A stretch of DNA of 64,000 nucleotides, from contig NZ_NKHL01000103.1 of the NCBI RefSeq assembly GCF_002934685.1, positions 7,762 through 71,761 of the forward strand, given 5' to 3'. The notes under the pieces were generated by a model. The model made no database searches. It was not told the origin of the DNA and saw nothing but the letters and a program-made list of their open reading frames with translations. The position numbers and the translations under genes were made by a program. The DNA is from Pseudomonas bohemica (lineage in GTDB: Bacteria; Pseudomonadota; Gammaproteobacteria; Pseudomonadales; Pseudomonadaceae). Positions 1 through 64,000 of this stretch are shown in pieces. How positions within the stretch are numbered: position 1 is the stretch's first letter; every line of letters begins with the position of its first letter.

Positions 1-195
1 CGGGCCAATGGAAACGACGACGATCTCGGTCGCAACGCCCTTCTCTTTCAGGCGTACGGCTTCTTCCACGGCGATTTCGCAGAAGGGGTTCATCGACATT
101 TTTACGTTAGCGAGATCGACGCCGGAGTTGTCCGCTTTGACGCGAACCTTGACGTTGTAGTCGACCACTCGTTTGACAGCTACAAGAACCTTCAT
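1..195 (-). CDS. etfB: Electron transfer flavoprotein beta subunit, 5' end only
   Basis: The first 65 codons of the ETF small subunit are present; the gene runs off the left edge. The reverse-strand reading begins [20 protein letters not shown] and continues with [18 protein letters not shown], the conserved N-terminal beta-alpha unit of EtfB proteins. With EtfA the protein carries electrons from acyl-CoA dehydrogenases to ETF-ubiquinone oxidoreductase, whose gene starts 528 bp away on the other strand. This divergent arrangement is usual in Pseudomonas. The ATG at 195-193 is the natural family start. Identity is clear; only completeness is lacking. Confidence 0.95.
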
Positions 196-226
196 GGATT
201 CCTCGTTACTCTCCGGTGAAAAGAAG

Positions 227-247
227 TCGCCAGGCCAAGCCTGGCGA
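227..247. promoter_or_regulatory. Perfect hairpin in the etfB leader
   Basis: TCGCCAGGC, a three-base loop CAA, then GCCTGGCGA form a 9-bp perfect inverted repeat about 32 bp upstream of the etfB start. No T-run follows on either strand, so it is not a standard terminator. It could be a leader hairpin or a protein site; the function is unknown. Confidence 0.4.
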
Positions 248-579
248 TGGGTACACGTCAGTGTAAAGAACACCTTTGAAAACAGCGTATTCGTCGTTGC
301 CTAACGGTGAGTTCAGCAAAAAACAACCGCGCTCCCGTTCCAGGCCAAGTCATACGCAGGCCATGCGTGTAAACTGCTCCCCGCCTGCCGATTCCGGGGG
401 ATGAAGCAGGTCTGCTGCACGGCACTCGCGTCGTTTTCAGAGGGGTTCTCCTACCAACGGTCAGCCTACGGCGAGCGTAAAACCGCCCGTATCTTGACCG
501 GAACGCCTAGTGCGGTCAATACGACAAAAACGCCAGTCACAAGCCGTCTCCCTATGTTTTATCAGGGTTTCAGCTGATT

Positions 580-593
580 CAAACAAACGTTTG
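580..593. promoter_or_regulatory. PsrA-type operator upstream of etf-QO
   Basis: CAAAC-AAAC-GTTTG reads as two half-sites separated by four bases, matching the published PsrA consensus (G/C)AAAC-N2-4-GTTT(G/C). The inner ACAAACGTTTGT is also a perfect 12-bp palindrome. It ends two bases before a -35 element, a position suited to repression. PsrA is the TetR-family long-chain fatty-acid sensor of Pseudomonas, and ETF dehydrogenase acts in fatty acid oxidation, so the site makes physiological sense. Confidence 0.65.
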
Positions 594-595
594 TA

Positions 596-624
596 TTGGA
601 CCTGCAAGGTGGTGTAGATATAAT
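596..624 (+). promoter_or_regulatory. Sigma70 promoter of etf-QO
   Basis: TTGGAC at 596-601 and a perfect TATAAT at 619-624 are separated by 17 bp. Transcription would start near 631, giving a leader of about 93 nt before the GTG start codon. The rest of the 196-723 interval shows no convincing gene; a 64-codon reverse frame at 461-655 has no support. Confidence 0.7.
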
Positions 625-723
625 GCGCCCCTTTAAGATGACGCCCGGATGACAACCGTTCCGCGTGTCGGTTTTCAGCTACTTATAAAAAAATACCGTT
701 GAGCCTTGATCAGGAGATAGCCA

Positions 724-2388
724 GTGGAACGCGAATTTATGGAATTCGACGTCGTCATCGTCGGAGCCGGCCCCGCCGGGCTGTCCGCCGCATGCCGTCT
801 GAAACAGAAGGCCGCCGAAGCTGGCCAGGAAATCAGCGTCTGCGTGGTGGAAAAAGGCTCTGAAGTTGGCGCTCATATTCTCTCAGGCGCGGTGTTCGAA
901 CCGCGTGCCCTGAACGAGCTGTTTCCTGACTGGAAAGAATTGGGCGCCCCGCTGAACACGCCGGTCAAAGGCGATGACATTTATGTGCTGACCAGCGCCG
1001 AAGCCGGCACCAAAGTGCCTGGTGCGTTCGTGCCCAGGACCATGCACAACGAAGGCAACTACATAATTTCCCTTGGTAATCTGTGCCGCTGGCTGGCGCA
1101 GCAGGCCGAGAACCTGGGCGTAGAAATTTATCCGGGTTTCGCCGCTCAGGAAGCGCTGATCGACGAAAGCGGCGTGGTCCGCGGGATCATCACCGGTGAT
1201 CTGGGCGTCGATCGCGAAGGTAATCCGAAAGAGGGCCTGTACACCCCTGGCATGGAACTGCGCGGCAAGTACACACTGTTCGCCGAAGGTTGCCGCGGCC
1301 ATATCGGCAAGCAACTGATCAAACGCTTCAATCTGGACAGCGAAGCCGATGCCCAGCATTACGGTATCGGCCTCAAGGAGATCTGGGAAGTCGATCCGGC
1401 CAAGCATCAGCAAGGCCTGGTGGTGCACACCGCCGGCTGGCCGCTGGACGTGATGGGCACCGAGAACACCGGCGGGTCCTTCCTTTATCACCTGGAAAAC
1501 AATCAGGTGGTGGTCGGCCTGATCGTCGATCTGTCCTATGCCAACCCATTCCTGTCGCCATTCGACGAATTCCAGCGCCTCAAGCATCACCCGATCCTCA
1601 AGCAGTATCTGGAAGGAGGCAAGCGCGTAAGCTACGGTGCGCGCGCGATCGCCAAGGGCGGCCTGAACTCGCTGCCGAAGATGGTCTTCCCGGGCGGCGC
1701 GCTGATCGGTTGCGATTTGGGCACCCTCAACTTCGCCAAGATCAAGGGCAGCCACACGGCCATGAAGTCCGGCATGCTGGCGGCAGAGTCGGTGGCTGAC
1801 GCGCTGTTCGCCGGCAACGAAGGCGGCGATGCACTGAACGGCTACGTCGATGCATTCAAGGGCAGTTGGCTGCATGAAGAGCTTTTCGCCAGCCGTAACT
1901 TCGGCGCGGCGATTCACAAGTTTGGTCCGATCCTGGGTGGCGCCTTCAACTTCATCGACCAGAACCTGTTCGGCGGCAAGATCCCCTTCACCCTGCACGA
2001 CAACAAGCCTGACTATGCGTGCATGAAGCTGGCGGCCGATTCCAAGCGGATCGACTACCCGAAACCGGACGGCAAGCTGAGCTTCGACAAACTGAGTTCG
2101 GTGTTCATCTCCGGCACCAACCACGAAGAAGAGCAGCCTTGCCACCTGAAGTTGAAGGATCCGAGCATCCCGATCAACGTCAACCTGCCCAAATACGACG
2201 AGCCTGCGCAACGTTACTGCCCAGCTGGCGTGTACGAGGTGGTGACGCAGGAAGACGGCGCCAAACGATTCCAGATCAACGCGCAGAACTGCGTGCATTG
2301 CAAGACCTGCGACATCAAGGATCCGTCGCAGAACATTACCTGGGTAACGCCTGAGGGTGCGGGCGGGCCGACTTACCCGAATATGTAA
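724..2388 (+). CDS. etfD (etf-QO): Electron transfer flavoprotein-ubiquinone oxidoreductase
   Basis: Inner-membrane-associated FAD and 4Fe-4S enzyme that passes electrons from reduced ETF to ubiquinone during fatty acid and amino acid oxidation. The 554-residue length is normal. The N-terminus carries the FAD Rossmann motif VIVGAGPAGLSAACRL (about residues 11-26). The C-terminal cluster region has CPAGVYE and CVHCKTCDIKDP, supplying the four cysteines. The start is GTG at 724, supported by AGGAG at 712-716 with seven-base spacing; an in-frame ATG at 739 is a weaker alternative. It is divergent from etfB and probably under PsrA control. Intact. Confidence 0.97.
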   Translation: MEREFMEFDVVIVGAGPAGLSAACRLKQKAAEAGQEISVCVVEKGSEVGAHILSGAVFEPRALNELFPDWKELGAPLNTPVKGDDIYVLTSAEAGTKVPGAFVPRTMHNEGNYIISLGNLCRWLAQQAENLGVEIYPGFAAQEALIDESGVVRGIITGDLGVDREGNPKEGLYTPGMELRGKYTLFAEGCRGHIGKQLIKRFNLDSEADAQHYGIGLKEIWEVDPAKHQQGLVVHTAGWPLDVMGTENTGGSFLYHLENNQVVVGLIVDLSYANPFLSPFDEFQRLKHHPILKQYLEGGKRVSYGARAIAKGGLNSLPKMVFPGGALIGCDLGTLNFAKIKGSHTAMKSGMLAAESVADALFAGNEGGDALNGYVDAFKGSWLHEELFASRNFGAAIHKFGPILGGAFNFIDQNLFGGKIPFTLHDNKPDYACMKLAADSKRIDYPKPDGKLSFDKLSSVFISGTNHEEEQPCHLKLKDPSIPINVNLPKYDEPAQRYCPAGVYEVVTQEDGAKRFQINAQNCVHCKTCDIKDPSQNITWVTPEGAGGPTYPNM

Positions 2389-2422
2389 AAACGCCGCAGC
2401 GCGTTGTAATCTGCAAGCTGCG

Positions 2423-2456
2423 AGAAAGGCGCCGATCAAGGCGCCTTTCTTGTTTT
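2423..2456. terminator. Rho-independent terminator after etf-QO
   Basis: AGAAAGGCGCC, a six-base loop, then GGCGCCTTTCT followed by TGTTTT form an 11-bp perfect stem with a T-rich tail. It lies between convergent etf-QO and the AraC gene and can serve both strands. Confidence 0.85.
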
Positions 2457-3360
2457 AAGCCGAAATCCTCAGCCGCTCTCCTTCTTCTCCCGGATTACGC
2501 TCGAAGTAGCGCTTGTACTCACGGCTGAACTGCGATGTGCTCTGATACCCGACTTTGTGCGCCACCTGGGCCACGCCCATGCCTTCTCCGATCAGCATCT
2601 GCTGAGCCTTGAGCAGCCGCAGGCGCTTGAGGTACTGCACTGGCGACAGCATCGTGCTGCGTTTGAAATGCTCGTGAAAGGTCGATGCGCTCATGTTGGC
2701 GCAACGGGCAAGGTCGTCGACACTCAGCGCTTCGCTGTAATGATCGCGCAGATGTTGTAACGCCGCGCCGATACGCGCGAAATGCCCCTGTTGCTCGACC
2801 AGCGCCCGCAGCACACCCGACTGGGGGCCGCGCAGCGCCGCATACAAGACCTCTCTCACCCTTGCCGGGCCCATCACCTGGGCATCCAGCGGGTCGTGCA
2901 GGCAATGCAGCAGACGCTCGACGCTCTCGCGCATCGATGCATCCAGTTCGGCCGAGCTCATGGATTCCGGGGTCTGCGCCCGCACCGTGACATCCCGCGC
3001 CTGCCCCATGGCCTGGACCAACTCACTCAGCACCGTGCGGTCGATCATCACCGCCACCCCGTACATGGGCTCCTCTTGCGTGGCGAAGGTCTCGCACATG
3101 AACGGCACCGACAGCGCCTGCACCAGATAATGACCGGCGCCGTATTCCAGGGTCCGCGACCCCAGGCGCGCCAGTTTGCTGCCCTGGGCAAGAATCACCA
3201 GGCTCGGCTCGTAGATCTGCGGGCTGCTGGCGACGTAGTAGTCCCAGGACATCGCCTGCACACCCGGGACACGCGTGTCGACGAAGCCGGGACGTGAGGC
3301 TAGCGGCTTGATCAGGGAAACCAGCGTGGCATTGGCGTCGGAGTGAAGGGTCAGAGACAT
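2455..3360 (-). CDS. AraC-family transcriptional regulator
   Basis: DNA-binding regulator of 301 residues. The C-terminal third holds the paired AraC helix-turn-helix, with ALSVDDLARCANMSASTFH as the first unit and GVAQVAHKVGYQSTSQFSREY as the second. The N-terminal half matches the cupin-like AraC_N type also found in YqhC. I chose ATG at 3360; a TTG two codons upstream is possible but less likely. It is divergent from the zinc alcohol dehydrogenase at 3539, with 178 bp between them. That pairing resembles yqhC/yqhD in enterics, where the regulator senses aldehydes, so control of the neighbour is a reasonable inference. The effector is not deducible. Confidence 0.88.
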   Translation of the reverse strand: MSLTLHSDANATLVSLIKPLASRPGFVDTRVPGVQAMSWDYYVASSPQIYEPSLVILAQGSKLARLGSRTLEYGAGHYLVQALSVPFMCETFATQEEPMYGVAVMIDRTVLSELVQAMGQARDVTVRAQTPESMSSAELDASMRESVERLLHCLHDPLDAQVMGPARVREVLYAALRGPQSGVLRALVEQQGHFARIGAALQHLRDHYSEALSVDDLARCANMSASTFHEHFKRSTMLSPVQYLKRLRLLKAQQMLIGEGMGVAQVAHKVGYQSTSQFSREYKRYFERNPGEEGERLRISA

Positions 3361-3538
3361 GGGCAACCGGACAGAGGATTAGACACTGCCATCATCGCAG
3401 ATCTGCGGCACAACGCAGCCACCGGAAAGGCATTTCCGGAGGATTAGGCATGACACGCGGAGGAATGGTCATGGCAGCAAAAGCCCTTGCTGCGCAGAAT
3501 GCACGGCCTCAACTGTCATCGTTTCTGCGAGGTTTCAC

Positions 3539-4591
3539 ATGTACACAGCTATCGGTTATGCCGCCCAATCGGCCACTGCGCCCCTCGCCCCCATGACCTT
3601 CAACCGCCGCAGTCCGCGCCCGGACGACGTGGCCATCGACATCCTCTACTGCGGCGTCTGCCACTCAGACATTCACCAGGCACGCAACGAATGGGGTATC
3701 GCCGTTTATCCGTTGATGCCGGGCCACGAGATCGTAGGCAAGGTCACCGAAGTCGGCGCCAACGTCACCAGGCACAAAGTCGGTGATCTGGTCGGCGTCG
3801 GCTGCATGGTCGACTCTTGCCGTCATTGCGAAGCCTGCGCCGCGGACCTCGAGCAGTACTGCCTGGAAGGCCCGACCCTGACTTATGCCACCCCGGACCG
3901 CATCGACGGCACCAACACCATGGGCGGCTACTCCAGCAGCATCGTGGTCAGCGAGCACTTCGTGGTGCGCATTCCCGAGAAGCTGGACCTGGCCGCCGCC
4001 GCACCGATTCTCTGCGCCGGCATCACTACCTATTCCCCACTCAAACACTACGGCGTGAAAGCTGGCGACAAGGTGGGCGTACTGGGTATGGGCGGTCTGG
4101 GCCATATGGGTATCAAGTTCGCTAAGGCCATGGGGGCTGAAGTCACGTTGTTCACCCGCTCGGCGAGCAAGGCGGAAGAAGCCCGTCGTCAGGGCGCCGA
4201 TCACGTGATCGTATCCACCGACGCCGATCAGATGAAGGCCGCGGCCGGTCACTTCGACTTCCTGCTCGACACCATTCCGGTGCAGCACGACCTCAACCCC
4301 TACCTGGAAACCCTGCGCTTCGACGGCGTGCACATTCTGGTGGGTTTGATCGAACCGGTTGATCCGGCGCTGCATGCAGCCAATCTGGTGATGAAACGCC
4401 GCGTCCTGGCAGGTTCCTTGATCGGTGGCATCGCGGAAACTCAGGAAGTGCTGGATTTCTGCGCCGAACACAACATCAGCTGTGACATCGAGATGCTTGA
4501 TATCAAGAACATCAACGAAGCGTACAGCCGCATGATCGCGGGGGATGTGAAGTATCGTTTCGTGATCGATATGGCGACGTTGAAGGCGTAA
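3539..4591 (+). CDS. Zinc-dependent NAD(P) alcohol dehydrogenase (YahK / cinnamyl alcohol type)
   Basis: Medium-chain dehydrogenase/reductase of 350 residues that interconverts alcohols and aldehydes. The catalytic zinc ligands lie in GVCHSD (near residue 38) and GHE (near 61). The structural zinc cysteines lie in SCRHCEACAADLEQYC. The nucleotide fold shows VLGMGGLGHMGIKFAKAMGA. The pattern is that of the YahK/YjgB cinnamyl-alcohol-dehydrogenase group, usually NADPH-preferring broad-range aldehyde reductases. The divergent AraC gene is the likely regulator. The physiological substrate is unknown; aldehyde detoxification is the usual assignment. Confidence 0.92.
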   Translation: MYTAIGYAAQSATAPLAPMTFNRRSPRPDDVAIDILYCGVCHSDIHQARNEWGIAVYPLMPGHEIVGKVTEVGANVTRHKVGDLVGVGCMVDSCRHCEACAADLEQYCLEGPTLTYATPDRIDGTNTMGGYSSSIVVSEHFVVRIPEKLDLAAAAPILCAGITTYSPLKHYGVKAGDKVGVLGMGGLGHMGIKFAKAMGAEVTLFTRSASKAEEARRQGADHVIVSTDADQMKAAAGHFDFLLDTIPVQHDLNPYLETLRFDGVHILVGLIEPVDPALHAANLVMKRRVLAGSLIGGIAETQEVLDFCAEHNISCDIEMLDIKNINEAYSRMIAGDVKYRFVIDMATLKA

Positions 4592-4602
4592 CCACTCTCT
4601 GC

Positions 4603-4684
4603 AGGAGCACGCTTGCCCGCGATAGCGTCGTGTCAGACAGCCTTTTGCTGCAGACAGATCGCAATTGCGGGCAAGCGTGCTCCT
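4603..4684. repeat. REP-type inverted repeat
   Basis: Two 18-base arms, AGGAGCACGCTTGCCCGC at 4603-4620 and its exact reverse complement at 4667-4684, flank a 46-base centre. The sequence is of the Pseudomonas REP/BIME class and lies between the convergent dehydrogenase and IclR genes. Confidence 0.8.
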
Positions 4685-4701
4685 ACAAGGTAAAGTGCGT
4701 C

Positions 4702-5535
4702 TTACCCACCCAACTCCGCCGACAGCCGCGCCGCAGTCTCCTTGATCACCGGCACCAGCTCGGCCATCTTTTCCAGCGGCATGTATGGCACCGTACTGGC
4801 GATGCTGATCCCGGCGACGATGTGTTTGCCGGCATCACGAATCGGCGCCGCCACGCAACGAATCGACGGTTCGTTGTCCTCCAGATCGAACGCATACCCG
4901 CCTTTCACATACTCGTGCATGCGCTCGCGCACCTGCTCCCAGGTCTGCTCCTGATGGGCTGGCCAGAGCGGGTTCCTCGTCAATTGCGGCACACTGACGT
5001 CATACAGCTTTCGCCACTCGCTTTCCGGGCTGTCCAGCAGCAGCGCCTTGCCAATGCCGGTACGTGCCAGCGGCATGCGATGGCCCACCCTCGAACGCAT
5101 TTCCGGGCCGTTGCGGCCAGGGTTTTTGTGCAGGTACAACACTTCATCGCCATCGCGCACCGCCAGATGCACGGTGTCGCCGGTCAGTGCCGACAACTCA
5201 TCGAGAAATGGCCGGGCCAGCATCGCCAGCGGCAGCTCTTCGCGTGCCTGAAAACCCAGTTCGATCAGCTTGGGCCCCAACAGATAGCCCACTTGCGGCA
5301 GCACCCGCAGATAGCGTTCTTCGACCAGACAGCTGGCGAGCCGATGGGTCGTGCTGCGCGTGGTGCCGATCAAGCGGGCGATTTCCTTGAGATCGCGGGC
5401 ACCGCTGGCGACCGCCTGCACCACACCCAGGCCACGCAGCAGGGTTTGGGTGCCAGTGGGTGCGGCGTCCTTGCCAGGCATGCTCCCGTGGCCTTTCAGG
5501 TCGGGAGCGTCTTTGAGGTCGGAAGTGTCTTGCAT
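4702..5535 (-). CDS. IclR-family regulator, probably of galactonate genes
   Basis: Regulator of 277 residues with an N-terminal winged helix (TQTLLRGLGVVQAVA... DLKEIARLIGTTRSTTHRLA) and a C-terminal IclR effector domain (GHRMPLARTGIGKALL; AFDLEDNEPSIRCVAAPI; AGISIAS). I placed the start at 5535, where AAGG precedes the ATG by six bases; the frame is open further upstream, but that sequence lacks family character. It is the last gene of the dgo set on the same strand, 64 bp after the transporter. E. coli uses a GntR-type DgoR, so an IclR protein would be a different solution to the same control task. The effector (galactonate or its keto-deoxy product) is inferred from context. Confidence 0.88.
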   Translation of the reverse strand: MQDTSDLKDAPDLKGHGSMPGKDAAPTGTQTLLRGLGVVQAVASGARDLKEIARLIGTTRSTTHRLASCLVEERYLRVLPQVGYLLGPKLIELGFQAREELPLAMLARPFLDELSALTGDTVHLAVRDGDEVLYLHKNPGRNGPEMRSRVGHRMPLARTGIGKALLLDSPESEWRKLYDVSVPQLTRNPLWPAHQEQTWEQVRERMHEYVKGGYAFDLEDNEPSIRCVAAPIRDAGKHIVAGISIASTVPYMPLEKMAELVPVIKETAARLSAELGG

Positions 5536-5599
5536 ATCACGCCTTATCGAATCAGAAGCTGGCGGCATTATCGTCGCCAGCTGTTTTCGGTGCCAAGGG

Positions 5600-6913
5600 T
5601 TACAGCTCGATCCGCTCGACTTTGCCCACCAACAGGATGTAGGACAGCGCCCCAAGCAGGGCCAGCACGGCGATGTAGGTAATCGCCGGGGCGAAGGATT
5701 GCCCGGAAGCAAGGAAGCCGATGACGATGGGCGTGGCGATGGCGGCCAGGTTGCCGATCAGGTTGAAGGTGCCACCGGTCAGGCCCAGCAGGCGGGCCGG
5801 CGCCAGTGTCGACACCAACGACCAGGTAATCGACGCAAGGCCGTTGCCGAAGAACGCCAGCGCCAGAAAGGCGATCACCAGCGGGGTGGATTCGACGTAG
5901 TTGGCACCGATGATCGAGGTCGAAATCAACAGCCCGGCAATGATCGGCAGCTTTCGCGCGAAGCCTACCGTGTAGCCGCGACGAATCAGCCAGTCCGAGA
6001 AAAAGCCTGAACAAAGCACGCCGACAAAGGCCGCCAAAAAAGGCAGAGAGGCCAGCAGACCGGACTTGATGAAATCCATGCCGCGATACTTGACCAGATA
6101 CGTCGGGAACCAGGTGAGAAAGAACCACAGGGTCGAATTCAGACAGAACTGGCCCAGATAGATGCCCCACAGCTTGCGCTTGCTGAGCACGATGCCCAGA
6201 TCCTGCCAACTAAACCCACCCTTGTCTTTCGCCGTATCGGTCTGAATGTCCACCAGACCGCCGCCTTCGCTGATCAGGTCGATTTCGCCCTGGTTCACGC
6301 CTCTGAAATCACGCGGCTCGCGATAGACCATGTACCAGATCACCGCCCAGAGGACGCCCAAGCCCCCGGTCGCGACGAATACCATGTGCCAGCCGAAAGT
6401 CGCCTGAAGCCAGGCCAGTACGGGGGTGAGGAAGGCCAGCCCGACGAACTGCCCGGAGGTGTAGAAACCGACCGCGGTGGCGCGCTCCTTTTCCGGGAAC
6501 CAGGCGGTGACCACTCGACTGTTGATCGGGTAAGCCGGCGCTTCCAGCGCGCCAACGGCCATGCGCAGAATGAACAGCCCTATGAAACTGCCGACGAAGC
6601 CGAGAAAGACGGTTGCCACCGACCACAGCGCCAGCGCCACGGTGTAGAGGATGCGCGGCGGCACCCGGTCAACCAGCCAGCCACCGGGCAATTGCATGGC
6701 AGCGTAGGTCCAGCCGAATGCGGAGAACACCAGGCCGACGTGGACCGGATCGATGCCCAGTTCGCTGGTCAGGGCCGGAGCGGCGATTGAGAGGTTGCTG
6801 CGGTCAAGGTAGTTGATGACCACGGTGATGAACAGCAGCACCATGATGAAGAAGCGTTTGCGGGTCGGCGTCGCGGCGATCGCCCGCGCCTGCGGCAAGG
6901 TCTGTGTGCGCAT
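5600..6913 (-). CDS. dgoT: MFS transporter, ACS family, probable D-galactonate importer
   Basis: Polytopic inner-membrane protein of 437 residues, the usual length for the anion:cation symporter family (DgoT, GudP, ExuT). The motifs NYLDRSNLSIAAPAL in the first helix, GWLVDRVPPR in the first cytoplasmic loop, and AYPINSRVVTAWFPEKERATAVG fit that family. It sits directly after dgoD on the same strand, which supports galactonate or a related sugar acid as the substrate with proton symport. It is separated from dgoD by about 180 bp containing a foldback repeat, so operon read-through may be attenuated there. Confidence 0.9.
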   Translation of the reverse strand: MRTQTLPQARAIAATPTRKRFFIMVLLFITVVINYLDRSNLSIAAPALTSELGIDPVHVGLVFSAFGWTYAAMQLPGGWLVDRVPPRILYTVALALWSVATVFLGFVGSFIGLFILRMAVGALEAPAYPINSRVVTAWFPEKERATAVGFYTSGQFVGLAFLTPVLAWLQATFGWHMVFVATGGLGVLWAVIWYMVYREPRDFRGVNQGEIDLISEGGGLVDIQTDTAKDKGGFSWQDLGIVLSKRKLWGIYLGQFCLNSTLWFFLTWFPTYLVKYRGMDFIKSGLLASLPFLAAFVGVLCSGFFSDWLIRRGYTVGFARKLPIIAGLLISTSIIGANYVESTPLVIAFLALAFFGNGLASITWSLVSTLAPARLLGLTGGTFNLIGNLAAIATPIVIGFLASGQSFAPAITYIAVLALLGALSYILLVGKVERIEL

Positions 6914-6960
6914 GGGGAGTGCCTCTTTTTATGGTTGTCTGAGGTCTGTAATTTTTTTGC

Positions 6961-7072
6961 CGTTGATCGTTCCCACGCTCTGCGTGGAAATGCCATGAAT
7001 GACGCTGTGCGTCACAAGGGACACAGAGCGTCTGGAACTGCATTCCCACGCAAAGCGTGGGAACGATCAACG
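6961..7072. repeat. Long foldback repeat between dgoD and its transporter
   Basis: Arms of 19 bases (6961-6979 and 7054-7072) are perfect reverse complements containing GATCGTTCCCACGC. Inner sequences (CTGCGTGGAAATGC against GCATTCCCACGCAA; GACGCTGTGCGTC against GACACAGAGCGTC) continue the fold imperfectly. The whole looks like a miniature, probably dispersed, Pseudomonas repeat placed inside an operon. Confidence 0.75.
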
Positions 7073-7092
7073 ATCGCGTCAGGGAGAACTGA

Positions 7093-8241
7093 TCACCACT
7101 CGGCAAAACTGCCATCGGCATGACGCCAGATCGGGTTGCGCCAGCGATGACCGATGGCCGCGCGCTCCTTGACGTATTCCTCGTTGATCTCGATTCCCAG
7201 CCCCGGACCGTTGGGGATTTTCACCATGCCTTTGTCGTAGTCGAAAACTCCAGGGTTCTTGATGTAGTCGAGCAGGTCGTTGCTCTCGTTGTAGTGAATC
7301 CCCAGGCTCTGCTCCTGAATGAACGCGTTGTAGCAGGCCGCATCCAGTTGCAGGCACGCCGCCAGCGCGATCGGCCCCAGCGGGCAATGCAGAGCAAGCG
7401 CCACGTCGTAGGCTTCGGCCATGTTGGCGATCTTGCGCGTCTCGGTGATACCCCCCGCGTGGGAAGCGTCCGGCTGGATGATGTCGACATAACCTTCGCT
7501 TAACACACGCTTGAAGTCCCAGCGCGAGAAAAGACGTTCGCCCAGCGCAATCGGCGTACTGGTCAGCGGCGCCAGTTCCTTGAGCGCTTCGTAGTTCTCG
7601 CTGAGCACCGGCTCTTCGATGAACATCAGCTTGTACGGGTCCAGCTCCTTCATCAGCACCTTGGCCATGGGCTTGTGCACCCGACCATGGAAATCCACAC
7701 CAATGCCGACGTTGGGGCCCACCGCATCACGCACGGCGGCGACGTTAGCCAGAGCCAAGTCGACCTTTTCGAAGGTGTCGAGGAATTGCAGCTCTTCGGT
7801 GCCGTTCATCTTCACCGCCGTAAAACCACGCTCGACAGCTTCCCTGGCAGCACGCGCGGTGTCAGCCGGCCGGTCGCCGCCGATCCATGAGTACACACGA
7901 ATTTTGTCACGCACCTGGCCGCCCAGCAGATCACTGACCGAAACCCCCAGTGCCTTGCCCTTGATGTCCCACAACGCCTGGTCGATACCCGCCAGGGCGC
8001 TCATGTGGATAGCCCCGCCACGGTAGAAACCGCCACGATAGAGCACGGTCCAGATGTCCTCGATGTTGCGTGGGTCTTTTCCGATCAGATAGTCGGACAG
8101 TTCTTCAACGGCAGCGGCGACCGTGTGCGCACGGCCCTCGACCACTGGCTCACCCCAACCGGTAACGCCCTGGTCGGTTTCGACCTTGAGGAAGCACCAG
8201 CGCGGCGGAACGATGAAGGTCGTGAGTTTGGTGATTTTCAT
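7093..8241 (-). CDS. dgoD: D-galactonate dehydratase
   Basis: Converts D-galactonate to 2-dehydro-3-deoxygalactonate. The 382 residues equal the length of E. coli DgoD. It is an enolase-superfamily enzyme with all expected catalytic parts: VDFHGR (metal Asp and base His), FIEEP and GERLFS (metal Glu residues), QPDASHAGG (Asp) and LHCPLGPI (His). It lies downstream of dgoK and dgoA on the same strand and upstream of the transporter, completing a galactonate pathway to pyruvate and glyceraldehyde 3-phosphate. Intact. Confidence 0.97.
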
Positions 8242-8337
8242 CTCATATCTCTCTTATTCGAGGATGCTTGTTCGAAGACGCGTATTCAAAAACAGTTGCC
8301 AGCAACGGCGCGCCATGGGCGGCTCGACAAAATCAGG

Positions 8338-8973
8338 CTATTTGCTGCTCGCGGGACGGGACTGATTCCACGCGGCGACATAGGCCTTGGCCCGTTCAGC
8401 CACGTCGTCGGCGCTCATGCCGGGTTTGAACAGGCCCGAGCCCAGACCGAAACCACGCACCCCTGCATCGAGGAAGACCTGCATGTTGTCCGGCGTGATG
8501 CCACCCACAGGCAGCAACACGGTGTCGGCAGGCAACACCGCCAGCCATGCCTTTACCACGGCCGGTCCCATCTGCTCGGCGGGGAACATCTTCAGTACGT
8601 CGGCGCCATTGGCCAGCGCGGCGAAGGCTTCTGTCGGCGTCGCCACGCCGGGTGACAGCAGCAAGCCTTCGGACTTGGCGGCACGCAGCACTTCAGGATC
8701 ACTGTGAGGCATGACGATGACCTGCCCGCCCGCCTCTTTCACATGGCGTACTTGTTCCGTGGTTAGCACAGTGCCAGCACCGATCAGGCAATCGGCGGGC
8801 AGACTCTGACGCAACAAACGGATGCTGTCGTACGGTTGCGGGGAATTGAGCGGCACTTCGATGACGCGAAAACCGGCGGTGTACAGAACATCACCGATTG
8901 CCGGGGCTTCTTCGGGGCGCAGTCCGCGCAGAATTGCGACCAGGCCGTTTTGCGCGAGGGCTTGTTTGAGCAT
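8338..8973 (-). CDS. dgoA: 2-dehydro-3-deoxy-6-phosphogalactonate aldolase
   Basis: Splits KDPGal into pyruvate and glyceraldehyde 3-phosphate. The class I aldolase of 211 residues shows AILRGL (phosphate/carboxylate Arg), VIEVPLNSP (catalytic Glu) and DVLKMFPAE (Schiff-base Lys). The start at 8973 is separated from the dgoK TGA by one base (TGAAATG), a stop-start layout typical of translational coupling, and it matches the family N-terminus; in-frame ATG codons at 8988 and 9003 are alternatives. A 96-bp gap separates it from dgoD. Confidence 0.95.
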   Translation of the reverse strand: MLKQALAQNGLVAILRGLRPEEAPAIGDVLYTAGFRVIEVPLNSPQPYDSIRLLRQSLPADCLIGAGTVLTTEQVRHVKEAGGQVIVMPHSDPEVLRAAKSEGLLLSPGVATPTEAFAALANGADVLKMFPAEQMGPAVVKAWLAVLPADTVLLPVGGITPDNMQVFLDAGVRGFGLGSGLFKPGMSADDVAERAKAYVAAWNQSRPASSK

Positions 8974-8974
8974 T

Positions 8975-9991
8975 TCAGTTCTCGACATGAAGGGGCCGGA
9001 CACCGGCCGTAGAAGGGGATGCGATCAGACCGGCCTGCACAGCGACTTGCCACAGGCCACGCTCCGTGGCGTGCTCGGCGAAGGTCACCTGCGCAAAGCC
9101 GTTGGCGTCCAGCGCGCGCTGATAGCGCTCGAGCAGCGGGCCGCTGCCGATCAGAATCACTGCTGGCAGAGAGGCTTCGGTCTGGTTCAGCAATTGGCTT
9201 AGGGCCACAATCTCATGGCCGATCAGCAGGCCGGATAGATAGTCGGCCTGCTGGGCACCGTTGAGCACGCCGGTCAGGCCCAGGGTCCGCGTACTGAAGA
9301 TGGTCGACAGCGGGCCGGTGGCGCCTTCAGGCGAATGCGCAACGCCGACCCCACGATCGAACGCTGCGCAATCGAACGTGTCGCTGCGCTGCATCGTGCG
9401 GCCGAGAATGGTGTGGCCGGACAGCGCGGCGTACACCTCGCCGGTCATGAACGTATCGAAATGCACGATCCGCCCGTCCACCGCCCTCACCCACTTCGAA
9501 TGACTGCCGGGCAGACCGATTAGCAGCGGTTTGTCGGTTTCACTGGCGGACAGCGAACTGAGGACGCCCAGGACTTGAGTCTCTTCGCCGCGCATGACGT
9601 TGGGCAGCTCCGAGCGCTGCAACACGCCGGGCACGATGTGGATATTGACCCCGCGCGCACTGCGCACTGTCACGAGTGCGTTGCTGAGCGCGCCGACGCT
9701 GGCGGGCGTCTGCTGATACACCGCTTCGCGCCAGCCCTGCGCACTGCCTACCATGCCACACGCAACGACCGGCAGATTCGGTTGAGCGTCGAGCCAGTCG
9801 CCACAGGCCTCATCGAAAGCCAGTTCGAACCCGTCCGAGCACATCTGTCCGGCAATGGGCCTTGCCGTCGTCGGCAGTTGCATGATGCCCGCACCAAGCG
9901 AGCGTTGTTCCAGTACCCGGCCTTGTTCGCCGAGTCGATAAGCACGAAGGGATGTCGTTCCCCAATCGAGCGCGATCAATTGCGCCTGCAT
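8975..9991 (-). CDS. dgoK: 2-dehydro-3-deoxygalactonokinase
   Basis: Phosphorylates 2-dehydro-3-deoxygalactonate at O6 using ATP, the middle step of galactonate breakdown. The 338-residue protein opens with LIALDWGTTSLRAYRL, the ASKHA-type phosphate-binding turn of the DgoK family, and has LPGSHSKWV and the GSGPLLERYQ region typical of it. AGGTGA precedes the ATG. It is the first gene of the leftward operon, behind a recognisable promoter. Confidence 0.96.
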   Translation of the reverse strand: MQAQLIALDWGTTSLRAYRLGEQGRVLEQRSLGAGIMQLPTTARPIAGQMCSDGFELAFDEACGDWLDAQPNLPVVACGMVGSAQGWREAVYQQTPASVGALSNALVTVRSARGVNIHIVPGVLQRSELPNVMRGEETQVLGVLSSLSASETDKPLLIGLPGSHSKWVRAVDGRIVHFDTFMTGEVYAALSGHTILGRTMQRSDTFDCAAFDRGVGVAHSPEGATGPLSTIFSTRTLGLTGVLNGAQQADYLSGLLIGHEIVALSQLLNQTEASLPAVILIGSGPLLERYQRALDANGFAQVTFAEHATERGLWQVAVQAGLIASPSTAGVRPLHVEN

Positions 9992-10031
9992 GGCTTCACC
10001 TGATTGTTATTAATGAGTGAATGCGAGACGA

Positions 10032-10090
10032 ACTATAAACCTGAAAGCAGAATCATCTCAATATGTAATTTAACTGCTCATATATTGGGA
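10032..10090 (-). promoter_or_regulatory. Probable dgo operon promoter and operator
   Basis: On the minus strand TTGAGA (10061-10056) and TATAGT (10037-10032) are spaced 18 bp apart. An imperfect inverted repeat, TCTCAATAT (10056-10064) and ATATTGGGA (10082-10090), overlaps the -35 and is a candidate IclR operator. Between 10091 and 10426 I see no other element except the ribosome site for the next gene. Confidence 0.5.
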
Positions 10091-10426
10091 TTTATGTAAA
10101 TTATTCGACGAACGTGTCTGCGCACTGGTGAATCGTCGGTGGCACCTGCGTAAACGTCTGGGGCATACTCGCGGCAGAGCGTTTCCAGGTCACTTTTGGC
10201 TGGCAAGCGTCGCCGCAGGCAAGGCGTGCTGTTACAGGTGTTTTGCCCCGCCATAGCCCGGCTCCTGAACGACCCGCCACGCGCCACCACCCCTCATCAG
10301 CCCTCCGTGCCGAAGGTGGTAACTTCCCCGCAATTCTCCCTGCCCGCCCTCGGGTTCGGACCGGTGTGGCCTGCGCACCGCAATACTGCCATTCCATCAA
10401 CACTCATCTGCAAAAGGACCTTTGAG

Positions 10427-11590
10427 ATGAAGCGATTCCTCGTGCTCGACAGCTTCCGCGGCCTTTGTGCCCTGGCCCTGATCGTTCATCACTCGCACAT
10501 CGAGCGCAGCATCACCGAGCTGACGTTCTTTCGGAACGCGAGCCAGTTCGCGGGCTTCTTCTTCGCATTGAGCGGGTTTCTGATTTACCGGCGCTACTGC
10601 GACCATATCCAGTCGCCACGGCAGTTGCGCGAGTTCGTGGTCAATCGCGCCTGCCGCGTGATGCCATTGCATGTGGCTGTACTGCTGTTCTTCATCGGCT
10701 TCGAATGCCTGAAGCTGGGGCTGGAACGCTACGGGCTGTCATTGAACTACCCAGCGTTCAGCGGCGACCGTGCGCCTGGGGAGATTCTGCCCAACCTGCT
10801 GCTGATTCAGGCCTGGTGGCCGGGTTTCAACGCGCTGTCGTTCAACTACCCATCCTGGCTCATCAGCGTGCAGTTCTACATCTGGGGGCTGTTCGCGCTG
10901 ATCCTGTTCACCGTCCCAAGTCTTGCACGCAAACTTTTCTCGCTTCTGTGTGTGCTCGCTTTCGTGGGGCTGTACCAGGATTTCAATCTGATCCCGCGCA
11001 ATGTGTTGTGGGGCGTTTCCTGCTTTTTCGCTGGCGCGATCACTTATCGGATTTATGCACGTTTGTGGGGTTCGATGCCGGGGCCAATCATTGCTACGCT
11101 GCTGGAGGTAGCCGTGCTGGGAGGCATTTACTGGGTGATGACCGAAGGCGAGCAACAGCTGACCATCGAATTAGGGTTGCTGTTCTGTGTCGCGATTCTG
11201 GTCTTTTCGCAAGAAGCGGGGCTCGTTTCGCAGGTGTTGCGTTTGCGAGCGTTTCCGGCGCTGGGGCAGCTATGGCTGTCGATTTACCTGACCCATGCGG
11301 CGGTGATCTTCGTCCTGGGGACCGCGCTGACGGTGGCGGCGAAATTCAGCGGTTACCCGTTGCTGGTAGACAAGGCTGGCGAGACGAGCGGGACAGTGGT
11401 GCGCTATCTGAGCTCAGGCAGCGCGCTGAATGACAACCTGCTGCTGCTGTTAGTCGTTGTGGCCGTGCTGGTGGTGTCCATGCTGACCCACCGTTATATC
11501 GAGACGCCAGCGATTCGGTATGGCGAGCATTGGAAACGTGGCACCCTGCTGCGCCGCCGCAAGGATGATCCACCGCCGGAGCGGGTTTGA
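10427..11590 (+). CDS. Acyltransferase 3 family membrane protein (OafA/YrhL-like)
   Basis: Integral membrane protein of 387 residues with about ten hydrophobic helices and the Acyl_transf_3 signature near the N-terminus: FRGLCALALIVHHSH, with the catalytic His about ten residues after the Arg. Such proteins move acetyl or other acyl groups onto surface polysaccharide or periplasmic glycans. The frame is open further upstream, but AAGGA at 10414-10418 and the family start point to ATG 10427. It stands alone between the dgo promoter and a bidirectional terminator, with no polysaccharide genes nearby, so the acceptor is unknown. Confidence 0.85.
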   Translation: MKRFLVLDSFRGLCALALIVHHSHIERSITELTFFRNASQFAGFFFALSGFLIYRRYCDHIQSPRQLREFVVNRACRVMPLHVAVLLFFIGFECLKLGLERYGLSLNYPAFSGDRAPGEILPNLLLIQAWWPGFNALSFNYPSWLISVQFYIWGLFALILFTVPSLARKLFSLLCVLAFVGLYQDFNLIPRNVLWGVSCFFAGAITYRIYARLWGSMPGPIIATLLEVAVLGGIYWVMTEGEQQLTIELGLLFCVAILVFSQEAGLVSQVLRLRAFPALGQLWLSIYLTHAAVIFVLGTALTVAAKFSGYPLLVDKAGETSGTVVRYLSSGSALNDNLLLLLVVVAVLVVSMLTHRYIETPAIRYGEHWKRGTLLRRRKDDPPPERV

Positions 11591-11644
11591 GTCGCCGGAA
11601 TCATGCCCACCGACGACGGAGTGCCAAACATTCCAAAAACCCAT

Positions 11645-11674
11645 AAAAAACCGCCCTAGACAGGCGGTTTTTTT
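11645..11674. terminator. Bidirectional terminator between acyltransferase and asd
   Basis: AAAAAACCGCC, a seven-base loop and GGCGGTTTTTTT give a strong stem with T-runs on both strands, serving the convergent acyltransferase and asd genes. Confidence 0.9.
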
Positions 11675-11696
11675 ATCTCTACCGAAAAACGCTGAA

Positions 11697-12809
11697 TCAG
11701 CGCTCCAGCAAAATCCGCAACATGCGACGCAACGGCTCGGCCGCGCCCCACAACAGTTGGTCGCCGACCGTAAACGCTCCCAGATACTGCGAGCCCATAT
11801 TCAGCTTACGCAAGCGACCCACCGGAATATTCAACGTTCCGGTCACCGACGTCGGGCTCAGCTCCTGAATACTCGCCTCACGGTTATTCGGCACCAGCTT
11901 CACCCAGGGGTTGTGCTGACTGATCATCCCCTCGATATCGGCAATCGGCACATCCTTGTTCAGCTTGATGGTCAGCGCCTGGCTGTGGCAACGCATGGCG
12001 CCGATGCGCACGCAGATACCATCCACCGGAATCGGACGATTGAAGCGACCGAGAATCTTGTTAGTCTCCGCCTGCCCTTTCCACTCCTCGCGGCTCTGAC
12101 CGTTCGGCAGCTCCTTGTCGATCCACGGGATCAGGCTGCCCGCCAACGGCACACCAAAGTTCTCGGTCGGGAAGCTGTTGCTGCGCATGGCTTCGGCGAC
12201 TTTGCGGTCGATGTCCAGGATCGCACTGGCAGGGTTGGCAAGATCGTCAGCGACCGACGCGTTGATGGCGCCCATCTGCTTGATCAGCTCACGCATGTTC
12301 TGCGCACCGGCACCGGAGGCCGCCTGATACGTCATGACGTTCATCCACTCCACCAGACCGGCCTCGAACAGACCGCCCAGGCCCATCAACATCAAGCTGA
12401 CGGTGCAATTGCCGCCGATGAAGTTCCTGGTGCCGCTGTCCAGTTGCTGGTCGATAACCTTGCGGTTGACCGGATCCAGAACGATCACTGCATCGTCCTG
12501 CATGCGCAGGGAAGAGGCCGCGTCGATCCAGTAACCCTGCCAGCCCGCTTCACGCAGCTTGGGGAACACCTCGTTGGTGTAGTCGCCGCCCTGGCAGGTC
12601 AGCACCACGTCCAGGGTCTTGAGCTCGTCGATGCTGTAGGCATCTTTCAACGGCGCAATATCCTTGCCCACCGACGGACCTTGTCCGCCGACGTTGGAGG
12701 TGGTGAAAAAAACCGGCTCAATGAGATCGAAATCCTGCTCTTCCAGCATGCGCTGCATGAGCACGGAACCAACCATACCGCGCCAACCGACCAGACCTAC
12801 ACGTTTCAT
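11697..12809 (-). CDS. asd: Aspartate-semialdehyde dehydrogenase
   Basis: Makes aspartate semialdehyde for lysine/diaminopimelate, threonine and methionine synthesis. The 370 residues are typical of the Gram-negative long form. It shows the NADP site [13 protein letters not shown], the catalytic Cys in GGNCTVS, and the substrate Arg and catalytic His in [12 protein letters not shown]. It lies 82 bp after leuB on the same strand, the standard Pseudomonas order. Intact. Confidence 0.97.
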
Positions 12810-12891
12810 CGCAACTACACCTTAATTAAAAGTGGGGCCCCTTACCGCAGAGAGCTTTTCGACTCGATCTTGCAGCAGTGGGCCCGAGATA

Positions 12892-13974
12892 TTACAGATT
12901 GCGCAGCGCGGCGACTACGGCGTCACCCATTTCTTGCGTACCGACCTTGGCATTACCGTCGGACCAGATATCACCGGTGCGCAGGCCCTGATCCAGAACC
13001 AGGCTTACGGCCTTCTCGATGGCGTCCGCTGCAGCGTGCTGATTGAAGCTGTAACGCAGCATCATCGACACCGACAGGATGGTCGCCAGCGGGTTGGCAA
13101 CGCCTTTGCCGGCGATGTCCGGCGCCGAACCGTGACAAGGCTCGTACATGCCCTTGTTGTTCGAATCCAGCGACGCCGACGGCAGCATGCCGATGGAGCC
13201 GGTGAGCATCGACGCTTCGTCGGACAGGATGTCGCCGAACATGTTGTCGGTAACCACTACGTCGAACTGCTTCGGCGCGCGGACCAGTTGCATGGCGGCG
13301 TTGTCCACGTACATGTGGCTCAGCTCGACGTCCGGATAGTCCTTGGCCACTTGCTCGACCACTTCGCGCCACAACTGGCTGGAAGCCAGCACGTTGGCCT
13401 TGTCCACCGAACACAGCTTCTTGCCACGTACGCGTGCCATGTCGAAACCGACGCGGGCAATACGGCGGATCTCGCTCTCGCTGTACGGCAGGGTATCGTA
13501 AGACTGGCGCTCGCCGTTTTCCAGCTCGCGGGTACCCCGCGGCGCGCCGAAGTAGATACCGCCGGTCAGCTCGCGAACAATGAGGATGTCCAGGCCAGCG
13601 ACGATCTCAAGCTTGAGGCTCGAGGCATCGGCCAATTGCGGGTAGAGAATCGCCGGACGCAGATTGGCGAACAGACCCAGTTGTGAACGGATTTTCAGCA
13701 GACCGCGTTCAGGACGGATGTCACGCTCGATGGCATCCCATTTCGGGCCGCCCACTGCGCCCAGCAGCACCGCGTCGGCGGCACGGGCGCGTGCCAGCGT
13801 TTCGTCGGCCAGTGGCACGCCATGCTTGTCGATGGCCGCGCCACCGATGACGTCATGGCTCAATTCGAAACCCAGCTGATATTTCTCGTTGGCCAGCTCC
13901 AGCACCTTGACCGCCTCGGTCATGATTTCCGGACCGATGCCATCACCTGGGAGAATCAGAATCTGCTTGCTCAT
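12892..13974 (-). CDS. leuB: 3-isopropylmalate dehydrogenase
   Basis: NAD-dependent oxidative decarboxylation of 3-isopropylmalate, the third leucine-specific step. The 360-residue protein has [10 protein letters not shown] at the N-terminus, [19 protein letters not shown] for the metal and substrate site, and [12 protein letters not shown] for NAD binding. It is on the same strand as leuC and leuD but separated from leuD by 224 bp that hold a REP element rather than the methyltransferase gene usually found between them in Pseudomonas. Confidence 0.97.
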
Positions 13975-14073
13975 AAAACCCTCGTTTCAATATGTGCATC
14001 GGCGCTGCAGGAGCGTCGATTGAAAAAGCGGGTGCTGAAATGACCGCCCACGCAATCATCAACACCGAGAGAC

Positions 14074-14165
14074 CTGTGGGAGTGAGTTCGCTCACGCAGG
14101 AGAAGTCAGCCGCCGGGGATGTGGCGGCTGTGCCTGCCTCTTCGTCAGCAAGCTGACTCCCATAG
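14074..14165. repeat. REP palindrome between leuD and leuB
   Basis: CTGTGGGAGTGAGTTCGCTC at the left and a degenerate reverse complement (TCAGCAAGCTGACTCCCATAG) at the right enclose a second hairpin (AGCCGCC...GGCGGCT). This is the Pseudomonas GTGGGAG REP type. It occupies most of the 224-bp gap within the leu operon. Confidence 0.75.
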
Positions 14166-14198
14166 AGACCGCGTGTTTGCCACACGCGGACATATCAA

Positions 14199-14843
14199 TC
14201 ACACGTCGCGAAAAAGCCATGGCTGACTGGCGCGGTGCTTGCTCTCGAACGCGGCAATCGCATCGCCGTCCACCAGGGTCAGGCCGATGTCATCCAGACC
14301 GTTGAGCAGGCAGTGCTTGCGGAAAGCGTCGATCTCGAAGGTGTAGACCTTGCCGTTTTCACCGGTCACGGTCTGCGCCTCGAGGTCCACTTTCAACTGG
14401 TAGCCGGGCTTGGCTTCAACCGCCTTGAACAGCTCGTCGACTTCACTTTCGCTGAGGATGATGGGCAGCAGGCCGTTCTTGAAGCTGTTGTTGAAAAAGA
14501 TGTCGGCATAGCTCGGCGCGATGATGCTGCGAAAACCGTACTCTTCCAGCGCCCAGGGCGCGTGCTCACGGCTCGAACCGCAGCCGAAGTTTTCGCGAGC
14601 CAACAACACGCTGGCACCTTGATAACGCTCGTGGTTGAGCACGAAATCAGGGTTCAACGGGCGCTTGGAGTTGTCCTGATACGGCTGCCCGACATCCAAA
14701 TAACGCCATTCGTCGAACAGATTCGGACCGAAACCGGTGCGACGGATCGACTTCAGAAACTGCTTGGGGATGATCTGGTCAGTGTCGACGTTGGCACGAT
14801 CCAACGGGGCAACCAGACCTGAGTGTTGAGTAAAAGGCTTCAT
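14199..14843 (-). CDS. leuD: 3-isopropylmalate dehydratase small subunit
   Basis: Small subunit of isopropylmalate isomerase; it pairs with LeuC. The 214-residue protein carries [15 protein letters not shown], the swivelling-domain substrate loop, and [17 protein letters not shown]. The leuC stop lies ten bases upstream, so the two are cotranscribed and likely translated in ratio. Confidence 0.97.
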
Positions 14844-14853
14844 GCTGGGCTCC

Positions 14854-16278
14854 TTATTGCTGGCTCATGGTGCGGACGTCGATGAAACGGCCATTGACCG
14901 CCGCCGCCGCCGCCATCGCCGGGCTGACCAGGTGAGTACGACCACCGGCACCCTGACGGCCTTCGAAGTTTCGATTGGAGGTGGACGCGCAATGCTCGCC
15001 ACTTTCCAGGCGGTCCGGGTTCATCGCCAGACACATGGAGCAGCCTGGCTCACGCCATTCGAAACCGGCTTCGATGAAGACTTTGTCCAGGCCTTCCTTC
15101 TCGGCCTGCGCCTTGACCAGGCCCGAGCCGGGGACAACGATCGCCTGCTTGATGGTCGAGGCGACCTTGCGGCCCTTGGCGATGTCTGCCGCAGCGCGCA
15201 GGTCTTCGATCCGCGAGTTGGTGCAGGAACCGATGAATACGCGATCCAGCTGAATGTCGGTGATCGCCTGATTGGCCTTCAGGCCCATGTACTTCAGCGC
15301 GCGCTCGATGGAGCCACGCTTGACCAGATCGGTTTCCTGCGCCGGGTCCGGCACATTCTGATCAACGGCCAGAACCATTTCCGGCGAAGTGCCCCAACTC
15401 ACTTGCGGCTTGATCTGCGCGGCGTCGAGCTCGACTACCGTGTCGAACACCGCATCGTCGTCGGAAACCAGATCCTTCCACGCCTCGACCGCTGCGTCCC
15501 ACTGCTCGGCTGTCGGTGCGAATGGGCGACCCTTGACGTAGGCAACGGTCTTCTCATCTGTAGCCACCAGACCGACGCGAGCGCCAGCCTCGATGGACAT
15601 GTTGCAGATCGTCATGCGGCCTTCGACGGACAAGTCGCGAATGGCGCTGCCGGCAAACTCGATGGCATGGCCATTACCGCCAGCGGTGCCGATCTTGCCG
15701 ATAATCGCCAACACGATGTCTTTCGCGGTGACGCCGAACGGCAGTTTGCCTTCGACTTTCACCAGCATGTTTTTCATTTTCTTGGCGACCAGGCACTGGG
15801 TGGCGAGCACATGCTCGACCTCGGAAGTGCCGATACCGTGAGCCAGGGCACCGAACGCGCCGTGGGTCGAGGTGTGGGAGTCGCCGCAGACCACGGTCAT
15901 GCCCGGCAAGGTGGCGCCCTGCTCAGGGCCGATCACGTGGACGATGCCTTGACGCACATCGTTCATCTTGAATTCGGTGATGCCGTACTCGTCGCAGTTG
16001 TCGTCCAGGGTCTGGACCTGCAGACGCGATACCTGATCGACGATAGCGTCGACGCCGTCCTTGCGGTCCGGGGTGGTGGGTACGTTGTGGTCGGCGGTGG
16101 CGACGTTGGCATCGATGCGCCACGGTTTGCGGCCAGCCAGGCGCAGGCCTTCGAACGCTTGTGGCGAGGTCACTTCATGGATGATGTGACGATCGATGTA
16201 AAGCAGCGCAGAACCATCATCGCGCTGCTTGACCAAATGCGAATCCCAGAGCTTGTCGTAGAGCGTTTTGCCGGTCAT
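14854..16278 (-). CDS. leuC: 3-isopropylmalate dehydratase large subunit
   Basis: 4Fe-4S aconitase-family large subunit converting 2- to 3-isopropylmalate. The 474 residues show [20 protein letters not shown], the cluster cysteines in [12 protein letters not shown] and CSMCLAMN, and the terminal [19 protein letters not shown] region. It is the first gene of the leucine operon and is divergent from a LysR gene 324 bp away, which is the likely activator. Confidence 0.97.
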
Positions 16279-16352
16279 CAGACGTTTTCCTCATCAGCTT
16301 GTTTCTATGCCCTGGGGTCATCGACATCATAGCGACATGTCAGCGATCCCCC

Positions 16353-16577
16353 GGCTCGTGGGAGGGATGCTACGAGACGTTGGCCAACCACTCAAATTCA
16401 CTGTTTCACTGCATGTGACCATGAATCGTCGCAGCCCGCCCGTCCACTCCTGGCACCCTGATCAGCGTGTTCCATGTCGTGCTCAGCGTCATCACGACGA
16501 CGCTGCAAAGACCCCTTGGCTTGTGGGGAAGATGCTATGGAATATGCTTAAATAACTCAAATTCATATTTTTCATGC
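16353..16577. promoter_or_regulatory. Duplicated promoter/operator module between leuC and LysR
   Basis: Two similar segments begin at 16353 and 16518, 165 bp apart. Each has GGCTYGTGGGRRRGATGCTA and then, at exactly the same offset of 37 bases, ACTCAAATTCA, followed by a TTTCA/TGC stretch. Over 60 aligned bases I count 38 identities, concentrated in the two blocks. The right copy lies just before the LysR start, the left copy nearer leuC. This could give each divergent gene its own regulator site. Confidence 0.55.
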
Positions 16578-16602
16578 TTTGGATAACCAACAGGAATTCG
16601 AG

Positions 16603-17481
16603 ATGGATCTGGCGAACCTCAATGCCTTCATTGCCATTGCCGAGACCGGCAGCTTCTCGGCCGCCGGCGAGCGCCTGCACCTGACCCAGCCCGCGGTCAG
16701 CAAACGCATCGCGGGGCTGGAGCAACAACTCAATGTCCGCCTGTTCGATCGCCTGGGTCGGGAAGTCAGCCTGACCGAAGCCGGACGCGCCCTTCTGCCC
16801 CGCGCTTATCAGATTCTCAACGTGCTTGACGATACGCGCCGTGCACTGACCAACCTCACCGGAGAAGTCAGCGGTCGACTGAGCCTGGCGACCAGCCATC
16901 ACATCGGCCTGCATCGCTTGCCTTCCTTATTAAGGACATTCACCCGCACCTATCCCAACGTCGCGCTGGACATCGAGTTTCTCGATTCGGAAGTGGCCTA
17001 CGACGAAATCCTCCACGGACGCGCGGAGCTGGCGGTGATCACCCTGGCGCCCGAACCGCACGCGCTGGTCAAGGCCGTAACGGTCTGGGACGATCCCCTG
17101 GATTTCGTCGCGGCGCCTGAACACCCGCTGGCCAACACTGCCGATGTGAGCCTGGCTGATATCGCTGGTTATCCTGCGGTGTTTCCCGGCGGCAACACCT
17201 TCACTCACCACATCGTCAGCGACCTGTGCGAGGCCCAGGGGATCAAGCCGAACATCGCCATGAGCACCAATTACATGGAGACGATCAAGATGATGGTGTC
17301 CATCGGACTGGCATGGAGTGTGCTGCCAAGAACCATGCTCGATGAGCAGGTCAGGCGTATTCCGTTGCCGGGCATACAGCTGCGTCGCCAGCTAGGCTAC
17401 ATTGTCCACACGGAACGCACGCTATCGAACGCCGCAAGGGCCTTCATGGCGCTGCTGGATGCCCAGGCGGACATGGCCTGA
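16603..17481 (+). CDS. LysR-family regulator beside leuC
   Basis: LTTR of 292 residues. The N-terminal winged helix reads NLNAFIAIAETGSFSAAGERL and LTQPAVSKRIAGLEQQL; the C-terminal half is a LysR substrate-binding fold. The ATG at 16603 is preceded by AGGA seven bases upstream; a TTG eight codons earlier is less likely. The conserved divergent position next to leuC in Pseudomonas suggests it controls leucine synthesis, with a pathway intermediate such as isopropylmalate as a possible inducer (inference). It is followed 53 bp later by the GGDEF-EAL gene on the same strand. Confidence 0.92.
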   Translation: MDLANLNAFIAIAETGSFSAAGERLHLTQPAVSKRIAGLEQQLNVRLFDRLGREVSLTEAGRALLPRAYQILNVLDDTRRALTNLTGEVSGRLSLATSHHIGLHRLPSLLRTFTRTYPNVALDIEFLDSEVAYDEILHGRAELAVITLAPEPHALVKAVTVWDDPLDFVAAPEHPLANTADVSLADIAGYPAVFPGGNTFTHHIVSDLCEAQGIKPNIAMSTNYMETIKMMVSIGLAWSVLPRTMLDEQVRRIPLPGIQLRRQLGYIVHTERTLSNAARAFMALLDAQADMA

Positions 17482-17534
17482 GGTGATGCTCACTGATCGT
17501 CATACCGGCTTCACTTTCGAAGGCTCGTGATCAC

Positions 17535-19664
17535 ATGCCTACAATCGCCGACAGCGCGCTGCTTCAAATGACCGGTCTGGCCTTGACGGCAAAAGAGTCG
17601 GAGCAACACTTCGCCGCCCTTTTCAACCTCAGCCCCAACGTGGTGTTACTGACGCGCTTCGACGACGGTCTGATCTGCAACGCCAATCGGCATTTCGAGA
17701 GCACCTTCGGCTGGTCGATGGATGAGTGCATCGGCCGCACGACGCTGGAAATCGAGCTATGGGTCGATCCGCGACAACGGCAGACGGCGCTGGAACGAAC
17801 GTTCTCCACCGTCGAGCCGGCCAGCCTCGAGAGCCAGTGGCAGGCGCGGGACGGACGCACCCGCGAAGGCACCCTTTACACTCAGAAAATCGAGCTGAGC
17901 GATGGCCATTACCTGCTCAGCACCTTCATCGACAACACCGAACACAAACGCGCCCAGCAAGCCCTCAGGGCCAGCGAAGAGAAGTTCGCCAAAGCGTTTC
18001 ACTCAAGCCCGGACGCCATCATCATCACAGAAAAAGCCACCGGGCGTTACCTGGAGGTCAATGACGGCTTCTGCCGCCTGACCGGCTACAGCGCCAGCGA
18101 AGTGCTGGGGCGTACGGTATTCGAGTTCGTGATCATGGCCGACATCACCCAGCGCATCCGCCTGATTCAGGACGTTGAAGAGCACGGTGAAGTGCATAAC
18201 CGCGAGCTGCTGGGACGCGGCAAGAATGGCGACATCATCACCGTTGACGTATCGATTGACCCGCTGGTGCTCGACGACACGGATTGTTTACTGATCACCG
18301 CCCGCGATATCGGCGTGCTAAAGCGCGCCCAGGCGCAGATTCAGCACCTGGCCTACCACGACTCCCTGACCAACCTGCCCAACCGTGCGCTGCTGATGGA
18401 TCGCCTCAGTCAGCAGATCTCCCTGCTCAAGCGCCGTAACTTGCGCGGCGCCCTGTTGTTCCTCGATCTGGACCACTTCAAGCACATCAACGACTCGCTT
18501 GGGCATCCCGTGGGTGACAGCGTGCTGAAGATCATCACGGCACGGCTTGAGGTCAGCGTGCGACTGGAAGACACCGTGGCGCGCCTGGGGGGTGACGAAT
18601 TCGTGGTTCTGATCAGCGGACTGGAAGGCACCCAGGCCGAGGTCATCGAGCAGGTGCGCACCCTGGCCGACACGCTGCGCGGGCTGCTGGCCGAACCGAT
18701 GCTCCTTGACGGTCAGCGTCTGCAGGTCACGCCCAGCATCGGCGTGGCGCTGATTCCGGATCATGGCTCGACCCCCGCCGACCTGCTCAAACGCGCCGAC
18801 ATTGCCCTTTACAGGGCCAAGGATTCAGGGCGCAACGCCACGCAGATGTTTCACAGCACCATGCAACAGGCCGCCAGTGACCGTCTGCGAATGGAAAACG
18901 ACCTGCGCCTGGCCCTGAGTCGCGGTGAATTCAGCCTCAGTTATCAGCCTCAGGTCGATACCCGCGGCAACCGGATCATTGGCGCCGAAGCCCTGCTGCG
19001 CTGGCAGCACCCGAGCCTTGGCAGCCTGCCGCCCCAACACTTCATTCAGGTCATGGAAGAAAGCGGGATGATCCTGGAGGTGGGTAACTGGATTCTCGAG
19101 GAAGCCTGCAGGGCTGGCAGTCAGTTGCTGCGCAAAGGCATGATCGATGGCCAGGACTTCAGCCTGTGCGTAAACATCAGCCCCCGGCAGTTTCGTCAGA
19201 CCGATTTCGTCGAGCGAGTCGAACGCTGCCTGCGAACCTGCGTGCTGCCCAATCGCATGCTCAAACTGGAAATCACCGAGGGCATCGTCATTCAGAACCT
19301 TGAAGACACCATCGCCAAGATGCTCGAGTTGAAACAGTTGGGCATCAGCTTTGCGATGGATGATTTCGGCACCGGTTATTCGTCGCTGACCTACCTCAAG
19401 CGCCTGCCGGTGGACGCGTTGAAAATCGACCAATCCTTCGTCCGCGACGCCACCAGCGACCCCAACGACGCCGAAATCGTCCGCGCCATCATTGCCATGG
19501 CCGCGAGCCTCAATCTGGCGATCATTGCCGAAGGCGTGGAAAAGCAGGAGCAGCTGGACTTTCTGGCGCAGCTCGATTGCCATTTCTATCAGGGGTTTCT
19601 GTTTAGCGAGCCGCTGCCGCTGGAGCGGTTCGAGGCGTTGCTGCGTGGGCGTGTGCACCCGTAG
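17535..19664 (+). CDS. PAS-PAS-GGDEF-EAL cyclic-di-GMP protein
   Basis: Cytoplasmic signalling protein of 709 residues with no membrane segment. Two PAS domains (about 25-140 and 150-260) precede a GGDEF domain with an intact RLGGDEFVVLI and an RxxD inhibitory site (RLED) five residues before it. The EAL domain keeps the catalytic set: EALLRW, NISPRQF, EITEG, DDFGTGYSSL, LKIDQSF, AEGVE and the final YQGFLFSEPL. Both synthase and phosphodiesterase could therefore be active, with the PAS domains choosing the output. The ligand is unknown. A strong terminator follows. Confidence 0.95.
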   Translation: MPTIADSALLQMTGLALTAKESEQHFAALFNLSPNVVLLTRFDDGLICNANRHFESTFGWSMDECIGRTTLEIELWVDPRQRQTALERTFSTVEPASLESQWQARDGRTREGTLYTQKIELSDGHYLLSTFIDNTEHKRAQQALRASEEKFAKAFHSSPDAIIITEKATGRYLEVNDGFCRLTGYSASEVLGRTVFEFVIMADITQRIRLIQDVEEHGEVHNRELLGRGKNGDIITVDVSIDPLVLDDTDCLLITARDIGVLKRAQAQIQHLAYHDSLTNLPNRALLMDRLSQQISLLKRRNLRGALLFLDLDHFKHINDSLGHPVGDSVLKIITARLEVSVRLEDTVARLGGDEFVVLISGLEGTQAEVIEQVRTLADTLRGLLAEPMLLDGQRLQVTPSIGVALIPDHGSTPADLLKRADIALYRAKDSGRNATQMFHSTMQQAASDRLRMENDLRLALSRGEFSLSYQPQVDTRGNRIIGAEALLRWQHPSLGSLPPQHFIQVMEESGMILEVGNWILEEACRAGSQLLRKGMIDGQDFSLCVNISPRQFRQTDFVERVERCLRTCVLPNRMLKLEITEGIVIQNLEDTIAKMLELKQLGISFAMDDFGTGYSSLTYLKRLPVDALKIDQSFVRDATSDPNDAEIVRAIIAMAASLNLAIIAEGVEKQEQLDFLAQLDCHFYQGFLFSEPLPLERFEALLRGRVHP

Positions 19665-19684
19665 TGGCACAATGAGAAACAACA

Positions 19685-19714
19685 AAAAAGGCGTCCCGAG
19701 GGACGCCTTTTTCG
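19685..19714. terminator. Bidirectional terminator
   Basis: AAAAAGGCGTCC, loop CGAG, then GGACGCCTTTTT gives a 12-bp stem with T-runs on both strands, between the convergent GGDEF-EAL and small heat-shock genes. Confidence 0.9.
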
Positions 19715-19728
19715 TTAACGGCTACAGA

Positions 19729-20181
19729 TCAATGTGCAAGCGTTTTCTGTCCGTTGATCTGAATGCGTTTTGGCTTGGCTTCTTCCGGCACCAGGCGCAG
19801 CAGGTCGATGTTCAGCAGACCGTTGGCCAGCGCGGCGTTCTGCACTTCGATGTGGTCGGCCAAACGGAACGACAGCTTGAAAGCACGCTGGGCAATGCCC
19901 TGATGCAGGAAGGTCACGCCTTCAGCGGCTTTTTCTTTTTCGCGTTTGCTACCGGTGACGGTCAACACTCCCTTCTCGACCTGCAGCTCGAGGTCTTCTT
20001 CCTGGAAACCCGCAGCCGCGATGACGATACGGTATTGATCGTCTGCGTGTTTCTCGACGTTGTAGGGAGGATAAGTGCTGGCCGACTCATTACGGGCCGC
20101 CGATTCGAACAGATCGTTGAAGCGGTCGAAGCCCACGGATGAACGGAAAAGTGGGGCCAGAGAAAATGCGTTAGTAGTCAT
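19729..20181 (-). CDS. ibpA: Small heat-shock protein, Hsp20/IbpA family
   Basis: ATP-independent holdase of 150 residues that binds unfolding proteins. The N-terminus (SLAPLFRSSVGFDRFNDLFE) and the alpha-crystallin domain (YPPYNVEKHADDQYRIVIAAAGF... LANGLLNIDL) with a C-terminal IxI-like tail (KRIQING) match IbpA. I chose ATG 20181, preceded by AGGAG at good spacing, over a frame extension to 20235. The leader has a ROSE-like thermometer and a sigma32-type promoter. Confidence 0.94.
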   Translation of the reverse strand: MTTNAFSLAPLFRSSVGFDRFNDLFESAARNESASTYPPYNVEKHADDQYRIVIAAAGFQEEDLELQVEKGVLTVTGSKREKEKAAEGVTFLHQGIAQRAFKLSFRLADHIEVQNAALANGLLNIDLLRLVPEEAKPKRIQINGQKTLAH

Positions 20182-20242
20182 GTGAATCTCCTGAAAAATC
20201 AGCAAGTGGTTGTCTCCGCGACCCGAGTTCGGCATCGCGTAA
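20182..20242 (-). promoter_or_regulatory. ROSE-like RNA thermometer in the ibpA leader
   Basis: The last leader hairpin reads CTTGCTGATTTTTCAGGAG, where CTGA pairs with TCAG and the upstream TTGCT faces the AGGAG ribosome site. This U(U/C)GCU element opposite the Shine-Dalgarno, with a G-G contact, is the defining feature of ROSE thermometers of bacterial hsp20 genes. A larger upstream hairpin (GCGATGCCGAACTCGGGTCGC) precedes it. Confidence 0.75.
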
Positions 20243-20247
20243 TCCCT

Positions 20248-20275
20248 AGATAAGGACAGTCACTTCTGTTTCAAG
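20248..20275 (-). promoter_or_regulatory. Sigma32-type heat-shock promoter of ibpA
   Basis: On the minus strand CTTGAAA (20275-20269), a 13-bp spacer and CCTTATCT (20255-20248) match the sigma32 pattern CTTGAAA-N11-16-CCCCATNT at -35 exactly and at -10 approximately. Confidence 0.65.
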
Positions 20276-20296
20276 AGTCGCTATGAAAATCTTTTC

Positions 20297-21256
20297 TCAG
20301 GCCGCTTCTGGCTGGCTGACACCGAGCATTTGACTGATCCGCTCGCAGTCTGTCTCGCGCCGCAGGCCATCGAACAGCACGGTGGCTTCAGGATAGCTTT
20401 TGGTCAACAGCACGACCCACTGCTTGAGCCGACCCGGCGCCTGGACCCGCGTCATCTTTGCCAGCGCCTGGAGCCAGAAGTGCCGAAGCAGCGGTTGCAG
20501 TTGCTGCCAAGTCATCTCGACAACCTCCCGCCCCGCCTTGGCTGCTGCGATCTGCCGCCCCAGGTCCGGTCGCGCCACCAGGCCACGGCCGATCATGATG
20601 TCACGGGCGCCGCAGATTTCGCGGCAGCGGCGCCAGTCATCGACCGTCCAGATCTCGCCATTGGCGATGATTGGAATCTTCACCACGTCCTGAATCCTGC
20701 CGATCCATTCCCAATGGGCAGGCGGTTTGTAGCCGTCGACCTTGGTTCGCGCGTGAACCACGATGTGCTCGGCGCCGCCCGCTTCCAGCGCCCGGGCGCA
20801 ATCGAGCGCAGGTTCGGTGCTGTCGTAGCCCAGGCGCATCTTGGCGGTGACCGGAATGTGCGCAGGCACCGCCCGCCGTACATGGCTGAGAATCGAGTGC
20901 AGCAGTTCCGGCTCTTTAAGCAGCACTGCCCCACCCCGGGATTTGTTCACCGTCTTGGCTGGGCAACCAAAGTTCAGGTCAATCACCGGCGCACCCAATT
21001 CGGCGGCGAATGCAGCATTTTCAGCCAGACACACCGGATCGGAGCCCAGCAACTGCACACGCAACGGCACACCGGCGCGGGTCTTCGCGTCGGTGAGCAG
21101 TTCAGAGGCGAGCTTGTGGAAGTAGTGCTCGGGCAACAGACGCTCGGTCACCCGGATGAATTCGGTCACGCACCAATCGATGCCGCCAACCTGAGTCAGC
21201 ACGTCGCGCAATATGTCGTCGACCAGACCTTCCATGGGCGCCAGGGCAATTTGCAT
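20297..21256 (-). CDS. dusC: tRNA-dihydrouridine(16) synthase
   Basis: FMN enzyme reducing uridine 16 in the D-loop of tRNAs. The 319-residue TIM-barrel protein starts [13 protein letters not shown], close to E. coli DusC. It has the catalytic Cys in [33 protein letters not shown] and the phosphate-binding MIGRG. I chose ATG 21256 over a GTG three codons upstream because the family begins there. No operon partner is evident; the thioesterase gene on the same strand starts 66 bp upstream. Confidence 0.94.
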
Positions 21257-21322
21257 GGATAACACTCGAAAAAAAGTTCGGCAGTTTACGCAGCGGGAAC
21301 TGGATTGTGAACGGGCCGCGCG

Positions 21323-21763
21323 TCAAGAAACGGCCATCTGTAGCGCAGGTCGATAACCGTCGATGAACTCGGTCGGCATGCGTTTGGGCTTGCCGCTGGA
21401 CAGTTCGATACAAACGAAGGTGGTTTGCGCGCGCAACAGCGTCATGCCGTCGCTTGGTCGCTTGAGCTGAAAGCGGCGGGTCATTTTCAAGCGCTGATCC
21501 CAATCGACGATCCAGGTCGCCAGTTGCAATTCGTCATCCTGATAGGCGCTGGCCAGATAGTCGATTTCGTGCCGGACCACCGCCATCGCCCGGTCGAGAC
21601 GCCGATACTCGGTCAGGTCCAGTCCCAGGGTTTGCGAGTGACGCCACGCGCAACGCTCAAGCCAGGTGACATACACGGCGTTATTGGCGTGCCCCAACCC
21701 ATCGATGTCGCCCTCGCCCACCCGCAGGTCGATGACAAACGGCGTTGCCAGATCCCAGACCAT
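21323..21763 (-). CDS. Acyl-CoA thioesterase, 4HBT hot-dog family (YbgC/FadM-like)
   Basis: Single hot-dog-fold protein of 146 residues that hydrolyses acyl-CoA thioesters. The motif GDIDGLGHANNAVYVTWLE holds the catalytic Asp and the GHxNN pattern of the 4-hydroxybenzoyl-CoA thioesterase family. It lacks the SxxxD tail of YbgC clusters with Tol-Pal, and no tol genes are nearby, so FadM-like fatty acyl-CoA clean-up is the better guess. The substrate is unproven. Confidence 0.87.
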   Translation of the reverse strand: MVWDLATPFVIDLRVGEGDIDGLGHANNAVYVTWLERCAWRHSQTLGLDLTEYRRLDRAMAVVRHEIDYLASAYQDDELQLATWIVDWDQRLKMTRRFQLKRPSDGMTLLRAQTTFVCIELSSGKPKRMPTEFIDGYRPALQMAVS

Positions 21764-21847
21764 CCTCGCTCCTGTCCCTCATGAATGCATTCGCGGCGCA
21801 GTGTAACCAAAAGCGTCGAACGATGGCTTCGATCTGACCTGAACGCC

Positions 21848-22387
21848 TCACTGCATGGCCGACTTGGCAGCTCGCAATACCCGGTCCGACAGCTCGTTGG
21901 GGCCCAAGGCGCGGGCCAGCGCCAGGCCGCCGAGCATCAGCGCGATATCGGCCAGGGTTTTGTCGGTTTCCTCCGGGCTTGAAGCCAGTTGCGCGACCAT
22001 CAGTTCGATGTGCTCGGACAAGGCGCCCCGGAAGTCATCCGATAAACGCGCCATTTCCCCGATCGCGGTGGGCAATGGGCAGGCGTGTTCTCCGGCGTCC
22101 CGGTGTTTGCGCGAAAGATAAAAGGCAGCGAGCAAGGCACGTCGCTCTTCGCCGGGCAGTCGATCGTCGATCTTCCCCACCATCTCGCGACGCTCGCCGA
22201 GCAACTGGCTGAAAGCCTCTAGCATCAGGGCTTCCTTGCTGTCGAAATGCGCGTAGAACCCGCCCACCGTCAAGCCAGCTGCGCCCATGATCTCGTTGAC
22301 ACTGGGCTCGACAGGACCGCGCGCAATCAGGGCTGCGCTGGCCGCGCCGAGGATGCGTTCGCGAGTTTGTGCTTTTTTGTCGTTCAT
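21848..22387 (-). CDS. TetR-family transcriptional regulator
   Basis: One-component repressor of 179 residues. The helix-turn-helix lies in residues 8-55 (TRERILGAASAALIARG... VNEIMGAAGLTVGGFYAHFDSKEAL). The C-terminal ligand domain is generic. The start at 22387 is supported by GGGAGG just upstream; the frame is open to 22450 but without family sequence. A palindrome at 22403-22426 overlaps its promoter region and suggests self-control. The other target genes cannot be named. Confidence 0.88.
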   Translation of the reverse strand: MNDKKAQTRERILGAASAALIARGPVEPSVNEIMGAAGLTVGGFYAHFDSKEALMLEAFSQLLGERREMVGKIDDRLPGEERRALLAAFYLSRKHRDAGEHACPLPTAIGEMARLSDDFRGALSEHIELMVAQLASSPEETDKTLADIALMLGGLALARALGPNELSDRVLRAAKSAMQ

Positions 22388-22402
22388 GTCCGCCTCCCGG
22401 AT

Positions 22403-22426
22403 GATGGCAGTAATATTATCTGCATC
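22403..22426. promoter_or_regulatory. Candidate TetR operator
   Basis: GATGGCAGTAATATTATCTGCATC is a near-palindrome centred on TAATATTA with flanking CAG/CTG and GATG/CATC arms, 16 bp before the TetR start codon. It fits an autoregulatory operator. Confidence 0.5.
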
Positions 22427-22478
22427 ATCTGCGATGACAAGGGGAAGCACTCCTGACTCTACTGTCTTGCACGCACCG

Positions 22479-22570
22479 TGTGGGAGTGAGCTTGCTCACG
22501 AATGCGCAGGTTCAGCTGCTGGAGATGTGCCGATCTTGCGGACGTCTTCGTGAGCAAGCTCACTCCCACA
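22479..22570. repeat. REP inverted pair with perfect 24-bp arms
   Basis: The arm at 22479-22502 (beginning TGTGGGAGTGAGCTTGCTCA) is repeated as an exact reverse complement at 22547-22570 around a 44-base centre. This is the canonical Pseudomonas GTGGGAG REP doublet. Confidence 0.88.
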
Positions 22571-22675
22571 GATCCGGGCGTCGCTTCACCGAATACCGTC
22601 CAACAGTGCTTAAGTCGAGAGATGGCCGCGGGTAACGGGCCTGAACGCCCAGCTCGAGGCGGGAAAAATAAAAGC

Positions 22676-22716
22676 CCAAAAAAACAAAAGGGCCATTCAA
22701 TAATCGAATGACCCTT
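22676..22716 (-). terminator. Terminator of the tRNA operon
   Basis: On the minus strand AAGGGTCATTC, a seven-base loop and GAATGGCCCTT are followed by TTGTTTTTTT. It lies 23 bp past the last tRNA. Confidence 0.88.
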
Positions 22717-22738
22717 GGTCTCGCAGAGCGAGAAATCG

Positions 22739-22814
22739 TGGCGTCCCCTAGGGGACTCGAACCCCTGTTACCGCCGTGAAAGGGCGGTGTCCTAGGCCAC
22801 TAGACGAAGGGGAC
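22739..22814 (-). tRNA. tRNA-Glu (UUC), distal copy
   Basis: A 76-base gene on the minus strand runs from GTCCCCTTCGTCTAG to GGGGACGCCA, with the CCA encoded. The anticodon loop CTTTCAC gives UUC. The T-arm GGTTCGAGTCC is normal. It is identical to the copy at 22995. Confidence 0.97.
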
Positions 22815-22866
22815 GCAAACCTTCTGTCGAATCCGTCATTAACCTCTCGACGAATCCTGGCAAATT

Positions 22867-22942
22867 TGGTGGAGCTAAGCGGGATCGAACCGCTGACCTC
22901 CTGCATGCCATGCAGGCGCTCTCCCAGCTGAGCTATAGCCCC
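22867..22942 (-). tRNA. tRNA-Ala (GGC), distal copy
   Basis: A 76-base gene beginning GGGGCTATAGCTCAG and ending GCTCCACCA. The anticodon stem CCTGC/GCAGG encloses loop ATGGCAT, giving GGC. CCA is encoded. It is identical to the copy at 23157. Confidence 0.97.
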
Positions 22943-22994
22943 AGATTTAGCGCCTCGCGGCGGAGATCAACCTTGCGGCATCTCTCGGTGAAAC

Positions 22995-23070
22995 TGGCGT
23001 CCCCTAGGGGACTCGAACCCCTGTTACCGCCGTGAAAGGGCGGTGTCCTAGGCCACTAGACGAAGGGGAC
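22995..23070 (-). tRNA. tRNA-Glu (UUC), proximal copy
   Basis: Same 76-base sequence as the gene at 22739, with anticodon UUC and encoded CCA. Together with the neighbouring tRNA-Ala it forms one unit of a tandem duplication. Confidence 0.97.
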
Positions 23071-23156
23071 GTAACCCTTTGTGTACCTGATCGGTGCTGG
23101 TTCCGACTTACGGTACAAACCTCAAAGCAGTGTAGCCAACCTTGAAGCTTCTAAAT

Positions 23157-23232
23157 TGGTGGAGCTAAGCGGGATCGAACCGCTGACCTCCTGCATGCCA
23201 TGCAGGCGCTCTCCCAGCTGAGCTATAGCCCC
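23157..23232 (-). tRNA. tRNA-Ala (GGC), first in the operon
   Basis: Same 76-base sequence as the gene at 22867, with anticodon GGC and encoded CCA. It is the first tRNA after the strong promoter at 23299-23327. Confidence 0.97.
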
Positions 23233-23290
23233 ACATTACACTGTCACATCACCACTGCGTTGCCGCGGTGTTTCTGTGTTGCCGTGTGGA

Positions 23291-23360
23291 CGGGGCGCAT
23301 ATTAAGTGCGACCCGAATACCTGTCAAACTTTTTTTAAACATATTTCAAAAGAATTTTCC
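23291..23360 (-). promoter_or_regulatory. Strong stable-RNA promoter for the tRNA cluster
   Basis: On the minus strand a perfect TTGACA (23327-23322), a 17-bp spacer and TAATAT (23304-23299) are followed by a GC-rich discriminator GCGCCCCG, the hallmark of stringently controlled promoters. The 30 bases upstream are almost all A/T (runs of A and T around 23328-23357), a likely UP element. Nothing else is visible between here and the gltX stop codon. Confidence 0.85.
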
Positions 23361-23467
23361 GGGATAACAATCACTTACCGCCCTCCCCGGTTCTTTACCT
23401 GGGAAAGCCTCGGCATCGCCGGTCGCTGCAAGCTCCATCTACGCAACGCACAACGACCGGCCCTCAC

Positions 23468-24949
23468 TCAGCCGATGGCAACGAGCAGCTTTTCCCACTC
23501 TTTGTTTTCTTTCTTCGATACGCCCCCCAGCAGGTCGAGCGCCTGACGCAGACGGTAGCGGGTCAGATCCGGGCCGAGGATTTCCATCGCGTCGGTCACC
23601 GAGACCGAGTTCGCCTGGCCCGTGATCGCGGCAAACATCAGTGGCATGGCGTCACGCAGCTTGAGCTGCAGGTGCTCGACCACTGTCTGAATGCAGCCGG
23701 TGATGCCGTTCTTTTCCCACTGACGCAGGGATTCGAGCTTCCACAGGATCAGCTGCATCACCTGACGCACCTGCTCCGGCGAAAGTTTTTTGTGCTCGAA
23801 CAGTTTCACATCCGGGTTCACGCCACCGGCGAAGAAAAAACCGCCCAGGGGTGCGACCTGGCTGAAGGTTTCGACGCGGCCCTGTACGTGCGGCGCGATC
23901 TTCATCATGTAGTCGCTGTTGAACGCCCATTTCTGCACCCGCGCGGCAAATTCTTCGACCGGCAGTTCGCGCAGCCACTGACCGTTGAGCCAGGACAATT
24001 TCTCGATGTCGAAAATCGGGCCGCCCAGGGAGACGCGGTTGAGGTCGAAGTTGTCGACCATTTCCTGTAGCGAAAACTTCTCGCGCTCGTCCGGCATCGA
24101 CCAGCCCATGCGGCCCAGGTAGTTGAGCATCGCTTCAGGCATGAAGCCCATGCGCTCGTAGAACGTCACCGAAGTCGGGTTCTTGCGCTTGGACAGCTTG
24201 CTCTTGTCCGGATTACGCAGCAGCGGCATGTAGCACAGTGCCGGCTTTTCCCAGCCGAAATACTCGTACAGCAGAATCAATTTCGGTGCCGACGGTAGCC
24301 ATTCTTCGCCACGCAGCACATGGGTGATGCCCATCAGGTGGTCGTCGACGACGTTGGCCAGGAAGTAGGTCGGCAGGCCGTCGGTCTTCATCAGTACCTG
24401 CATGTCCATGCGGTCCCATGGGATTTCGACTTCGCCACGCAAAATGTCCGGAACCACGCACACGCCTTCGCTTGGCACCTTCATGCGGATCACATGAGGC
24501 TCACCCGCAGCCAGGCGACGTTCGACTTCTTCCTTGGAAAGTAGCAGCGCGCGGCCGTCGTAGCGCGGGGTTTCGCCACGGGCCATCTGCTCGGCGCGCA
24601 TCTGGTCCAACTCTTCGGCGGTGCAGAAGCACGGGAAGGCGTGGCCGGCGTCGACCAACTGCTGGGTGTACTTCTTATAGATGTCACCGCGCTCGCTCTG
24701 ACGATACGGGCCGTGCGGGCCGCCGACGTCCGGGCCTTCGCTCCACTCGATGCCGAGCCAGCGCAGTGCGTCGAAAATCTGTTGTTCGGACTCGCGCGTC
24801 GAGCGCAGCTGATCGGTGTCTTCAATGCGCAGGATGAATTCGCCGCCGTGCTGCTTGGCAAAGCAGTAGTTGAAGAGTGCGATATAAGCCGTGCCAACGT
24901 GGGGGTCGCCGGTAGGCGATGGCGCGATGCGGGTACGAACGGTGGTCAT
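23468..24949 (-). CDS. gltX: Glutamyl-tRNA synthetase
   Basis: Class I synthetase charging tRNA-Glu; 493 residues. The HIGH-equivalent is [13 protein letters not shown] near residue 9 and the KMSKS-equivalent is SKLSKR near residue 240. The C-terminal anticodon-binding domain is complete. ATG 24949 starts the family-standard [14 protein letters not shown]; the frame is open 22 codons further but that stretch is not family sequence. Its own substrate tRNA-Glu genes lie immediately downstream on the same strand but have a separate promoter. Confidence 0.97.
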
Positions 24950-25189
24950 GGAAAATTCCAAATAGGTCGAACAAGCCGCGAATCTTAACAGGCGCAGCCC
25001 TCGCGGCTCCAGCATCGCGACCGGGCATGGCGCAGATTAGCGCGAAGGGCAATGCAGCATCGTTAGCCCACAGCATTACGCTAAAAATGAATACGCAGTT
25101 ATCAGTTCCAGTCATTTTTGCAACGATGGCTAGGTTCCAGACCTGGTTTGCTCATAAATTTCCTTACATTCCAATAATTCAGAACAACC

Positions 25190-25713
25190 ATGCCTGCCCA
25201 ACTCAAACGCCGCCTGTTCATCTTTTTCGGGGTGGTCCTGCTGATCGCCCTCGCCTTCTTCGCCCAGTGGTACTTAAAAGGACGTTTTTACCAGACCACC
25301 GACAATGCTTATGTTCAGGGTGAAATCACTCGGGTTTCGAGCCAGCTTGGCGCTCGGGTCAGTGAGGTGTTGGTGCAGAAGACATCTGGGTGCAGGCCAA
25401 TTTCAAGGAAACCCAGATCGAACACATGGAGATCGGCCAGTACGCCGAGCTGATCTTCGACAGCTTCCCCGGCACGCCGATTCAAGGGCGGGTGAATAGC
25501 CTGTTCGCTGCATCCGGGGCGCAGTTCAGTCTGTTGCCACCGGACAACGCCACCGGCAACTTCACCAAGGTCGTGCAGCGCATTCCGGTGAAGCTGACGT
25601 TTGCGCCTGACAACTCGCTGCACGGCAGAATTCGCCCGGGGATGTCGGTGACGGTTTCGGTCAACATCAAACCTGGCAGTCATCCTGAAGCTGATCCGCA
25701 AAGTGGCCGGTGA
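25190..25713 (+). pseudogene. Internally deleted EmrA/HlyD membrane fusion protein gene
   Basis: The 5' part (25190-25378) encodes a normal start: MPAQLKRRLFIFFGVVLLIA inner-membrane helix, FYQTTDNAYVQGEITRVSSQ and GARVSEVLVQ, the first half of the lipoyl domain. From about 25380 the homology continues in another frame as DIWVQANFKETQIE... GQYAELIFDSFPG... VVQRIPVKLTF, the beta-barrel and C-terminus. The coiled-coil hairpin and the rest of the lipoyl domain, roughly 190-200 codons by comparison with EmrA proteins, are missing, and the join shifts the frame. GGTGCAG occurs on both sides of the join (25372-25378 and 25392-25398). No full protein can be made, so the adjacent pump has lost its adaptor. 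Confidence 0.85.
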
Positions 25714-27253
25714 TGCGCTGCTTCGTCCGGTCGGCGAACCGAGCCGGCGCGACTGGATCGCGGTGATGAGCGTGATGCTGGGCGCGTTCATGGCGGTGCT
25801 CGACATCCAGATCACCAACTCCTCGCTCAAGGACATTCAGGGCGCGCTGTCGGCGACTCTGGAAGAGGGCTCGTGGATTTCCACCTCTTATCTGGTGGCA
25901 GAAATCATCATGATCCCGCTCACCGCCTGGCTGGTGCAGCTGCTTTCGGCGCGGCGACTGGCGGTGTGGGTGTCGCTGGGTTTTCTGGTGTCATCCCTGC
26001 TGTGCTCGATGGCCTGGAGCCTGGAAAGCATGATCGTGTTCCGCGCCATGCAGGGCTTCACCGGGGGCGCGCTGATTCCGCTTGCGTTCACCCTGACGCT
26101 GATCAAACTGCCGGAACATCATCGGGCCAAGGGCATGGCGCTGTTCGCGATGACTGCGACCTTCGCGCCCTCCATCGGCCCGACCCTGGGCGGGTGGCTG
26201 ATGGAAAATTTCAGCTGGGAGTACATCTTCTATATCAACATCCCGCCAGGCTTGGTGATGATCGCCGGCCTGATGTATGGCCTGGAGAAGAAAGCGCCAC
26301 ACTGGGAACTGCTCAAGAGCACCGACTACGCGGGCATCGTCACATTGGGCGTCGGTCTCGGATGCCTGCAGGTATTTCTCGAAGAGGGCCATCGCAAGGA
26401 CTGGCTGGAATCGAGTCTGATCGTCACACTCGGCAGCGTCGCCCTGCTCAGCCTGATCACTTTCGTCATCATTCAGTTCTCCAAACCCAAACCGCTGATC
26501 AATCTGGGCATCCTCGGCAACCGCAACTTCGGCCTGTCGAGTATCTCCAGCATAGGGATGGGCGTCGGGCTGTACGGCTCGATCTACCTGCTGCCGCTCT
26601 ATCTGGCGCAGATTCAGGGCTACAACGCGCAACAGATCGGCGAAGTGATCATGTGGATGGGCGTGCCGCAGCTGTTCCTGATTCCGCTGGTGCCGCAATT
26701 GATGAAGATCATTTCGCCCAAGCTGCTGTGTACGCTGGGGTTCGGGCTGTTCGGCCTTGCGAGCTTTTCGTCCGGCGTGCTGAACCCGGATTTCGCCGGA
26801 CCGCAATTCAATCATATCCAGATCATCCGAGCGTTGGGCCAACCACTGATCATGGTAACCATCTCGCTGATCGCCACGGCATACATCCTGCCGCAGGACG
26901 CTGGCTCCGCATCGAGCCTGTTCAACATATTGCGCAATCTGGGCGGCGCCATCGGCATCGCCCTGCTGGCAACGTTGCTGGACGCACGGACCAAGACCTA
27001 TTTCGACTACCTGCGCGAATCGGTCTCGCCAGCCAACCCGCAAGTCGCCGAACGCATGGCCCAGCTCACAGAGCGCCTGGGCAACGAAACCGCGGCCCTG
27101 GGCAAGCTCAGCGAAATCGCCCATCAACAGGCCGCGATCATGGCCTACAACGATGCGTTTCATTTTGTCGGCCTGGCGTTGGGTATCAGCATGGTCGCCG
27201 TGATGTTGACCAAAACGCTGCCCAGCGGCACCAAAGGCGGGGCTGCCCATTAG
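25703..27253 (+). CDS. EmrB/QacA-type MFS drug exporter (DHA2 family)
   Basis: Fourteen-helix inner-membrane drug:proton antiporter of 516 residues. It shows MLGAFMAVLDIQITNSSLKD (helix 1), SARRLAVWVSLGFLVSS, FRAMQGFTGGALIPLAFT and the antiporter motif C region APSIGPTLGGWLME. Start is GTG 25703, overlapping the stop of the broken emrA frame by 11 bases, so translation was probably coupled to it. With the adaptor inactivated and no outer-membrane factor nearby, the pump may work alone into the periplasm or be losing function. A terminator follows. Confidence 0.92.
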   Translation: MAGDALLRPVGEPSRRDWIAVMSVMLGAFMAVLDIQITNSSLKDIQGALSATLEEGSWISTSYLVAEIIMIPLTAWLVQLLSARRLAVWVSLGFLVSSLLCSMAWSLESMIVFRAMQGFTGGALIPLAFTLTLIKLPEHHRAKGMALFAMTATFAPSIGPTLGGWLMENFSWEYIFYINIPPGLVMIAGLMYGLEKKAPHWELLKSTDYAGIVTLGVGLGCLQVFLEEGHRKDWLESSLIVTLGSVALLSLITFVIIQFSKPKPLINLGILGNRNFGLSSISSIGMGVGLYGSIYLLPLYLAQIQGYNAQQIGEVIMWMGVPQLFLIPLVPQLMKIISPKLLCTLGFGLFGLASFSSGVLNPDFAGPQFNHIQIIRALGQPLIMVTISLIATAYILPQDAGSASSLFNILRNLGGAIGIALLATLLDARTKTYFDYLRESVSPANPQVAERMAQLTERLGNETAALGKLSEIAHQQAAIMAYNDAFHFVGLALGISMVAVMLTKTLPSGTKGGAAH

Positions 27254-27322
27254 CGCCTTATTTGTCAGACGTTTTTGTCGCATCGATAGGACTACGAAGT
27301 CGAGCTTTGTAGTCTCCTTCTG

Positions 27323-27346
27323 AAAAGCGCGCAGTCCGCGCTTTTT
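27323..27346 (+). terminator. Terminator after the emrB-like gene
   Basis: AAAAGCGCG, a five-base loop CAGTC, CGCGCTTTTT forms an 8-9 bp stem with a T-run, 70 bp after the stop. It separates the pump from the Rhs gene. Confidence 0.75.
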
Positions 27347-27418
27347 GTGTTTCTGCGCTCAGACAGCAGAGCCCAAAGCCCTTAGATTCCGGCGCTTTCT
27401 CAGCGCGGATCATACGCA

Positions 27419-30400
27419 ATGCCTGACGCTTTTTGGGCCGCCCGCCAGGGTGATGCCCTCGCCCACAGTTCGATCATGGCAGATGTCCTGGGTGGCGTAC
27501 TGGAGGTGGTCGCCGGTGTCGCCGTCGGCGCGCTCGTGGGCGCTGCCGTCATCGGCGCGACCAGCCTGACCCTGGCCACGGGCGGGCTGGGCGCCTGCGT
27601 ACTGGGTGCTGTCGTCGGCGTGGCTGTAGGCGTGGGCATGAACCTCACCGGCGCCGACGAGCGTATCAGCCAGTTCTGCGAAAACCTGGCTAATGCTCTG
27701 TTTCCGCCGACCGTGCATGCGCATATCAGCAGCGGTTCCTCCAACGTCTTCATCAACGGCCTGCCTGCGGCGCGAGCAGCGGGTGCTATCTCGCCCGGCG
27801 CGGCTGACCTTCCCGACGATCCCGCGCCCGAAGGCACCTTCCTGGACATCGACCAGGGGTTTTTCTCCGAGCTGTGGCGGCCCACGGTGGCCTCGCCCGC
27901 CGTTGGAGCGTTACCGAAGTCGATGGATCAAGTGATCTGCGAGCGCCATCCACCCATGCCGGCGCAGTACATCGCCGAAGGTTCGGACCGGGTGTTCATC
28001 AATGGCCAGCCCGCAGTGCGAAGTGGCGATCGCAGCACCTGCGATGCGACGGTGGTGTCTTCGGTACACGTCTCCCCGAACGTGCGCATTGGTGGTGACA
28101 AGCAGGTGGTGCGCCCGATTCGCAGCGGTAAGACGCCTGGCGTGGGGTTGGCGGTCAATACGCTGATGATCTTCAAGGGTGGGCCGCGCAAGTTCGTCAG
28201 CAATTTGCCCTGCATGGTGATGAGCGGGATCAATGCGTACGGCGTCAGCCAAGTGGCGGCGGCGCTGAGTCGTGCGGTATCAGGCTCGCCGCATCCTGTA
28301 CATGCCGCGACGGGTGCCAAGGTGCTGAGCGGGGCCGAAGAGCTGGACGTTACCTTGCCGGGCGTCCTGCCCATTGAGTGGCAGCGTTTTTACAACAGCC
28401 GGGATGAGCGTCAGGACGGACTGTTCGGAGCGGGCTGGAGTATGGCCTTCGAGGTCAGTGTGCATGTTGAACCGCACCCGGAGGGCGGAGAACGACTGAC
28501 CTATATCGACGAACAGGCGCGTCGGATCGACATGGGTACGATCGAGTTGGGCAGTGCGTCATTCAGCGCGGGCGAAGGATTGGCGGTTAGGCGCCATGAT
28601 GATGGCCGACTGCTGATCGAGAGTGAGGATGGGCGATATCGCCTGTTCGACCCTGCTGTCGCCAACCCTTCGGTTTTGCGCCTGATCCAACTGGGGGACC
28701 GGAACGACAATCGGATTTGTCTGGAGTATGACGCCGAGCATCGACTCACGCAGCTGTACGACAGTCAGCGAGTGTTGAGAGTTGCCCTGATTTATTCCGT
28801 GCAATGGCCTCGCCGGCTTGAACGCATCGAGCGAGTCTATCCCGACTTGAATGCCGAAATTCTGGCGAGCTATACCTACGACGCTCGCGGCGACCTGGCG
28901 CAAGTGCGCGATGCAGCCGGCAACGTGCAAAGGCGCTTCGCTTACGACAGTGGGCGGCGCATGGTGGAGCATCAATTGCCCACCGGTTTGCGGTGTTTTT
29001 ACGCATGGGCGCTGGTCGATGATCGCGAATGGCGTGTGATTCGTCACTGGACCGATGACGGTGAAGAATATCGATTCGATTACGACCTGAGTGCCGGTAC
29101 CACGCAGATCACCGACGGTCTGAACCGCGTCAGCCATCGGCGCTGGAACCCTCAGCGGCAGATCACCGAATACACCGACAACCTCGACCAGACCTGGCAG
29201 TTTTCATGGAATGACGAGCGCCAGTTGCTCGGCGCGGTCGATCCGCAAGGCGGGCGGTGGCAGTACGGTTACGATGAAGCGGGCAACCTCAGCTCGACCG
29301 AGGATCCACTGGGGCGTTGCGATTCGACGTCATGGCTGGAGCACTGGTCGCTGCCGCAGGTAGTAACCGACGCAGTAGGCAATGCTTGGCAATACCGCTA
29401 CGACGCCCGCGGCAACTGCACCCATCAGGCCGATCCGCTGGGGCATGTGACCCGGTATCGGTATGACGAACGCGGCCAGGTCATCGAGATCATCGACGCC
29501 ACGGATAAACGTAAAAAGCTGCGCTGGAATGGCTTGGGGCAATTGATCGAGCATGTAGATTGCTCGGGGTATGCGACCAGGTTCAGCTATGACCGGCGCG
29601 GCTATCTGCGGAGCATCACCGACGCGACGGGTGAATGCACGACCTATGTACACGACGCCCAAGGACGACTGCTGCAAAGCCAGCAGCCTGATGGCCGGAT
29701 AGAACGGTATCTGCGTAATGCCAGCGGGCTGCTCACCGGTTATGTCGATCGAGCCGGTCACACCACGACCTATCGATATGACCGACGCGGTCGAGTTCGG
29801 CAGCGTGTCGATGCACATCAACGGCAGGTGCACTTTACTCTGGACGCCTACTCCCGTTTGCTGGCGCTGACCAATGAAAATGGCGAGAGCTATCGGTTTG
29901 CGTGGGACGCGGGTGATCGCCTGATTGCCCGGCAGGATCTGGATGGGAGCCAGTGGCGGTACCGCTATGACGCACTGGACAATCCGGTTCGGGTAGAGCA
30001 CTTGCCCGCCCCGCCAGGCGGTGACCTCGCGGACGATTCGCCCAATGCCCTGGTTCATTCGCTGGAACGCGATGCGCTCGGTCGTTTGAGAGCAAAGGTC
30101 ACCGCCGACGGCCGCACCGAATACATTTATAACCCACTCGACCAACTCACTGCGGTGACCTTCACCGATCCAGAAGGCCAGCAACAGAGCGTAGGATTTG
30201 CCTACGATGCCCTTGGCCAACTGCTCACCGAACAGACCGCCTCCGGCATCCTGCAGCATCATTACGACGAACTCGGTAACCGGATTCAAACGCACTTGCC
30301 TGATGGCCGCTGGCTCAATCGTCTGCATTACGGCAGTGGCCATGTGCACCAAATCAATTTGGACGGCACGGTCATCTGCGATTTCGAACACGATCGCCTG

Positions 30401-31735
30401 CACCGCGAAGTGCTGCGCACTCAGGGCCAAATCAGCACCCATTTCCGGTACGATCGCAGTGGACGTTTGCGCTCCAAGTTGCGCCCTGCGGTCGGCCAGT
30501 CAGCAGAGTTGCAGGGCGATCGGGAAAAAGAATACGACTACGATCACACCGATAATCTGATTAGTCGACTCAGTCGAAACGGCACGCACGAGTCTCGAAC
30601 CCTGCTGCACTACGACTCGACGGCTCGCATCATGGCCAGCCAGGACGACCTGGCCGGACAACTCGAAATCTTCGCTTATGACGCTGCCGCTAACGTGTTG
30701 GACGGCTCACCATCCGGCGCGGGTCCGGTGCGGCATAACAAGTTGCTGGCTTTTCAGGACAAGCGCTACCGCTACGATGCGTTTGGCCGCCTGATCGAAA
30801 AACGCAGCACGCGATACGGCATCCAGCACTTTGTCTATGACGCCGAAAGCCGCCTGGTCGAAGTGCACAATGCCAACGGCAACGTCGTGCGCATGAGCTA
30901 TGACCCGCTGGGGCGACGTATCGGCAAAAGCGAACGCAGTCAAACCGGCACCCCGCTCAGTGAAACCCGTTTCACCTGGGACGGCCTGCGTCTTTTGCAG
31001 GAGTTTAGCAACAGCCAGACCAGCCTCTACGTCTACGCCGACGGCTACGACCCTCTCGCCCGCGTCGATAGCAACGACAATTTTCAATACATCCGCTACT
31101 ACCACAACGACCCAAACGGCCTTCCCGAACAACTCACCGAAGCCGACGGCCTCAGCGTTTGGCAGGCGCGCTATCAGGTGTGGGGCAAAACCGTCGAGGA
31201 GCATCGTAAACCGCACTTCACTGTAGAGCAGAACCTCAGATTCCAGGGTCAATACCTTGATCGTGAGACCGGACTGCACTACAACACCTTCAGGTTCTAC
31301 GACCCGGATGTGGGGCGATTTACAACACCGGATCCGATTGGGTTGGCGGGTGGGCTTAATCTCTATCAGTACGCGCCGAATCCGATTGGGTGGGTGGATC
31401 CATGGGGTTGGAGTTGCACCGTCGTCAATGCTCGCAATCGTCGACATGCATATTCCTTAGCAAAAAATCATGCACAGGTGCCTAGGCTATCTAGAGGCGG
31501 CGACATCATTGATATTGACCGGGTCAACGATTCGAGCAGGGGGGAAAATTGGAATCAAATGAAGCTCCGAGGCGCACGGTCAGTAGGCAGGGAGCATAAG
31601 GACAAGGGTGTTTCTTATTTCGAACACCCAGACGGCCACCCGGATGCAGGCAAACCCGGAATACCAAAACATCACGAGTCAGGGCATATCCACGCCGTTA
31701 ACTCTAAAGGCGAGCAGATCGTATTTACTTGGTAG
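27419..31735 (+). CDS. PAAR-Rhs polymorphic toxin, type VI secretion effector
   Basis: Protein of 1438 residues. Residues 7-16 (AARQGDALAH) match the prePAAR motif AARxxDxxxH; residues about 20-75 are two glycine/alanine-rich hydrophobic helices; PAAR-like repeats follow (SSNVFINGLPAARAAG; ICERHPPMP...SDRVFINGQPAVRSGD). A long YD-repeat Rhs barrel runs from about 300 to 1310 and ends with LHYNTFRFYDPDVGRFTTPD and GWVDPWGWSC. Residues 1334-1438 are a separate C-terminal toxin rich in His near the end (KHHESGHIHAVN); I do not recognise its family. DNA coding for it is visibly more AT-rich than the barrel. The probable immunity gene follows after seven bases. No Eag chaperone, VgrG or Hcp gene is in the window. 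Confidence 0.95.
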   Translation: MPDAFWAARQGDALAHSSIMADVLGGVLEVVAGVAVGALVGAAVIGATSLTLATGGLGACVLGAVVGVAVGVGMNLTGADERISQFCENLANALFPPTVHAHISSGSSNVFINGLPAARAAGAISPGAADLPDDPAPEGTFLDIDQGFFSELWRPTVASPAVGALPKSMDQVICERHPPMPAQYIAEGSDRVFINGQPAVRSGDRSTCDATVVSSVHVSPNVRIGGDKQVVRPIRSGKTPGVGLAVNTLMIFKGGPRKFVSNLPCMVMSGINAYGVSQVAAALSRAVSGSPHPVHAATGAKVLSGAEELDVTLPGVLPIEWQRFYNSRDERQDGLFGAGWSMAFEVSVHVEPHPEGGERLTYIDEQARRIDMGTIELGSASFSAGEGLAVRRHDDGRLLIESEDGRYRLFDPAVANPSVLRLIQLGDRNDNRICLEYDAEHRLTQLYDSQRVLRVALIYSVQWPRRLERIERVYPDLNAEILASYTYDARGDLAQVRDAAGNVQRRFAYDSGRRMVEHQLPTGLRCFYAWALVDDREWRVIRHWTDDGEEYRFDYDLSAGTTQITDGLNRVSHRRWNPQRQITEYTDNLDQTWQFSWNDERQLLGAVDPQGGRWQYGYDEAGNLSSTEDPLGRCDSTSWLEHWSLPQVVTDAVGNAWQYRYDARGNCTHQADPLGHVTRYRYDERGQVIEIIDATDKRKKLRWNGLGQLIEHVDCSGYATRFSYDRRGYLRSITDATGECTTYVHDAQGRLLQSQQPDGRIERYLRNASGLLTGYVDRAGHTTTYRYDRRGRVRQRVDAHQRQVHFTLDAYSRLLALTNENGESYRFAWDAGDRLIARQDLDGSQWRYRYDALDNPVRVEHLPAPPGGDLADDSPNALVHSLERDALGRLRAKVTADGRTEYIYNPLDQLTAVTFTDPEGQQQSVGFAYDALGQLLTEQTASGILQHHYDELGNRIQTHLPDGRWLNRLHYGSGHVHQINLDGTVICDFEHDRLHREVLRTQGQISTHFRYDRSGRLRSKLRPAVGQSAELQGDREKEYDYDHTDNLISRLSRNGTHESRTLLHYDSTARIMASQDDLAGQLEIFAYDAAANVLDGSPSGAGPVRHNKLLAFQDKRYRYDAFGRLIEKRSTRYGIQHFVYDAESRLVEVHNANGNVVRMSYDPLGRRIGKSERSQTGTPLSETRFTWDGLRLLQEFSNSQTSLYVYADGYDPLARVDSNDNFQYIRYYHNDPNGLPEQLTEADGLSVWQARYQVWGKTVEEHRKPHFTVEQNLRFQGQYLDRETGLHYNTFRFYDPDVGRFTTPDPIGLAGGLNLYQYAPNPIGWVDPWGWSCTVVNARNRRHAYSLAKNHAQVPRLSRGGDIIDIDRVNDSSRGENWNQMKLRGARSVGREHKDKGVSYFEHPDGHPDAGKPGIPKHHESGHIHAVNSKGEQIVFTW
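31418..31732 (+). other. C-terminal toxin module of the Rhs protein
   Basis: The 105 codons after the barrel-closing GWVDPWGWSC differ in base composition and codon use from the preceding 1333. Notable residues are YFEHPDGHPDAGKPGIPKHH and ESGHIHAVN, a dense His/Asp/Glu cluster that could form a metal or acid-base nuclease site. No confident family assignment was possible. Confidence 0.7.
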
Positions 31736-31742
31736 GGTGATT

Positions 31743-32342
31743 ATGGAACGAGTAATAGAATTTCCGATTGAGCAAGAGGACATATTCACTCAGTCATTAA
31801 GTCTGGCTCAAGGTTACTGTGTTTGCTATCAGTACGATGTAGACAGATATGGGTACGGACCCTATGGTTTCCATACCGCGAACGCGAAACGGCTGCTCAA
31901 CCAGGTGTTACCACCCCTAGTTTACTGGCACCCCGACCGCGAAACGCTCATGGACGTGGACACCCCTGTCGCCGAAGGGGTTTATTTCTTTAAGGGTCAG
32001 GATTGTATTCGAAAAATGGAAGCCGAGTTATTAACTTACCAAAAAGCAGAAGCAATGCAGGCCCTTCGTCACAAATATGGAAAATCGGAAGCTCTAACAC
32101 CAAAACGTGTAAAGCCTGCGCTACTTGAAGTACCAAAAGGAAAAAGAATTCCTGCAGCCTTTATAACTAGATTACTAGCCAACAACTGCTCATTTCTAGT
32201 CAGTTATTCGTACAACACAGAAGCAGGACAAATCCTGGTATTTTTTAGCGAGAGCATAAAATCAAAAATTAAAAGTTTTTCGGAGAGCGCGGACATACGC
32301 TACAGCAAGATAAGCTCTATCAAGGAGTTAAAACCTTGGTAA
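31743..32342 (+). CDS. Putative immunity protein for the Rhs toxin
   Basis: Soluble 199-residue protein without signal peptide or membrane helix. It starts seven bases after the toxin stop, with TAGGGTGA as the ribosome site; the frame is open into the toxin gene but ATG 31743 is best placed. It has an N-terminal region rich in aromatic residues (YCVCYQYDVDRYGYGPYGF) and a lysine-rich C-terminus. DNA is AT-rich like the toxin module. Position, size and composition fit a cognate immunity protein; I know no named family for it. Confidence 0.75.
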   Translation: MERVIEFPIEQEDIFTQSLSLAQGYCVCYQYDVDRYGYGPYGFHTANAKRLLNQVLPPLVYWHPDRETLMDVDTPVAEGVYFFKGQDCIRKMEAELLTYQKAEAMQALRHKYGKSEALTPKRVKPALLEVPKGKRIPAAFITRLLANNCSFLVSYSYNTEAGQILVFFSESIKSKIKSFSESADIRYSKISSIKELKPW

Positions 32343-32382
32343 AAATCCTAAGCATGTAGCGCCTGCAGCTGCCCATGCGACG

Positions 32383-32400
32383 CGAGCTTTCAAGCTCGCA
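32383..32400. terminator. Hairpin between convergent immunity and RidA genes
   Basis: GCGAGCTT-TC-AAGCTCGC is a perfect inverted repeat between two convergent genes. It lacks a T-run, so its role as a terminator is uncertain. Confidence 0.4.
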
Positions 32401-32416
32401 TCGCCCCTGATTCACA

Positions 32417-32854
32417 TCACTTCTCACTCGGCTTCCAATCATCCGGCACCACCGCAATCACGTCGATTTCCATCAACCATTGCGGCTGGCCGAGACCGGA
32501 GATCACCAGCCCGGTGGAGATCGGGAAGACGCCTTTGAGCCATTTGCCGATTTCCTGATACACCGGCTCGCGGTAGCGAGGGTCGATGATGTAGGTGGTG
32601 GTCTTGACGATGTGGGACAGATCCGAGCCCGCCTCTTCCAGCAGTTGCTTGACGTTCTTCATCGCCTGTTCGGCCTGAGCGCGTGGGTCGCCCAGCCCTA
32701 CGAGATTGCCTTCGAAGTCGGTGCCGATCTGGCCGCGGACGTAGACCGTATTACCCGCGCGCACGGCCTGGCACAGGTCGTTATCCAGCGATTGGTTCGG
32801 GTAGGTTTCCTTGGTGTTGAACATGCGAATGCGGGTGTGGGTGGGCTGTGCCAT
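32417..32854 (-). CDS. RidA/YjgF/YER057c-family deaminase
   Basis: Small enzyme of 145 residues in a family that hydrolyses reactive enamine/imine intermediates or similar labile amine products. It shows NTVYVRGQIGTDFEGNLVG, DPRAQAEQAMKNVKQLLEEAG and a C-terminal ALIEIDVIAVV-like segment (LMEIDVIAVV). It lacks the exact GTGDxxxQ core and the Arg of housekeeping RidA near residue 105 (here ISTGLVISGLG), so it is a divergent subgroup. It is last in a leftward set after TetR, an exporter and a flavin monooxygenase, suggesting it clears a product of the monooxygenase. Confidence 0.88.
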   Translation of the reverse strand: MAQPTHTRIRMFNTKETYPNQSLDNDLCQAVRAGNTVYVRGQIGTDFEGNLVGLGDPRAQAEQAMKNVKQLLEEAGSDLSHIVKTTTYIIDPRYREPVYQEIGKWLKGVFPISTGLVISGLGQPQWLMEIDVIAVVPDDWKPSEK

Positions 32855-32915
32855 CGGAGGCTCCTTGGGAACAAACAGGCGCGCCGCCGAGCGAGGGTCG
32901 GCGCGGTTAAAGGGA

Positions 32916-34238
32916 TCAAGCGGTTACGGGGTTGCCAAGCGTCGGCGCGACCGTGGCGACAGGCTGCTCAGCGTGACGCTGCGAGGCATCGCGGTACTCG
33001 AGGTATTTGCGCTGGGTCGCGATATGGTCGGCCACGTACTTGGCGTCGTGCCAGACACCCCAGATAAACGAGGACCCGCGGCGCGACTGCCACGGCAGGC
33101 CGAGGAAGTAGATCCCCGACTCCGTCGACACCCCACGTTGATGCTGCGGCTTGCCCTTGGCATCGAATGCATCGACTTTCATCCAGCTGTAATCGGTGGC
33201 AAAACCGGTGGCCCAAATGATCGTGGTGATGCCAGCGGCAGCCAGGTCCAGTTCAAGAATTGGGTTGCTCACGCACTCAGGATCAGGGAACACACGACGC
33301 GCTTGCGGTTCGAGTGGCAAGTCCAGACCGTTACGCTCGATATAGGCGTCAGCGGCGTCGAGCACGGCCAGGTAGTTCTCATCGCCACGGGCGAGGTTTT
33401 CGGCCAGATCGGGCTGAAAGCGCACTACGCCGTTGTCGAACGAGCGGGTCACGCCGACGAGCTTCATGCCGCGCTGGGCCAGCTCGCGAAAGTCCACGGT
33501 ACGCCCGCCGTGGGCGCCGCTGACTGCAATTGTGACATGCTCGCGACCTGGCTTCATCGCCGCCTGGTCCCACTCGCCGAGCACCCCCAGCCACCAGCAG
33601 AAATCGCGATTGCGATAGGCGCGCGGCGGACGATCGTGCTGGCCCACCGAGAGGTAGACCTGGCGACCGGCGCGCTGCAGTTCATCGGCGATCTGAGTCC
33701 CGGAAGACCCGGCGCCGACTACCAGCACCGCGCCTGCGGGCAACTGCTGTGGATTGCGATACTGTGCGGAATGAATCTGCGTCAGGTGTTCGTCGCTCGG
33801 CGCGATGGCCGGGATCACCGGGCGCTGGAACGGCCCGGTCGCGACCACCACACGATTGGCCTGGATCACGCCCTCGGAGGTCTCGACCGTAAAACCCGGC
33901 CGCCCGGCATTGCGCTCGACCTTGCGCACCTCCACGCCAGTGCGGATCGGCGCGTTGAACTTGCGGGCGTAGGCCTCGAAATAATCGGCGACCCGCTCTT
34001 TCGGAGCGAAACCGTCCGGGCTCAGATCGTCGAATTCAAGCCCCGGAAAACGATCGTGCCAGGCCGGCCCATTGGCCACCAGCGAATCCCAGCGCCCGGT
34101 GCGCCAGGCCTCGGCAATCCGGCTGCGCTCGAGGACCAGGTGAGCAATGCCCAGGTTGCTCAAATGCTCGCTCATGGCTACGCCAGCTTGACCTGCGCCG
34201 ACCACGAGCGTATCGATTTCTATGTTTGCAGCTGTCAT
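32916..34238 (-). CDS. Flavin-containing monooxygenase-like oxidoreductase (CzcO/YhhW type)
   Basis: Cytoplasmic FAD/NADPH enzyme of 440 residues. The first Rossmann motif is VVGAGQAGVAMSEHL (near residue 10) and the second is VVGAGSSGTQIADEL (near 175), with RWDSLVANGPAWHDRFP and WATGF typical of the group. Such enzymes N- or S-oxygenate amines and sulphides or act as Baeyer-Villiger oxygenases; the substrate here is unknown. ATG 34238 starts the family sequence; the open frame further upstream is not family-like. It lies between a DMT exporter and RidA on the same strand, under the TetR gene. Confidence 0.9.
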   Translation of the reverse strand: MTAANIEIDTLVVGAGQAGVAMSEHLSNLGIAHLVLERSRIAEAWRTGRWDSLVANGPAWHDRFPGLEFDDLSPDGFAPKERVADYFEAYARKFNAPIRTGVEVRKVERNAGRPGFTVETSEGVIQANRVVVATGPFQRPVIPAIAPSDEHLTQIHSAQYRNPQQLPAGAVLVVGAGSSGTQIADELQRAGRQVYLSVGQHDRPPRAYRNRDFCWWLGVLGEWDQAAMKPGREHVTIAVSGAHGGRTVDFRELAQRGMKLVGVTRSFDNGVVRFQPDLAENLARGDENYLAVLDAADAYIERNGLDLPLEPQARRVFPDPECVSNPILELDLAAAGITTIIWATGFATDYSWMKVDAFDAKGKPQHQRGVSTESGIYFLGLPWQSRRGSSFIWGVWHDAKYVADHIATQRKYLEYRDASQRHAEQPVATVAPTLGNPVTA

Positions 34239-34415
34239 ACCTGTGTCCTTCACGAAGGCGGGTGTGGACGCATTCTGTGCAGGATCAGGGGATAGCGAAA
34301 TTATGATTTTTGTCGTCGCAGAGCAGGAAAATGTTAGGGGGTTGGGCGCACTGGGTTGGACCTTAAGCTTGCCCGGCGGCCCAGCCACGCTCAAGCGCTC
34401 CCGTCCCGACAGCCC

Positions 34416-35249
34416 TCACCCCAGACGCAGCACCATGGCGCCGATGGCGATGATGCAGGCCGCGACACTGCGGATGCGCGGCAGATGCTCCTTGAGCACC
34501 AGTGCCGAGATCGCGACGCCGAACAGGATCGACGTCTCTCTCAGCGCGGAGACTACGGCGACCGGCGCCTGTGTCATCGCCCAGAGCGCCAGACCGTAGG
34601 ACGCCGCCGTGCCGACGCCGCCGACGACTCCCAGCCGCCAGTTGCGCGCGACGTAAGTGCGGAACGCCGCTCGACGGTGGGTCAGGGCCCATGCAGCGAG
34701 CGGGATTCCGGTCAGTAGGAATATCCACAGCGTGTAGGCCACAGGCGCGCCGGATCGACGTACGCCCAGACCATCGATCAAGGTATAACCGGCGATCACA
34801 CAGGCGTTGATCAGGGCGAGCAGCACACCCTTTCTCTGGGCCCTCGCGGGCCTGCCTGCCATGCACAGGATGCCGACGCAAATGATGGCAATGCCAATCC
34901 ATGCAAATGTCGACAGGGTTTCCGGGAACAGCATCAAGCTCACCGTCGCAACCAGTAACGGCGCGGTGCCACGCATGATCGGGTAGGTCTGGCTCATGTC
35001 TGCAATCCGATAGGTTGTGGCCACGAGCACGAAATACAGCACCTGGAAAACAACGGACAAGCCCAGAAAGGGCCAACTTTCTTTGGCCGGCAAGTCAAGA
35101 AAAGGGATGACAACCAAGGCCATGGCTGCCGCCACCGAGGTGATCATGCAAGTGGTTAGCAGCTTGTCCCCGCCCCCCTTGACCACGGCGTTCCAGGACG
35201 CATGCAGAACCGCGCCCAGCATGATGATCGCGAACACTTCCAGACTCAT
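34416..35249 (-). CDS. EamA/DMT-family transporter
   Basis: Ten-helix inner-membrane protein of 277 residues with two EamA halves (GAVLHASWNAVVKGG and TYPIMRGTAPLLVATVSLML; then GYTLIDGLGVRRSG and VSALRETSILFGVAISALVLKE). The family exports metabolites and amino-acid-like compounds. I chose ATG 35249; a start ten codons upstream is possible. It is 44 bp after the TetR stop and precedes the monooxygenase by 177 bp. Export of the amine-derived compound handled by this operon is an inference. Confidence 0.9.
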   Translation of the reverse strand: MSLEVFAIIMLGAVLHASWNAVVKGGGDKLLTTCMITSVAAAMALVVIPFLDLPAKESWPFLGLSVVFQVLYFVLVATTYRIADMSQTYPIMRGTAPLLVATVSLMLFPETLSTFAWIGIAIICVGILCMAGRPARAQRKGVLLALINACVIAGYTLIDGLGVRRSGAPVAYTLWIFLLTGIPLAAWALTHRRAAFRTYVARNWRLGVVGGVGTAASYGLALWAMTQAPVAVVSALRETSILFGVAISALVLKEHLPRIRSVAACIIAIGAMVLRLG

Positions 35250-35293
35250 GAGATGCGGTTCCTTACGACGAAAATTCAACGGGCGGGCAACGT

Positions 35294-35899
35294 CTATTGG
35301 TTCAACATCCCGCTACACATCAACCCCAATACGCTGCGCATATGCGCCGCATGAGCCTCACGGTCCGGGACGGCCTCAGTGGCCAGGCGTATGAACGCCA
35401 GATTCGCGTATTGATTGAACAGGGTCGCGGCCACTTCGATGTCCACTGACTCACGGATCTTGCCCAGCTTCTGGAAATGCACCAGCAATGCCTTGGCCTC
35501 TTCGACTACCGCGCCATTCCAGGGCTGAAACGCCTGAGAGAGTTCGCCGGTGAACAGAAATGGCGCCAGCTCACGCCAAAGTGACGCAGGCATGGCTCGC
35601 AGTTGGTAGCGGGTCATCAGGTCTTCGAGTTCGCAGAGGGCGTCGAGGGGGTCGGAGTTGTCGTCCAGATTCGACCTTGCCTCGCGCATGGCCTGTTCGT
35701 CGGGCGCCTTGAGCAGGGCCAGGAGGATTTCCTGCTTGCCGCCGAAATAATTGACCACCGTGGGCGCCGAAACACCTGCCTGATTGGCGATCTGCTCAAG
35801 GGTGGTAGCGCCGAAACCGTTCGCCTTGAACAAGGTCAACGCGGCTTCAGCGATCTCTTGGCGGCGCTGTTCTTTTTGCCTTTCTCTAAGCCCTGTCAT
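35294..35899 (-). CDS. TetR-family regulator
   Basis: Repressor of 201 residues. The helix-turn-helix is in residues 12-55 (RQEIAEAALTLFKANGFGATTLEQIA and GVSAPTVVNYFGGKQEIL). It heads the leftward DMT-monooxygenase-RidA set and is divergent from the aminotransferase. A large palindrome in the shared promoter region (35959-35983) is the expected operator. Its inducer is probably the amine or a product of the pathway. Confidence 0.92.
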   Translation of the reverse strand: MTGLRERQKEQRRQEIAEAALTLFKANGFGATTLEQIANQAGVSAPTVVNYFGGKQEILLALLKAPDEQAMREARSNLDDNSDPLDALCELEDLMTRYQLRAMPASLWRELAPFLFTGELSQAFQPWNGAVVEEAKALLVHFQKLGKIRESVDIEVAATLFNQYANLAFIRLATEAVPDREAHAAHMRSVLGLMCSGMLNQ

Positions 35900-35958
35900 A
35901 TCGCCCTTGGAGCCGGTTTTGGTCGCCCTGCAGGTTACGGAAAAGCCTTTTCATCAAC

Positions 35959-35983
35959 AAATATTTTCTTTACAAAAATATTT
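35959..35983. promoter_or_regulatory. Candidate TetR operator in the divergent promoter
   Basis: AAATATTTT (35959-35967) and AAAATATTT (35975-35983) are exact reverse complements separated by seven bases. They sit in a very AT-rich 40 bp between the divergent TetR and aminotransferase genes, where an autoregulatory operator would be expected. Confidence 0.55.
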
Positions 35984-36082
35984 TTACATGCCAAAAATTA
36001 TCTCACACCGAAGCCCCGGCACGCCCTCGTCCGCTCACAAAATAAACGCAGGTCAAGGGCACCATCACCCTGGAGAAGCACA

Positions 36083-37465
36083 ATGTCCATTGACCTCGAT
36101 CCAAGCCGCACTACCCGTGATTACCAGGCATCCGATGCCGCCCACCACATCCACGCGTTTGTCGATCAAAAGGCGCTGAACGCGGAAGGCCCGCGGGTGA
36201 TGGTCAGAGGTGATCGACTTACGCTGTGGGACAACGACGGCAAGCGTTATCTGGACGGCATGTCGGGGCTGTGGTGCACCAACCTCGGTTACGGGCGCAA
36301 GGATCTGGCCGCGGCCGCCAGTGCGCAGTTGGAGCAACTGCCCTACTACAACATGTTCTTCCACACCACCCACCCGGCCGTGATCGAGCTGTCCGAGCTG
36401 CTGTTCAGCCTGCTGCCCGCCCATTACAGCCACGCGATCTACACCAACTCCGGCTCCGAGGCCAACGAGGTGCTGATCCGCACCGTGCGCAAGTTCTGGC
36501 AGGTGATGGGCAAGCCCGAGAAGAAGGTGATGATCGGCCGCTGGAACGGCTATCACGGCTCGACCCTGGCCGCGACGGCATTGGGCGGGATGAGGTTCAT
36601 GCACGAGATGGGGGGCACGATTCCCGACGTCGCGCACATCGACGAGCCTTACTGGTTCGCTCACGAAGGCGATCTGAGCCCTGAAGAATTCGGTCTGCGC
36701 GCGGCTCGGCAACTGGAAGACAAGATTGTGGAACTGGGGCCCGACAACGTCGCAGCGTTCGTTGCTGAACCCTTCCAGGGCGCAGGCGGGATGATCATTC
36801 CTCCGCAAACCTATTGGCCGGAAATCCAGCGCATCTGCCGCAAGTACGACGTGCTGTTGTGCGCCGACGAAGTGATCGGCGGGTTCGGGCGCACAGGCGA
36901 ATGGTTTGCCCATCAGGTGTTCGGCTTCGAACCGGACACGCTGTCCATTGCCAAGGGCCTGACCTCGGGCTACATCCCCATGGGCGGGCTGATCCTGTCG
37001 CGACGCATGGCCGAAGCACTGGTGGACAAAGGCGGCGTGTTCGCCCACGGCCTGACTTACTCCGGGCATCCGGTGGCCGCTGCTGTCGCCATCGCCAACC
37101 TCAAGGCATTGCGCGACGAAGGGGTAGTCCATCAGGTGAAAACCGATACCGGGCCGTACCTGCAGAACTGCCTGCGCGAGGTGTTCGGCAAGCACCCGCT
37201 GGTGGGTGAGGTCCAAGGCGTGGGGCTGGTGGCCGCGCTGCAGTTCGCCGAGGACAAGGCCACGCGCAAACGCTTCGCCGACGAAAACGACATGGCCTGG
37301 CGTTGCCGCACCATCGGATTCGAGGAAGGCATCATCATTCGCTCGACACTGGGCCGCATGATCATGGCCCCGGCGCTGATCGCCACCCGCGCCGAACTGG
37401 ACGAGCTGGTCGACAAGACGCGTATCGCGGTGGACCGTACGGCGCGGGAATACGGGCGCCTGTAA
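36083..37465 (+). CDS. Class III (omega) aminotransferase, SpuC/aspartate aminotransferase-family
   Basis: PLP enzyme of 460 residues moving an amino group from an amine or omega-amino acid to pyruvate or a keto acid. It shows YLDGMSGLWCTNLGYGRKDL, YTNSGSEANEVLIRTVRKFW, NGYHGSTLAATALGG, FVAEPFQGAGGMIIPP, CADEVIGGFGRTGEWF and the Schiff-base Lys in SIAKGLTSGYIPMGG. The pattern is close to polyamine:pyruvate aminotransferases such as SpuC. ATG 36083 has GGAGA upstream; the open frame before it overlaps the TetR gene and is not coding. The neighbouring oxidative genes support amine catabolism. Confidence 0.93.
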   Translation: MSIDLDPSRTTRDYQASDAAHHIHAFVDQKALNAEGPRVMVRGDRLTLWDNDGKRYLDGMSGLWCTNLGYGRKDLAAAASAQLEQLPYYNMFFHTTHPAVIELSELLFSLLPAHYSHAIYTNSGSEANEVLIRTVRKFWQVMGKPEKKVMIGRWNGYHGSTLAATALGGMRFMHEMGGTIPDVAHIDEPYWFAHEGDLSPEEFGLRAARQLEDKIVELGPDNVAAFVAEPFQGAGGMIIPPQTYWPEIQRICRKYDVLLCADEVIGGFGRTGEWFAHQVFGFEPDTLSIAKGLTSGYIPMGGLILSRRMAEALVDKGGVFAHGLTYSGHPVAAAVAIANLKALRDEGVVHQVKTDTGPYLQNCLREVFGKHPLVGEVQGVGLVAALQFAEDKATRKRFADENDMAWRCRTIGFEEGIIIRSTLGRMIMAPALIATRAELDELVDKTRIAVDRTAREYGRL

Positions 37466-37685
37466 CGCGAGTGGCTTTCTCAGGCGCTCGCTCCAGAGCT
37501 CGCTCAAGGGTTCTCTCAAGCAATCTCTGAGAAGTTTTTCCGTAATTAGGCTCCACAAAAAACCTCGTTTCGCCCACGGCTGCGCGTCTACAGAATGCAG
37601 TCATGTCCCATCCCCGCCCAGGCAGCCTCAGATAAGCGGCCCGGGCGCCGGATGGCGGGTCAGGACGAAACAGGACGAACACACC

Positions 37686-38360
37686 ATGACGTTTTCAATC
37701 GTCGGCCGTTGCGCCGAAACAGGACAACTGGGCATCGCCATCAGCTCATCGAGCATTGCCGTCGGCGCGCGCTGCCCCTGGCTGCGTCCGGGTGTAGGCG
37801 CGGTGGCCACCCAGAACATCACCCTGCCCGCCCTCGGTCCGCAGGTGCTCGACCAGATGGAAGGCGGCCTATCCCCGGCCCAGGCGCTGGATCAGGCGTT
37901 GACCAGCAACGGCTACAGCCAGTTTCGCCAGTTGACTGCCATTGACCATCTAGGCCAAACCGCACACTTCAGCGGCAGCGAGACATTGGGCACGCACAAC
38001 GCACTGGCCGGTGAGCAATGCGTCGGCGCGGGCAACATGTTGGCCGATCGCGCGGTGATCGACACGCTGGTGCGCACCTTCGAAAACAGCGGCGGGCAAC
38101 TGGCAGATCGGCTTATCGCGGCGATGCAGGCGGCGGTGGCGGCTGGTGGCGAGGCTGGCCCTGTGCATTCAGCAGCGCTGGTGGTGGTAGGCGAACTGAC
38201 CTGGCCCATCGTCGACCTGCGGGTGGATTGGGCCGATGAAGACCCCATCGGCAGACTGGAGCAATTGTGGGCCGATTACCGCCCGCAGATGCAGGACTAC
38301 ATCACCCGCGCCCTCGACCCGACCAAGGCCCCCAGCTATGGTGTGCCGGGTGATGAATAG
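37686..38360 (+). CDS. DUF1028-family protein (Ntn-hydrolase-like)
   Basis: Protein of 224 residues starting MTFSIVGRCAETGQLGIAIS, then SSSIAVGARCPW and GVGAVATQN, GAGNMLAD; this is the DUF1028 pattern, whose fold resembles Ntn hydrolases. The biochemical role is not established. It lies 221 bp after the aminotransferase and 30 bp before an ArgE-like deacylase on the same strand, so a shared function in hydrolysing an acylated or amidated compound is plausible. The 37466-37685 gap shows no element I can name. Confidence 0.88.
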   Translation: MTFSIVGRCAETGQLGIAISSSSIAVGARCPWLRPGVGAVATQNITLPALGPQVLDQMEGGLSPAQALDQALTSNGYSQFRQLTAIDHLGQTAHFSGSETLGTHNALAGEQCVGAGNMLADRAVIDTLVRTFENSGGQLADRLIAAMQAAVAAGGEAGPVHSAALVVVGELTWPIVDLRVDWADEDPIGRLEQLWADYRPQMQDYITRALDPTKAPSYGVPGDE

Positions 38361-38390
38361 CACGCCGAGCAATGAACCGGGGTTGAATGC

Positions 38391-39542
38391 ATGAGCAGTA
38401 GTCGGGATATGTTGGCCGCGTTGGTGGGTTTCGACACCACCAGCCGCGAATCGAATTTGCAACTGATCGAGTTCGTTCGGGACTGTCTGGCCCAGCTGGA
38501 TGTGCCCTGTGAGCTGATCTACAACGCGCAGCGCAGCAAGGCCAACCTGTTCGCGACCCTTGGCCCCGCGGATGTTCCGGGCATCGTGCTGTCCGGCCAT
38601 ACCGATGTGGTGCCGGTGGACGGGCAACCCTGGACCGTGGCGCCGTTCGAGCTGAGCGAAAAGGACGGCAAGCTGTTCGGGCGCGGCACGGCGGACATGA
38701 AAGGCTACATCGCCTGTGTGTTGGCGGCCGTGCCCCAACTGCTGGCTGCGCCATTACGCATGCCGGTACACATCGCCCTGTCTTATGACGAAGAAGTCGG
38801 CTGTCTGGGCGTGCGCTCGCTGTTGGCCGAACTCGAGCGGCGGCCGGTCAAGCCACTGTTGTGCATCATCGGCGAGCCCACCGAACTAAAGCCGGTGCTG
38901 GGTCATAAAGGCAAACTGGCGATGCGCTGCGATGTGCGTGGCGCGGCCTGTCATTCGGCCTATGCGCCCCAGGGCGTGAATGCCATCGAGTACGCGGCCG
39001 AATTGATTGGCGAACTGGGACGCATTGGCTCGACCCTGCGGGCGCCACAACTGCATGACGCGCGCTTCGATCCGCCGTTCACCACGGTGCAGACCGGCGT
39101 GATCAGTGGCGGCAAGGCGCTGAACATCGTCCCTGCCGATTGCCGATTCGATTTTGAAGTCCGCGCGCTGCCTGCCCATGACCCACTTGAAGTCGCTCAG
39201 CAATTGCAACAGTACGCCAAGGAACAGGTGCTGCCTCGCATGCAGGCGGTCAATCCGGACAGTGACATTCGTTTCTCCGAGCTGTCGGCCTATCCGGGGC
39301 TGGCCACCGATGCGAAAAGTCAGGCCGCGCAGTTGATTGCTCAGTTTTGCGGGTCGGAGGCGTTCACCACCGTAGCGTTCGGCACCGAGGGTGGGCTGTT
39401 CGATGCCATCGGTATTCCTACCGTGGTCTGCGGGCCGGGAAGCATGGATCAGGGACACAAGCCGGATGAGTTTGTCAGTGTCGAGCAGATGAATGCGTGT
39501 GATGCCATGTTGCGGCGCATGATTGAAGCATTGCAGAGCTGA
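38391..39542 (+). CDS. argE: M20 deacylase, acetylornithine deacetylase-like
   Basis: Zinc metallopeptidase-fold enzyme of 383 residues annotated by similarity to ArgE. Metal and catalytic residues are present: SGHTDVVPVDGQPW (His, Asp), FGRGTADMKG (Asp), and YDEEVGCLG (Glu-Glu). A dimerisation domain (GHKGKLAMRCDVRGAACHSA) follows. The housekeeping acetylornithine step in Pseudomonas uses ArgJ, and this copy sits with DUF1028 and amine-metabolism genes, so it may cleave another N-acyl amino acid or amine. A degenerate REP element follows. Confidence 0.85.
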   Translation: MSSSRDMLAALVGFDTTSRESNLQLIEFVRDCLAQLDVPCELIYNAQRSKANLFATLGPADVPGIVLSGHTDVVPVDGQPWTVAPFELSEKDGKLFGRGTADMKGYIACVLAAVPQLLAAPLRMPVHIALSYDEEVGCLGVRSLLAELERRPVKPLLCIIGEPTELKPVLGHKGKLAMRCDVRGAACHSAYAPQGVNAIEYAAELIGELGRIGSTLRAPQLHDARFDPPFTTVQTGVISGGKALNIVPADCRFDFEVRALPAHDPLEVAQQLQQYAKEQVLPRMQAVNPDSDIRFSELSAYPGLATDAKSQAAQLIAQFCGSEAFTTVAFGTEGGLFDAIGIPTVVCGPGSMDQGHKPDEFVSVEQMNACDAMLRRMIEALQS

Positions 39543-39581
39543 CCAGGATCACATATTTAAGTTGCGCCCAAGAATCTGCCG

Positions 39582-39671
39582 AAGGCGCGCGCTTGCCCGC
39601 GAATGCATTGCATCAGTCGCTACCCATGTTGCTGATCCGACGCTATCGCGGCCGAGCGCGCTCCCACAGGT
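39582..39671. repeat. Degenerate REP element
   Basis: GCGCGCTTGCCCGCGAATGC and, 60 bases on, CGGCCGAGCGCGCTCCCACA resemble the two arms of a REP doublet with several mismatches. It lies between the convergent ArgE-like and LysR genes. Confidence 0.5.
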
Positions 39672-39724
39672 TATGCCTTCACCCGCTGATCGGCATCCGT
39701 CACAAAGCCTCGCAGGGACGACGC

Positions 39725-40630
39725 TCATTTCGGCGCCAGCTCTTCCCGACAATGATCAACGAACAATTGCGCAGGCTTGGTCAATTGCGAGCGGCGCAGC
39801 CAGGCGGCTGACAGGCCGGAGCCGGTGACCTGTTCGGCCAGCGGCACGCACACCACTTTCTGCCCGTCGTAGGTGTATTCGGATTTCGGCCGGGTCACCA
39901 GGATAGAGAAGCCGAAACCACGCCCTACCATGCCCCGGACCATCTCGATCGACGGCGAGCTGAACTGGATATGCGGAGTCAGCCCGCGCTCTTCGAAAAT
40001 GCTCACGAAGTAGGTTCGGCTCGGCTGCACGTCCAGCAACACCATCGGTTCGAGCACCAGATCGTTGAGCGAAACCTTGGCCTGATTGGCGAAACGATGC
40101 CCCTCCGGCAGCAGTGCATAGGGCTGTTGCGGCGCCATCAAGGGTGCGGTGTCGATGGTGCTGTCCAAGTCGTGCTCATACAGAATCGCCAGATCGATGC
40201 TGCCGGAAGTCAGGGCCTGCACCAGCTCCTGCTGCTCACCGTCCCGGATGCGGATTTCCACCCCCGGCCAGCGATCACGAAAGCCGGCAATCAGCCGCGG
40301 TAGATACAGCGGCGCGACGGTTTCGAAACAACCAATGTCGATTTGCCCGGCCACCACGTCGTTGTCGGCCAGGGCATTCTGCTCAAATTCATGGGCCACG
40401 CGCAGCAGTTCCTGAGCCTTGCGATAGAACCGTGCACCACTGGGGGTCAGCGAGACGCCCTGGGCGTGGTGGCGGATGAACAGCTGCACGGCGAAGCTTT
40501 CTTCCAGATGCTTGATCGCGGTCGAGACCGAAGGCTGGGCGATGTACAACTTGCGCGACGCCTCGGCAACGCTGCCGCACTCCACCGTGGTGACGAAATA
40601 CTTGAGTTGTCGCAGGTTGTAGGCTGCCAT
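39725..40630 (-). CDS. LysR-family regulator of the aldehyde dehydrogenase operon
   Basis: LTTR of 301 residues with N-terminal helix-turn-helix LRQLKYFVTTVECGSVAEASRKL and IAQPSVSTAIKHLEESF. It is divergent from the aldehyde dehydrogenase gene with 272 bp between starts, which contain a GGTGC/GCACC repeat and a motif shared with the ABC-transporter leader. It therefore probably controls the catabolic operon and perhaps the importer. The inducer is unknown. Confidence 0.92.
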   Translation of the reverse strand: MAAYNLRQLKYFVTTVECGSVAEASRKLYIAQPSVSTAIKHLEESFAVQLFIRHHAQGVSLTPSGARFYRKAQELLRVAHEFEQNALADNDVVAGQIDIGCFETVAPLYLPRLIAGFRDRWPGVEIRIRDGEQQELVQALTSGSIDLAILYEHDLDSTIDTAPLMAPQQPYALLPEGHRFANQAKVSLNDLVLEPMVLLDVQPSRTYFVSIFEERGLTPHIQFSSPSIEMVRGMVGRGFGFSILVTRPKSEYTYDGQKVVCVPLAEQVTGSGLSAAWLRRSQLTKPAQLFVDHCREELAPK

Positions 40631-40750
40631 TGTTACCTCGAAAGGGGTGAACCATAACCTCGGATCCTGCGCGCTATTCTGCGGCGTTCACAGCCTTCGG
40701 GAAACAAGCAAATTCCTCCCCATTGAAACTAAAAAAACTGAGCTCAAAGC

Positions 40751-40779
40751 GGTGCATCCAAGCACCATGAAGGTGCATC
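40751..40779. promoter_or_regulatory. Candidate LysR binding site
   Basis: GGTGC-ATCCAA-GCACC (40751-40766) is a perfect inverted repeat; a third half-site GGTGC begins at 40772, giving GGTGCATC twice, 21 bp apart. This sort of repeat cluster is typical of LysR regulator sites in a divergent promoter. Confidence 0.45.
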
Positions 40780-40808
40780 TCAGGCGAGCTTTTTTATCGA
40801 TAGCAACG

Positions 40809-40827
40809 ACATTTTTAATAATTTCCT
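40809..40827. promoter_or_regulatory. Motif shared with the ABC-importer leader, copy 1
   Basis: ACATTTTTAATAATTTCCT here and ACATATTTACTAATTTTCCT at 45854-45873 match at 17 of 19 positions with one inserted T. Both are followed by C-rich stretches, ATCGGC, and then CCCACAGAGGC (40875-40885 and 45904-45914). This suggests a common regulator or common origin. Confidence 0.5.
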
Positions 40828-40902
40828 GCCCTCCCCACATCCCCCACTATCGGCAGCACTGATCGTGAACATGGCCCACAGAGGCTACCGAAGGAGTGTG
40901 CA

Positions 40903-42393
40903 GTGACGGATCTGAAAAGCTGGCAACGTCTGGCTGAAAATCAACGTTTGATCGACACCGCCTTGATCGCGGGCAAGCCCCGACAGGCACAGAGTGGTGA
41001 GACCTTCGCGGTGATCAACCCGGCCACCAACGCCCTGCTGGCCAATGTTGCCGCGTGCTCGGATGCCGATGTCGATGCCGCCGTGCGCGCCGCGCGCAAC
41101 AGTTTCACAAGCGGCCCGTGGGCGCGCATGCAACCCCGTGAACGCAAGGCGATTCTGCTGCGTCTGTCGGCATTGATCCTGGAGCATCGCGAAGAATTGG
41201 CGCTGCTCGACTCGCTGAGCATGGGCAAGCCGGTGATGGACGCCTACAGCATCGACGTACCCGGCGCCGCCCAGGTGTTCGCCTGGTACGCCGAAAGCCT
41301 CGACAAACTGTACGATCAGGTCGCCCCCACCGGCCCCGGTACGCTGGCGACCATCACCCGCGTGCCACTGGGCGTAATTGCAGCGGTGGTGCCCTGGAAC
41401 TTCCCGCTGGACATGGCGGCCTGGAAACTCGCCCCTGCCCTCGCCGCCGGCAATAGCGTGATCCTCAAACCTGCTGAACAGTCGCCGTTCTCGGCGCTGC
41501 GTCTAGCGGAGTTGGCGCTGGAGGCCGGCGTGCCGGGAGGTGTGTTCAACGTGATCACAGGCCTCGGCGAACAGGCAGGTCGCGCGCTGGGCCTGCACCC
41601 GGATGTCGATGCACTGGCATTCACCGGCTCGACTCAGGTAGGCAAATTTTTCATGCAATACGCCGCGCAGTCGAACCTCAAGCAGGTGTGGCTGGAGTGC
41701 GGCGGCAAGAGCCCGAATCTGGTGTTCGCCGATTGCCAGGACCTGGACCTGGCTGCCGAGAAAGCCGCGTTCGGCATCTTTTTCAATCAGGGCGAAGTGT
41801 GCTCGGCTAACTCGCGGTTGCTGGTAGAGCGCTCGATTCATGATGAGTTCGTCGAGCGTTTGATCGAAAAAGCCAGGCAGTGGCAGCCTGGCGACCCACT
41901 GAATCCGGCCAGCAAGACGGGCGCAATCGTCGATGCGAGCCAAGCGGCGCGAGTGATGGACTACATCGGCGAAGCCAGCCGCAGCGGCGCACGTCCGGTC
42001 GCAGGCGGCGAGCGGGTGGTGATCAACGGCTCGGACAACTTCATTCAACCCACCCTGTTCACTCACGTTACGCCGGACATGCGTTTGTCCCGGGAAGAGG
42101 TGTTTGGCCCGGTGCTGGCGATTACTGCGTTCGACGATGAGGATCAGGCGGTGCAAATGGCCAACGATCACATTTATGGGCTGGCGGCCTCGGTGTGGAG
42201 CGACGACCTCAACCGCGCGCATCGTGTGGCCGCTCGTTTGAATGCCGGTACGGTCTCGGTGAACACGGTGGATGCGCTGGACGTCTGCGTGCCGTTCGGC
42301 GGCGGCAAGCAATCCGGGTTCGGGCGCGATCTGTCGCTGCATTCATTCGACAAATACACCCAGCTCAAGACCACCTGGTTCCAGTTGCGCTGA
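40903..42393 (+). CDS. Aldehyde dehydrogenase, PuuC/KauB-like
   Basis: NAD(P)-dependent enzyme of 496 residues oxidising an amine-derived aldehyde to its acid. It shows VVPWNFPLDMAAWKLAPALA, AFTGSTQVGK, the general-base Glu in LECGGKSPN, and the catalytic Cys in NQGEVCSANSRL. Start is GTG with AAGGAG six bases upstream. The sequence resembles gamma-glutamyl-gamma-aminobutyraldehyde and other omega-aminoaldehyde dehydrogenases. It is first in an operon with a permease and a GMC oxidoreductase, fitting oxidation of an alcohol or amine via its aldehyde. Confidence 0.93.
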   Translation: MTDLKSWQRLAENQRLIDTALIAGKPRQAQSGETFAVINPATNALLANVAACSDADVDAAVRAARNSFTSGPWARMQPRERKAILLRLSALILEHREELALLDSLSMGKPVMDAYSIDVPGAAQVFAWYAESLDKLYDQVAPTGPGTLATITRVPLGVIAAVVPWNFPLDMAAWKLAPALAAGNSVILKPAEQSPFSALRLAELALEAGVPGGVFNVITGLGEQAGRALGLHPDVDALAFTGSTQVGKFFMQYAAQSNLKQVWLECGGKSPNLVFADCQDLDLAAEKAAFGIFFNQGEVCSANSRLLVERSIHDEFVERLIEKARQWQPGDPLNPASKTGAIVDASQAARVMDYIGEASRSGARPVAGGERVVINGSDNFIQPTLFTHVTPDMRLSREEVFGPVLAITAFDDEDQAVQMANDHIYGLAASVWSDDLNRAHRVAARLNAGTVSVNTVDALDVCVPFGGGKQSGFGRDLSLHSFDKYTQLKTTWFQLR

Positions 42394-42555
42394 GGCGTTG
42401 GCATGGAACTTGAGCATGCCCTTGAAACGTGAACCTGAAACGTGAACCTGCAGCACGCCCAGGCGGCAGTGTCGAGGTTGGGTCAGCCACGATTTTCCCC
42501 GCAGAAAAATTCATGCCTCGGCATTCTTGCCAGGGCGCTACGTGAGTAATCAAGC

Positions 42556-43968
42556 ATGAATAACAACGACTCCAGAGCGGCAACCCTCGAGCTGAGCACC
42601 ATCCAGCCGATCGCCCTCGACCAGCGCCATGGCCGCGCTCGCGACCTGTTCACCATCTGGTTCGGCTCCAACATCATGTTGCTGACCGTGGTCACCGGCG
42701 CCCTGGCGGTGACAGTGTTCAAGCTGCCGTTCATGAGCGCAATGATCGCACTGATCCTCGGTAACCTGATCGGCGGGATCTTCATGGCCCTGCATTCGGC
42801 GCAGGGCCCGCAACTGGGCGTGCCGCAGATGGTCCAGACCCGGGGGCAGTTCGGCTCCTACGGCTCGCTGCTGGTGGTCGCGCTGGTGGTGGTCATGTAC
42901 CTGGGCTTCTTCGCCTCCAATCTGGTGCTCGGCGGGCAGTCGCTGCACAGCCAATATCCGCTGTTCAGCACCAACCAGGGCATCGTGCTGGTGGGGCTGA
43001 TCAGTGTGGTGGCGACGGTGTTCGGCTATCGCCTGATCCACGCCTACACCCGCGTGATGTCGTACCTGTCCGGTGCGATTCTGCTGCTGTGCTTCGTCTG
43101 GATCGTTGCCGTGCATGGCCTGCCCGCGGACTTTTTGCAGCGTAACGAAACCAACCTCGCCGGCTTTCTGGGAACGCTGTCGATCGCTGCGCTGTGGCAA
43201 CTGGCGTATGCGCCCTATGTCTCCGACTACTCGCGCTACATGCCGGCGGATACCGGCGGCAAGGCGGCGTTCTGGTCAAGCTACTGGGGTTGCTGCCTGG
43301 GTTCGATCCTGCCGATGGCGCTGGGGGTGATCGTCGGCCTGAGTGTCGAAGGCGACATCATTGCCGGGCTGATCGAAATGACCGGCAGCATCGCCACCCT
43401 GGTGGTCGCCGTGTTCTCCATCGGCATCGCCGCCACCAACGCGATGAACCTGTATTGCGGCACCCTTTCGGCGATCACAGTCGGCCAGACGCTGGTGCCG
43501 AAATGGTCAGCCGGCGCCCTCTCCCGCGCGATCACCGCGCTGGTGCTGTTCTCGATTTCGCTGGCGCTGGCATTGCTGGGGCAGGACGACTTCATGGCCA
43601 ACTACACCAACTTCATTCTGTTGCTGTTGTACGTGCTGGTGCCGTGGACTGCGATCAACCTGGTGGACTATTACCTGGTCGCCCACGGCAGCTACGACGT
43701 AGCCTCGTTTTTCCGTCGCGACGGCGGGATCTATGGCTATTTCAACTGGACAGCGGTGGGCTGCTACGTGCTGGGCATTCTGGTGCAGATCCCGTTCATG
43801 GCCACCGAGCTGTACACCGGCGTCATCGCCAAAGCCATGGGCGGCGCGGACGTGTCGTGGATCGTCGGCCTGGTGGTGATCTCGCCGGTTTACTACCTGG
43901 CCAGCCGTCGCCGCAACCGCATCCGCGGCCACAAGCAAGCGCTGGGCACTCTGGGGAGAAACGCATGA
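42556..43968 (+). CDS. NCS1-family permease (cytosine/purine/allantoin type)
   Basis: Twelve-helix inner-membrane symporter of 470 residues. It shows RARDLFTIWFGSNIMLLT (helix 1), the family stretch GPQLGVPQMVQTRGQFGSYGS, APYVSDYSRYMP and the GIAATNAMNLYCGTLSA segment. NCS1 members take up nucleobases, hydantoins, pyridoxine or related nitrogen compounds with Na+ or H+. It follows the aldehyde dehydrogenase by 162 bp and overlaps the GMC gene start by four bases, so it probably imports the substrate of that operon. Confidence 0.92.
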   Translation: MNNNDSRAATLELSTIQPIALDQRHGRARDLFTIWFGSNIMLLTVVTGALAVTVFKLPFMSAMIALILGNLIGGIFMALHSAQGPQLGVPQMVQTRGQFGSYGSLLVVALVVVMYLGFFASNLVLGGQSLHSQYPLFSTNQGIVLVGLISVVATVFGYRLIHAYTRVMSYLSGAILLLCFVWIVAVHGLPADFLQRNETNLAGFLGTLSIAALWQLAYAPYVSDYSRYMPADTGGKAAFWSSYWGCCLGSILPMALGVIVGLSVEGDIIAGLIEMTGSIATLVVAVFSIGIAATNAMNLYCGTLSAITVGQTLVPKWSAGALSRAITALVLFSISLALALLGQDDFMANYTNFILLLLYVLVPWTAINLVDYYLVAHGSYDVASFFRRDGGIYGYFNWTAVGCYVLGILVQIPFMATELYTGVIAKAMGGADVSWIVGLVVISPVYYLASRRRNRIRGHKQALGTLGRNA

Positions 43969-45635
43969 AAACCGATTACGACTACATCATCGTCGGTGCC
44001 GGCTCTTCAGGCTGCGTGCTGGCGAATCGTCTGAGCGCCGACCCTGCTGTCAGCGTCTGCCTGATCGAAGCCGGCAGTCATGATAACAGCCTGCGCATCC
44101 AGACGCCCGCCGGGACCATCACGCTGTACAAAAGCAGGAAGTACAGCTGGAATTTCTTCTCGGCGCCGCAGAAGAACCTCAACGGCCGCTCGCTGCACAC
44201 CCCGCGTGGCAAGGCGCTGGGCGGCTCCAGCTCGATGAACAGCATGATCTACATTCGCGGCCACGCCAGCGACTACGACCGCTGGGCGCAGGCCGGCTGC
44301 GCTGGCTGGGACTGGAACAGCGTGCTGCCGTACTTCAAGAAGTCCGAGAACAACCGGCTTGGCCAGGACCCGCGTCTGCATGGCACGACCGGTGAGCTGA
44401 ACGTCGAAGCGGCGCGCGATCCCAATCCGGTGTCGAAGCTGTTCGTCAAAGCCGCACAGCGCATCGGCATCCGCACCAACGATGATTTCAACGGCGAGCA
44501 GCTCGAGGGCTGTGGGATCTACAACTTGACGCAAAAGGATGCCAAACGACTGTCGAGTTATCGCGCCTTTGTCGCGCCCGTTCTGGACCGCCCCAATCTC
44601 ACCGTGATCACCGATTGTTCAGTGCAATCGCTGATCCTGGAAGAACGTGTGGCCAAGGGCGTCAGAGTGGTTTCGGACGGTCAAGCGATGGCCTTGAGTG
44701 CGCGGCACGAGGTGATTCTTTCGGCGGGGTCATTGGGCAGCCCGAGCCTGCTGCTGGCGTCGGGTATCGGTCCTGAGCAGGAGCTGAAAAACGCCGGCAT
44801 CAAGGTCGAGCATGACCTGCCCGGCGTTGGCAAGAATCTGCAGGACCACCTCGACGGGCTGATCACCATTCGCTCGAAAAGCCCGTTGACCCTGGGCTTC
44901 TCACTGGGCTCGTTGCCGAGCATCGTGCTGTCGCCTTTGCGTTATCTGTTCGGCAAAAAGGGCTGGCTGACCACCAACTATGTCGAGGCTGGCGGCTTTG
45001 CGCGTACACCGTTGGCAGATGCGCTGCCCGACGTGCAGTTTCATTTCGTGCCGGGCTACCGCAGCCATCGCGGACGTCTGTTCGAATGGGGTCACGGCTA
45101 TGCGGTGCACACCTGCGTGCTGCGGCCCAAAAGCATCGGCGAGCTCCGTCTGGATCGCGACGGTAAGCCTGTCATCGACTTCAATTTCCTCTCCGACCCG
45201 CAAGACGCCAAGGTGCTGGTGGAGGGCCTGAAACTGGCGCGCAGGATTCTCGCCGACCAGCAGTTCGATGGCATTCGTGGCAAGGAAATGCTCCCCGGCG
45301 CCGAGGTGCAGACCGACGAACAACTGATGGCCTACGTGCGCGAATACGCCGCCACGGTGTTCCACCCGGTGGGCACCTGCAAGATGGGCGTCGATGCCAT
45401 GAGCGTGGTCGGGGCTGATCTGACGGTGCATGGCATACAGGGCCTGCGTGTGGTCGACGCCTCGATCATGCCGACCCTGATCAGCGGCAACACCAACGCG
45501 CCGTGCATCATGATTGGCGAGAAGGCGGCTGACATGATTTTGCGGGCTCATGCATTCACCCCTGGGAGCGAGCGTGCTCGCGAACAGGCCGGTCAACTCG
45601 CTGCACCTTCAGCACCTGAAAGTCAGCTTTCGTGA
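43965..45635 (+). CDS. GMC-family FAD oxidoreductase (choline dehydrogenase-like)
   Basis: Flavoprotein of 556 residues oxidising an alcohol to its aldehyde. It shows YIIVGAGSSGCVLANRLS (FAD), GGSSSMNSMIYIRGHASDYD, and the catalytic His in VFHPVGTCKMG with the NTNAPCIMIGEKAADMIL close. ATG 43965 overlaps the permease stop (ATGA). Normal family sequence ends near codon 532; the last 20-odd residues (PGSERAREQAGQ... ESQLS) are encoded by a REP element that has run into the reading frame and moved the stop. Activity is probably kept. Choline itself is unlikely since betT/betB-type partners are missing. Confidence 0.93.
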   Translation: MKTDYDYIIVGAGSSGCVLANRLSADPAVSVCLIEAGSHDNSLRIQTPAGTITLYKSRKYSWNFFSAPQKNLNGRSLHTPRGKALGGSSSMNSMIYIRGHASDYDRWAQAGCAGWDWNSVLPYFKKSENNRLGQDPRLHGTTGELNVEAARDPNPVSKLFVKAAQRIGIRTNDDFNGEQLEGCGIYNLTQKDAKRLSSYRAFVAPVLDRPNLTVITDCSVQSLILEERVAKGVRVVSDGQAMALSARHEVILSAGSLGSPSLLLASGIGPEQELKNAGIKVEHDLPGVGKNLQDHLDGLITIRSKSPLTLGFSLGSLPSIVLSPLRYLFGKKGWLTTNYVEAGGFARTPLADALPDVQFHFVPGYRSHRGRLFEWGHGYAVHTCVLRPKSIGELRLDRDGKPVIDFNFLSDPQDAKVLVEGLKLARRILADQQFDGIRGKEMLPGAEVQTDEQLMAYVREYAATVFHPVGTCKMGVDAMSVVGADLTVHGIQGLRVVDASIMPTLISGNTNAPCIMIGEKAADMILRAHAFTPGSERAREQAGQLAAPSAPESQLS

Positions 45636-45653
45636 GCACCCTCACTCCCACAG
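45562..45653. repeat. REP doublet overlapping the 3' end of the GMC gene
   Basis: CTGGGAGCGAGCGTGCTCGC (from 45562) and TTCGTGAGCACCCTCACTCC (from 45629) are the two arms of a GTGGGAG REP pair. The left arm and centre lie inside the GMC coding sequence, and the stop codon falls in the right arm. Confidence 0.8.
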
Positions 45654-45745
45654 ATGAATCTGCCTCACCGCCGGTGGTGGATTCGGGATCGCAGCCGCCA
45701 GCAAGCCGGACTGCTCCAGGGTAAGTGCAACACCGCTGACCTATG

Positions 45746-45784
45746 AAACGCCGCTTTTCTGCACCGGGAAGCGGCGTTTTTATT
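45746..45784 (+). terminator. Terminator after the GMC gene
   Basis: AAACGCCGCTT, a 12-base loop, AAGCGGCGTTTTTATT makes an 11-bp stem with a T-run. Confidence 0.85.
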
Positions 45785-45853
45785 GTCCGCGCCCCAGCTT
45801 CGAACACGTTTTAGCCCCCGTTTCCCACCCCAGTTTTTTCCTCATCAGGGACC

Positions 45854-45914
45854 ACATATTTACTAATTTTCCTATCCCCCGACATCGGCCAACATCACTT
45901 CGCCCCACAGAGGC
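45854..45914. promoter_or_regulatory. Motif shared with the aldehyde dehydrogenase leader, copy 2
   Basis: ACATATTTACTAATTTTCCT, then a C-run, ACATCGGCC and CCCACAGAGGC, matches the block at 40809-40885 upstream of the aldehyde dehydrogenase. The start of the solute-binding protein lies about 100 bp further on. The rest of the 45636-46015 interval holds only the REP arm and the terminator. Confidence 0.5.
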
Positions 45915-46015
45915 AAAAGGTCCGTCAGAGGCCACGAGCGGTTTTGTTTTTGGCGTCTAGCCCCACTGCCCCGAGAAATATTCGAATTAAAAAACCACCA
46001 TTCCGGGAGTGCTCC

Positions 46016-47002
46016 ATGATCAAGTCTTTCGTATCGCGCTGCGTGCGTCCGCTGGCCCTGACTGCAATCGCTGCCGGCGTTGCCAGCGGGGCCCAGGCCG
46101 GCACGCTGTCCATCGGTCACACCACCTGGGTGGGCTACGGCACCCTGTATCTGGCCAAAGACCTGGGCTACTTCAAGGACCAGGGCCTGACCGTCGAGTT
46201 GCCGACCATCGAAGAAGCCTCGATGTACATGGCCGCCCAAGCCTCGGGCAAGTTGTCCGGTTCGGCCTCGACCCTCGATGAAATCCTCAAATACCGCCCG
46301 CAATTCTGCTTCAAGGCCGTCGCGGCGCTGGATGAAAGTTATGGCGGCGACGGCGTGCTGGTGGGCAAGGACGTCAACAGCCTGCAGGACCTCAAAGGCA
46401 AATCCGTGGCCGTCAACGAGGGGTCGGTCTCGCAGTTCTGGCTCAACTATCTGCTGAAGAACGCCGGCATGAAGATGAGCGACCTGACCATCCAGAACAT
46501 GACCGCTGACGACGCCGCCACCGCCTTCATCGCCGGCCGCGTGCCGGCTGCCGTGACCTGGGAACCGCACCTGACAACCGTGCGCAACAAGCAGCAAGGC
46601 AAGGTGCTGGTCGACAGCAGCTCGACACCCGGTGTGATCGTCGATGTGGTGGCCCTGAGCTGCGATGTAGTCGACAAGCAACAGGCTGACGTCAAGGCAC
46701 TGGTCGCAGGTCTCTACAAGGCCGTGCAGTACACCCAGGATCATCCGAAGGAAGCCTATGCGATCATGGCCAAGGGCGTGGGTGGTTATCTCGCTGACCC
46801 GGCCGAGCTGGAATCCGCGGCCAAGGGCGTGCGTTTCTACGACCAGGCCATGAGCGAAAAACTGCTAGGCAGCAACGGCAGCACCGGCGATGCGGCGGCC
46901 GTGATCAAGCTGGCCAACGAAACTGCCAGCGAGTTGCAGGGCAAGCCATACAACGTGAGCTACAGCGACCTGATCGACAACCGCTTCATCAGCCCGAAAT
47001 AA
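46016..47002 (+). CDS. ABC transporter substrate-binding protein, SsuA/TauA/NMT1-like
   Basis: Periplasmic binding protein of 328 residues with a Sec signal peptide (MIKSFVSRCVRPLALTAIAA, cleavage after GAQA). The mature protein begins GTLSIGHTTWVGYGTLYLAK, the classic nitrate/sulfonate/taurine/thiamine-precursor binding fold. It starts an operon with a permease and ATPase, spaced 14 bp. GGGAG lies six bases before the ATG; the longer open frame is not used. The ligand is unknown but likely a small organic nitrogen or sulphur compound. Confidence 0.92.
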   Translation: MIKSFVSRCVRPLALTAIAAGVASGAQAGTLSIGHTTWVGYGTLYLAKDLGYFKDQGLTVELPTIEEASMYMAAQASGKLSGSASTLDEILKYRPQFCFKAVAALDESYGGDGVLVGKDVNSLQDLKGKSVAVNEGSVSQFWLNYLLKNAGMKMSDLTIQNMTADDAATAFIAGRVPAAVTWEPHLTTVRNKQQGKVLVDSSSTPGVIVDVVALSCDVVDKQQADVKALVAGLYKAVQYTQDHPKEAYAIMAKGVGGYLADPAELESAAKGVRFYDQAMSEKLLGSNGSTGDAAAVIKLANETASELQGKPYNVSYSDLIDNRFISPK

Positions 47003-47016
47003 ATCAGGAGCACGTC

Positions 47017-47820
47017 ATGTCCAAGCGCAATTCGTGGCTGAACCGCTGCCTCACGCCCAAGACCAGTCTGCCGGCGCAGGTGATCTGGAGCGCCAGCGGC
47101 CTGGCGTGGGTGTTGTTGATCGGTCTGTGGGCCTCGCTCTCTTATGGCGGCGTGGTGCCGGCGATGTTTTTGCCGACGCCGGGTGCGGTGTTCGATGCCG
47201 CAATGCGCCTGGCCCGTGACGGCACCCTCGGCCCGCATGTGTGGGCCAGTGTGGAAGTGGTGATGGTCGGCTTCGTGATCTCTTCGGTGGTCGCGGTGCC
47301 GATCGGCTTGATGATGGGCAGCTTCCGGGTAGTCCAGGCATTCCTCGAGCCGCTGGTCAACTTCATCCGTTATTTGCCGGTCACCTCGTTCGTGCCGCTG
47401 TTCATCCTGTGGATCGGCATCGGTCTGGAGCAGCGAGTGTCGATCATCATCTTCGGCGTGTTCTTCCAGCAACTGGTAATGATCGCCGACGTGTCCAAGG
47501 GCATTTCCAAGGACCTGATCAATGCCTCGTACACCCTGGGCTCCACGCGCCGCGACGCGGTGCTGCACGTCATCGCGCCAGCCTCGTTGCCCGGCGTGCT
47601 CGACACCCTGCGCGTGACCATGGGCTGGGCCTGGACCTATCTGGTGGTGGCCGAGTTGGTCGCGGCCTCCAGCGGCCTGGGCTACCTGAGTCTGAAGGCC
47701 ATGCGTGGCTTTCAGGTCGATGTGATTTTTCTGGCGATCGCCGTCATCGGCCTGCTGGGCCTGATCACCGATCAACTTTTCAGATTCCTCCGCTTGAAGG
47801 TGGCCGCATGGGCTCAGTAA
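47017..47820 (+). CDS. ABC transporter permease, SsuC/TauC-like
   Basis: Inner-membrane subunit of 267 residues with about six helices and the BPD_transp_1 domain. The coupling EAA loop is DVSKGISKDLINASYTLGST, followed by VLHVIAPASLPGVLDTLRVT and GYLSLKAMRGFQVD. It is cotranscribed between the binding protein and the ATPase; its stop overlaps the ATPase start by 13 bases. Confidence 0.93.
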   Translation: MSKRNSWLNRCLTPKTSLPAQVIWSASGLAWVLLIGLWASLSYGGVVPAMFLPTPGAVFDAAMRLARDGTLGPHVWASVEVVMVGFVISSVVAVPIGLMMGSFRVVQAFLEPLVNFIRYLPVTSFVPLFILWIGIGLEQRVSIIIFGVFFQQLVMIADVSKGISKDLINASYTLGSTRRDAVLHVIAPASLPGVLDTLRVTMGWAWTYLVVAELVAASSGLGYLSLKAMRGFQVDVIFLAIAVIGLLGLITDQLFRFLRLKVAAWAQ

Positions 47821-48659
47821 ACGCAAGCTCCCCAACCCCGCTACGGACAGCTCCGGCGATGACGCCTGTCGCTGCGACAGCCACACCGCGTCTGCGCGTC
47901 GACAACGTCACCCTGCAATACAAGACTCCGTCGGGTGGCACGTTCACCGCGCTGGACAAGGTTTCTTTCGAAGTGCCCGACCAGCAATTCGCGGTGCTGG
48001 TCGGCCCTTCGGGTTGCGGCAAGTCCAGCCTGCTGTACCTCACCGCGGGCCTGGCCGAGCCAACCTCGGGCGATATCTACGTTGGCGGTCAGCAAGTCGA
48101 TGGGCCCGGTGCCGATCGCGGCATGGTATTTCAGGGCTACACGCTGTTCCCCTGGCTGACCGTGCGCAAGAACATCGAATTCGGTCTCAAGCGTCGTGGC
48201 ATGCCCGCCGCCGAGCGCAAGGAAATCGTCGAGTTCTACCTTAACGAAGTCGGCCTGCGACGCTTTGCCGACAATTACTCCAAGCAGCTCTCCGGCGGGA
48301 TGATGCAGCGCGTGGCGATTGCCCGGGCGCTGGCCAACGACCCGCAGATTCTGCTGATGGACGAGCCCTTCGGCGCACTGGACAGCCAGACCCGTTTGCA
48401 GATGCAGCAGCTGCTGCTCAAGGTCTGGGAACACAGCAAGAAAACCGTGCTGTTCGTGACCCACGACATCGACGAGGCGATCCTGCTGGGCGACCGCATC
48501 TTCGTCATGGGCGCACGCCCCGGGCGGATCAAGGAAGTGCTCGACGTGCCCATCGGCCGCCCGCGCAACCTGGACATGGTCATGGACCCGGAATTCATTC
48601 GCATGAAGCGCAATATCTTTCATCAGCTGCACGACGGGCCGGACGATCACGCCGACTGA
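47808..48659 (+). CDS. ABC transporter ATPase, SsuB/TauB-like
   Basis: Cytoplasmic ATP-binding subunit of 283 residues: Walker A GPSGCGKSS, Q-loop FQGYTLFPWLTV, signature LSGGMMQRVAIARAL, Walker B ILLMDEPFGALD and H-loop VTHDIDEA. ATG 47808 overlaps the permease end. A short N-terminal extension of about 28 residues precedes the domain. It powers the importer of the preceding two genes. Intact. Confidence 0.95.
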   Translation: MGSVNASSPTPLRTAPAMTPVAATATPRLRVDNVTLQYKTPSGGTFTALDKVSFEVPDQQFAVLVGPSGCGKSSLLYLTAGLAEPTSGDIYVGGQQVDGPGADRGMVFQGYTLFPWLTVRKNIEFGLKRRGMPAAERKEIVEFYLNEVGLRRFADNYSKQLSGGMMQRVAIARALANDPQILLMDEPFGALDSQTRLQMQQLLLKVWEHSKKTVLFVTHDIDEAILLGDRIFVMGARPGRIKEVLDVPIGRPRNLDMVMDPEFIRMKRNIFHQLHDGPDDHAD

Positions 48660-48740
48660 GGGTTCGGTGAGCGCCAATGAGGGTGCTAGAGTGCGTAACT
48701 GCGCACATCACCTCCTCACTGCTTACCGGAGATACATCGG

Positions 48741-49613
48741 ATGAAAATCGGTTTCCTGGGTCTTGGCAACATGGGGCAGGCCATTGCGGCCAATCTGTTG
48801 AAAGGTGGGCACGAACTGTTGGTCTGGAATCGCTCGCCTCAAGCCGCTGAGCCGTTGGTCGAACTCGGCGCCAAAGCGGTTTCAGAGCCAGCACAGGCGT
48901 TCGCCGCCGACGTAGTGTTCAGCATGCTCGCCGATGACAAGGCGTTGCGTTCGGTAGTGGTGGATTCCGGGCTGTTGAAGCAGCTCAAGGCGCCGCTGAT
49001 CCACGTCAACATGGCGACCATTTCGGTGGCCTTCGCCGATGAACTGGCCGATCTGCACGAGGCCCAGGGTGTGGAGTACATTGCCGCACCGGTGTTGGGT
49101 CGACCGAATGTCGCGGCAGCAGCTCAGTTGAACATTCTGGCGGCCGGCCCCGAGCAGGCGCTCGGCAAGGTGCAGCCATTGTTCGATCTGATCGGTCGCA
49201 CGACCTGGCCGCTGGGCAGCAAGGCGTCGGCGGCCAACGCGATGAAGCTGGCGGCCAACTTTCTTATCGTCTCGGCAGTGCAGGCGGTGAGCGAAGCGGC
49301 GGTGCTGGTCACCCGTCACGGTCTGGCGTCGAAGGATCTGGTGGACCTGATGTCGAACACCATCTTCCCCGGCCCGGTGTATGCGGGTTACGGCGGTTTG
49401 ATCGGCGAACGCCGTTACGAACCGGCAGCGTTCAAGGCGGTGTTGGGTCTCAAGGATGTCGAGCTGGTACTCGCGGCGGCCAGTCAGGTTTCAATAGAAA
49501 TGCCCACCGCCGAACGGGTCCGCGCCAACCTGCAGGACGCGGTCGAACGCGGCCAGGGCGAGATGGATCTGGCGGTGTTGGCCGAGGTGGAAGAAAGGCG
49601 CAACCCGAGATGA
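48741..49613 (+). CDS. NAD(P)-dependent beta-hydroxyacid dehydrogenase (3-hydroxyisobutyrate type)
   Basis: Enzyme of 290 residues with the N-terminal Rossmann motif GFLGLGNMGQAIAANLLKGGH and the catalytic Lys in NAMKLAANFLIV. The family oxidises 3-hydroxyisobutyrate, tartronate semialdehyde, glyoxylate or imines (as in imine reductases); the key Asp/Glu variants do not let me choose. It follows the ABC ATPase by 81 bp on the same strand and could process the imported compound. Confidence 0.9.
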   Translation: MKIGFLGLGNMGQAIAANLLKGGHELLVWNRSPQAAEPLVELGAKAVSEPAQAFAADVVFSMLADDKALRSVVVDSGLLKQLKAPLIHVNMATISVAFADELADLHEAQGVEYIAAPVLGRPNVAAAAQLNILAAGPEQALGKVQPLFDLIGRTTWPLGSKASAANAMKLAANFLIVSAVQAVSEAAVLVTRHGLASKDLVDLMSNTIFPGPVYAGYGGLIGERRYEPAAFKAVLGLKDVELVLAAASQVSIEMPTAERVRANLQDAVERGQGEMDLAVLAEVEERRNPR

Positions 49614-49762
49614 TCGGGGCGGCCCGACCTCCGAGCTGGCAAAGGTTTGCTGTCGGTCGCGCATCTTCAGCCTGACGCTAACCCTGTGCAGACTGTGTGG
49701 AAGACGTCGGAGGCGACGACAGCAGCGAACAGGTCTGCGTGAATTGTGGACATGTCGCCCAG

Positions 49763-50692
49763 CTAACTCTCCAGATCATCCCAATACGGCGGCGAACCGA
49801 TTGCCTCGATAAAGTAATCCCACACCGCTCTGGTCTTCTGCGAACGCAGGCGGTTCTCCGGTGACAGCAGGTAGATCTGGCTCTGCACCTGCTCCACCGA
49901 ACCGCCCCACTCCGGCATCAGCCTGACCAGTTTGTGTTGGGCAAAACTGGCCTTGCTGAACAGCCATGCAGGGAACAGCACAATCCCTCGCCCAGCCAGC
50001 GTCGCCTCCACCAACACCTGAGCGTTGTTGCTGCGCAGAGGTCCATTGACGTCGATGATTTCCAGCGTGCCGGTCTGCGGATGGCGGAAATGCCAGCGCT
50101 GGGCCCCGCCCGAGCCTTTGTAGACCAGGCAACAGTGGTTGTGCAGATCCTGCGGGGTGGTCGGCTCGCCATACTTTTGCAAATATGCGGGGCTTGCGCA
50201 GAGCACATGCTGCTGGTCACAAAGCTTGCGACCGATCAGCCCCGAATCCTCCATGTGCCCGACGCGGAAGGTGATGTCGGCGCCCTCCTGGACCGGATCG
50301 ATATAGGCATCGGTGACGGTCAGCTCGACCGTCAATCCCGGGTATTGCTCGTACAGCCCGTTCAACAGATTGACGATGTGCAGATGGCCCAGGGCGACCG
50401 GCGCGTTGATTCGCACCAGTCCACGGATCTCCGCGCCCTTGCCGGTGACTTCCTCGTCCGCGGCATCCAGCAACTCGAGTACTTCGCGGATTTGCAGATA
50501 GTAACGCTCGCCAGCCTCTGTCAGTTTCACAGCGCGGGTATTGCGATACAGCAGCTGCTGTCCAACCTCGCGTTCCAGGGCTGCGATAAAGCGCGAAACC
50601 GACGATGCCGGAACCTGAAAATGCCGCGCCGTCGCGGAGAAGCTACCGGTCACTGCGACCATGGCGAAGAATCTGTGGGCCTTGAGGTGCAT
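49763..50692 (-). CDS. LysR-family regulator beside the ene-reductase
   Basis: LTTR of 309 residues. The N-terminus HLKAHRFFAMVAVTGSFSAT and VPASSVSRFIAALEREVGQQ is the winged helix. ATG 50692 has GAGGC upstream; a longer open frame reaches 50749 but lacks family sequence. It is divergent from the ene-reductase gene, 164 bp away, and a LysR-type box (50710-50726) lies between them, so it probably controls that gene in response to an electrophile. Confidence 0.9.
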   Translation of the reverse strand: MHLKAHRFFAMVAVTGSFSATARHFQVPASSVSRFIAALEREVGQQLLYRNTRAVKLTEAGERYYLQIREVLELLDAADEEVTGKGAEIRGLVRINAPVALGHLHIVNLLNGLYEQYPGLTVELTVTDAYIDPVQEGADITFRVGHMEDSGLIGRKLCDQQHVLCASPAYLQKYGEPTTPQDLHNHCCLVYKGSGGAQRWHFRHPQTGTLEIIDVNGPLRSNNAQVLVEATLAGRGIVLFPAWLFSKASFAQHKLVRLMPEWGGSVEQVQSQIYLLSPENRLRSQKTRAVWDYFIEAIGSPPYWDDLES

Positions 50693-50709
50693 CAAAATGC
50701 CTCGTCTTG

Positions 50710-50726
50710 ATTGCTGAAATCGCAAT
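50710..50726. promoter_or_regulatory. LysR box between the regulator and the ene-reductase
   Basis: ATTGC-TGAAATC-GCAAT is a perfect inverted repeat containing the T-N11-A signature of LysR sites, in the divergent promoter. Confidence 0.55.
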
Positions 50727-50856
50727 GGTCTTTTGCTAATGCGGTGCATTGTGGCTGCTTCAGCAAGCTCCTACCATCGCTGCATCTTTCACGATGGCTT
50801 TGCCGCTGACGCAATCGAGCGCAACGGGACCTGCCTTCCGCACACGAGACTTTTCG

Positions 50857-51984
50857 ATGATCAATCTATTCGAGCGCTACGAGCTCAAAGGCCTGAGGCT
50901 GAGCAACCGCTTCGTCATGGCCCCGATGACCCGCTCCCGCGCGCCAGTCGATATCGCCACCGAACAGATAGCCCTGCATTACACCCAGCGCGGCACGGCG
51001 GGCTTGATCGTTTCCGAAGGCACGCCGATTTCCCGCGAGGGCCAGGGGTATCTGTTCAATCCGGGGATCTTCACCGCCGAACAAATCAAGGGCTGGAAGC
51101 TGGTGACCGACTCGGTGCGCAGCGTCGGCGGCAGGATGTTCGCGCAGCTGTGGCACGTAGGCCGGGTGTCCCACACCTCGATCCAGATCGACGGCAAGGC
51201 GCCCGTCAGCTCCACCAACAAACCGGCTCAAGGCGCCGTCGCCTTTGGTTACGACGAAAGCGGCCAGCCTGGCTTCGTGGCAACGTCGACCCCGCGTCCG
51301 TTGACCACCGAAGAAGTGGGCCGTGTGGTGGAAGACTTCGCCCAGGCGGCCGAGAACGCCATTGCGGCAGGCTTCGATGGTGTGGAAATCCATGGCGCCA
51401 ACGGCTATCTGATCGAGCAGTTCCTCAACCCGCTGGTCAACGACCGCACCGACCGCTACTCGGCACGGAACCTGGAAGACCGCCTGCGCTTCGTCTTCGA
51501 AGTTGTGGACGCGGTGACCGCGCGAATCGGCGCCGACAAAGTCGGTATTCGCATTTCGCCTTACGGGCAGTTGTTCGATATGCCGATATACCCTGAAATC
51601 GACGAGACCTATTCGGCGTTGTGCGCGGGCATGAGCCAACGGGGCATCGCCTACGTCCACGTCATGGACCAGACCCATTTCTTCCTCGCCGCCGCAGGTT
51701 CGGACGCTCAAGAGGAAGCGCTGCGTTCGCTGCTCAAGCAGTGCAAGGCCGAGTTGGGCCAGACCGCGCTGATACTTGCCGGAGACATGACCCTGGAACG
51801 CGCCCAGGATCTGGTAGATGCCGGCCTGATCGACCTCGCCGCCTTCGGCCAACCGTTCATCGCCAACCCCGACCTGGTCGCCCGCCTGAAAAACGGTTGG
51901 CCCCTGACCATCCCTGACCGCGACACCTATTACGGGGGCGATGGAAAAGGGTACGTGGATTACACGCCTTACGAATCGGCCTGA
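50857..51984 (+). CDS. Old Yellow Enzyme family ene-reductase (NemA-like)
   Basis: FMN/NADPH oxidoreductase of 375 residues reducing activated alkenes, N-ethylmaleimide or nitro-compounds. It shows RFVMAPMTRSRA, QLWHVGRVSH, the substrate-binding HGAN in EIHGANGYLIEQF, NDRTDRYSAR and the C-terminal FGQPFIANPDLV. I chose ATG 50857 because MINLFERYELKGL is the family start; the open frame upstream is non-coding. Control by the divergent LysR gene is likely. Confidence 0.93.
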   Translation: MINLFERYELKGLRLSNRFVMAPMTRSRAPVDIATEQIALHYTQRGTAGLIVSEGTPISREGQGYLFNPGIFTAEQIKGWKLVTDSVRSVGGRMFAQLWHVGRVSHTSIQIDGKAPVSSTNKPAQGAVAFGYDESGQPGFVATSTPRPLTTEEVGRVVEDFAQAAENAIAAGFDGVEIHGANGYLIEQFLNPLVNDRTDRYSARNLEDRLRFVFEVVDAVTARIGADKVGIRISPYGQLFDMPIYPEIDETYSALCAGMSQRGIAYVHVMDQTHFFLAAAGSDAQEEALRSLLKQCKAELGQTALILAGDMTLERAQDLVDAGLIDLAAFGQPFIANPDLVARLKNGWPLTIPDRDTYYGGDGKGYVDYTPYESA

Positions 51985-52036
51985 GACCAGCGGCCGGGCC
52001 CCGGCAGCACATTCCGAGCATGCGGTGGCATCGGCT

Positions 52037-52750
52037 TCACCGCGCAGCCTGATTTTGCTGTCGTGCCATATAGAGCATGTGCAGGGTGATCTTGCGCACT
52101 TCTTTCTTGCTGATCTCGATATGGCTTTTCAACAACTGCTGGGCCTGTTCCGTGCGGCGTTGAACAATGGCGTTGAGAATCTGCCCATGCTCGGCATAGG
52201 TCGCGTCGATACGTGGGGCCTGGGTGAAATCCAGGCGGCGGATGATGCGGATTTTTTCGGTGATGCCCAAGTGCATGCGGGCCATTTCGCCGTTGCCGGC
52301 CGCCTCCACCAGCGCACAATGAAAACGCTCATCCAGGGCTGACACCTGCGCCGCGTCCTGCAGCCGCTCCGTTTCGGCAATCAGCCAGGACGTTTTCAAC
52401 TCGTCGATGACCGCATTACCGACCAGATCCAGCGACCCCAGTCGCGCCACGGCAGCGCTCTCCAGAACGATGCGCACGTCGTAGAGCTCTTCGAAATAAT
52501 TGAAATCGAACGCCCTCACCCGCCATCCGCTGCGGAAATACACCTCCAGATAGCCTTCGCGCTCCAGCCGGTACAACGCCTGACGCACTGGCGTACGGCT
52601 GGCCGCCACCCGCTCGGCCACCTCGTTTTCACTGAACCGATCGCCGGGCAGCAGGCGGAACTCGAAGATGTCGTCCTTGAGCTGCTGATAAATGCGCTCG
52701 ACCATGTTGTCCGGGCGATCCTTGGGCTTTTTCGAATGAGCGATCTGCAT
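52037..52750 (-). CDS. GntR-family regulator, FCD (FadR-like) subgroup
   Basis: Regulator of 237 residues. The winged helix reads VERIYQQLKDDIFEFRLLPGDRFSENEVAERVAASRTPVRQAL; the C-terminal FCD domain (YDVRIVLESAAVARLG; LDERFHCALVEAAGN) binds a small acid. The start may be ATG 52750 or 52771. It lies 33 bp after the allophanate hydrolase on the same strand, so it probably regulates urea/biuret or pyrimidine nitrogen use. Confidence 0.9.
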   Translation of the reverse strand: MQIAHSKKPKDRPDNMVERIYQQLKDDIFEFRLLPGDRFSENEVAERVAASRTPVRQALYRLEREGYLEVYFRSGWRVRAFDFNYFEELYDVRIVLESAAVARLGSLDLVGNAVIDELKTSWLIAETERLQDAAQVSALDERFHCALVEAAGNGEMARMHLGITEKIRIIRRLDFTQAPRIDATYAEHGQILNAIVQRRTEQAQQLLKSHIEISKKEVRKITLHMLYMARQQNQAAR

Positions 52751-52782
52751 ACGTTCTATCCGGCTAAACATTCAGGGACCGA

Positions 52783-54612
52783 TCAGGCTTTTTTCAGGCT
52801 GGCGATGTAAGCGCGCCAGCCGCCGAATGCGGTGATGTCCAGCGCATCGTCGAGCGCCCAGGGTTCGCAGATGAAGCCCTTGACGCTGCGTCCGTCAATC
52901 AGCCTGAGGTTGCCGATGCCCAGCGGTGCGGGAATTTCAGCGACGAATTCACCAAAGCGCGCCAGCGGAATGTCCCACAACTCGACGATGATCGACTGCC
53001 CGGATTGCGCCTTCGCCAGTCCGGGTTTAGGTGGGACGGTGCCGGGCAGCGCATACAGACGATAGTCGCCTTCGGTCAGGGTCTGTTCGACGAAAACCGC
53101 ATCACGACTGGTCAGCTGGGCATTCAGCGGCATGCCGGTCAGGTGCGCACCCACAACCGCAACCCGCACGCAGCCCTTCGCTTGACCTTTCACCGCAGGA
53201 GGCGCCGGCAACGCACGTCCCGTTGCACCCATCGTCAATCCCAGTTGCGCTTGCCATCGCTTGCCAAAATTTGCCAATGCGGCGTCATGCCAGGCCGGGG
53301 CGATCAAGGTAATTCCCGCAGGCAATCCGTCGGCGCGCCACCCCGCCGGCAGCGCCAGGGCCGAGAGGTCCGCCAGGTTGGTGAAGTTGGTGTAGAAACC
53401 GAACTGCGAGTTGTACAGCACCGGCTCTTGGGTCATCTCGGCGAGGGTGCGAAGGGTTGCTGAAGTCGGCACCACCATCGCGTCGAACCCGGCCAGTGCA
53501 TCGTTGATCTGGCGACTCAGCGTCGCCCGCAGGTATTCGGCCTTGTAAGCGTCGCAAGCGCTGTAACCACGCCCGTTCTCGACGATGCCTCGCACCACCG
53601 GGTTGATCGCATCCGGGTTGCTTTCGAGCATCGATTCCAGCGCCACCGTACGCTCGGCGACCCAGGGGCCGTTATACAACTGTTCGGCCAGGGTCCTGAA
53701 CGGGGTGAAGTCGATTCGGGTGATCTCGGCGCCCATCTTGCTGAGGGTCAGCAGCGCCGCTTCATAAACCGTCTGGTTCTGCACATCGCCAAAGAACTCC
53801 AGCGTATCGGGCACTGCCAGTTTCACCGCCTGGGCAAAACCCACCGGCGCAGTATTGGGATTGCGCCGGGAATAGGCGTCGCGCGCATCGTAACCTTCGG
53901 CGATACCGGCAACGCACTCGGCGTCCTCGACGGTCAAGGCGAACACCGAAACGCAATCCACGGTGCGACACGCCGGGACCAGCCCGGTATTGGGCAGACG
54001 CCCCTTGGTCGGCTTCAGCCCGACGATGTTGTTAAAGCCTGCGGGGACGCGACCGGACCCCGCCGTGTCGGTGCCCAGAGAGAACGCCACCAGCCCGCGG
54101 GAAACCACCGACGCCGAGCCTGAGCTCGACCCGCCACCGACGTAGTCCGGATTGATGCTGTTGGGCACCGCGCCATAAGGTGAGCGCGTCCCCACCAACC
54201 CAGTGGCGAACTGATCGAGGTTGGTCTTGCCCATGAGAATGGCACCGGCCGCGCGCAAACGAGCCAACACCGTCGCGTCGTCGCTGGCGGTATAGGCGAA
54301 CTCGGGGCACGCAGCGGTAGTGGGCCAGTCGGCCGCATCGATGTTGTCCTTGATCGCGAATGGCACGCCGTACAGCGGCAGCTGGCTCAGATCGCCATTC
54401 GCCGCTTCGAGCCGGCTGGCCAGGTGTGCCAGCTGCACGTTGAGTTGGGCTTGGCTAACCAGGGAAATCCAGGCGTTATCCGGTTGGGGATAGGCATCGC
54501 GCAGCGCCAGCAGCGCTTGCGGCGTCAGTTCGCGGCTTTGATAGGCGACGAGCCATTCATTAACGGTCAGTCCGAACAGGGGATTGGAGGCGCTGTGCAT
54601 GGTGAATTCCAT
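52783..54612 (-). CDS. atzF: Allophanate hydrolase
   Basis: Cleaves allophanate (urea-1-carboxylate) to ammonia and CO2 in ATP-dependent urea or biuret/cyanurate use. The 609-residue protein has an N-terminal amidase-signature domain with Lys in AIKDNIDAADWP and the cis-Ser/Ser pair in GGSSSGSASVV and TDTAGSGRVPAG, plus the C-terminal AtzF domain (GAHLTGMPLN... QLTSRDAVF). The start may be 54612 or 54600. Partners expected beside it (urea carboxylase, biuret hydrolase) are not in the window; only the GntR gene is near. Length and motifs indicate a working enzyme. Confidence 0.94.
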   Translation of the reverse strand: MEFTMHSASNPLFGLTVNEWLVAYQSRELTPQALLALRDAYPQPDNAWISLVSQAQLNVQLAHLASRLEAANGDLSQLPLYGVPFAIKDNIDAADWPTTAACPEFAYTASDDATVLARLRAAGAILMGKTNLDQFATGLVGTRSPYGAVPNSINPDYVGGGSSSGSASVVSRGLVAFSLGTDTAGSGRVPAGFNNIVGLKPTKGRLPNTGLVPACRTVDCVSVFALTVEDAECVAGIAEGYDARDAYSRRNPNTAPVGFAQAVKLAVPDTLEFFGDVQNQTVYEAALLTLSKMGAEITRIDFTPFRTLAEQLYNGPWVAERTVALESMLESNPDAINPVVRGIVENGRGYSACDAYKAEYLRATLSRQINDALAGFDAMVVPTSATLRTLAEMTQEPVLYNSQFGFYTNFTNLADLSALALPAGWRADGLPAGITLIAPAWHDAALANFGKRWQAQLGLTMGATGRALPAPPAVKGQAKGCVRVAVVGAHLTGMPLNAQLTSRDAVFVEQTLTEGDYRLYALPGTVPPKPGLAKAQSGQSIIVELWDIPLARFGEFVAEIPAPLGIGNLRLIDGRSVKGFICEPWALDDALDITAFGGWRAYIASLKKA

Positions 54613-55179
54613 CTTGTATCCAAGTTTGGATTCACTCCAAGCAAGACGTGGGCCACGATGACGCCGGCCTTGTAAACCGCCGCTTTGAACGCAGATTGAG
54701 ATTATTTGAACCCAAGGTAGTGCTCGCCGATGAAGCGCGGCTGCGTGGTTTTGGTGCCGACGAAACGACGCTGACCCACAGTGGCCCAGGCAGCCCGGCA
54801 AGCAACGCAGCTCTTTGGCGCGAACCCAGCTGGCATCGACTTCGGCCGGAAAATACCCGCCGGTGACATTAGCGGGATCGCCCCGTTGGCCAGAGGTTCG
54901 GACAGGCTTTCACAGGAATTAACGAGTCGGTTCGGGCAATAATCCTGACAACCATATTTAATAGCGCATTGCTATCAACTGTATCCGTTTTGAGACATGC
55001 GTCACAAACATTGGATCCGTTGTGTGTTGCAGCCGGAACCAAATGGTCATATCTTCTTCGCGCTGAGCTCTTTGCCCGTTCAGATGATCCTTCGAGAAGC
55101 ATCCTGAGCAGGCACACAATAAGAACTGAATCGCTCATGCTCGCCGCCTGCCGGAAGTTGTACCCAAAGGAATAGACCC
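54613..55179. other. Gene-poor interval
   Basis: 567 bp with no supported gene. Several short open frames occur on both strands (for example 54969-55175 plus and 54869-55189 minus) but overlap each other, lack good ribosome sites and match nothing I know. I see no repeat or terminator. The interval might be a decayed gene. Confidence 0.45.
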
Positions 55180-55374
55180 ATGAATCCAACCGTTTACAAG
55201 CATGTGCCGGTCGATACCGGTCTTGCCATGTACGGCGTCAGTTCCAACGTCCCCAGCGCGACCAACGATGTGAGCAACGTAACGGGTGCCAATACGACAG
55301 ATCAACGTACGAGCCATACCACCGTCAATGTGGATGTCATCGACGGTGTCGTCTCGGAATACAGACTCAACTGA
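55180..55374 (+). CDS. Small hypothetical protein
   Basis: A 64-residue frame with AAAGGA eight bases before its ATG. The sequence (MNPTVYKHVPVDTGLAMYGV...) is rich in Thr, Ser, Val and Asn, hydrophilic, and without a signal peptide or helix. It is followed by the lipoprotein gene on the same strand, 128 bp on. I do not recognise it. The ribosome site and the composition favour a real gene, but conservation must decide. Confidence 0.4.
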   Translation: MNPTVYKHVPVDTGLAMYGVSSNVPSATNDVSNVTGANTTDQRTSHTTVNVDVIDGVVSEYRLN

Positions 55375-55502
55375 TCAAGAAGGCTGTGCTTTATCTCGCG
55401 CAGCCAGCACGTCAATAGCTGCGACAGCCGCGATGTCCAGTGCTGCCCCTGAGCCAGCGTTTAAAAGCCACGACTGACCTTACTTTTGGATGGAGAATGA
55501 AA

Positions 55503-55814
55503 ATGTATAAATGGATGCCACGCACTCTGGCGCTTGCCGGGATTACCGTTCTGCTGTCCGCTTGCGGTTCGACGCAGGTCAACATGATCCAGATGCAGAC
55601 CGAAACGGCAAAAACCCTGGGCTTGGCGTCCTCGGATGAAATCACCGTTTCCAACATCAACTATCAGAAGAAGAACTCGATCGGCGGCTCCCAGCTGACC
55701 TACGACGCCACCACCGCCCGTGGTCGTAAGTTCGCCTGCAGCGCTTTCGTCATGGCGGGTCTGACGCCACTGGACGAAGCCGCGTGGACCGACGGCAAAT
55801 GCACTCAGAAATAA
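55503..55814 (+). CDS. Small lipoprotein of unknown function
   Basis: A 103-residue precursor with a lipoprotein signal: MYKWMPRTLALAGITVLL then the lipobox SAC, giving Cys near residue 19 followed by GST. GGAG lies seven bases before ATG 55503; an ATG two codons earlier is too close to that site. The mature part is small and hydrophilic with two more cysteines (FACSAFV; DGKCTQK) that could form a disulphide in the periplasm. No known family. Confidence 0.82.
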   Translation: MYKWMPRTLALAGITVLLSACGSTQVNMIQMQTETAKTLGLASSDEITVSNINYQKKNSIGGSQLTYDATTARGRKFACSAFVMAGLTPLDEAAWTDGKCTQK

Positions 55815-55863
55815 CCTGTTAAGTGCATCGGTTGAGCAGCAACGACTGATCGACGCTTGCTTT

Positions 55864-55927
55864 GGTAGCACTCGGCCCGCAGGCGGTGGTTGAGCAAAAA
55901 AACCACTGCCGGCGCGCCGGGCTGCTA
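55864..55927. repeat. Nested foldback between convergent genes
   Basis: The outer arms GGTAGCA/TGCTAC and CCCG/CGGG enclose an inner hairpin GGCGGTGGTT / AACCACTGCC with an A-rich loop. It may be a REP-like element or act as a transcription stop. Confidence 0.45.
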
Positions 55928-55942
55928 CAGAAGCCCGCAACG

Positions 55943-56827
55943 CTACAACGCCTCCAGCCCCCACAACACCTCAAGCACATGCCCCGTCGAACGCTCGATC
56001 TCTGTGGTGCGGTGCGCGATGCCCAGTTCTCTCCACAATGATGGTTGCAACGAACGCATGACGATGCGGCTTTCCGGCGATGGAGTGGACGCCTCGTGGG
56101 GCAATAACGTCGCGCCATAACCCGCGGCGACCAGGCTCTTGATCGCATCATTGTAATTGAGCTGAATGCGCGGCGTCGGCTGCGGGCCCTCGCTGGCGAA
56201 CCACTCCGCTACCTGGCGCGACAGCCGGGTGCTGTTGTCGTTGAGAATCAGCGGCTGCCCTGCCAGCCAACCAGGGCTGATCACATCGGGACACACCCAG
56301 CGCGCCGGCACGAACGCCATGACCGGATCCCGTCGCCAGGGTCTGATCGTCAGCCCCTTGACCGGTGCCTGTGGCAAGGCGATCACGCCAATGTCCAGGC
56401 TGCCATCGGCAAGCTTGTGCAAGGTCTGCTGCGAGGTCAGAACCGCGACCTGCACATCGATACCCGCATGGTGCTGACTCAAGGTTTCCAGCGCCTGAGG
56501 TATCAGCTGCGCGATGACCCCGGTCGATGCGCCAAGACGCACCCTTCCCGCCAGCCCCTGCACTTGACGCTTCACGTCTTCGAGGGCCTGCTCGGCGTCA
56601 GCGAGCAGGCGCCGGGCGCGTTCGATCAGGGTTTCGCCAATGGCCGACGGCTGAACCCGGCCTCGGGTGCGCGACAGCAACGAGCCACCCACTCGTTCTT
56701 CGAGGTCGGCGATATGCAGGCTGACCGTCGGCGGCGCCAGATTCAGCACCCGCGCCGCTTCGGCGAACGAACCATGGTCGGCAATCGCCACCAGCGTACG
56801 TAAACGGTCCAGGCTGATTTCGCGCAT
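55943..56827 (-). CDS. LysR-family regulator beside an ArgC-like gene
   Basis: LTTR of 294 residues with the winged helix [23 protein letters not shown] and [20 protein letters not shown] 56827 matches the family start. It is divergent from the ArgC-like gene, and a perfect LysR box (TTCAG-N5-CTGAA) lies 13 bp upstream of its own start, so self-control and control of the reductase are likely. Confidence 0.9.
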
Positions 56828-56839
56828 AAGGGTTCTATC

Positions 56840-56854
56840 TTCAGAAAAACTGAA
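56840..56854. promoter_or_regulatory. Perfect LysR box
   Basis: TTCAG-AAAAA-CTGAA contains T-N11-A and is an exact inverted repeat. A second, looser GTTAAATTCAAC lies 10 bp further toward the ArgC-like gene. Both sit in the divergent promoter. Confidence 0.6.
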
Positions 56855-56939
56855 TCCTATCATTGTTAAATTCAACTTTTCCTATCTTACGCGCGGCCCG
56901 AAGATGATCGCCATTGATGATTTTCAGAGTGATTCGGAC

Positions 56940-57863
56940 ATGACGCTTCCAGTGGTTTTTATCGACGGCGACCAAGGCACCACGGGCCTGCAGATCCACC
57001 AACGGCTGCAAGGCCGCGCCGACCTGAAACTGGTCACCTTGCCCGCAGACCGGCGCAAGAATCCGCAGAGCCGCATGGCCGCGATCAACGCCTGTGACAT
57101 CGCAATCCTGTGCCTGCCGGACGACGCTGCCCGCGCCGCGGTCGCCAGCATTGAAAACCCAGCCGTGCGGGTCATCGACGCCAGTTCGGCGCATCGTACC
57201 GACCCTGAATGGGTCTACGGTTTCGCGCAGATCAGCGCGGCGCAACAAAAGGCCATCGCCACGGCCAAACGGGTCAGCAATCCCGGCTGCTATCCCACTG
57301 GCGCGGTGGGCCTGTTGCGTCCTCTGCTGGATGCAGGCCTGGTGCCTCGGGACTACCCGGTCAGCATCAACGCGGTGTCGGGCTACTCGGGCAAAGGCCG
57401 CGCCGGCGTTGATGAATTCGAAGGGCCGGACGCCGCGCAAGCGACGCCGTTCCTGATCTACGGCCTGGGCCTTGCGCACAAACATGTGCCGGAGATCCAG
57501 CAGTTCAGCGGGCTGTTCGAGCGGCCCGTGTTCATCCCGGCCTACGGCTCGTTTCGTCAGGGCATCGTGCTGACCATTGCGCTGCAACTGCGTCTGCTGT
57601 CGTCGGGCTTGACCGGCGGCAGATTGCACGCTTGCCTTGAGCAGCATTACGCAGGCAGCGATTTCGTCGAGGTCATGTCGATGGACCAATCCAGGGCGCT
57701 GAGCGGTCTGGATCCTCGGACGCTGAACGGCACCGACAAATTGCGGCTGATGGTCTTTGAAAATGCCGCGCACGTGATGCTGGCGGCGGTCTTCGACAAT
57801 CTGGGCAAAGGCGCTGCGGGGGCAGCGGTGCAGAATCTGGACCTGATGATCGCCGGGGCCTGA
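56940..57863 (+). CDS. argC: N-acetyl-gamma-glutamyl-phosphate reductase, short (type 2) form
   Basis: NADPH enzyme of 307 residues reducing N-acetylglutamyl phosphate to the semialdehyde. It shows [18 protein letters not shown], the catalytic Cys in [13 protein letters not shown] and His in KHVPEI. It is the short ArgC type, a second copy in addition to the arg-regulon one in many Pseudomonas. ATG 56940 is the family start; a start at 56904 would add 12 residues. The dedicated LysR gene suggests it is not part of normal arginine synthesis and may act on another acyl phosphate. Confidence 0.9.
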
Positions 57864-57872
57864 CGCCGGGTT

Positions 57873-59249
57873 TCATATCCATTTGGCAGGGTCGGACCCC
57901 AATGCACGACCGGGCAGATCCCAGCGCGTCGGCGCCCCCTCGACCTGCGCCGCGGGCTTGAGGCGCTGCGCGGGTCCCCAGGCTGTCTGTTCGATGTCGA
58001 GGGCGAAAGCACTCGAATCGGCAGGCGCAAGGGGCAACTGCGCACCGGACTCACCTTCCATCAACGCCTTGGCCGTGCGAGCCAGCGATGCCTGAACCTG
58101 ACAGCCTTCGCCTGTAGCCCAACGCTGGGTCAGACCGCGAACGGCGGCAGCGGCCATCAGGTACCCGGTGGCGTGATCCAACGCCTGAACCGGCAACGGT
58201 ACGGGTTTGTCAGTGCCGTTGGCGCGCATTCCCGCGTCGGCAATCCCCGTGCTCATCTGCACCAGGCTGTCGAAACCCCGACGCTCGCGCCACGGCCCGG
58301 TCCAACCGTAGGCATTGAGCGAGACATCCACCAGCCCAGGGTTCAGAGCGCGACGATGTCCGGCATCCAGTCCCAAGCGCGCCAATGCATCGGCGCGATA
58401 ACCATGCACCAGCACATCGGCCTCGCTGAGCAAACGTTCGAACACGCCCCGCTCGGCGGCGTCGCGCAGATTCAGCCGGGCACAACGCTTGCCCAGCACC
58501 ACCTCGGGCACCGTCCCCGGCTCTTCCCAGCCATAGGGGTCGATGCGCAACACCTGCGCGCCGAAACCCGCCAGAAAACGCGTGGCGACCGGCCCTGCGA
58601 GGATGCGCGTCAAATCCAGCACCCGCAGGCCTTGCAGCGGGCGTTCACGACTGACCGGCCAGGCAGATTTATTGCCCCCGGAGGCGCCGATTCGATGCAG
58701 CAAAGGTTCGCTGGCGACGCTCAAGCCTTGCGGGTGCGCGGCCCACGCCTGTGCTGTTCGCATGGCAGCCGCGCAGCCCCGGCGTTCGACGATAGCGCTT
58801 TCCAGTGCGCTGGCTTCCCAGCCGTAGACGGCTTTGGCGACTGCATCTCGATCAACAGGGGTGCCGAGCACGGCCAGTGCGGCCTGACGATGATGAGGGG
58901 CATTGGTGTGCAACCTGATCCAGCCGTCCGCCGCGCGATAATCGCCTGCCACCGCGTCCCATTGCGCAGGCAGCGACCAACCCTGGGGGCGCAACGAGGT
59001 GCCGAACCAGAGCGAGGCCAGCCGCCGATCTACCACAAGCCGCGGCGTAGCGCCTGAGGTGATGTGGAGCAGCTCGCTGACCGCCAGGTTGGCCGCGCCC
59101 ATGGCCGCCGTTGCAAAATCCGACACGGCAAAGCAGGACGGCAAGTCACCTTCACCCGTCGTGTTGACGTGCGCCAGATACGCTGCATCGCCGCCGGCCG
59201 CCAGCCAGAATTCGCGCAGGAAGCGATCGATTGCTTTATCGTCATTCAT
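57873..59249 (-). CDS. CaiB/BaiF-type CoA-transferase
   Basis: Class III CoA-transferase of 458 residues moving CoA between carboxylic acids. It shows GLRVLDLTRILAGPVATRFLAGFGAQVLRID and a region around residue 300 (DVSLNAYGWTGPWRERRGFDSLVQ) with the family Tyr/Gly pattern. The N-terminal half is a shortened second CaiB-like segment, so the protein may be a fused or degenerate duplication. The start is ATG 59249, and the neighbouring LysR gene ends 99 bp away on the same strand. Substrate unknown. Confidence 0.85.
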   Translation of the reverse strand: MNDDKAIDRFLREFWLAAGGDAAYLAHVNTTGEGDLPSCFAVSDFATAAMGAANLAVSELLHITSGATPRLVVDRRLASLWFGTSLRPQGWSLPAQWDAVAGDYRAADGWIRLHTNAPHHRQAALAVLGTPVDRDAVAKAVYGWEASALESAIVERRGCAAAMRTAQAWAAHPQGLSVASEPLLHRIGASGGNKSAWPVSRERPLQGLRVLDLTRILAGPVATRFLAGFGAQVLRIDPYGWEEPGTVPEVVLGKRCARLNLRDAAERGVFERLLSEADVLVHGYRADALARLGLDAGHRRALNPGLVDVSLNAYGWTGPWRERRGFDSLVQMSTGIADAGMRANGTDKPVPLPVQALDHATGYLMAAAAVRGLTQRWATGEGCQVQASLARTAKALMEGESGAQLPLAPADSSAFALDIEQTAWGPAQRLKPAAQVEGAPTRWDLPGRALGSDPAKWI

Positions 59250-59348
59250 CGTAGTTGAACCCTGTCTGGAACCTGACCAAAGCTGCACGTTTTGCCGGCG
59301 ATGAGATCTCCTCGCCAGACGAACCGCGCAGCCCAAAAAACACCTGAA

Positions 59349-60248
59349 TCACGCCAACTCCCGTCGCAACCACTCGACCAACAGATCCGCCTCCTCCCGC
59401 CGCGCCTGTCCATGTCGCCGATACACCGCCAGCGCTTCGGTCAGGTGAACGCTCTGGCTGAACGGCGCGACCAGCATGCCACTGTCGAGCATGCGCTGTG
59501 AGGTCCGCCGCCAGCCCATCGCCAGGCCATGCCCTTCGACTGCCGCGTGCAGCATCAATGAATAGTGGTCGAACGCCAGCCCGCGCGCAGTGGCTGGAAG
59601 CTCATGACCGAACCGCGCAAGCCAGGTGTCCCATTCCAGCTGGTAGGCCGGCAGCGCGTCGTGGTGCAGCAAGGTATGGCTGGCGAGCTCGTCGAGACCG
59701 ATCGCTGTACGCCCCTGCAGATAGCGCGGGCTGCACACCGGGAACACCTCATCGGCCGCGGTGAACAACAACGGATGCAGGCCGTGGTCGCGGTTGGCGC
59801 TCTGCATCGCTACGTCGAAATAGCCCTGGAAATCGGTCAGCGGGCTGGCCCACGTCACCATCTTCAGTTCGATTTGCGGGAACTGCCGATGAAAGTTCGA
59901 CAGCCGCGGCATCAGCCAGTGGAACGCCTCGCACGGCTGACACAGCAACACTACTTCATTCTTGCCCGCGGCCCCGCGCAGCCGGTCCGCGGTGCTGGCG
60001 ACGTCGTGCAATGCCTGACCCAGACTGAGGCTGAACTCGCGTCCGGCATCGGTCAGAAACACCGCCCGGTTGCGCCGCTGGAACAGGACGATGCCGAGAT
60101 TTTCTTCCAGCGCACGAATCTGCCGACTGACCGCCGCCTGAGTAAGGTTCAGTTCCTCAGCCGCGCGAGAAAAACTCAGCAATCGGGCGGCCGCTTCGAA
60201 GGGAAGAAGACTGGCCAACGGCGGAAGGGATTTGCCGAGCTTATTCAT
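59349..60248 (-). CDS. LysR-family regulator, GcvA-like
   Basis: LTTR of 299 residues opening LPPLASLLPFEAAARLLSFSRAAEELNLTQAAVSRQIRALEENLG, the GcvA-subgroup winged helix. It is divergent from the EamA exporter gene at 60412 and lies upstream of the CoA-transferase on its own strand, so it may control either. An 11-bp inverted repeat spans the promoter region. Confidence 0.91.
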   Translation of the reverse strand: MNKLGKSLPPLASLLPFEAAARLLSFSRAAEELNLTQAAVSRQIRALEENLGIVLFQRRNRAVFLTDAGREFSLSLGQALHDVASTADRLRGAAGKNEVVLLCQPCEAFHWLMPRLSNFHRQFPQIELKMVTWASPLTDFQGYFDVAMQSANRDHGLHPLLFTAADEVFPVCSPRYLQGRTAIGLDELASHTLLHHDALPAYQLEWDTWLARFGHELPATARGLAFDHYSLMLHAAVEGHGLAMGWRRTSQRMLDSGMLVAPFSQSVHLTEALAVYRRHGQARREEADLLVEWLRRELA

Positions 60249-60367
60249 AATCGCAGGTAATGCATCGAGACGAAGACATCATTTGTAGCACAGCGCTGGG
60301 GATCGGCAAGATGGCAGCGAACGCCCGATCTGCCGAAGCCGGCAAACATGCCCGGGCCTGCGATTAT
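60247..60367. promoter_or_regulatory. Widely spaced inverted repeat in a divergent promoter
   Basis: ATAATCGCAGG (60247-60257) and CCTGCGATTAT (60357-60367) are exact reverse complements 99 bp apart, one at the LysR start and one just before the EamA gene. They could be two sites for one dimer or tetramer. Confidence 0.4.
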
Positions 60368-60411
60368 TTTTGGCGCAGCATCCGTCGCCGGTCCTCAGCA
60401 CAGGAATCAAC

Positions 60412-61383
60412 ATGACCTCATCGCGCTCGATCATCCTGCAAGGCGTGGCCCTGGCGGCGCTGGCGACGCTGAGCTGGGCGTGTAACTTCATCGCGCCTTA
60501 CGTGCTACAGGGTTACAGCATCGAGGACTTCATGCTGGTGCGTTTCATGATGGCTGGCGTGCTCGGAGCCCTGCTGCTGCCGTTCTACCGCGCTCAACTG
60601 CGTAGCCTGCGCCCCCGTCAATGGCTGACCGGCATGGGCCTTGGCGTATTGGGTTATCTGGGCTACAGCAGCTGCATCGCGGGCGGCGTGATCTACGGTG
60701 GGCCGTTGCTGATTGCTGCGTTCATCGGCGCGGTGCCGGTCTTACAGGCACTGCTGGGCAATGCTCGACACCGCTCGCTGCGTTGGGGTCAGTTGGCGAT
60801 GCCGATTGGCTTGCTGTGTGTGGGTCTGCTGCTGATCAATCTGCAGCTGCTGGATGGGTCAACCGGCGCCGCTACTCAACTGTCGGCGGGGCTGGCGTTT
60901 TCCGTGGCGGCGGTGCTGCTGTGGCTGTCGTTCAGCGTGGTCAATCAGGCGGCGATGGAGCAATTGCACGCCGGCGCCACCACCGCCTGGACCTGCCTGA
61001 TGATGATCGGCGCGGGCTTTGCCGCATTGCTGCTGACGCCACTGGCCTGGGCGATGCATCTGCTGCGCCTGCCGGTTTTGGGCATGGCAACCCCGGGTGC
61101 GCTGCACCTGTACGGATGGGCGTTGGTGATCGCGCTGCTCTCGTCGGTCATCGGCGCCTGGGCATGGAACCTCGCCTCGCGACGTCTGCCGATGGTGCTG
61201 TCGGGACAATTGATCGCGCTGGAGTCGTTTTTCGCCACAGTGCTCGGTCTGGCCTTTCATGGTCGTCTGCCGAGCATGCTCGAAACAACCGGTCTGGCGT
61301 TGATCCTGTTCGGTGCGGTGTACTCGGTGCGCGTCATCCTTACCCCCGCCCGAAACGCTGCAGAACAACCCGCCAACCACTGA
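60412..61383 (+). CDS. EamA/DMT-family exporter
   Basis: Ten-helix inner-membrane protein of 323 residues with two EamA halves; conserved LSWACNFIAPYVLQG, LVRFMMAGVLGALLLPFYR, LGVLGYLGYSSCIAGG and a C-terminal SGQLIALESFFATVLGLAFHGRLP. The ATG at 60412 has AGGA six bases upstream. Such proteins usually export amino acids, purines or related metabolites. Control by the divergent LysR gene is the expected arrangement. Substrate unknown. Confidence 0.9.
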   Translation: MTSSRSIILQGVALAALATLSWACNFIAPYVLQGYSIEDFMLVRFMMAGVLGALLLPFYRAQLRSLRPRQWLTGMGLGVLGYLGYSSCIAGGVIYGGPLLIAAFIGAVPVLQALLGNARHRSLRWGQLAMPIGLLCVGLLLINLQLLDGSTGAATQLSAGLAFSVAAVLLWLSFSVVNQAAMEQLHAGATTAWTCLMMIGAGFAALLLTPLAWAMHLLRLPVLGMATPGALHLYGWALVIALLSSVIGAWAWNLASRRLPMVLSGQLIALESFFATVLGLAFHGRLPSMLETTGLALILFGAVYSVRVILTPARNAAEQPANH

Positions 61384-61442
61384 ATCGATGCCGCAGACGT
61401 CGATGTGGTCAGGCTGATGCTTTGGCCTGCGGTTGCCCGTAA

Positions 61443-62030
61443 TCAGGTCGAGGGAAAAACCGGTTCGCCAAGGTTGAGCATCAGGCGATTGGCCCAGGCG
61501 AATATCGAGATCGCATGAATCAGGTCGAGCACTTGCCCATCGTCCAGCCCATGCTCGCGCAGCACCTGAATGTGGCTGGCGCTCAATGCGGCGGGTTCCA
61601 GTGTCAGGTCGATGGAAAACTGGACGATCGCTTTCTCTCGCTCGGTCGTGCCGGCAGTCTTCGGGTCGGCGAAGATTTGGCGGATCACATCGTTGCGCTT
61701 GGCCAGTTGTTCGAAGCGCTGGGCATGCACCGACGCGCAATAGACGCATCGGTTGATGCGCGACACCACGGTGCTCGCCAGCTCACGTTCGGCGCGCGCG
61801 AGGCCACCGGGCGCGTACATGATCGCGTTAAACGCCTGGGAGCGCTGGCGAAGAATGTCCGGATGGTGCGCCAGGGTCAGGTAATAGTCCGAGGTCTTGG
61901 CCTGCGGATGGCTTTCTTCCAGCACGGCCATCTGTTCGGCAGTGGCACTGGCCAGGTCAACGGTGGGCAACCAGGCTTTCCAGCCCAGCACTTCGTTGGT
62001 GAATCCGCTTTCGCGAATGGCGTCGCTCAT
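61443..62030 (-). CDS. AhpD-like carboxymuconolactone decarboxylase-family peroxidase-related enzyme
   Basis: Protein of 195 residues with the CxxC redox centre CVYCASVHAQRF, as in AhpD-type alkylhydroperoxidases, plus the family lead-in MYAPGGLARAERELASTVVS. Members reduce peroxides or act on quinone-like compounds. The start ATG overlaps the stop of the next CMD gene by four bases (ATGA), so the pair is coupled. The sequence fits the peroxidase-related group often found beside CMD proteins and peptide-type ABC transporters. Confidence 0.88.
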   Translation of the reverse strand: MSDAIRESGFTNEVLGWKAWLPTVDLASATAEQMAVLEESHPQAKTSDYYLTLAHHPDILRQRSQAFNAIMYAPGGLARAERELASTVVSRINRCVYCASVHAQRFEQLAKRNDVIRQIFADPKTAGTTEREKAIVQFSIDLTLEPAALSASHIQVLREHGLDDGQVLDLIHAISIFAWANRLMLNLGEPVFPST

Positions 62031-62557
62031 CGTGCTTCTCCCGCTGCGCGTAAGGCACCCAGCCCTGCGGCCAGGCGTACTTGATAAGACAAAAACGCGA
62101 TCAGCTGCGCGAGCACGACGATTTCCTCGGTGCTCAGGCCTTGCTGCTGCAGCGCCTGCAGGGCCTGCTGATCGCCGTGGACCGGTGATTCGATCAAGGT
62201 GCGGGTAAAGCGCAGAATCGCCGCCAGCCGCGCGTCGTCGAGTGCATCGAGCGCGCCGGATTCGATGTTCGAACGCACGCCTTTGTCGATACCCTGCGTC
62301 TCCAGTTGGCCGAGGTATTGGGCGGCGAGCAGCGGCTGTGGCGTCAGGTACGCCGCGTAATAGGCGACCCACAGGCGCTCGGTCAGCGACAGGTTGTTTT
62401 CCAGCACTGGGGCGAAGAACAGGTCCTGACTGGCCTGTGTCGCCGAAGCGACTTTTTCCCGCGCATGGCGAACCGCGTGCAGCGGCGTGCCGGGCTGGAT
62501 ATCCAGCAAGCTGTCGAGCAGATCGGTGGCGACAGCGGTTGGGGCGGTCGAGGTCAT
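62027..62557 (-). CDS. CMD-domain protein (AhpD-fold partner)
   Basis: Protein of 176 residues with a carboxymuconolactone-decarboxylase-like fold (ENNLSLTERLWVAYYAAYL; VLAQLIAFLSYQVRLAAGLGALRAAG), but without the CxxC centre of its partner. It is coupled to the AhpD-like gene and follows the solute-binding protein by 66 bp on the same strand. I recall this trio from the KPN_01854 / Avi_7170 families, whose genes cluster with a luciferase-like monooxygenase; that assignment is from memory. Function unproven. Confidence 0.85.
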   Translation of the reverse strand: MTSTAPTAVATDLLDSLLDIQPGTPLHAVRHAREKVASATQASQDLFFAPVLENNLSLTERLWVAYYAAYLTPQPLLAAQYLGQLETQGIDKGVRSNIESGALDALDDARLAAILRFTRTLIESPVHGDQQALQALQQQGLSTEEIVVLAQLIAFLSYQVRLAAGLGALRAAGEAR

Positions 62558-62623
62558 GATGACTCCTGCAAAGTGTCGGTTGTGCCCCTGCTACGGCAAA
62601 ATGCCGTGCAGGAGCGAGACGGT

Positions 62624-64000
62624 TCAAGGTTGCTCGGTGACCATGGTCGCGGCGGTGCGGTCGCTGACCAGCGGCTCGACTTTCAACCCTTTGCGTGCGG
62701 CCCAGATGTTCTGGTAGTGGAACAGCGGGATGATGCCGACGTCATCGCTGACGACCTTGACCGAGTCCTCAAGAATCTTGCGGCGCTTGGCTTCATCAAA
62801 CTCGGAGGTGGCGTCGATCAGGGCCTTGTCCGCCAACGGGTTGCTGTAATGGCCCCAGTTGGATGCGCCCTGCCCTTTATTGCTGTCGACGGTGGTGAGG
62901 ATGTTGGTCAGCGCATAGGCCGCTTCGCCGGTGCCGTTGCCCCAGGCGATCACGCTGATCGCCAGCTCGTTCTTGTTAGCCTTGCCTGCGTACACCGCCC
63001 AAGGCAGCACTTCGAGCTGGACCTTGACGCCGATGCGCGACCAGAACTGCGCCACAGCCTGCATTGCCTCAGGCGCTTGCGGGTAACGATCGCCCGGGAC
63101 GTGGGCCGTCAGCTGGAAGCCATCGGGGAAACCTGCCTGCGCCAGCAGCTCCTTGGCCTGTTTGGGGTCGTACGGAATGTTTTTCACCTCCGGGTTGTAG
63201 CCAAAGGTGTTGGCCGGCATCCATTGGTTGGCCTCGGTCACGGTGCCCTGCATGATGCGCTCGTCGATGGCCTGGCGGTTGATCGCCAGGGACAGCGCCT
63301 TGCGCACGCGAACGTCACGCAGTGGGTTGTCGACTAGCGGCTTGCCAGCGTTATCGCGAATGAACTCATTGGGCCCTTCGCGGAAACTTGGCTGAATGAT
63401 CAGCGCGCGCAGCCCCTGATAGGCGAAGACGTTCACGGCAGGCGTCTTGCGCAGCCGCTCGACGTCGGTCGGCGAGACCTTGTCGATCACATCGACGTCA
63501 CCAGCGAGCAACGCCGCTGTGCGGTTGGCCGCGTTGGCGATGAAGCGGAAATCCACCTGATCCCAAGTTGGCTTGCCGCCCCAGTAGCTGTCGTTGCGTT
63601 CGAAGATCGTGCGATCGCCCGGCACATACGAAACGAAGCGGTAGGGACCTGTGCCGACCATTGCCTTGCCCGAGTTGTAATCCGCGCTGCTGGCACCGGC
63701 ACCTGCGTGACGGCTGACGATGTAGATCGAATCCACGTCCGGCAGCAGGTTGGCGTTCGGGGTGCCGGTCTTGATGATCAGCGTGTGATCATCCTTGGCC
63801 TTTACCGATTCGACCGTACGCGTCGCGCCCGCATAGGAGGCAACGCTGCCCGGTACGTTACGCGCACGCTCGAAGGAGAACACGAAATCGTCGGCGGTCA
63901 ACGGCGTGCCGTCCTGCCATTTGACGTCGTCGCGCAGGTCGAACTGCCAGGTGGTGTCATCCAGTACTTTCCAGCTCTTGGCCAGGCCCGGCAGGGTCTT
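62624..64000 (-). CDS. ABC transporter solute-binding protein, peptide/OppA family, 5' end missing
   Basis: Periplasmic SBP_bac_5-type protein; 458 codons are present and the gene continues past the right edge. It shows SWKVLDDTTWQFDLRDDVKW and GTPLTADDFVFSFERARN, the family hallmark, then VGTGPYRFVSYVPGD and HVPGDRYPQAPEAMQ. The C-terminal end is normal. It heads the transcript of the CMD/AhpD pair. It probably binds a peptide or other hydrophobic compound, and the permease and ATPase genes are expected beyond the window. Confidence 0.92.
   Translation of the reverse strand, partial: KTLPGLAKSWKVLDDTTWQFDLRDDVKWQDGTPLTADDFVFSFERARNVPGSVASYAGATRTVESVKAKDDHTLIIKTGTPNANLLPDVDSIYIVSRHAGAGASSADYNSGKAMVGTGPYRFVSYVPGDRTIFERNDSYWGGKPTWDQVDFRFIANAANRTAALLAGDVDVIDKVSPTDVERLRKTPAVNVFAYQGLRALIIQPSFREGPNEFIRDNAGKPLVDNPLRDVRVRKALSLAINRQAIDERIMQGTVTEANQWMPANTFGYNPEVKNIPYDPKQAKELLAQAGFPDGFQLTAHVPGDRYPQAPEAMQAVAQFWSRIGVKVQLEVLPWAVYAGKANKNELAISVIAWGNGTGEAAYALTNILTTVDSNKGQGASNWGHYSNPLADKALIDATSEFDEAKRRKILEDSVKVVSDDVGIIPLFHYQNIWAARKGLKVEPLVSDRTAATMVTEQP

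Follow-up and report, generated by a model that had tools for sequence, protein, structure and literature searches.

Two transcription units lying close together in the genome of Pseudomonas bohemica, one beginning with an aldehyde dehydrogenase gene and the other encoding an ABC importer, share a nearly identical AT-rich block in their leaders. This raises the question of whether a single regulator controls both, and which one. The DNA analysed (hereafter the window) is 64,000 nt long. A sequence-only reading had proposed that the LysR-type protein encoded at 39725 governs both transcripts as one regulon for the import and oxidation of a single substrate. The relevant genes are given below with candidate hin names, the basis for which is discussed further on.

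32417..32854, minus strand: hinL, RidA-like protein (Pfam Ribonuc_L-PSP)
32916..34238, minus strand: hinF, flavin monooxygenase (Pfam Pyr_redox_3, FMO-like)
36083..37465, plus strand: hinC, class III aminotransferase (Pfam Aminotran_3)
37686..38360, plus strand: hinH, DUF1028 protein, an amidase according to hin naming (Pfam DUF1028)
38391..39542, plus strand: hinG, M20 amidohydrolase of the acetylornithine-deacetylase type
39725..40630, minus strand: hinK, LysR-type regulator (Pfam HTH_1 and LysR_substrate)
40903..42393, plus strand: hinD, aldehyde dehydrogenase (Pfam Aldedh), divergent from hinK
42556..43968, plus strand: NCS1-family permease (Pfam Transp_cyt_pur), beginning 163 nt past hinD
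43965..45635, plus strand: GMC oxidoreductase, overlapping the NCS1 gene
46016..47002, plus strand: substrate-binding protein, NMT1/THI5-like (Pfam NMT1)
47017..47820, plus strand: ABC permease (Pfam BPD_transp_1)
47808..48659, plus strand: ABC ATPase (Pfam ABC_tran)

The GMC oxidoreductase resembles choline dehydrogenases, scoring 594.8 bits where the cut-off is 605. A second LysR gene is found in the window at 49763.

The sequences ACATTTTTAATAATTTCCT (40809) and ACATATTTACTAATTTTCCT (45854) are identical at 17 of 19 aligned positions with one gap, exactly as first described. The motif is not frequent genome-wide: its core, ACATWTTTAMTAATTTYC, occurs without mismatch at only two places in the 6.49-Mb genome, and these are the two leaders. 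With three mismatches the core was found at four further places, and the reversed control pattern at seven. The sub-block TTTNNTAATTT is unremarkable on its own (10 genome places, compared with 16 for the control). The AT-rich match is part of a rigid, 76-bp operator-promoter, so that the original description was right about the match and too narrow in its extent, the true element reaching further upstream.

Each leader was used as a DNA query against 57 genomes, and the importer leader by itself also matched sequence upstream of a dehydrogenase gene in another genome (G027). The core and −10 columns served to gather training sites, and the resulting profile was trained on 80 sites (effective number 32). 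The element consists of a T-tract, 13–16 nt, the block ACATwTTTAmTAATTTtCC, 17 nt, and a −10 box, CANNAT. In the collected sites the upstream part takes the form CT-GCCAG-T-tract, and the layout is constant. Profile columns that were not used in selection are also conserved, namely A at positions −22 and −3 and T at positions −12 and +31. The T-N11-A motif is present as T at −15 with A at −3, and likewise as T at −12 with A at 0, but it is a loose motif and so weak evidence. The 17-bp spacer between the −35 sequence (TTTTCC) and CANNAT fits a weak sigma70 promoter; the site overlies a sigma70-type −35 with the −10 at 17 bp, as in a LysR-type activated promoter, the start sites being presumed. 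Two-site LysR-type promoters have an upstream half carrying T-N11-A, a second block over the −35 region, and a divergent regulator gene. The window element resembles them in all of these features, and differs from typical examples in its unusually long conserved stretch and its fixed 17-nt spacer to CANNAT. Five candidate sites were located in the window:

45824..45899, plus strand: HinK-type operator-promoter 5′ of the NMT1 ABC importer, profile score 87.1 (core 45854–45872, −35 45867–45872, −10 CAACAT 45890–45895)
40779..40854, plus strand: HinK-type operator-promoter 5′ of hinD, profile score 83.3 (core 40809–40827, −35 40822–40827, −10 CACTAT 40845–40850)
34268..34343, minus strand: HinK-type site 5′ of hinF, score 17.8 (core 34295–34313, −10 CAGAAT 34272–34277)
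40672..40747, minus strand: HinK-type site 5′ of hinK, suggesting autoregulation, score 12.9 (core 40699–40717, −10 CAGAAT 40676–40681)
37525..37600, plus strand: weak HinK-type site 5′ of hinH-hinG, score −7.3 (−10 CAGAAT 37591–37596)

The spacing is identical in all five. The top profile score in reversed related loci, taken as the null, was −6.0, and the hinH site, falling below it, is therefore weak taken alone; the corresponding sites in relatives score up to 5.0. Within the window, no HinK-type site was found upstream of hinC (best profile score −36.8), and the profile found none in the 163-nt gap between hinD and the NCS1 gene.

Related loci were taken as the best 80 of 307 confirmed around the LysR gene, and sites were accepted at a score above −12. 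These 80 loci contain 188 sites, of which 186 lie 20–420 nt upstream of a pathway gene (for two of the 186 that gene is a generic ABC ATPase, matched at low identity); the other two sites have no listed gene downstream. The reversed sequence of the 80 loci gave one site. The test loci include training strains, and 21 of the 117 sites with scores above 20 have exactly the sequence of a training site. Sorted by gene, again among the best 80 of 307 loci, sites above threshold precede the importer's substrate-binding protein in 18/18 cases, the NCS1b permease in 55/56 and the dehydrogenase in 19/22, followed by the monooxygenase hinF (54/76), LysR (16/80) and DUF1028 (15/78) genes. Scattered genes each own a copy, as does the amino-acid permease in G210 and G296. 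In G015 and G032, a copy lies upstream of the monooxygenase operon, with the LysR gene at the far end of that operon, and in G224 one precedes a dehydrogenase gene on another contig. Where hinF is far from hinK, the site is present in 10 of 12 other genomes, including all eight of one group (g30); no convincing site was seen upstream of hinF in the other two of the 12 genomes examined (G210 and G296). Three loci of the wider family (L239, L240 and L247) carry dehydrogenase, aminotransferase, ABC importer and GMC genes in series behind one site.

The distribution of the element was compared with that of the LysR protein. A strict pattern, designed after some of the genomes had been seen, matched in 142 of 398 congeneric genomes, while the reversed control gave two among the matches listed. 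A LysR match at E below 1e-60 was present in 279 of the 398, and after 24 weak ones were set aside, 255 remained. With orthologs called at E below 1e-105, the LysR ortholog was present in 139 of the 142 genomes with the strict pattern, compared with 116 of the 256 without it. Two of the three genomes with the pattern and without the ortholog share one identical, unrelated-looking match, and the third, whose assembly is 73% complete, has an importer-type site. The strict pattern is missing from 116 of the 255 genomes with the ortholog, in part because variants escape it: the element was found, with up to five mismatches, in 29 of 30 LysR loci examined (all except L094). Among 20 loci of the wider family, the element was present in 17/17 where LysR identity is at least 79%, and in 0/3 where it is 51–66%. 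The importer's binding protein is encoded in 88 of the 398 genomes, all 88 among the 255 with the LysR ortholog, and 81 of the 88 carry the strict pattern. The Fisher values (3e-31 and 1e-20) overstate the associations, since the genomes are related and the counts are not independent. A single LysR regulon spanning the dehydrogenase operon and the ABC importer is supported, as the element tracks the LysR ortholog and its sites precede pathway genes. The proposal of shared control thus held, while its scope of two transcripts was too small, the window alone containing four clear sites and a weak fifth.

The LysR protein scored 560 and 559 bits against PDB chains 3fzv_A and 6m5f_A, both titled 'Probable transcriptional regulator' and both of which we take to be HinK. 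Its predicted structure was poor (mean pLDDT 39.4). By gene content and synteny, it is identified as the putative HinK, which activates histamine catabolism in response to imidazole-4-acetate. The window set of flavin monooxygenase, RidA, DUF1028, M20, class III aminotransferase, aldehyde dehydrogenase and LysR proteins corresponds to HinF, HinL, HinH, HinG, HinC, HinD and HinK, and the hin enzyme set of histamine catabolism is listed in the available portions of PMC8231116 and PMC6467879. The DUF1028 protein would be HinH and the M20 enzyme HinG, judging by gene order and enzyme class. The hinF product matches the hinF-like protein of another locus (L126) at 76%. As in the neighbourhoods of HinK orthologs, hinK adjoins hinD divergently, and, as in the HinK regulon, a conserved site precedes both hinD and hinF. 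The LysR protein is 83–84% identical to those of the eight g30 loci fetched, and in four of these eight the gene order beside LysR is ALDH-APC-AT-PotD, the same as the PAO1 order in the accessible part of PMC8231116.

According to the same portion of that article, HinK controls hinDAC, hinFLHG and its own gene, binds a conserved motif in the hinD and hinF promoters, and responds to imidazole-4-acetate, not histamine. The passages available from PMC10912698 give the HinK box only as T-N11-A. In P. aeruginosa PAO1, the regulon comprises hinDAC-PA0222, hinFLHG and hinK (Wang et al. 2021, Sci. Bull., as cited in sections of PMC8231116 and PMC10912698). The window resembles PAO1 in that the LysR ortholog is divergent from hinD, that hinF, hinL, hinH, hinG and hinC are present, and that the sites before hinD, hinF and hinK match HinK action as far as these sections report it. 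Unlike in PAO1, the hinD transcript of the window includes the NCS1 and GMC genes, the NMT1 ABC operon has a site of its own, and hinF, hinC and hinH adjoin hinK. Neither the APC permease gene hinA of PAO1 nor a protein like PA0222 was found in the window. P. putida U carries hinABCD, hinFLHG, hinIJ and hinK (de la Torre et al. 2018, as cited in sections of PMC8231116 and PMC6467879); it has the enzymes HinC, HinD, HinF, HinL, HinH and HinG in common with the window, and differs in its transporter genes and its additional regulators.

The existence of these additional regulators means that a different protein of the pathway might bind the element, either a counterpart of HinB or HinJ or the product of the second LysR gene. 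P. putida U requires three regulators (HinB, HinJ and HinK, from the accessible part of PMC8231116), and in one genome (G025) a different LysR-like gene adjoins the site. This is nevertheless unlikely, as the element tracks the HinK ortholog, hinK carries a site of its own, and a protein resembling the second LysR is encoded in only 11 of the 80 loci (best 80 of 307).

The leader match could also reflect a recent duplication or chance, with no common regulation behind it, given that intergenic copies can duplicate and that the short AT block alone is common. We regard this as very improbable, since the dissimilar versions of the element at hinF, hinK and hinH retain identical spacing, and sites upstream of non-homologous genes persist across genera.

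Two boxes following the AT-rich block had also been described as common to both leaders. One of them, ATCGGC, was dropped as a shared box, being out of register: it begins 40 nt from the block start in the hinD leader (40849–40854) and 30 nt in the importer leader (45884–45889). The box conserved among relatives is CACTAT in the former and CAACAT in the latter, each 17 nt 3′ of the core. The other, the 11-mer CCCACAGAGGC, does follow both blocks, as stated, but does not belong to the site, starting 24 nt past CACTAT in the hinD leader and 8 nt past CAACAT in the importer leader. Eight copies occur in the genome, five of which terminate a CGTGAGCAAGCTCAC palindrome, presumably a REP repeat. When one mismatch is allowed, the window shows no excess of it (three places, a number reached by 24 of 100 shuffles), and a window search did not find it after the hinF, hinH and hinK sites. 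It is partly kept in close relatives, where an exact copy occurs in 5 of the 17 distinct leaders upstream of the importer and in 1 of the 19 upstream of the dehydrogenase. The unequal spacing and the location at repeat ends ruled it out as a site component, and because it varies in position, ends repeats, is not enriched and is only partly kept, it is termed a local leader feature outside the site. A shared RNA element in place of a protein-binding site is scarcely credible: in both leaders the 11-mer comes after the presumed start, where small hairpins could form, but it is weakly kept and differs in position, the conserved part is found 5′ of that start, and riboswitches and other known RNAs were rejected after an Rfam search in which no model matched either leader.

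The sequence shared by the two leaders is thus very likely a HinK-type operator-promoter, used by a LysR-type activator. It would then be the operator of a known regulator, with the extent first given to it corrected and the regulon enlarged. The T-tract half-site (T-N11-A) would lie near −65 from the presumed start, and the ACATwTTTAmTAATTT block would span roughly −48 to −30, covering part of the −35 region and followed by the 17-bp spacer and the weak CANNAT −10. Transcription is predicted to start near 40857 for hinD and near 45902 for the ABC importer. With a −10 of this kind and a block over the −35, transcription should require the activator. By analogy with the published HinK, binding of imidazole-4-acetate would let the protein activate; the ligand, the binding and the pathway are all carried over from published work in P. 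aeruginosa and P. putida U. HinK would bind at the five window sites, including the ABC promoter, and its targets would be hinD-NCS1-GMC, the NMT1 ABC importer, hinF-hinL, hinH-hinG and hinK. The products of the regulon may import histamine, imidazole-4-acetate or a closely related compound and turn it into aspartate; for the ABC and NCS1 transporters and the GMC enzyme, such compounds are putative substrates. In soil bacteria, HinK probably switches on the breakdown of histamine or imidazole-acetate.

Membership of the NMT1-type ABC importer, the NCS1 permease and the GMC oxidoreductase in the HinK regulon is apparently new. A search of the open-access literature found no report of NMT1 importer, NCS1 or GMC genes under HinK, and nothing relevant on imidazoleacetate transporters, on DUF1028 with LysR, on a LysR motif with NCS1, or on 6M5F. 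Among the six papers listed for HinK with NCS1 or ABC transporters, the term NCS1 is absent from all and 'ABC transporter' is present in four. Including these genes gives two orphan types of transporter, and a GMC oxidoreductase, a place in a named catabolic regulon, and the long, specific operator model could be used to annotate HinK targets throughout Pseudomonas.

In 30 genomes chosen for a LysR at 87–91% identity, hinFLHG was beside the LysR gene in all 30 and an NCS1b permease preceded by the element was present in 29. A HinD ortholog (75–77%) was found in nine of the 30, the other 21 having only relatives at 54% or less. No HinD ortholog was found in 20 of the 29 genomes with NCS1b, which suggests that NCS1b imports imidazole-4-acetate itself, and uptake of this acid becomes a simple growth or binding question. 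Within the locus, hinC is absent in all 20. A paralog could stand in for HinD in these genomes; HinE can substitute for HinD in P. putida, according to the available portion of PMC6467879.

It is possible, if somewhat doubtful, that HinK is basically a regulator of imidazole-4-acetate scavenging, to which interchangeable entry modules have been joined by acquiring the same 76-bp element. Many species would then retain just import and hinFLHG and so use imidazole-4-acetate released by others, not histamine. The entry modules, which would import or produce imidazole-4-acetate, would be the NMT1 ABC importer, the NCS1 permeases, the GMC enzyme, which might oxidise imidazole-ethanol, and, in two lineages, a Rieske oxygenase with a class III alcohol dehydrogenase, which might demethylate methylimidazole-acetate.

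An A/T-rich, imperfect palindrome lies in the gap upstream of the aminotransferase gene hinC, and the EamA-type gene listed with it is an insertion between the flavin monooxygenase gene hinF and hinC.

34416-35279, (-) strand: EamA-type transporter gene, adjoining the TetR gene
35947-35990, between 35294-35899 (-) and 36083 (+): imperfect palindrome AAATATTTTcTTTACAAAAATATTT

The palindrome, which is flanked by the TetR-type gene and hinC, is retained by the majority of the close relatives listed. It is a candidate TetR operator, perhaps governing hinC instead of the LysR-type regulator HinK.

In three loci from other genomes, L120 (8346-10756), L167 and L173, a HinK-type element (59-61 in L167 and L173) lies upstream of a Rieske oxygenase gene, followed in L120 by a class III alcohol dehydrogenase gene. 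Together these enzymes might demethylate methylimidazole-acetate and dispose of the formaldehyde.

By eye, a small hairpin seems possible in the hinD leader (40872-40888), directly upstream of the ribosome site, taking the form TAGCC-loop-GGCTA in several relatives. The shared 11-mer, CCCACAGAGGC, falls inside this putative hairpin. The third copy of the 11-mer outside repeats (locus L006, ~1501-1511, reverse strand) is likewise within a gene leader, upstream of a transporter-like open frame.

Elsewhere, the window carries RNA features:

20176-20241, (-) strand: ROSE-type RNA thermometer
22742-23232, (-) strand: four tRNA genes
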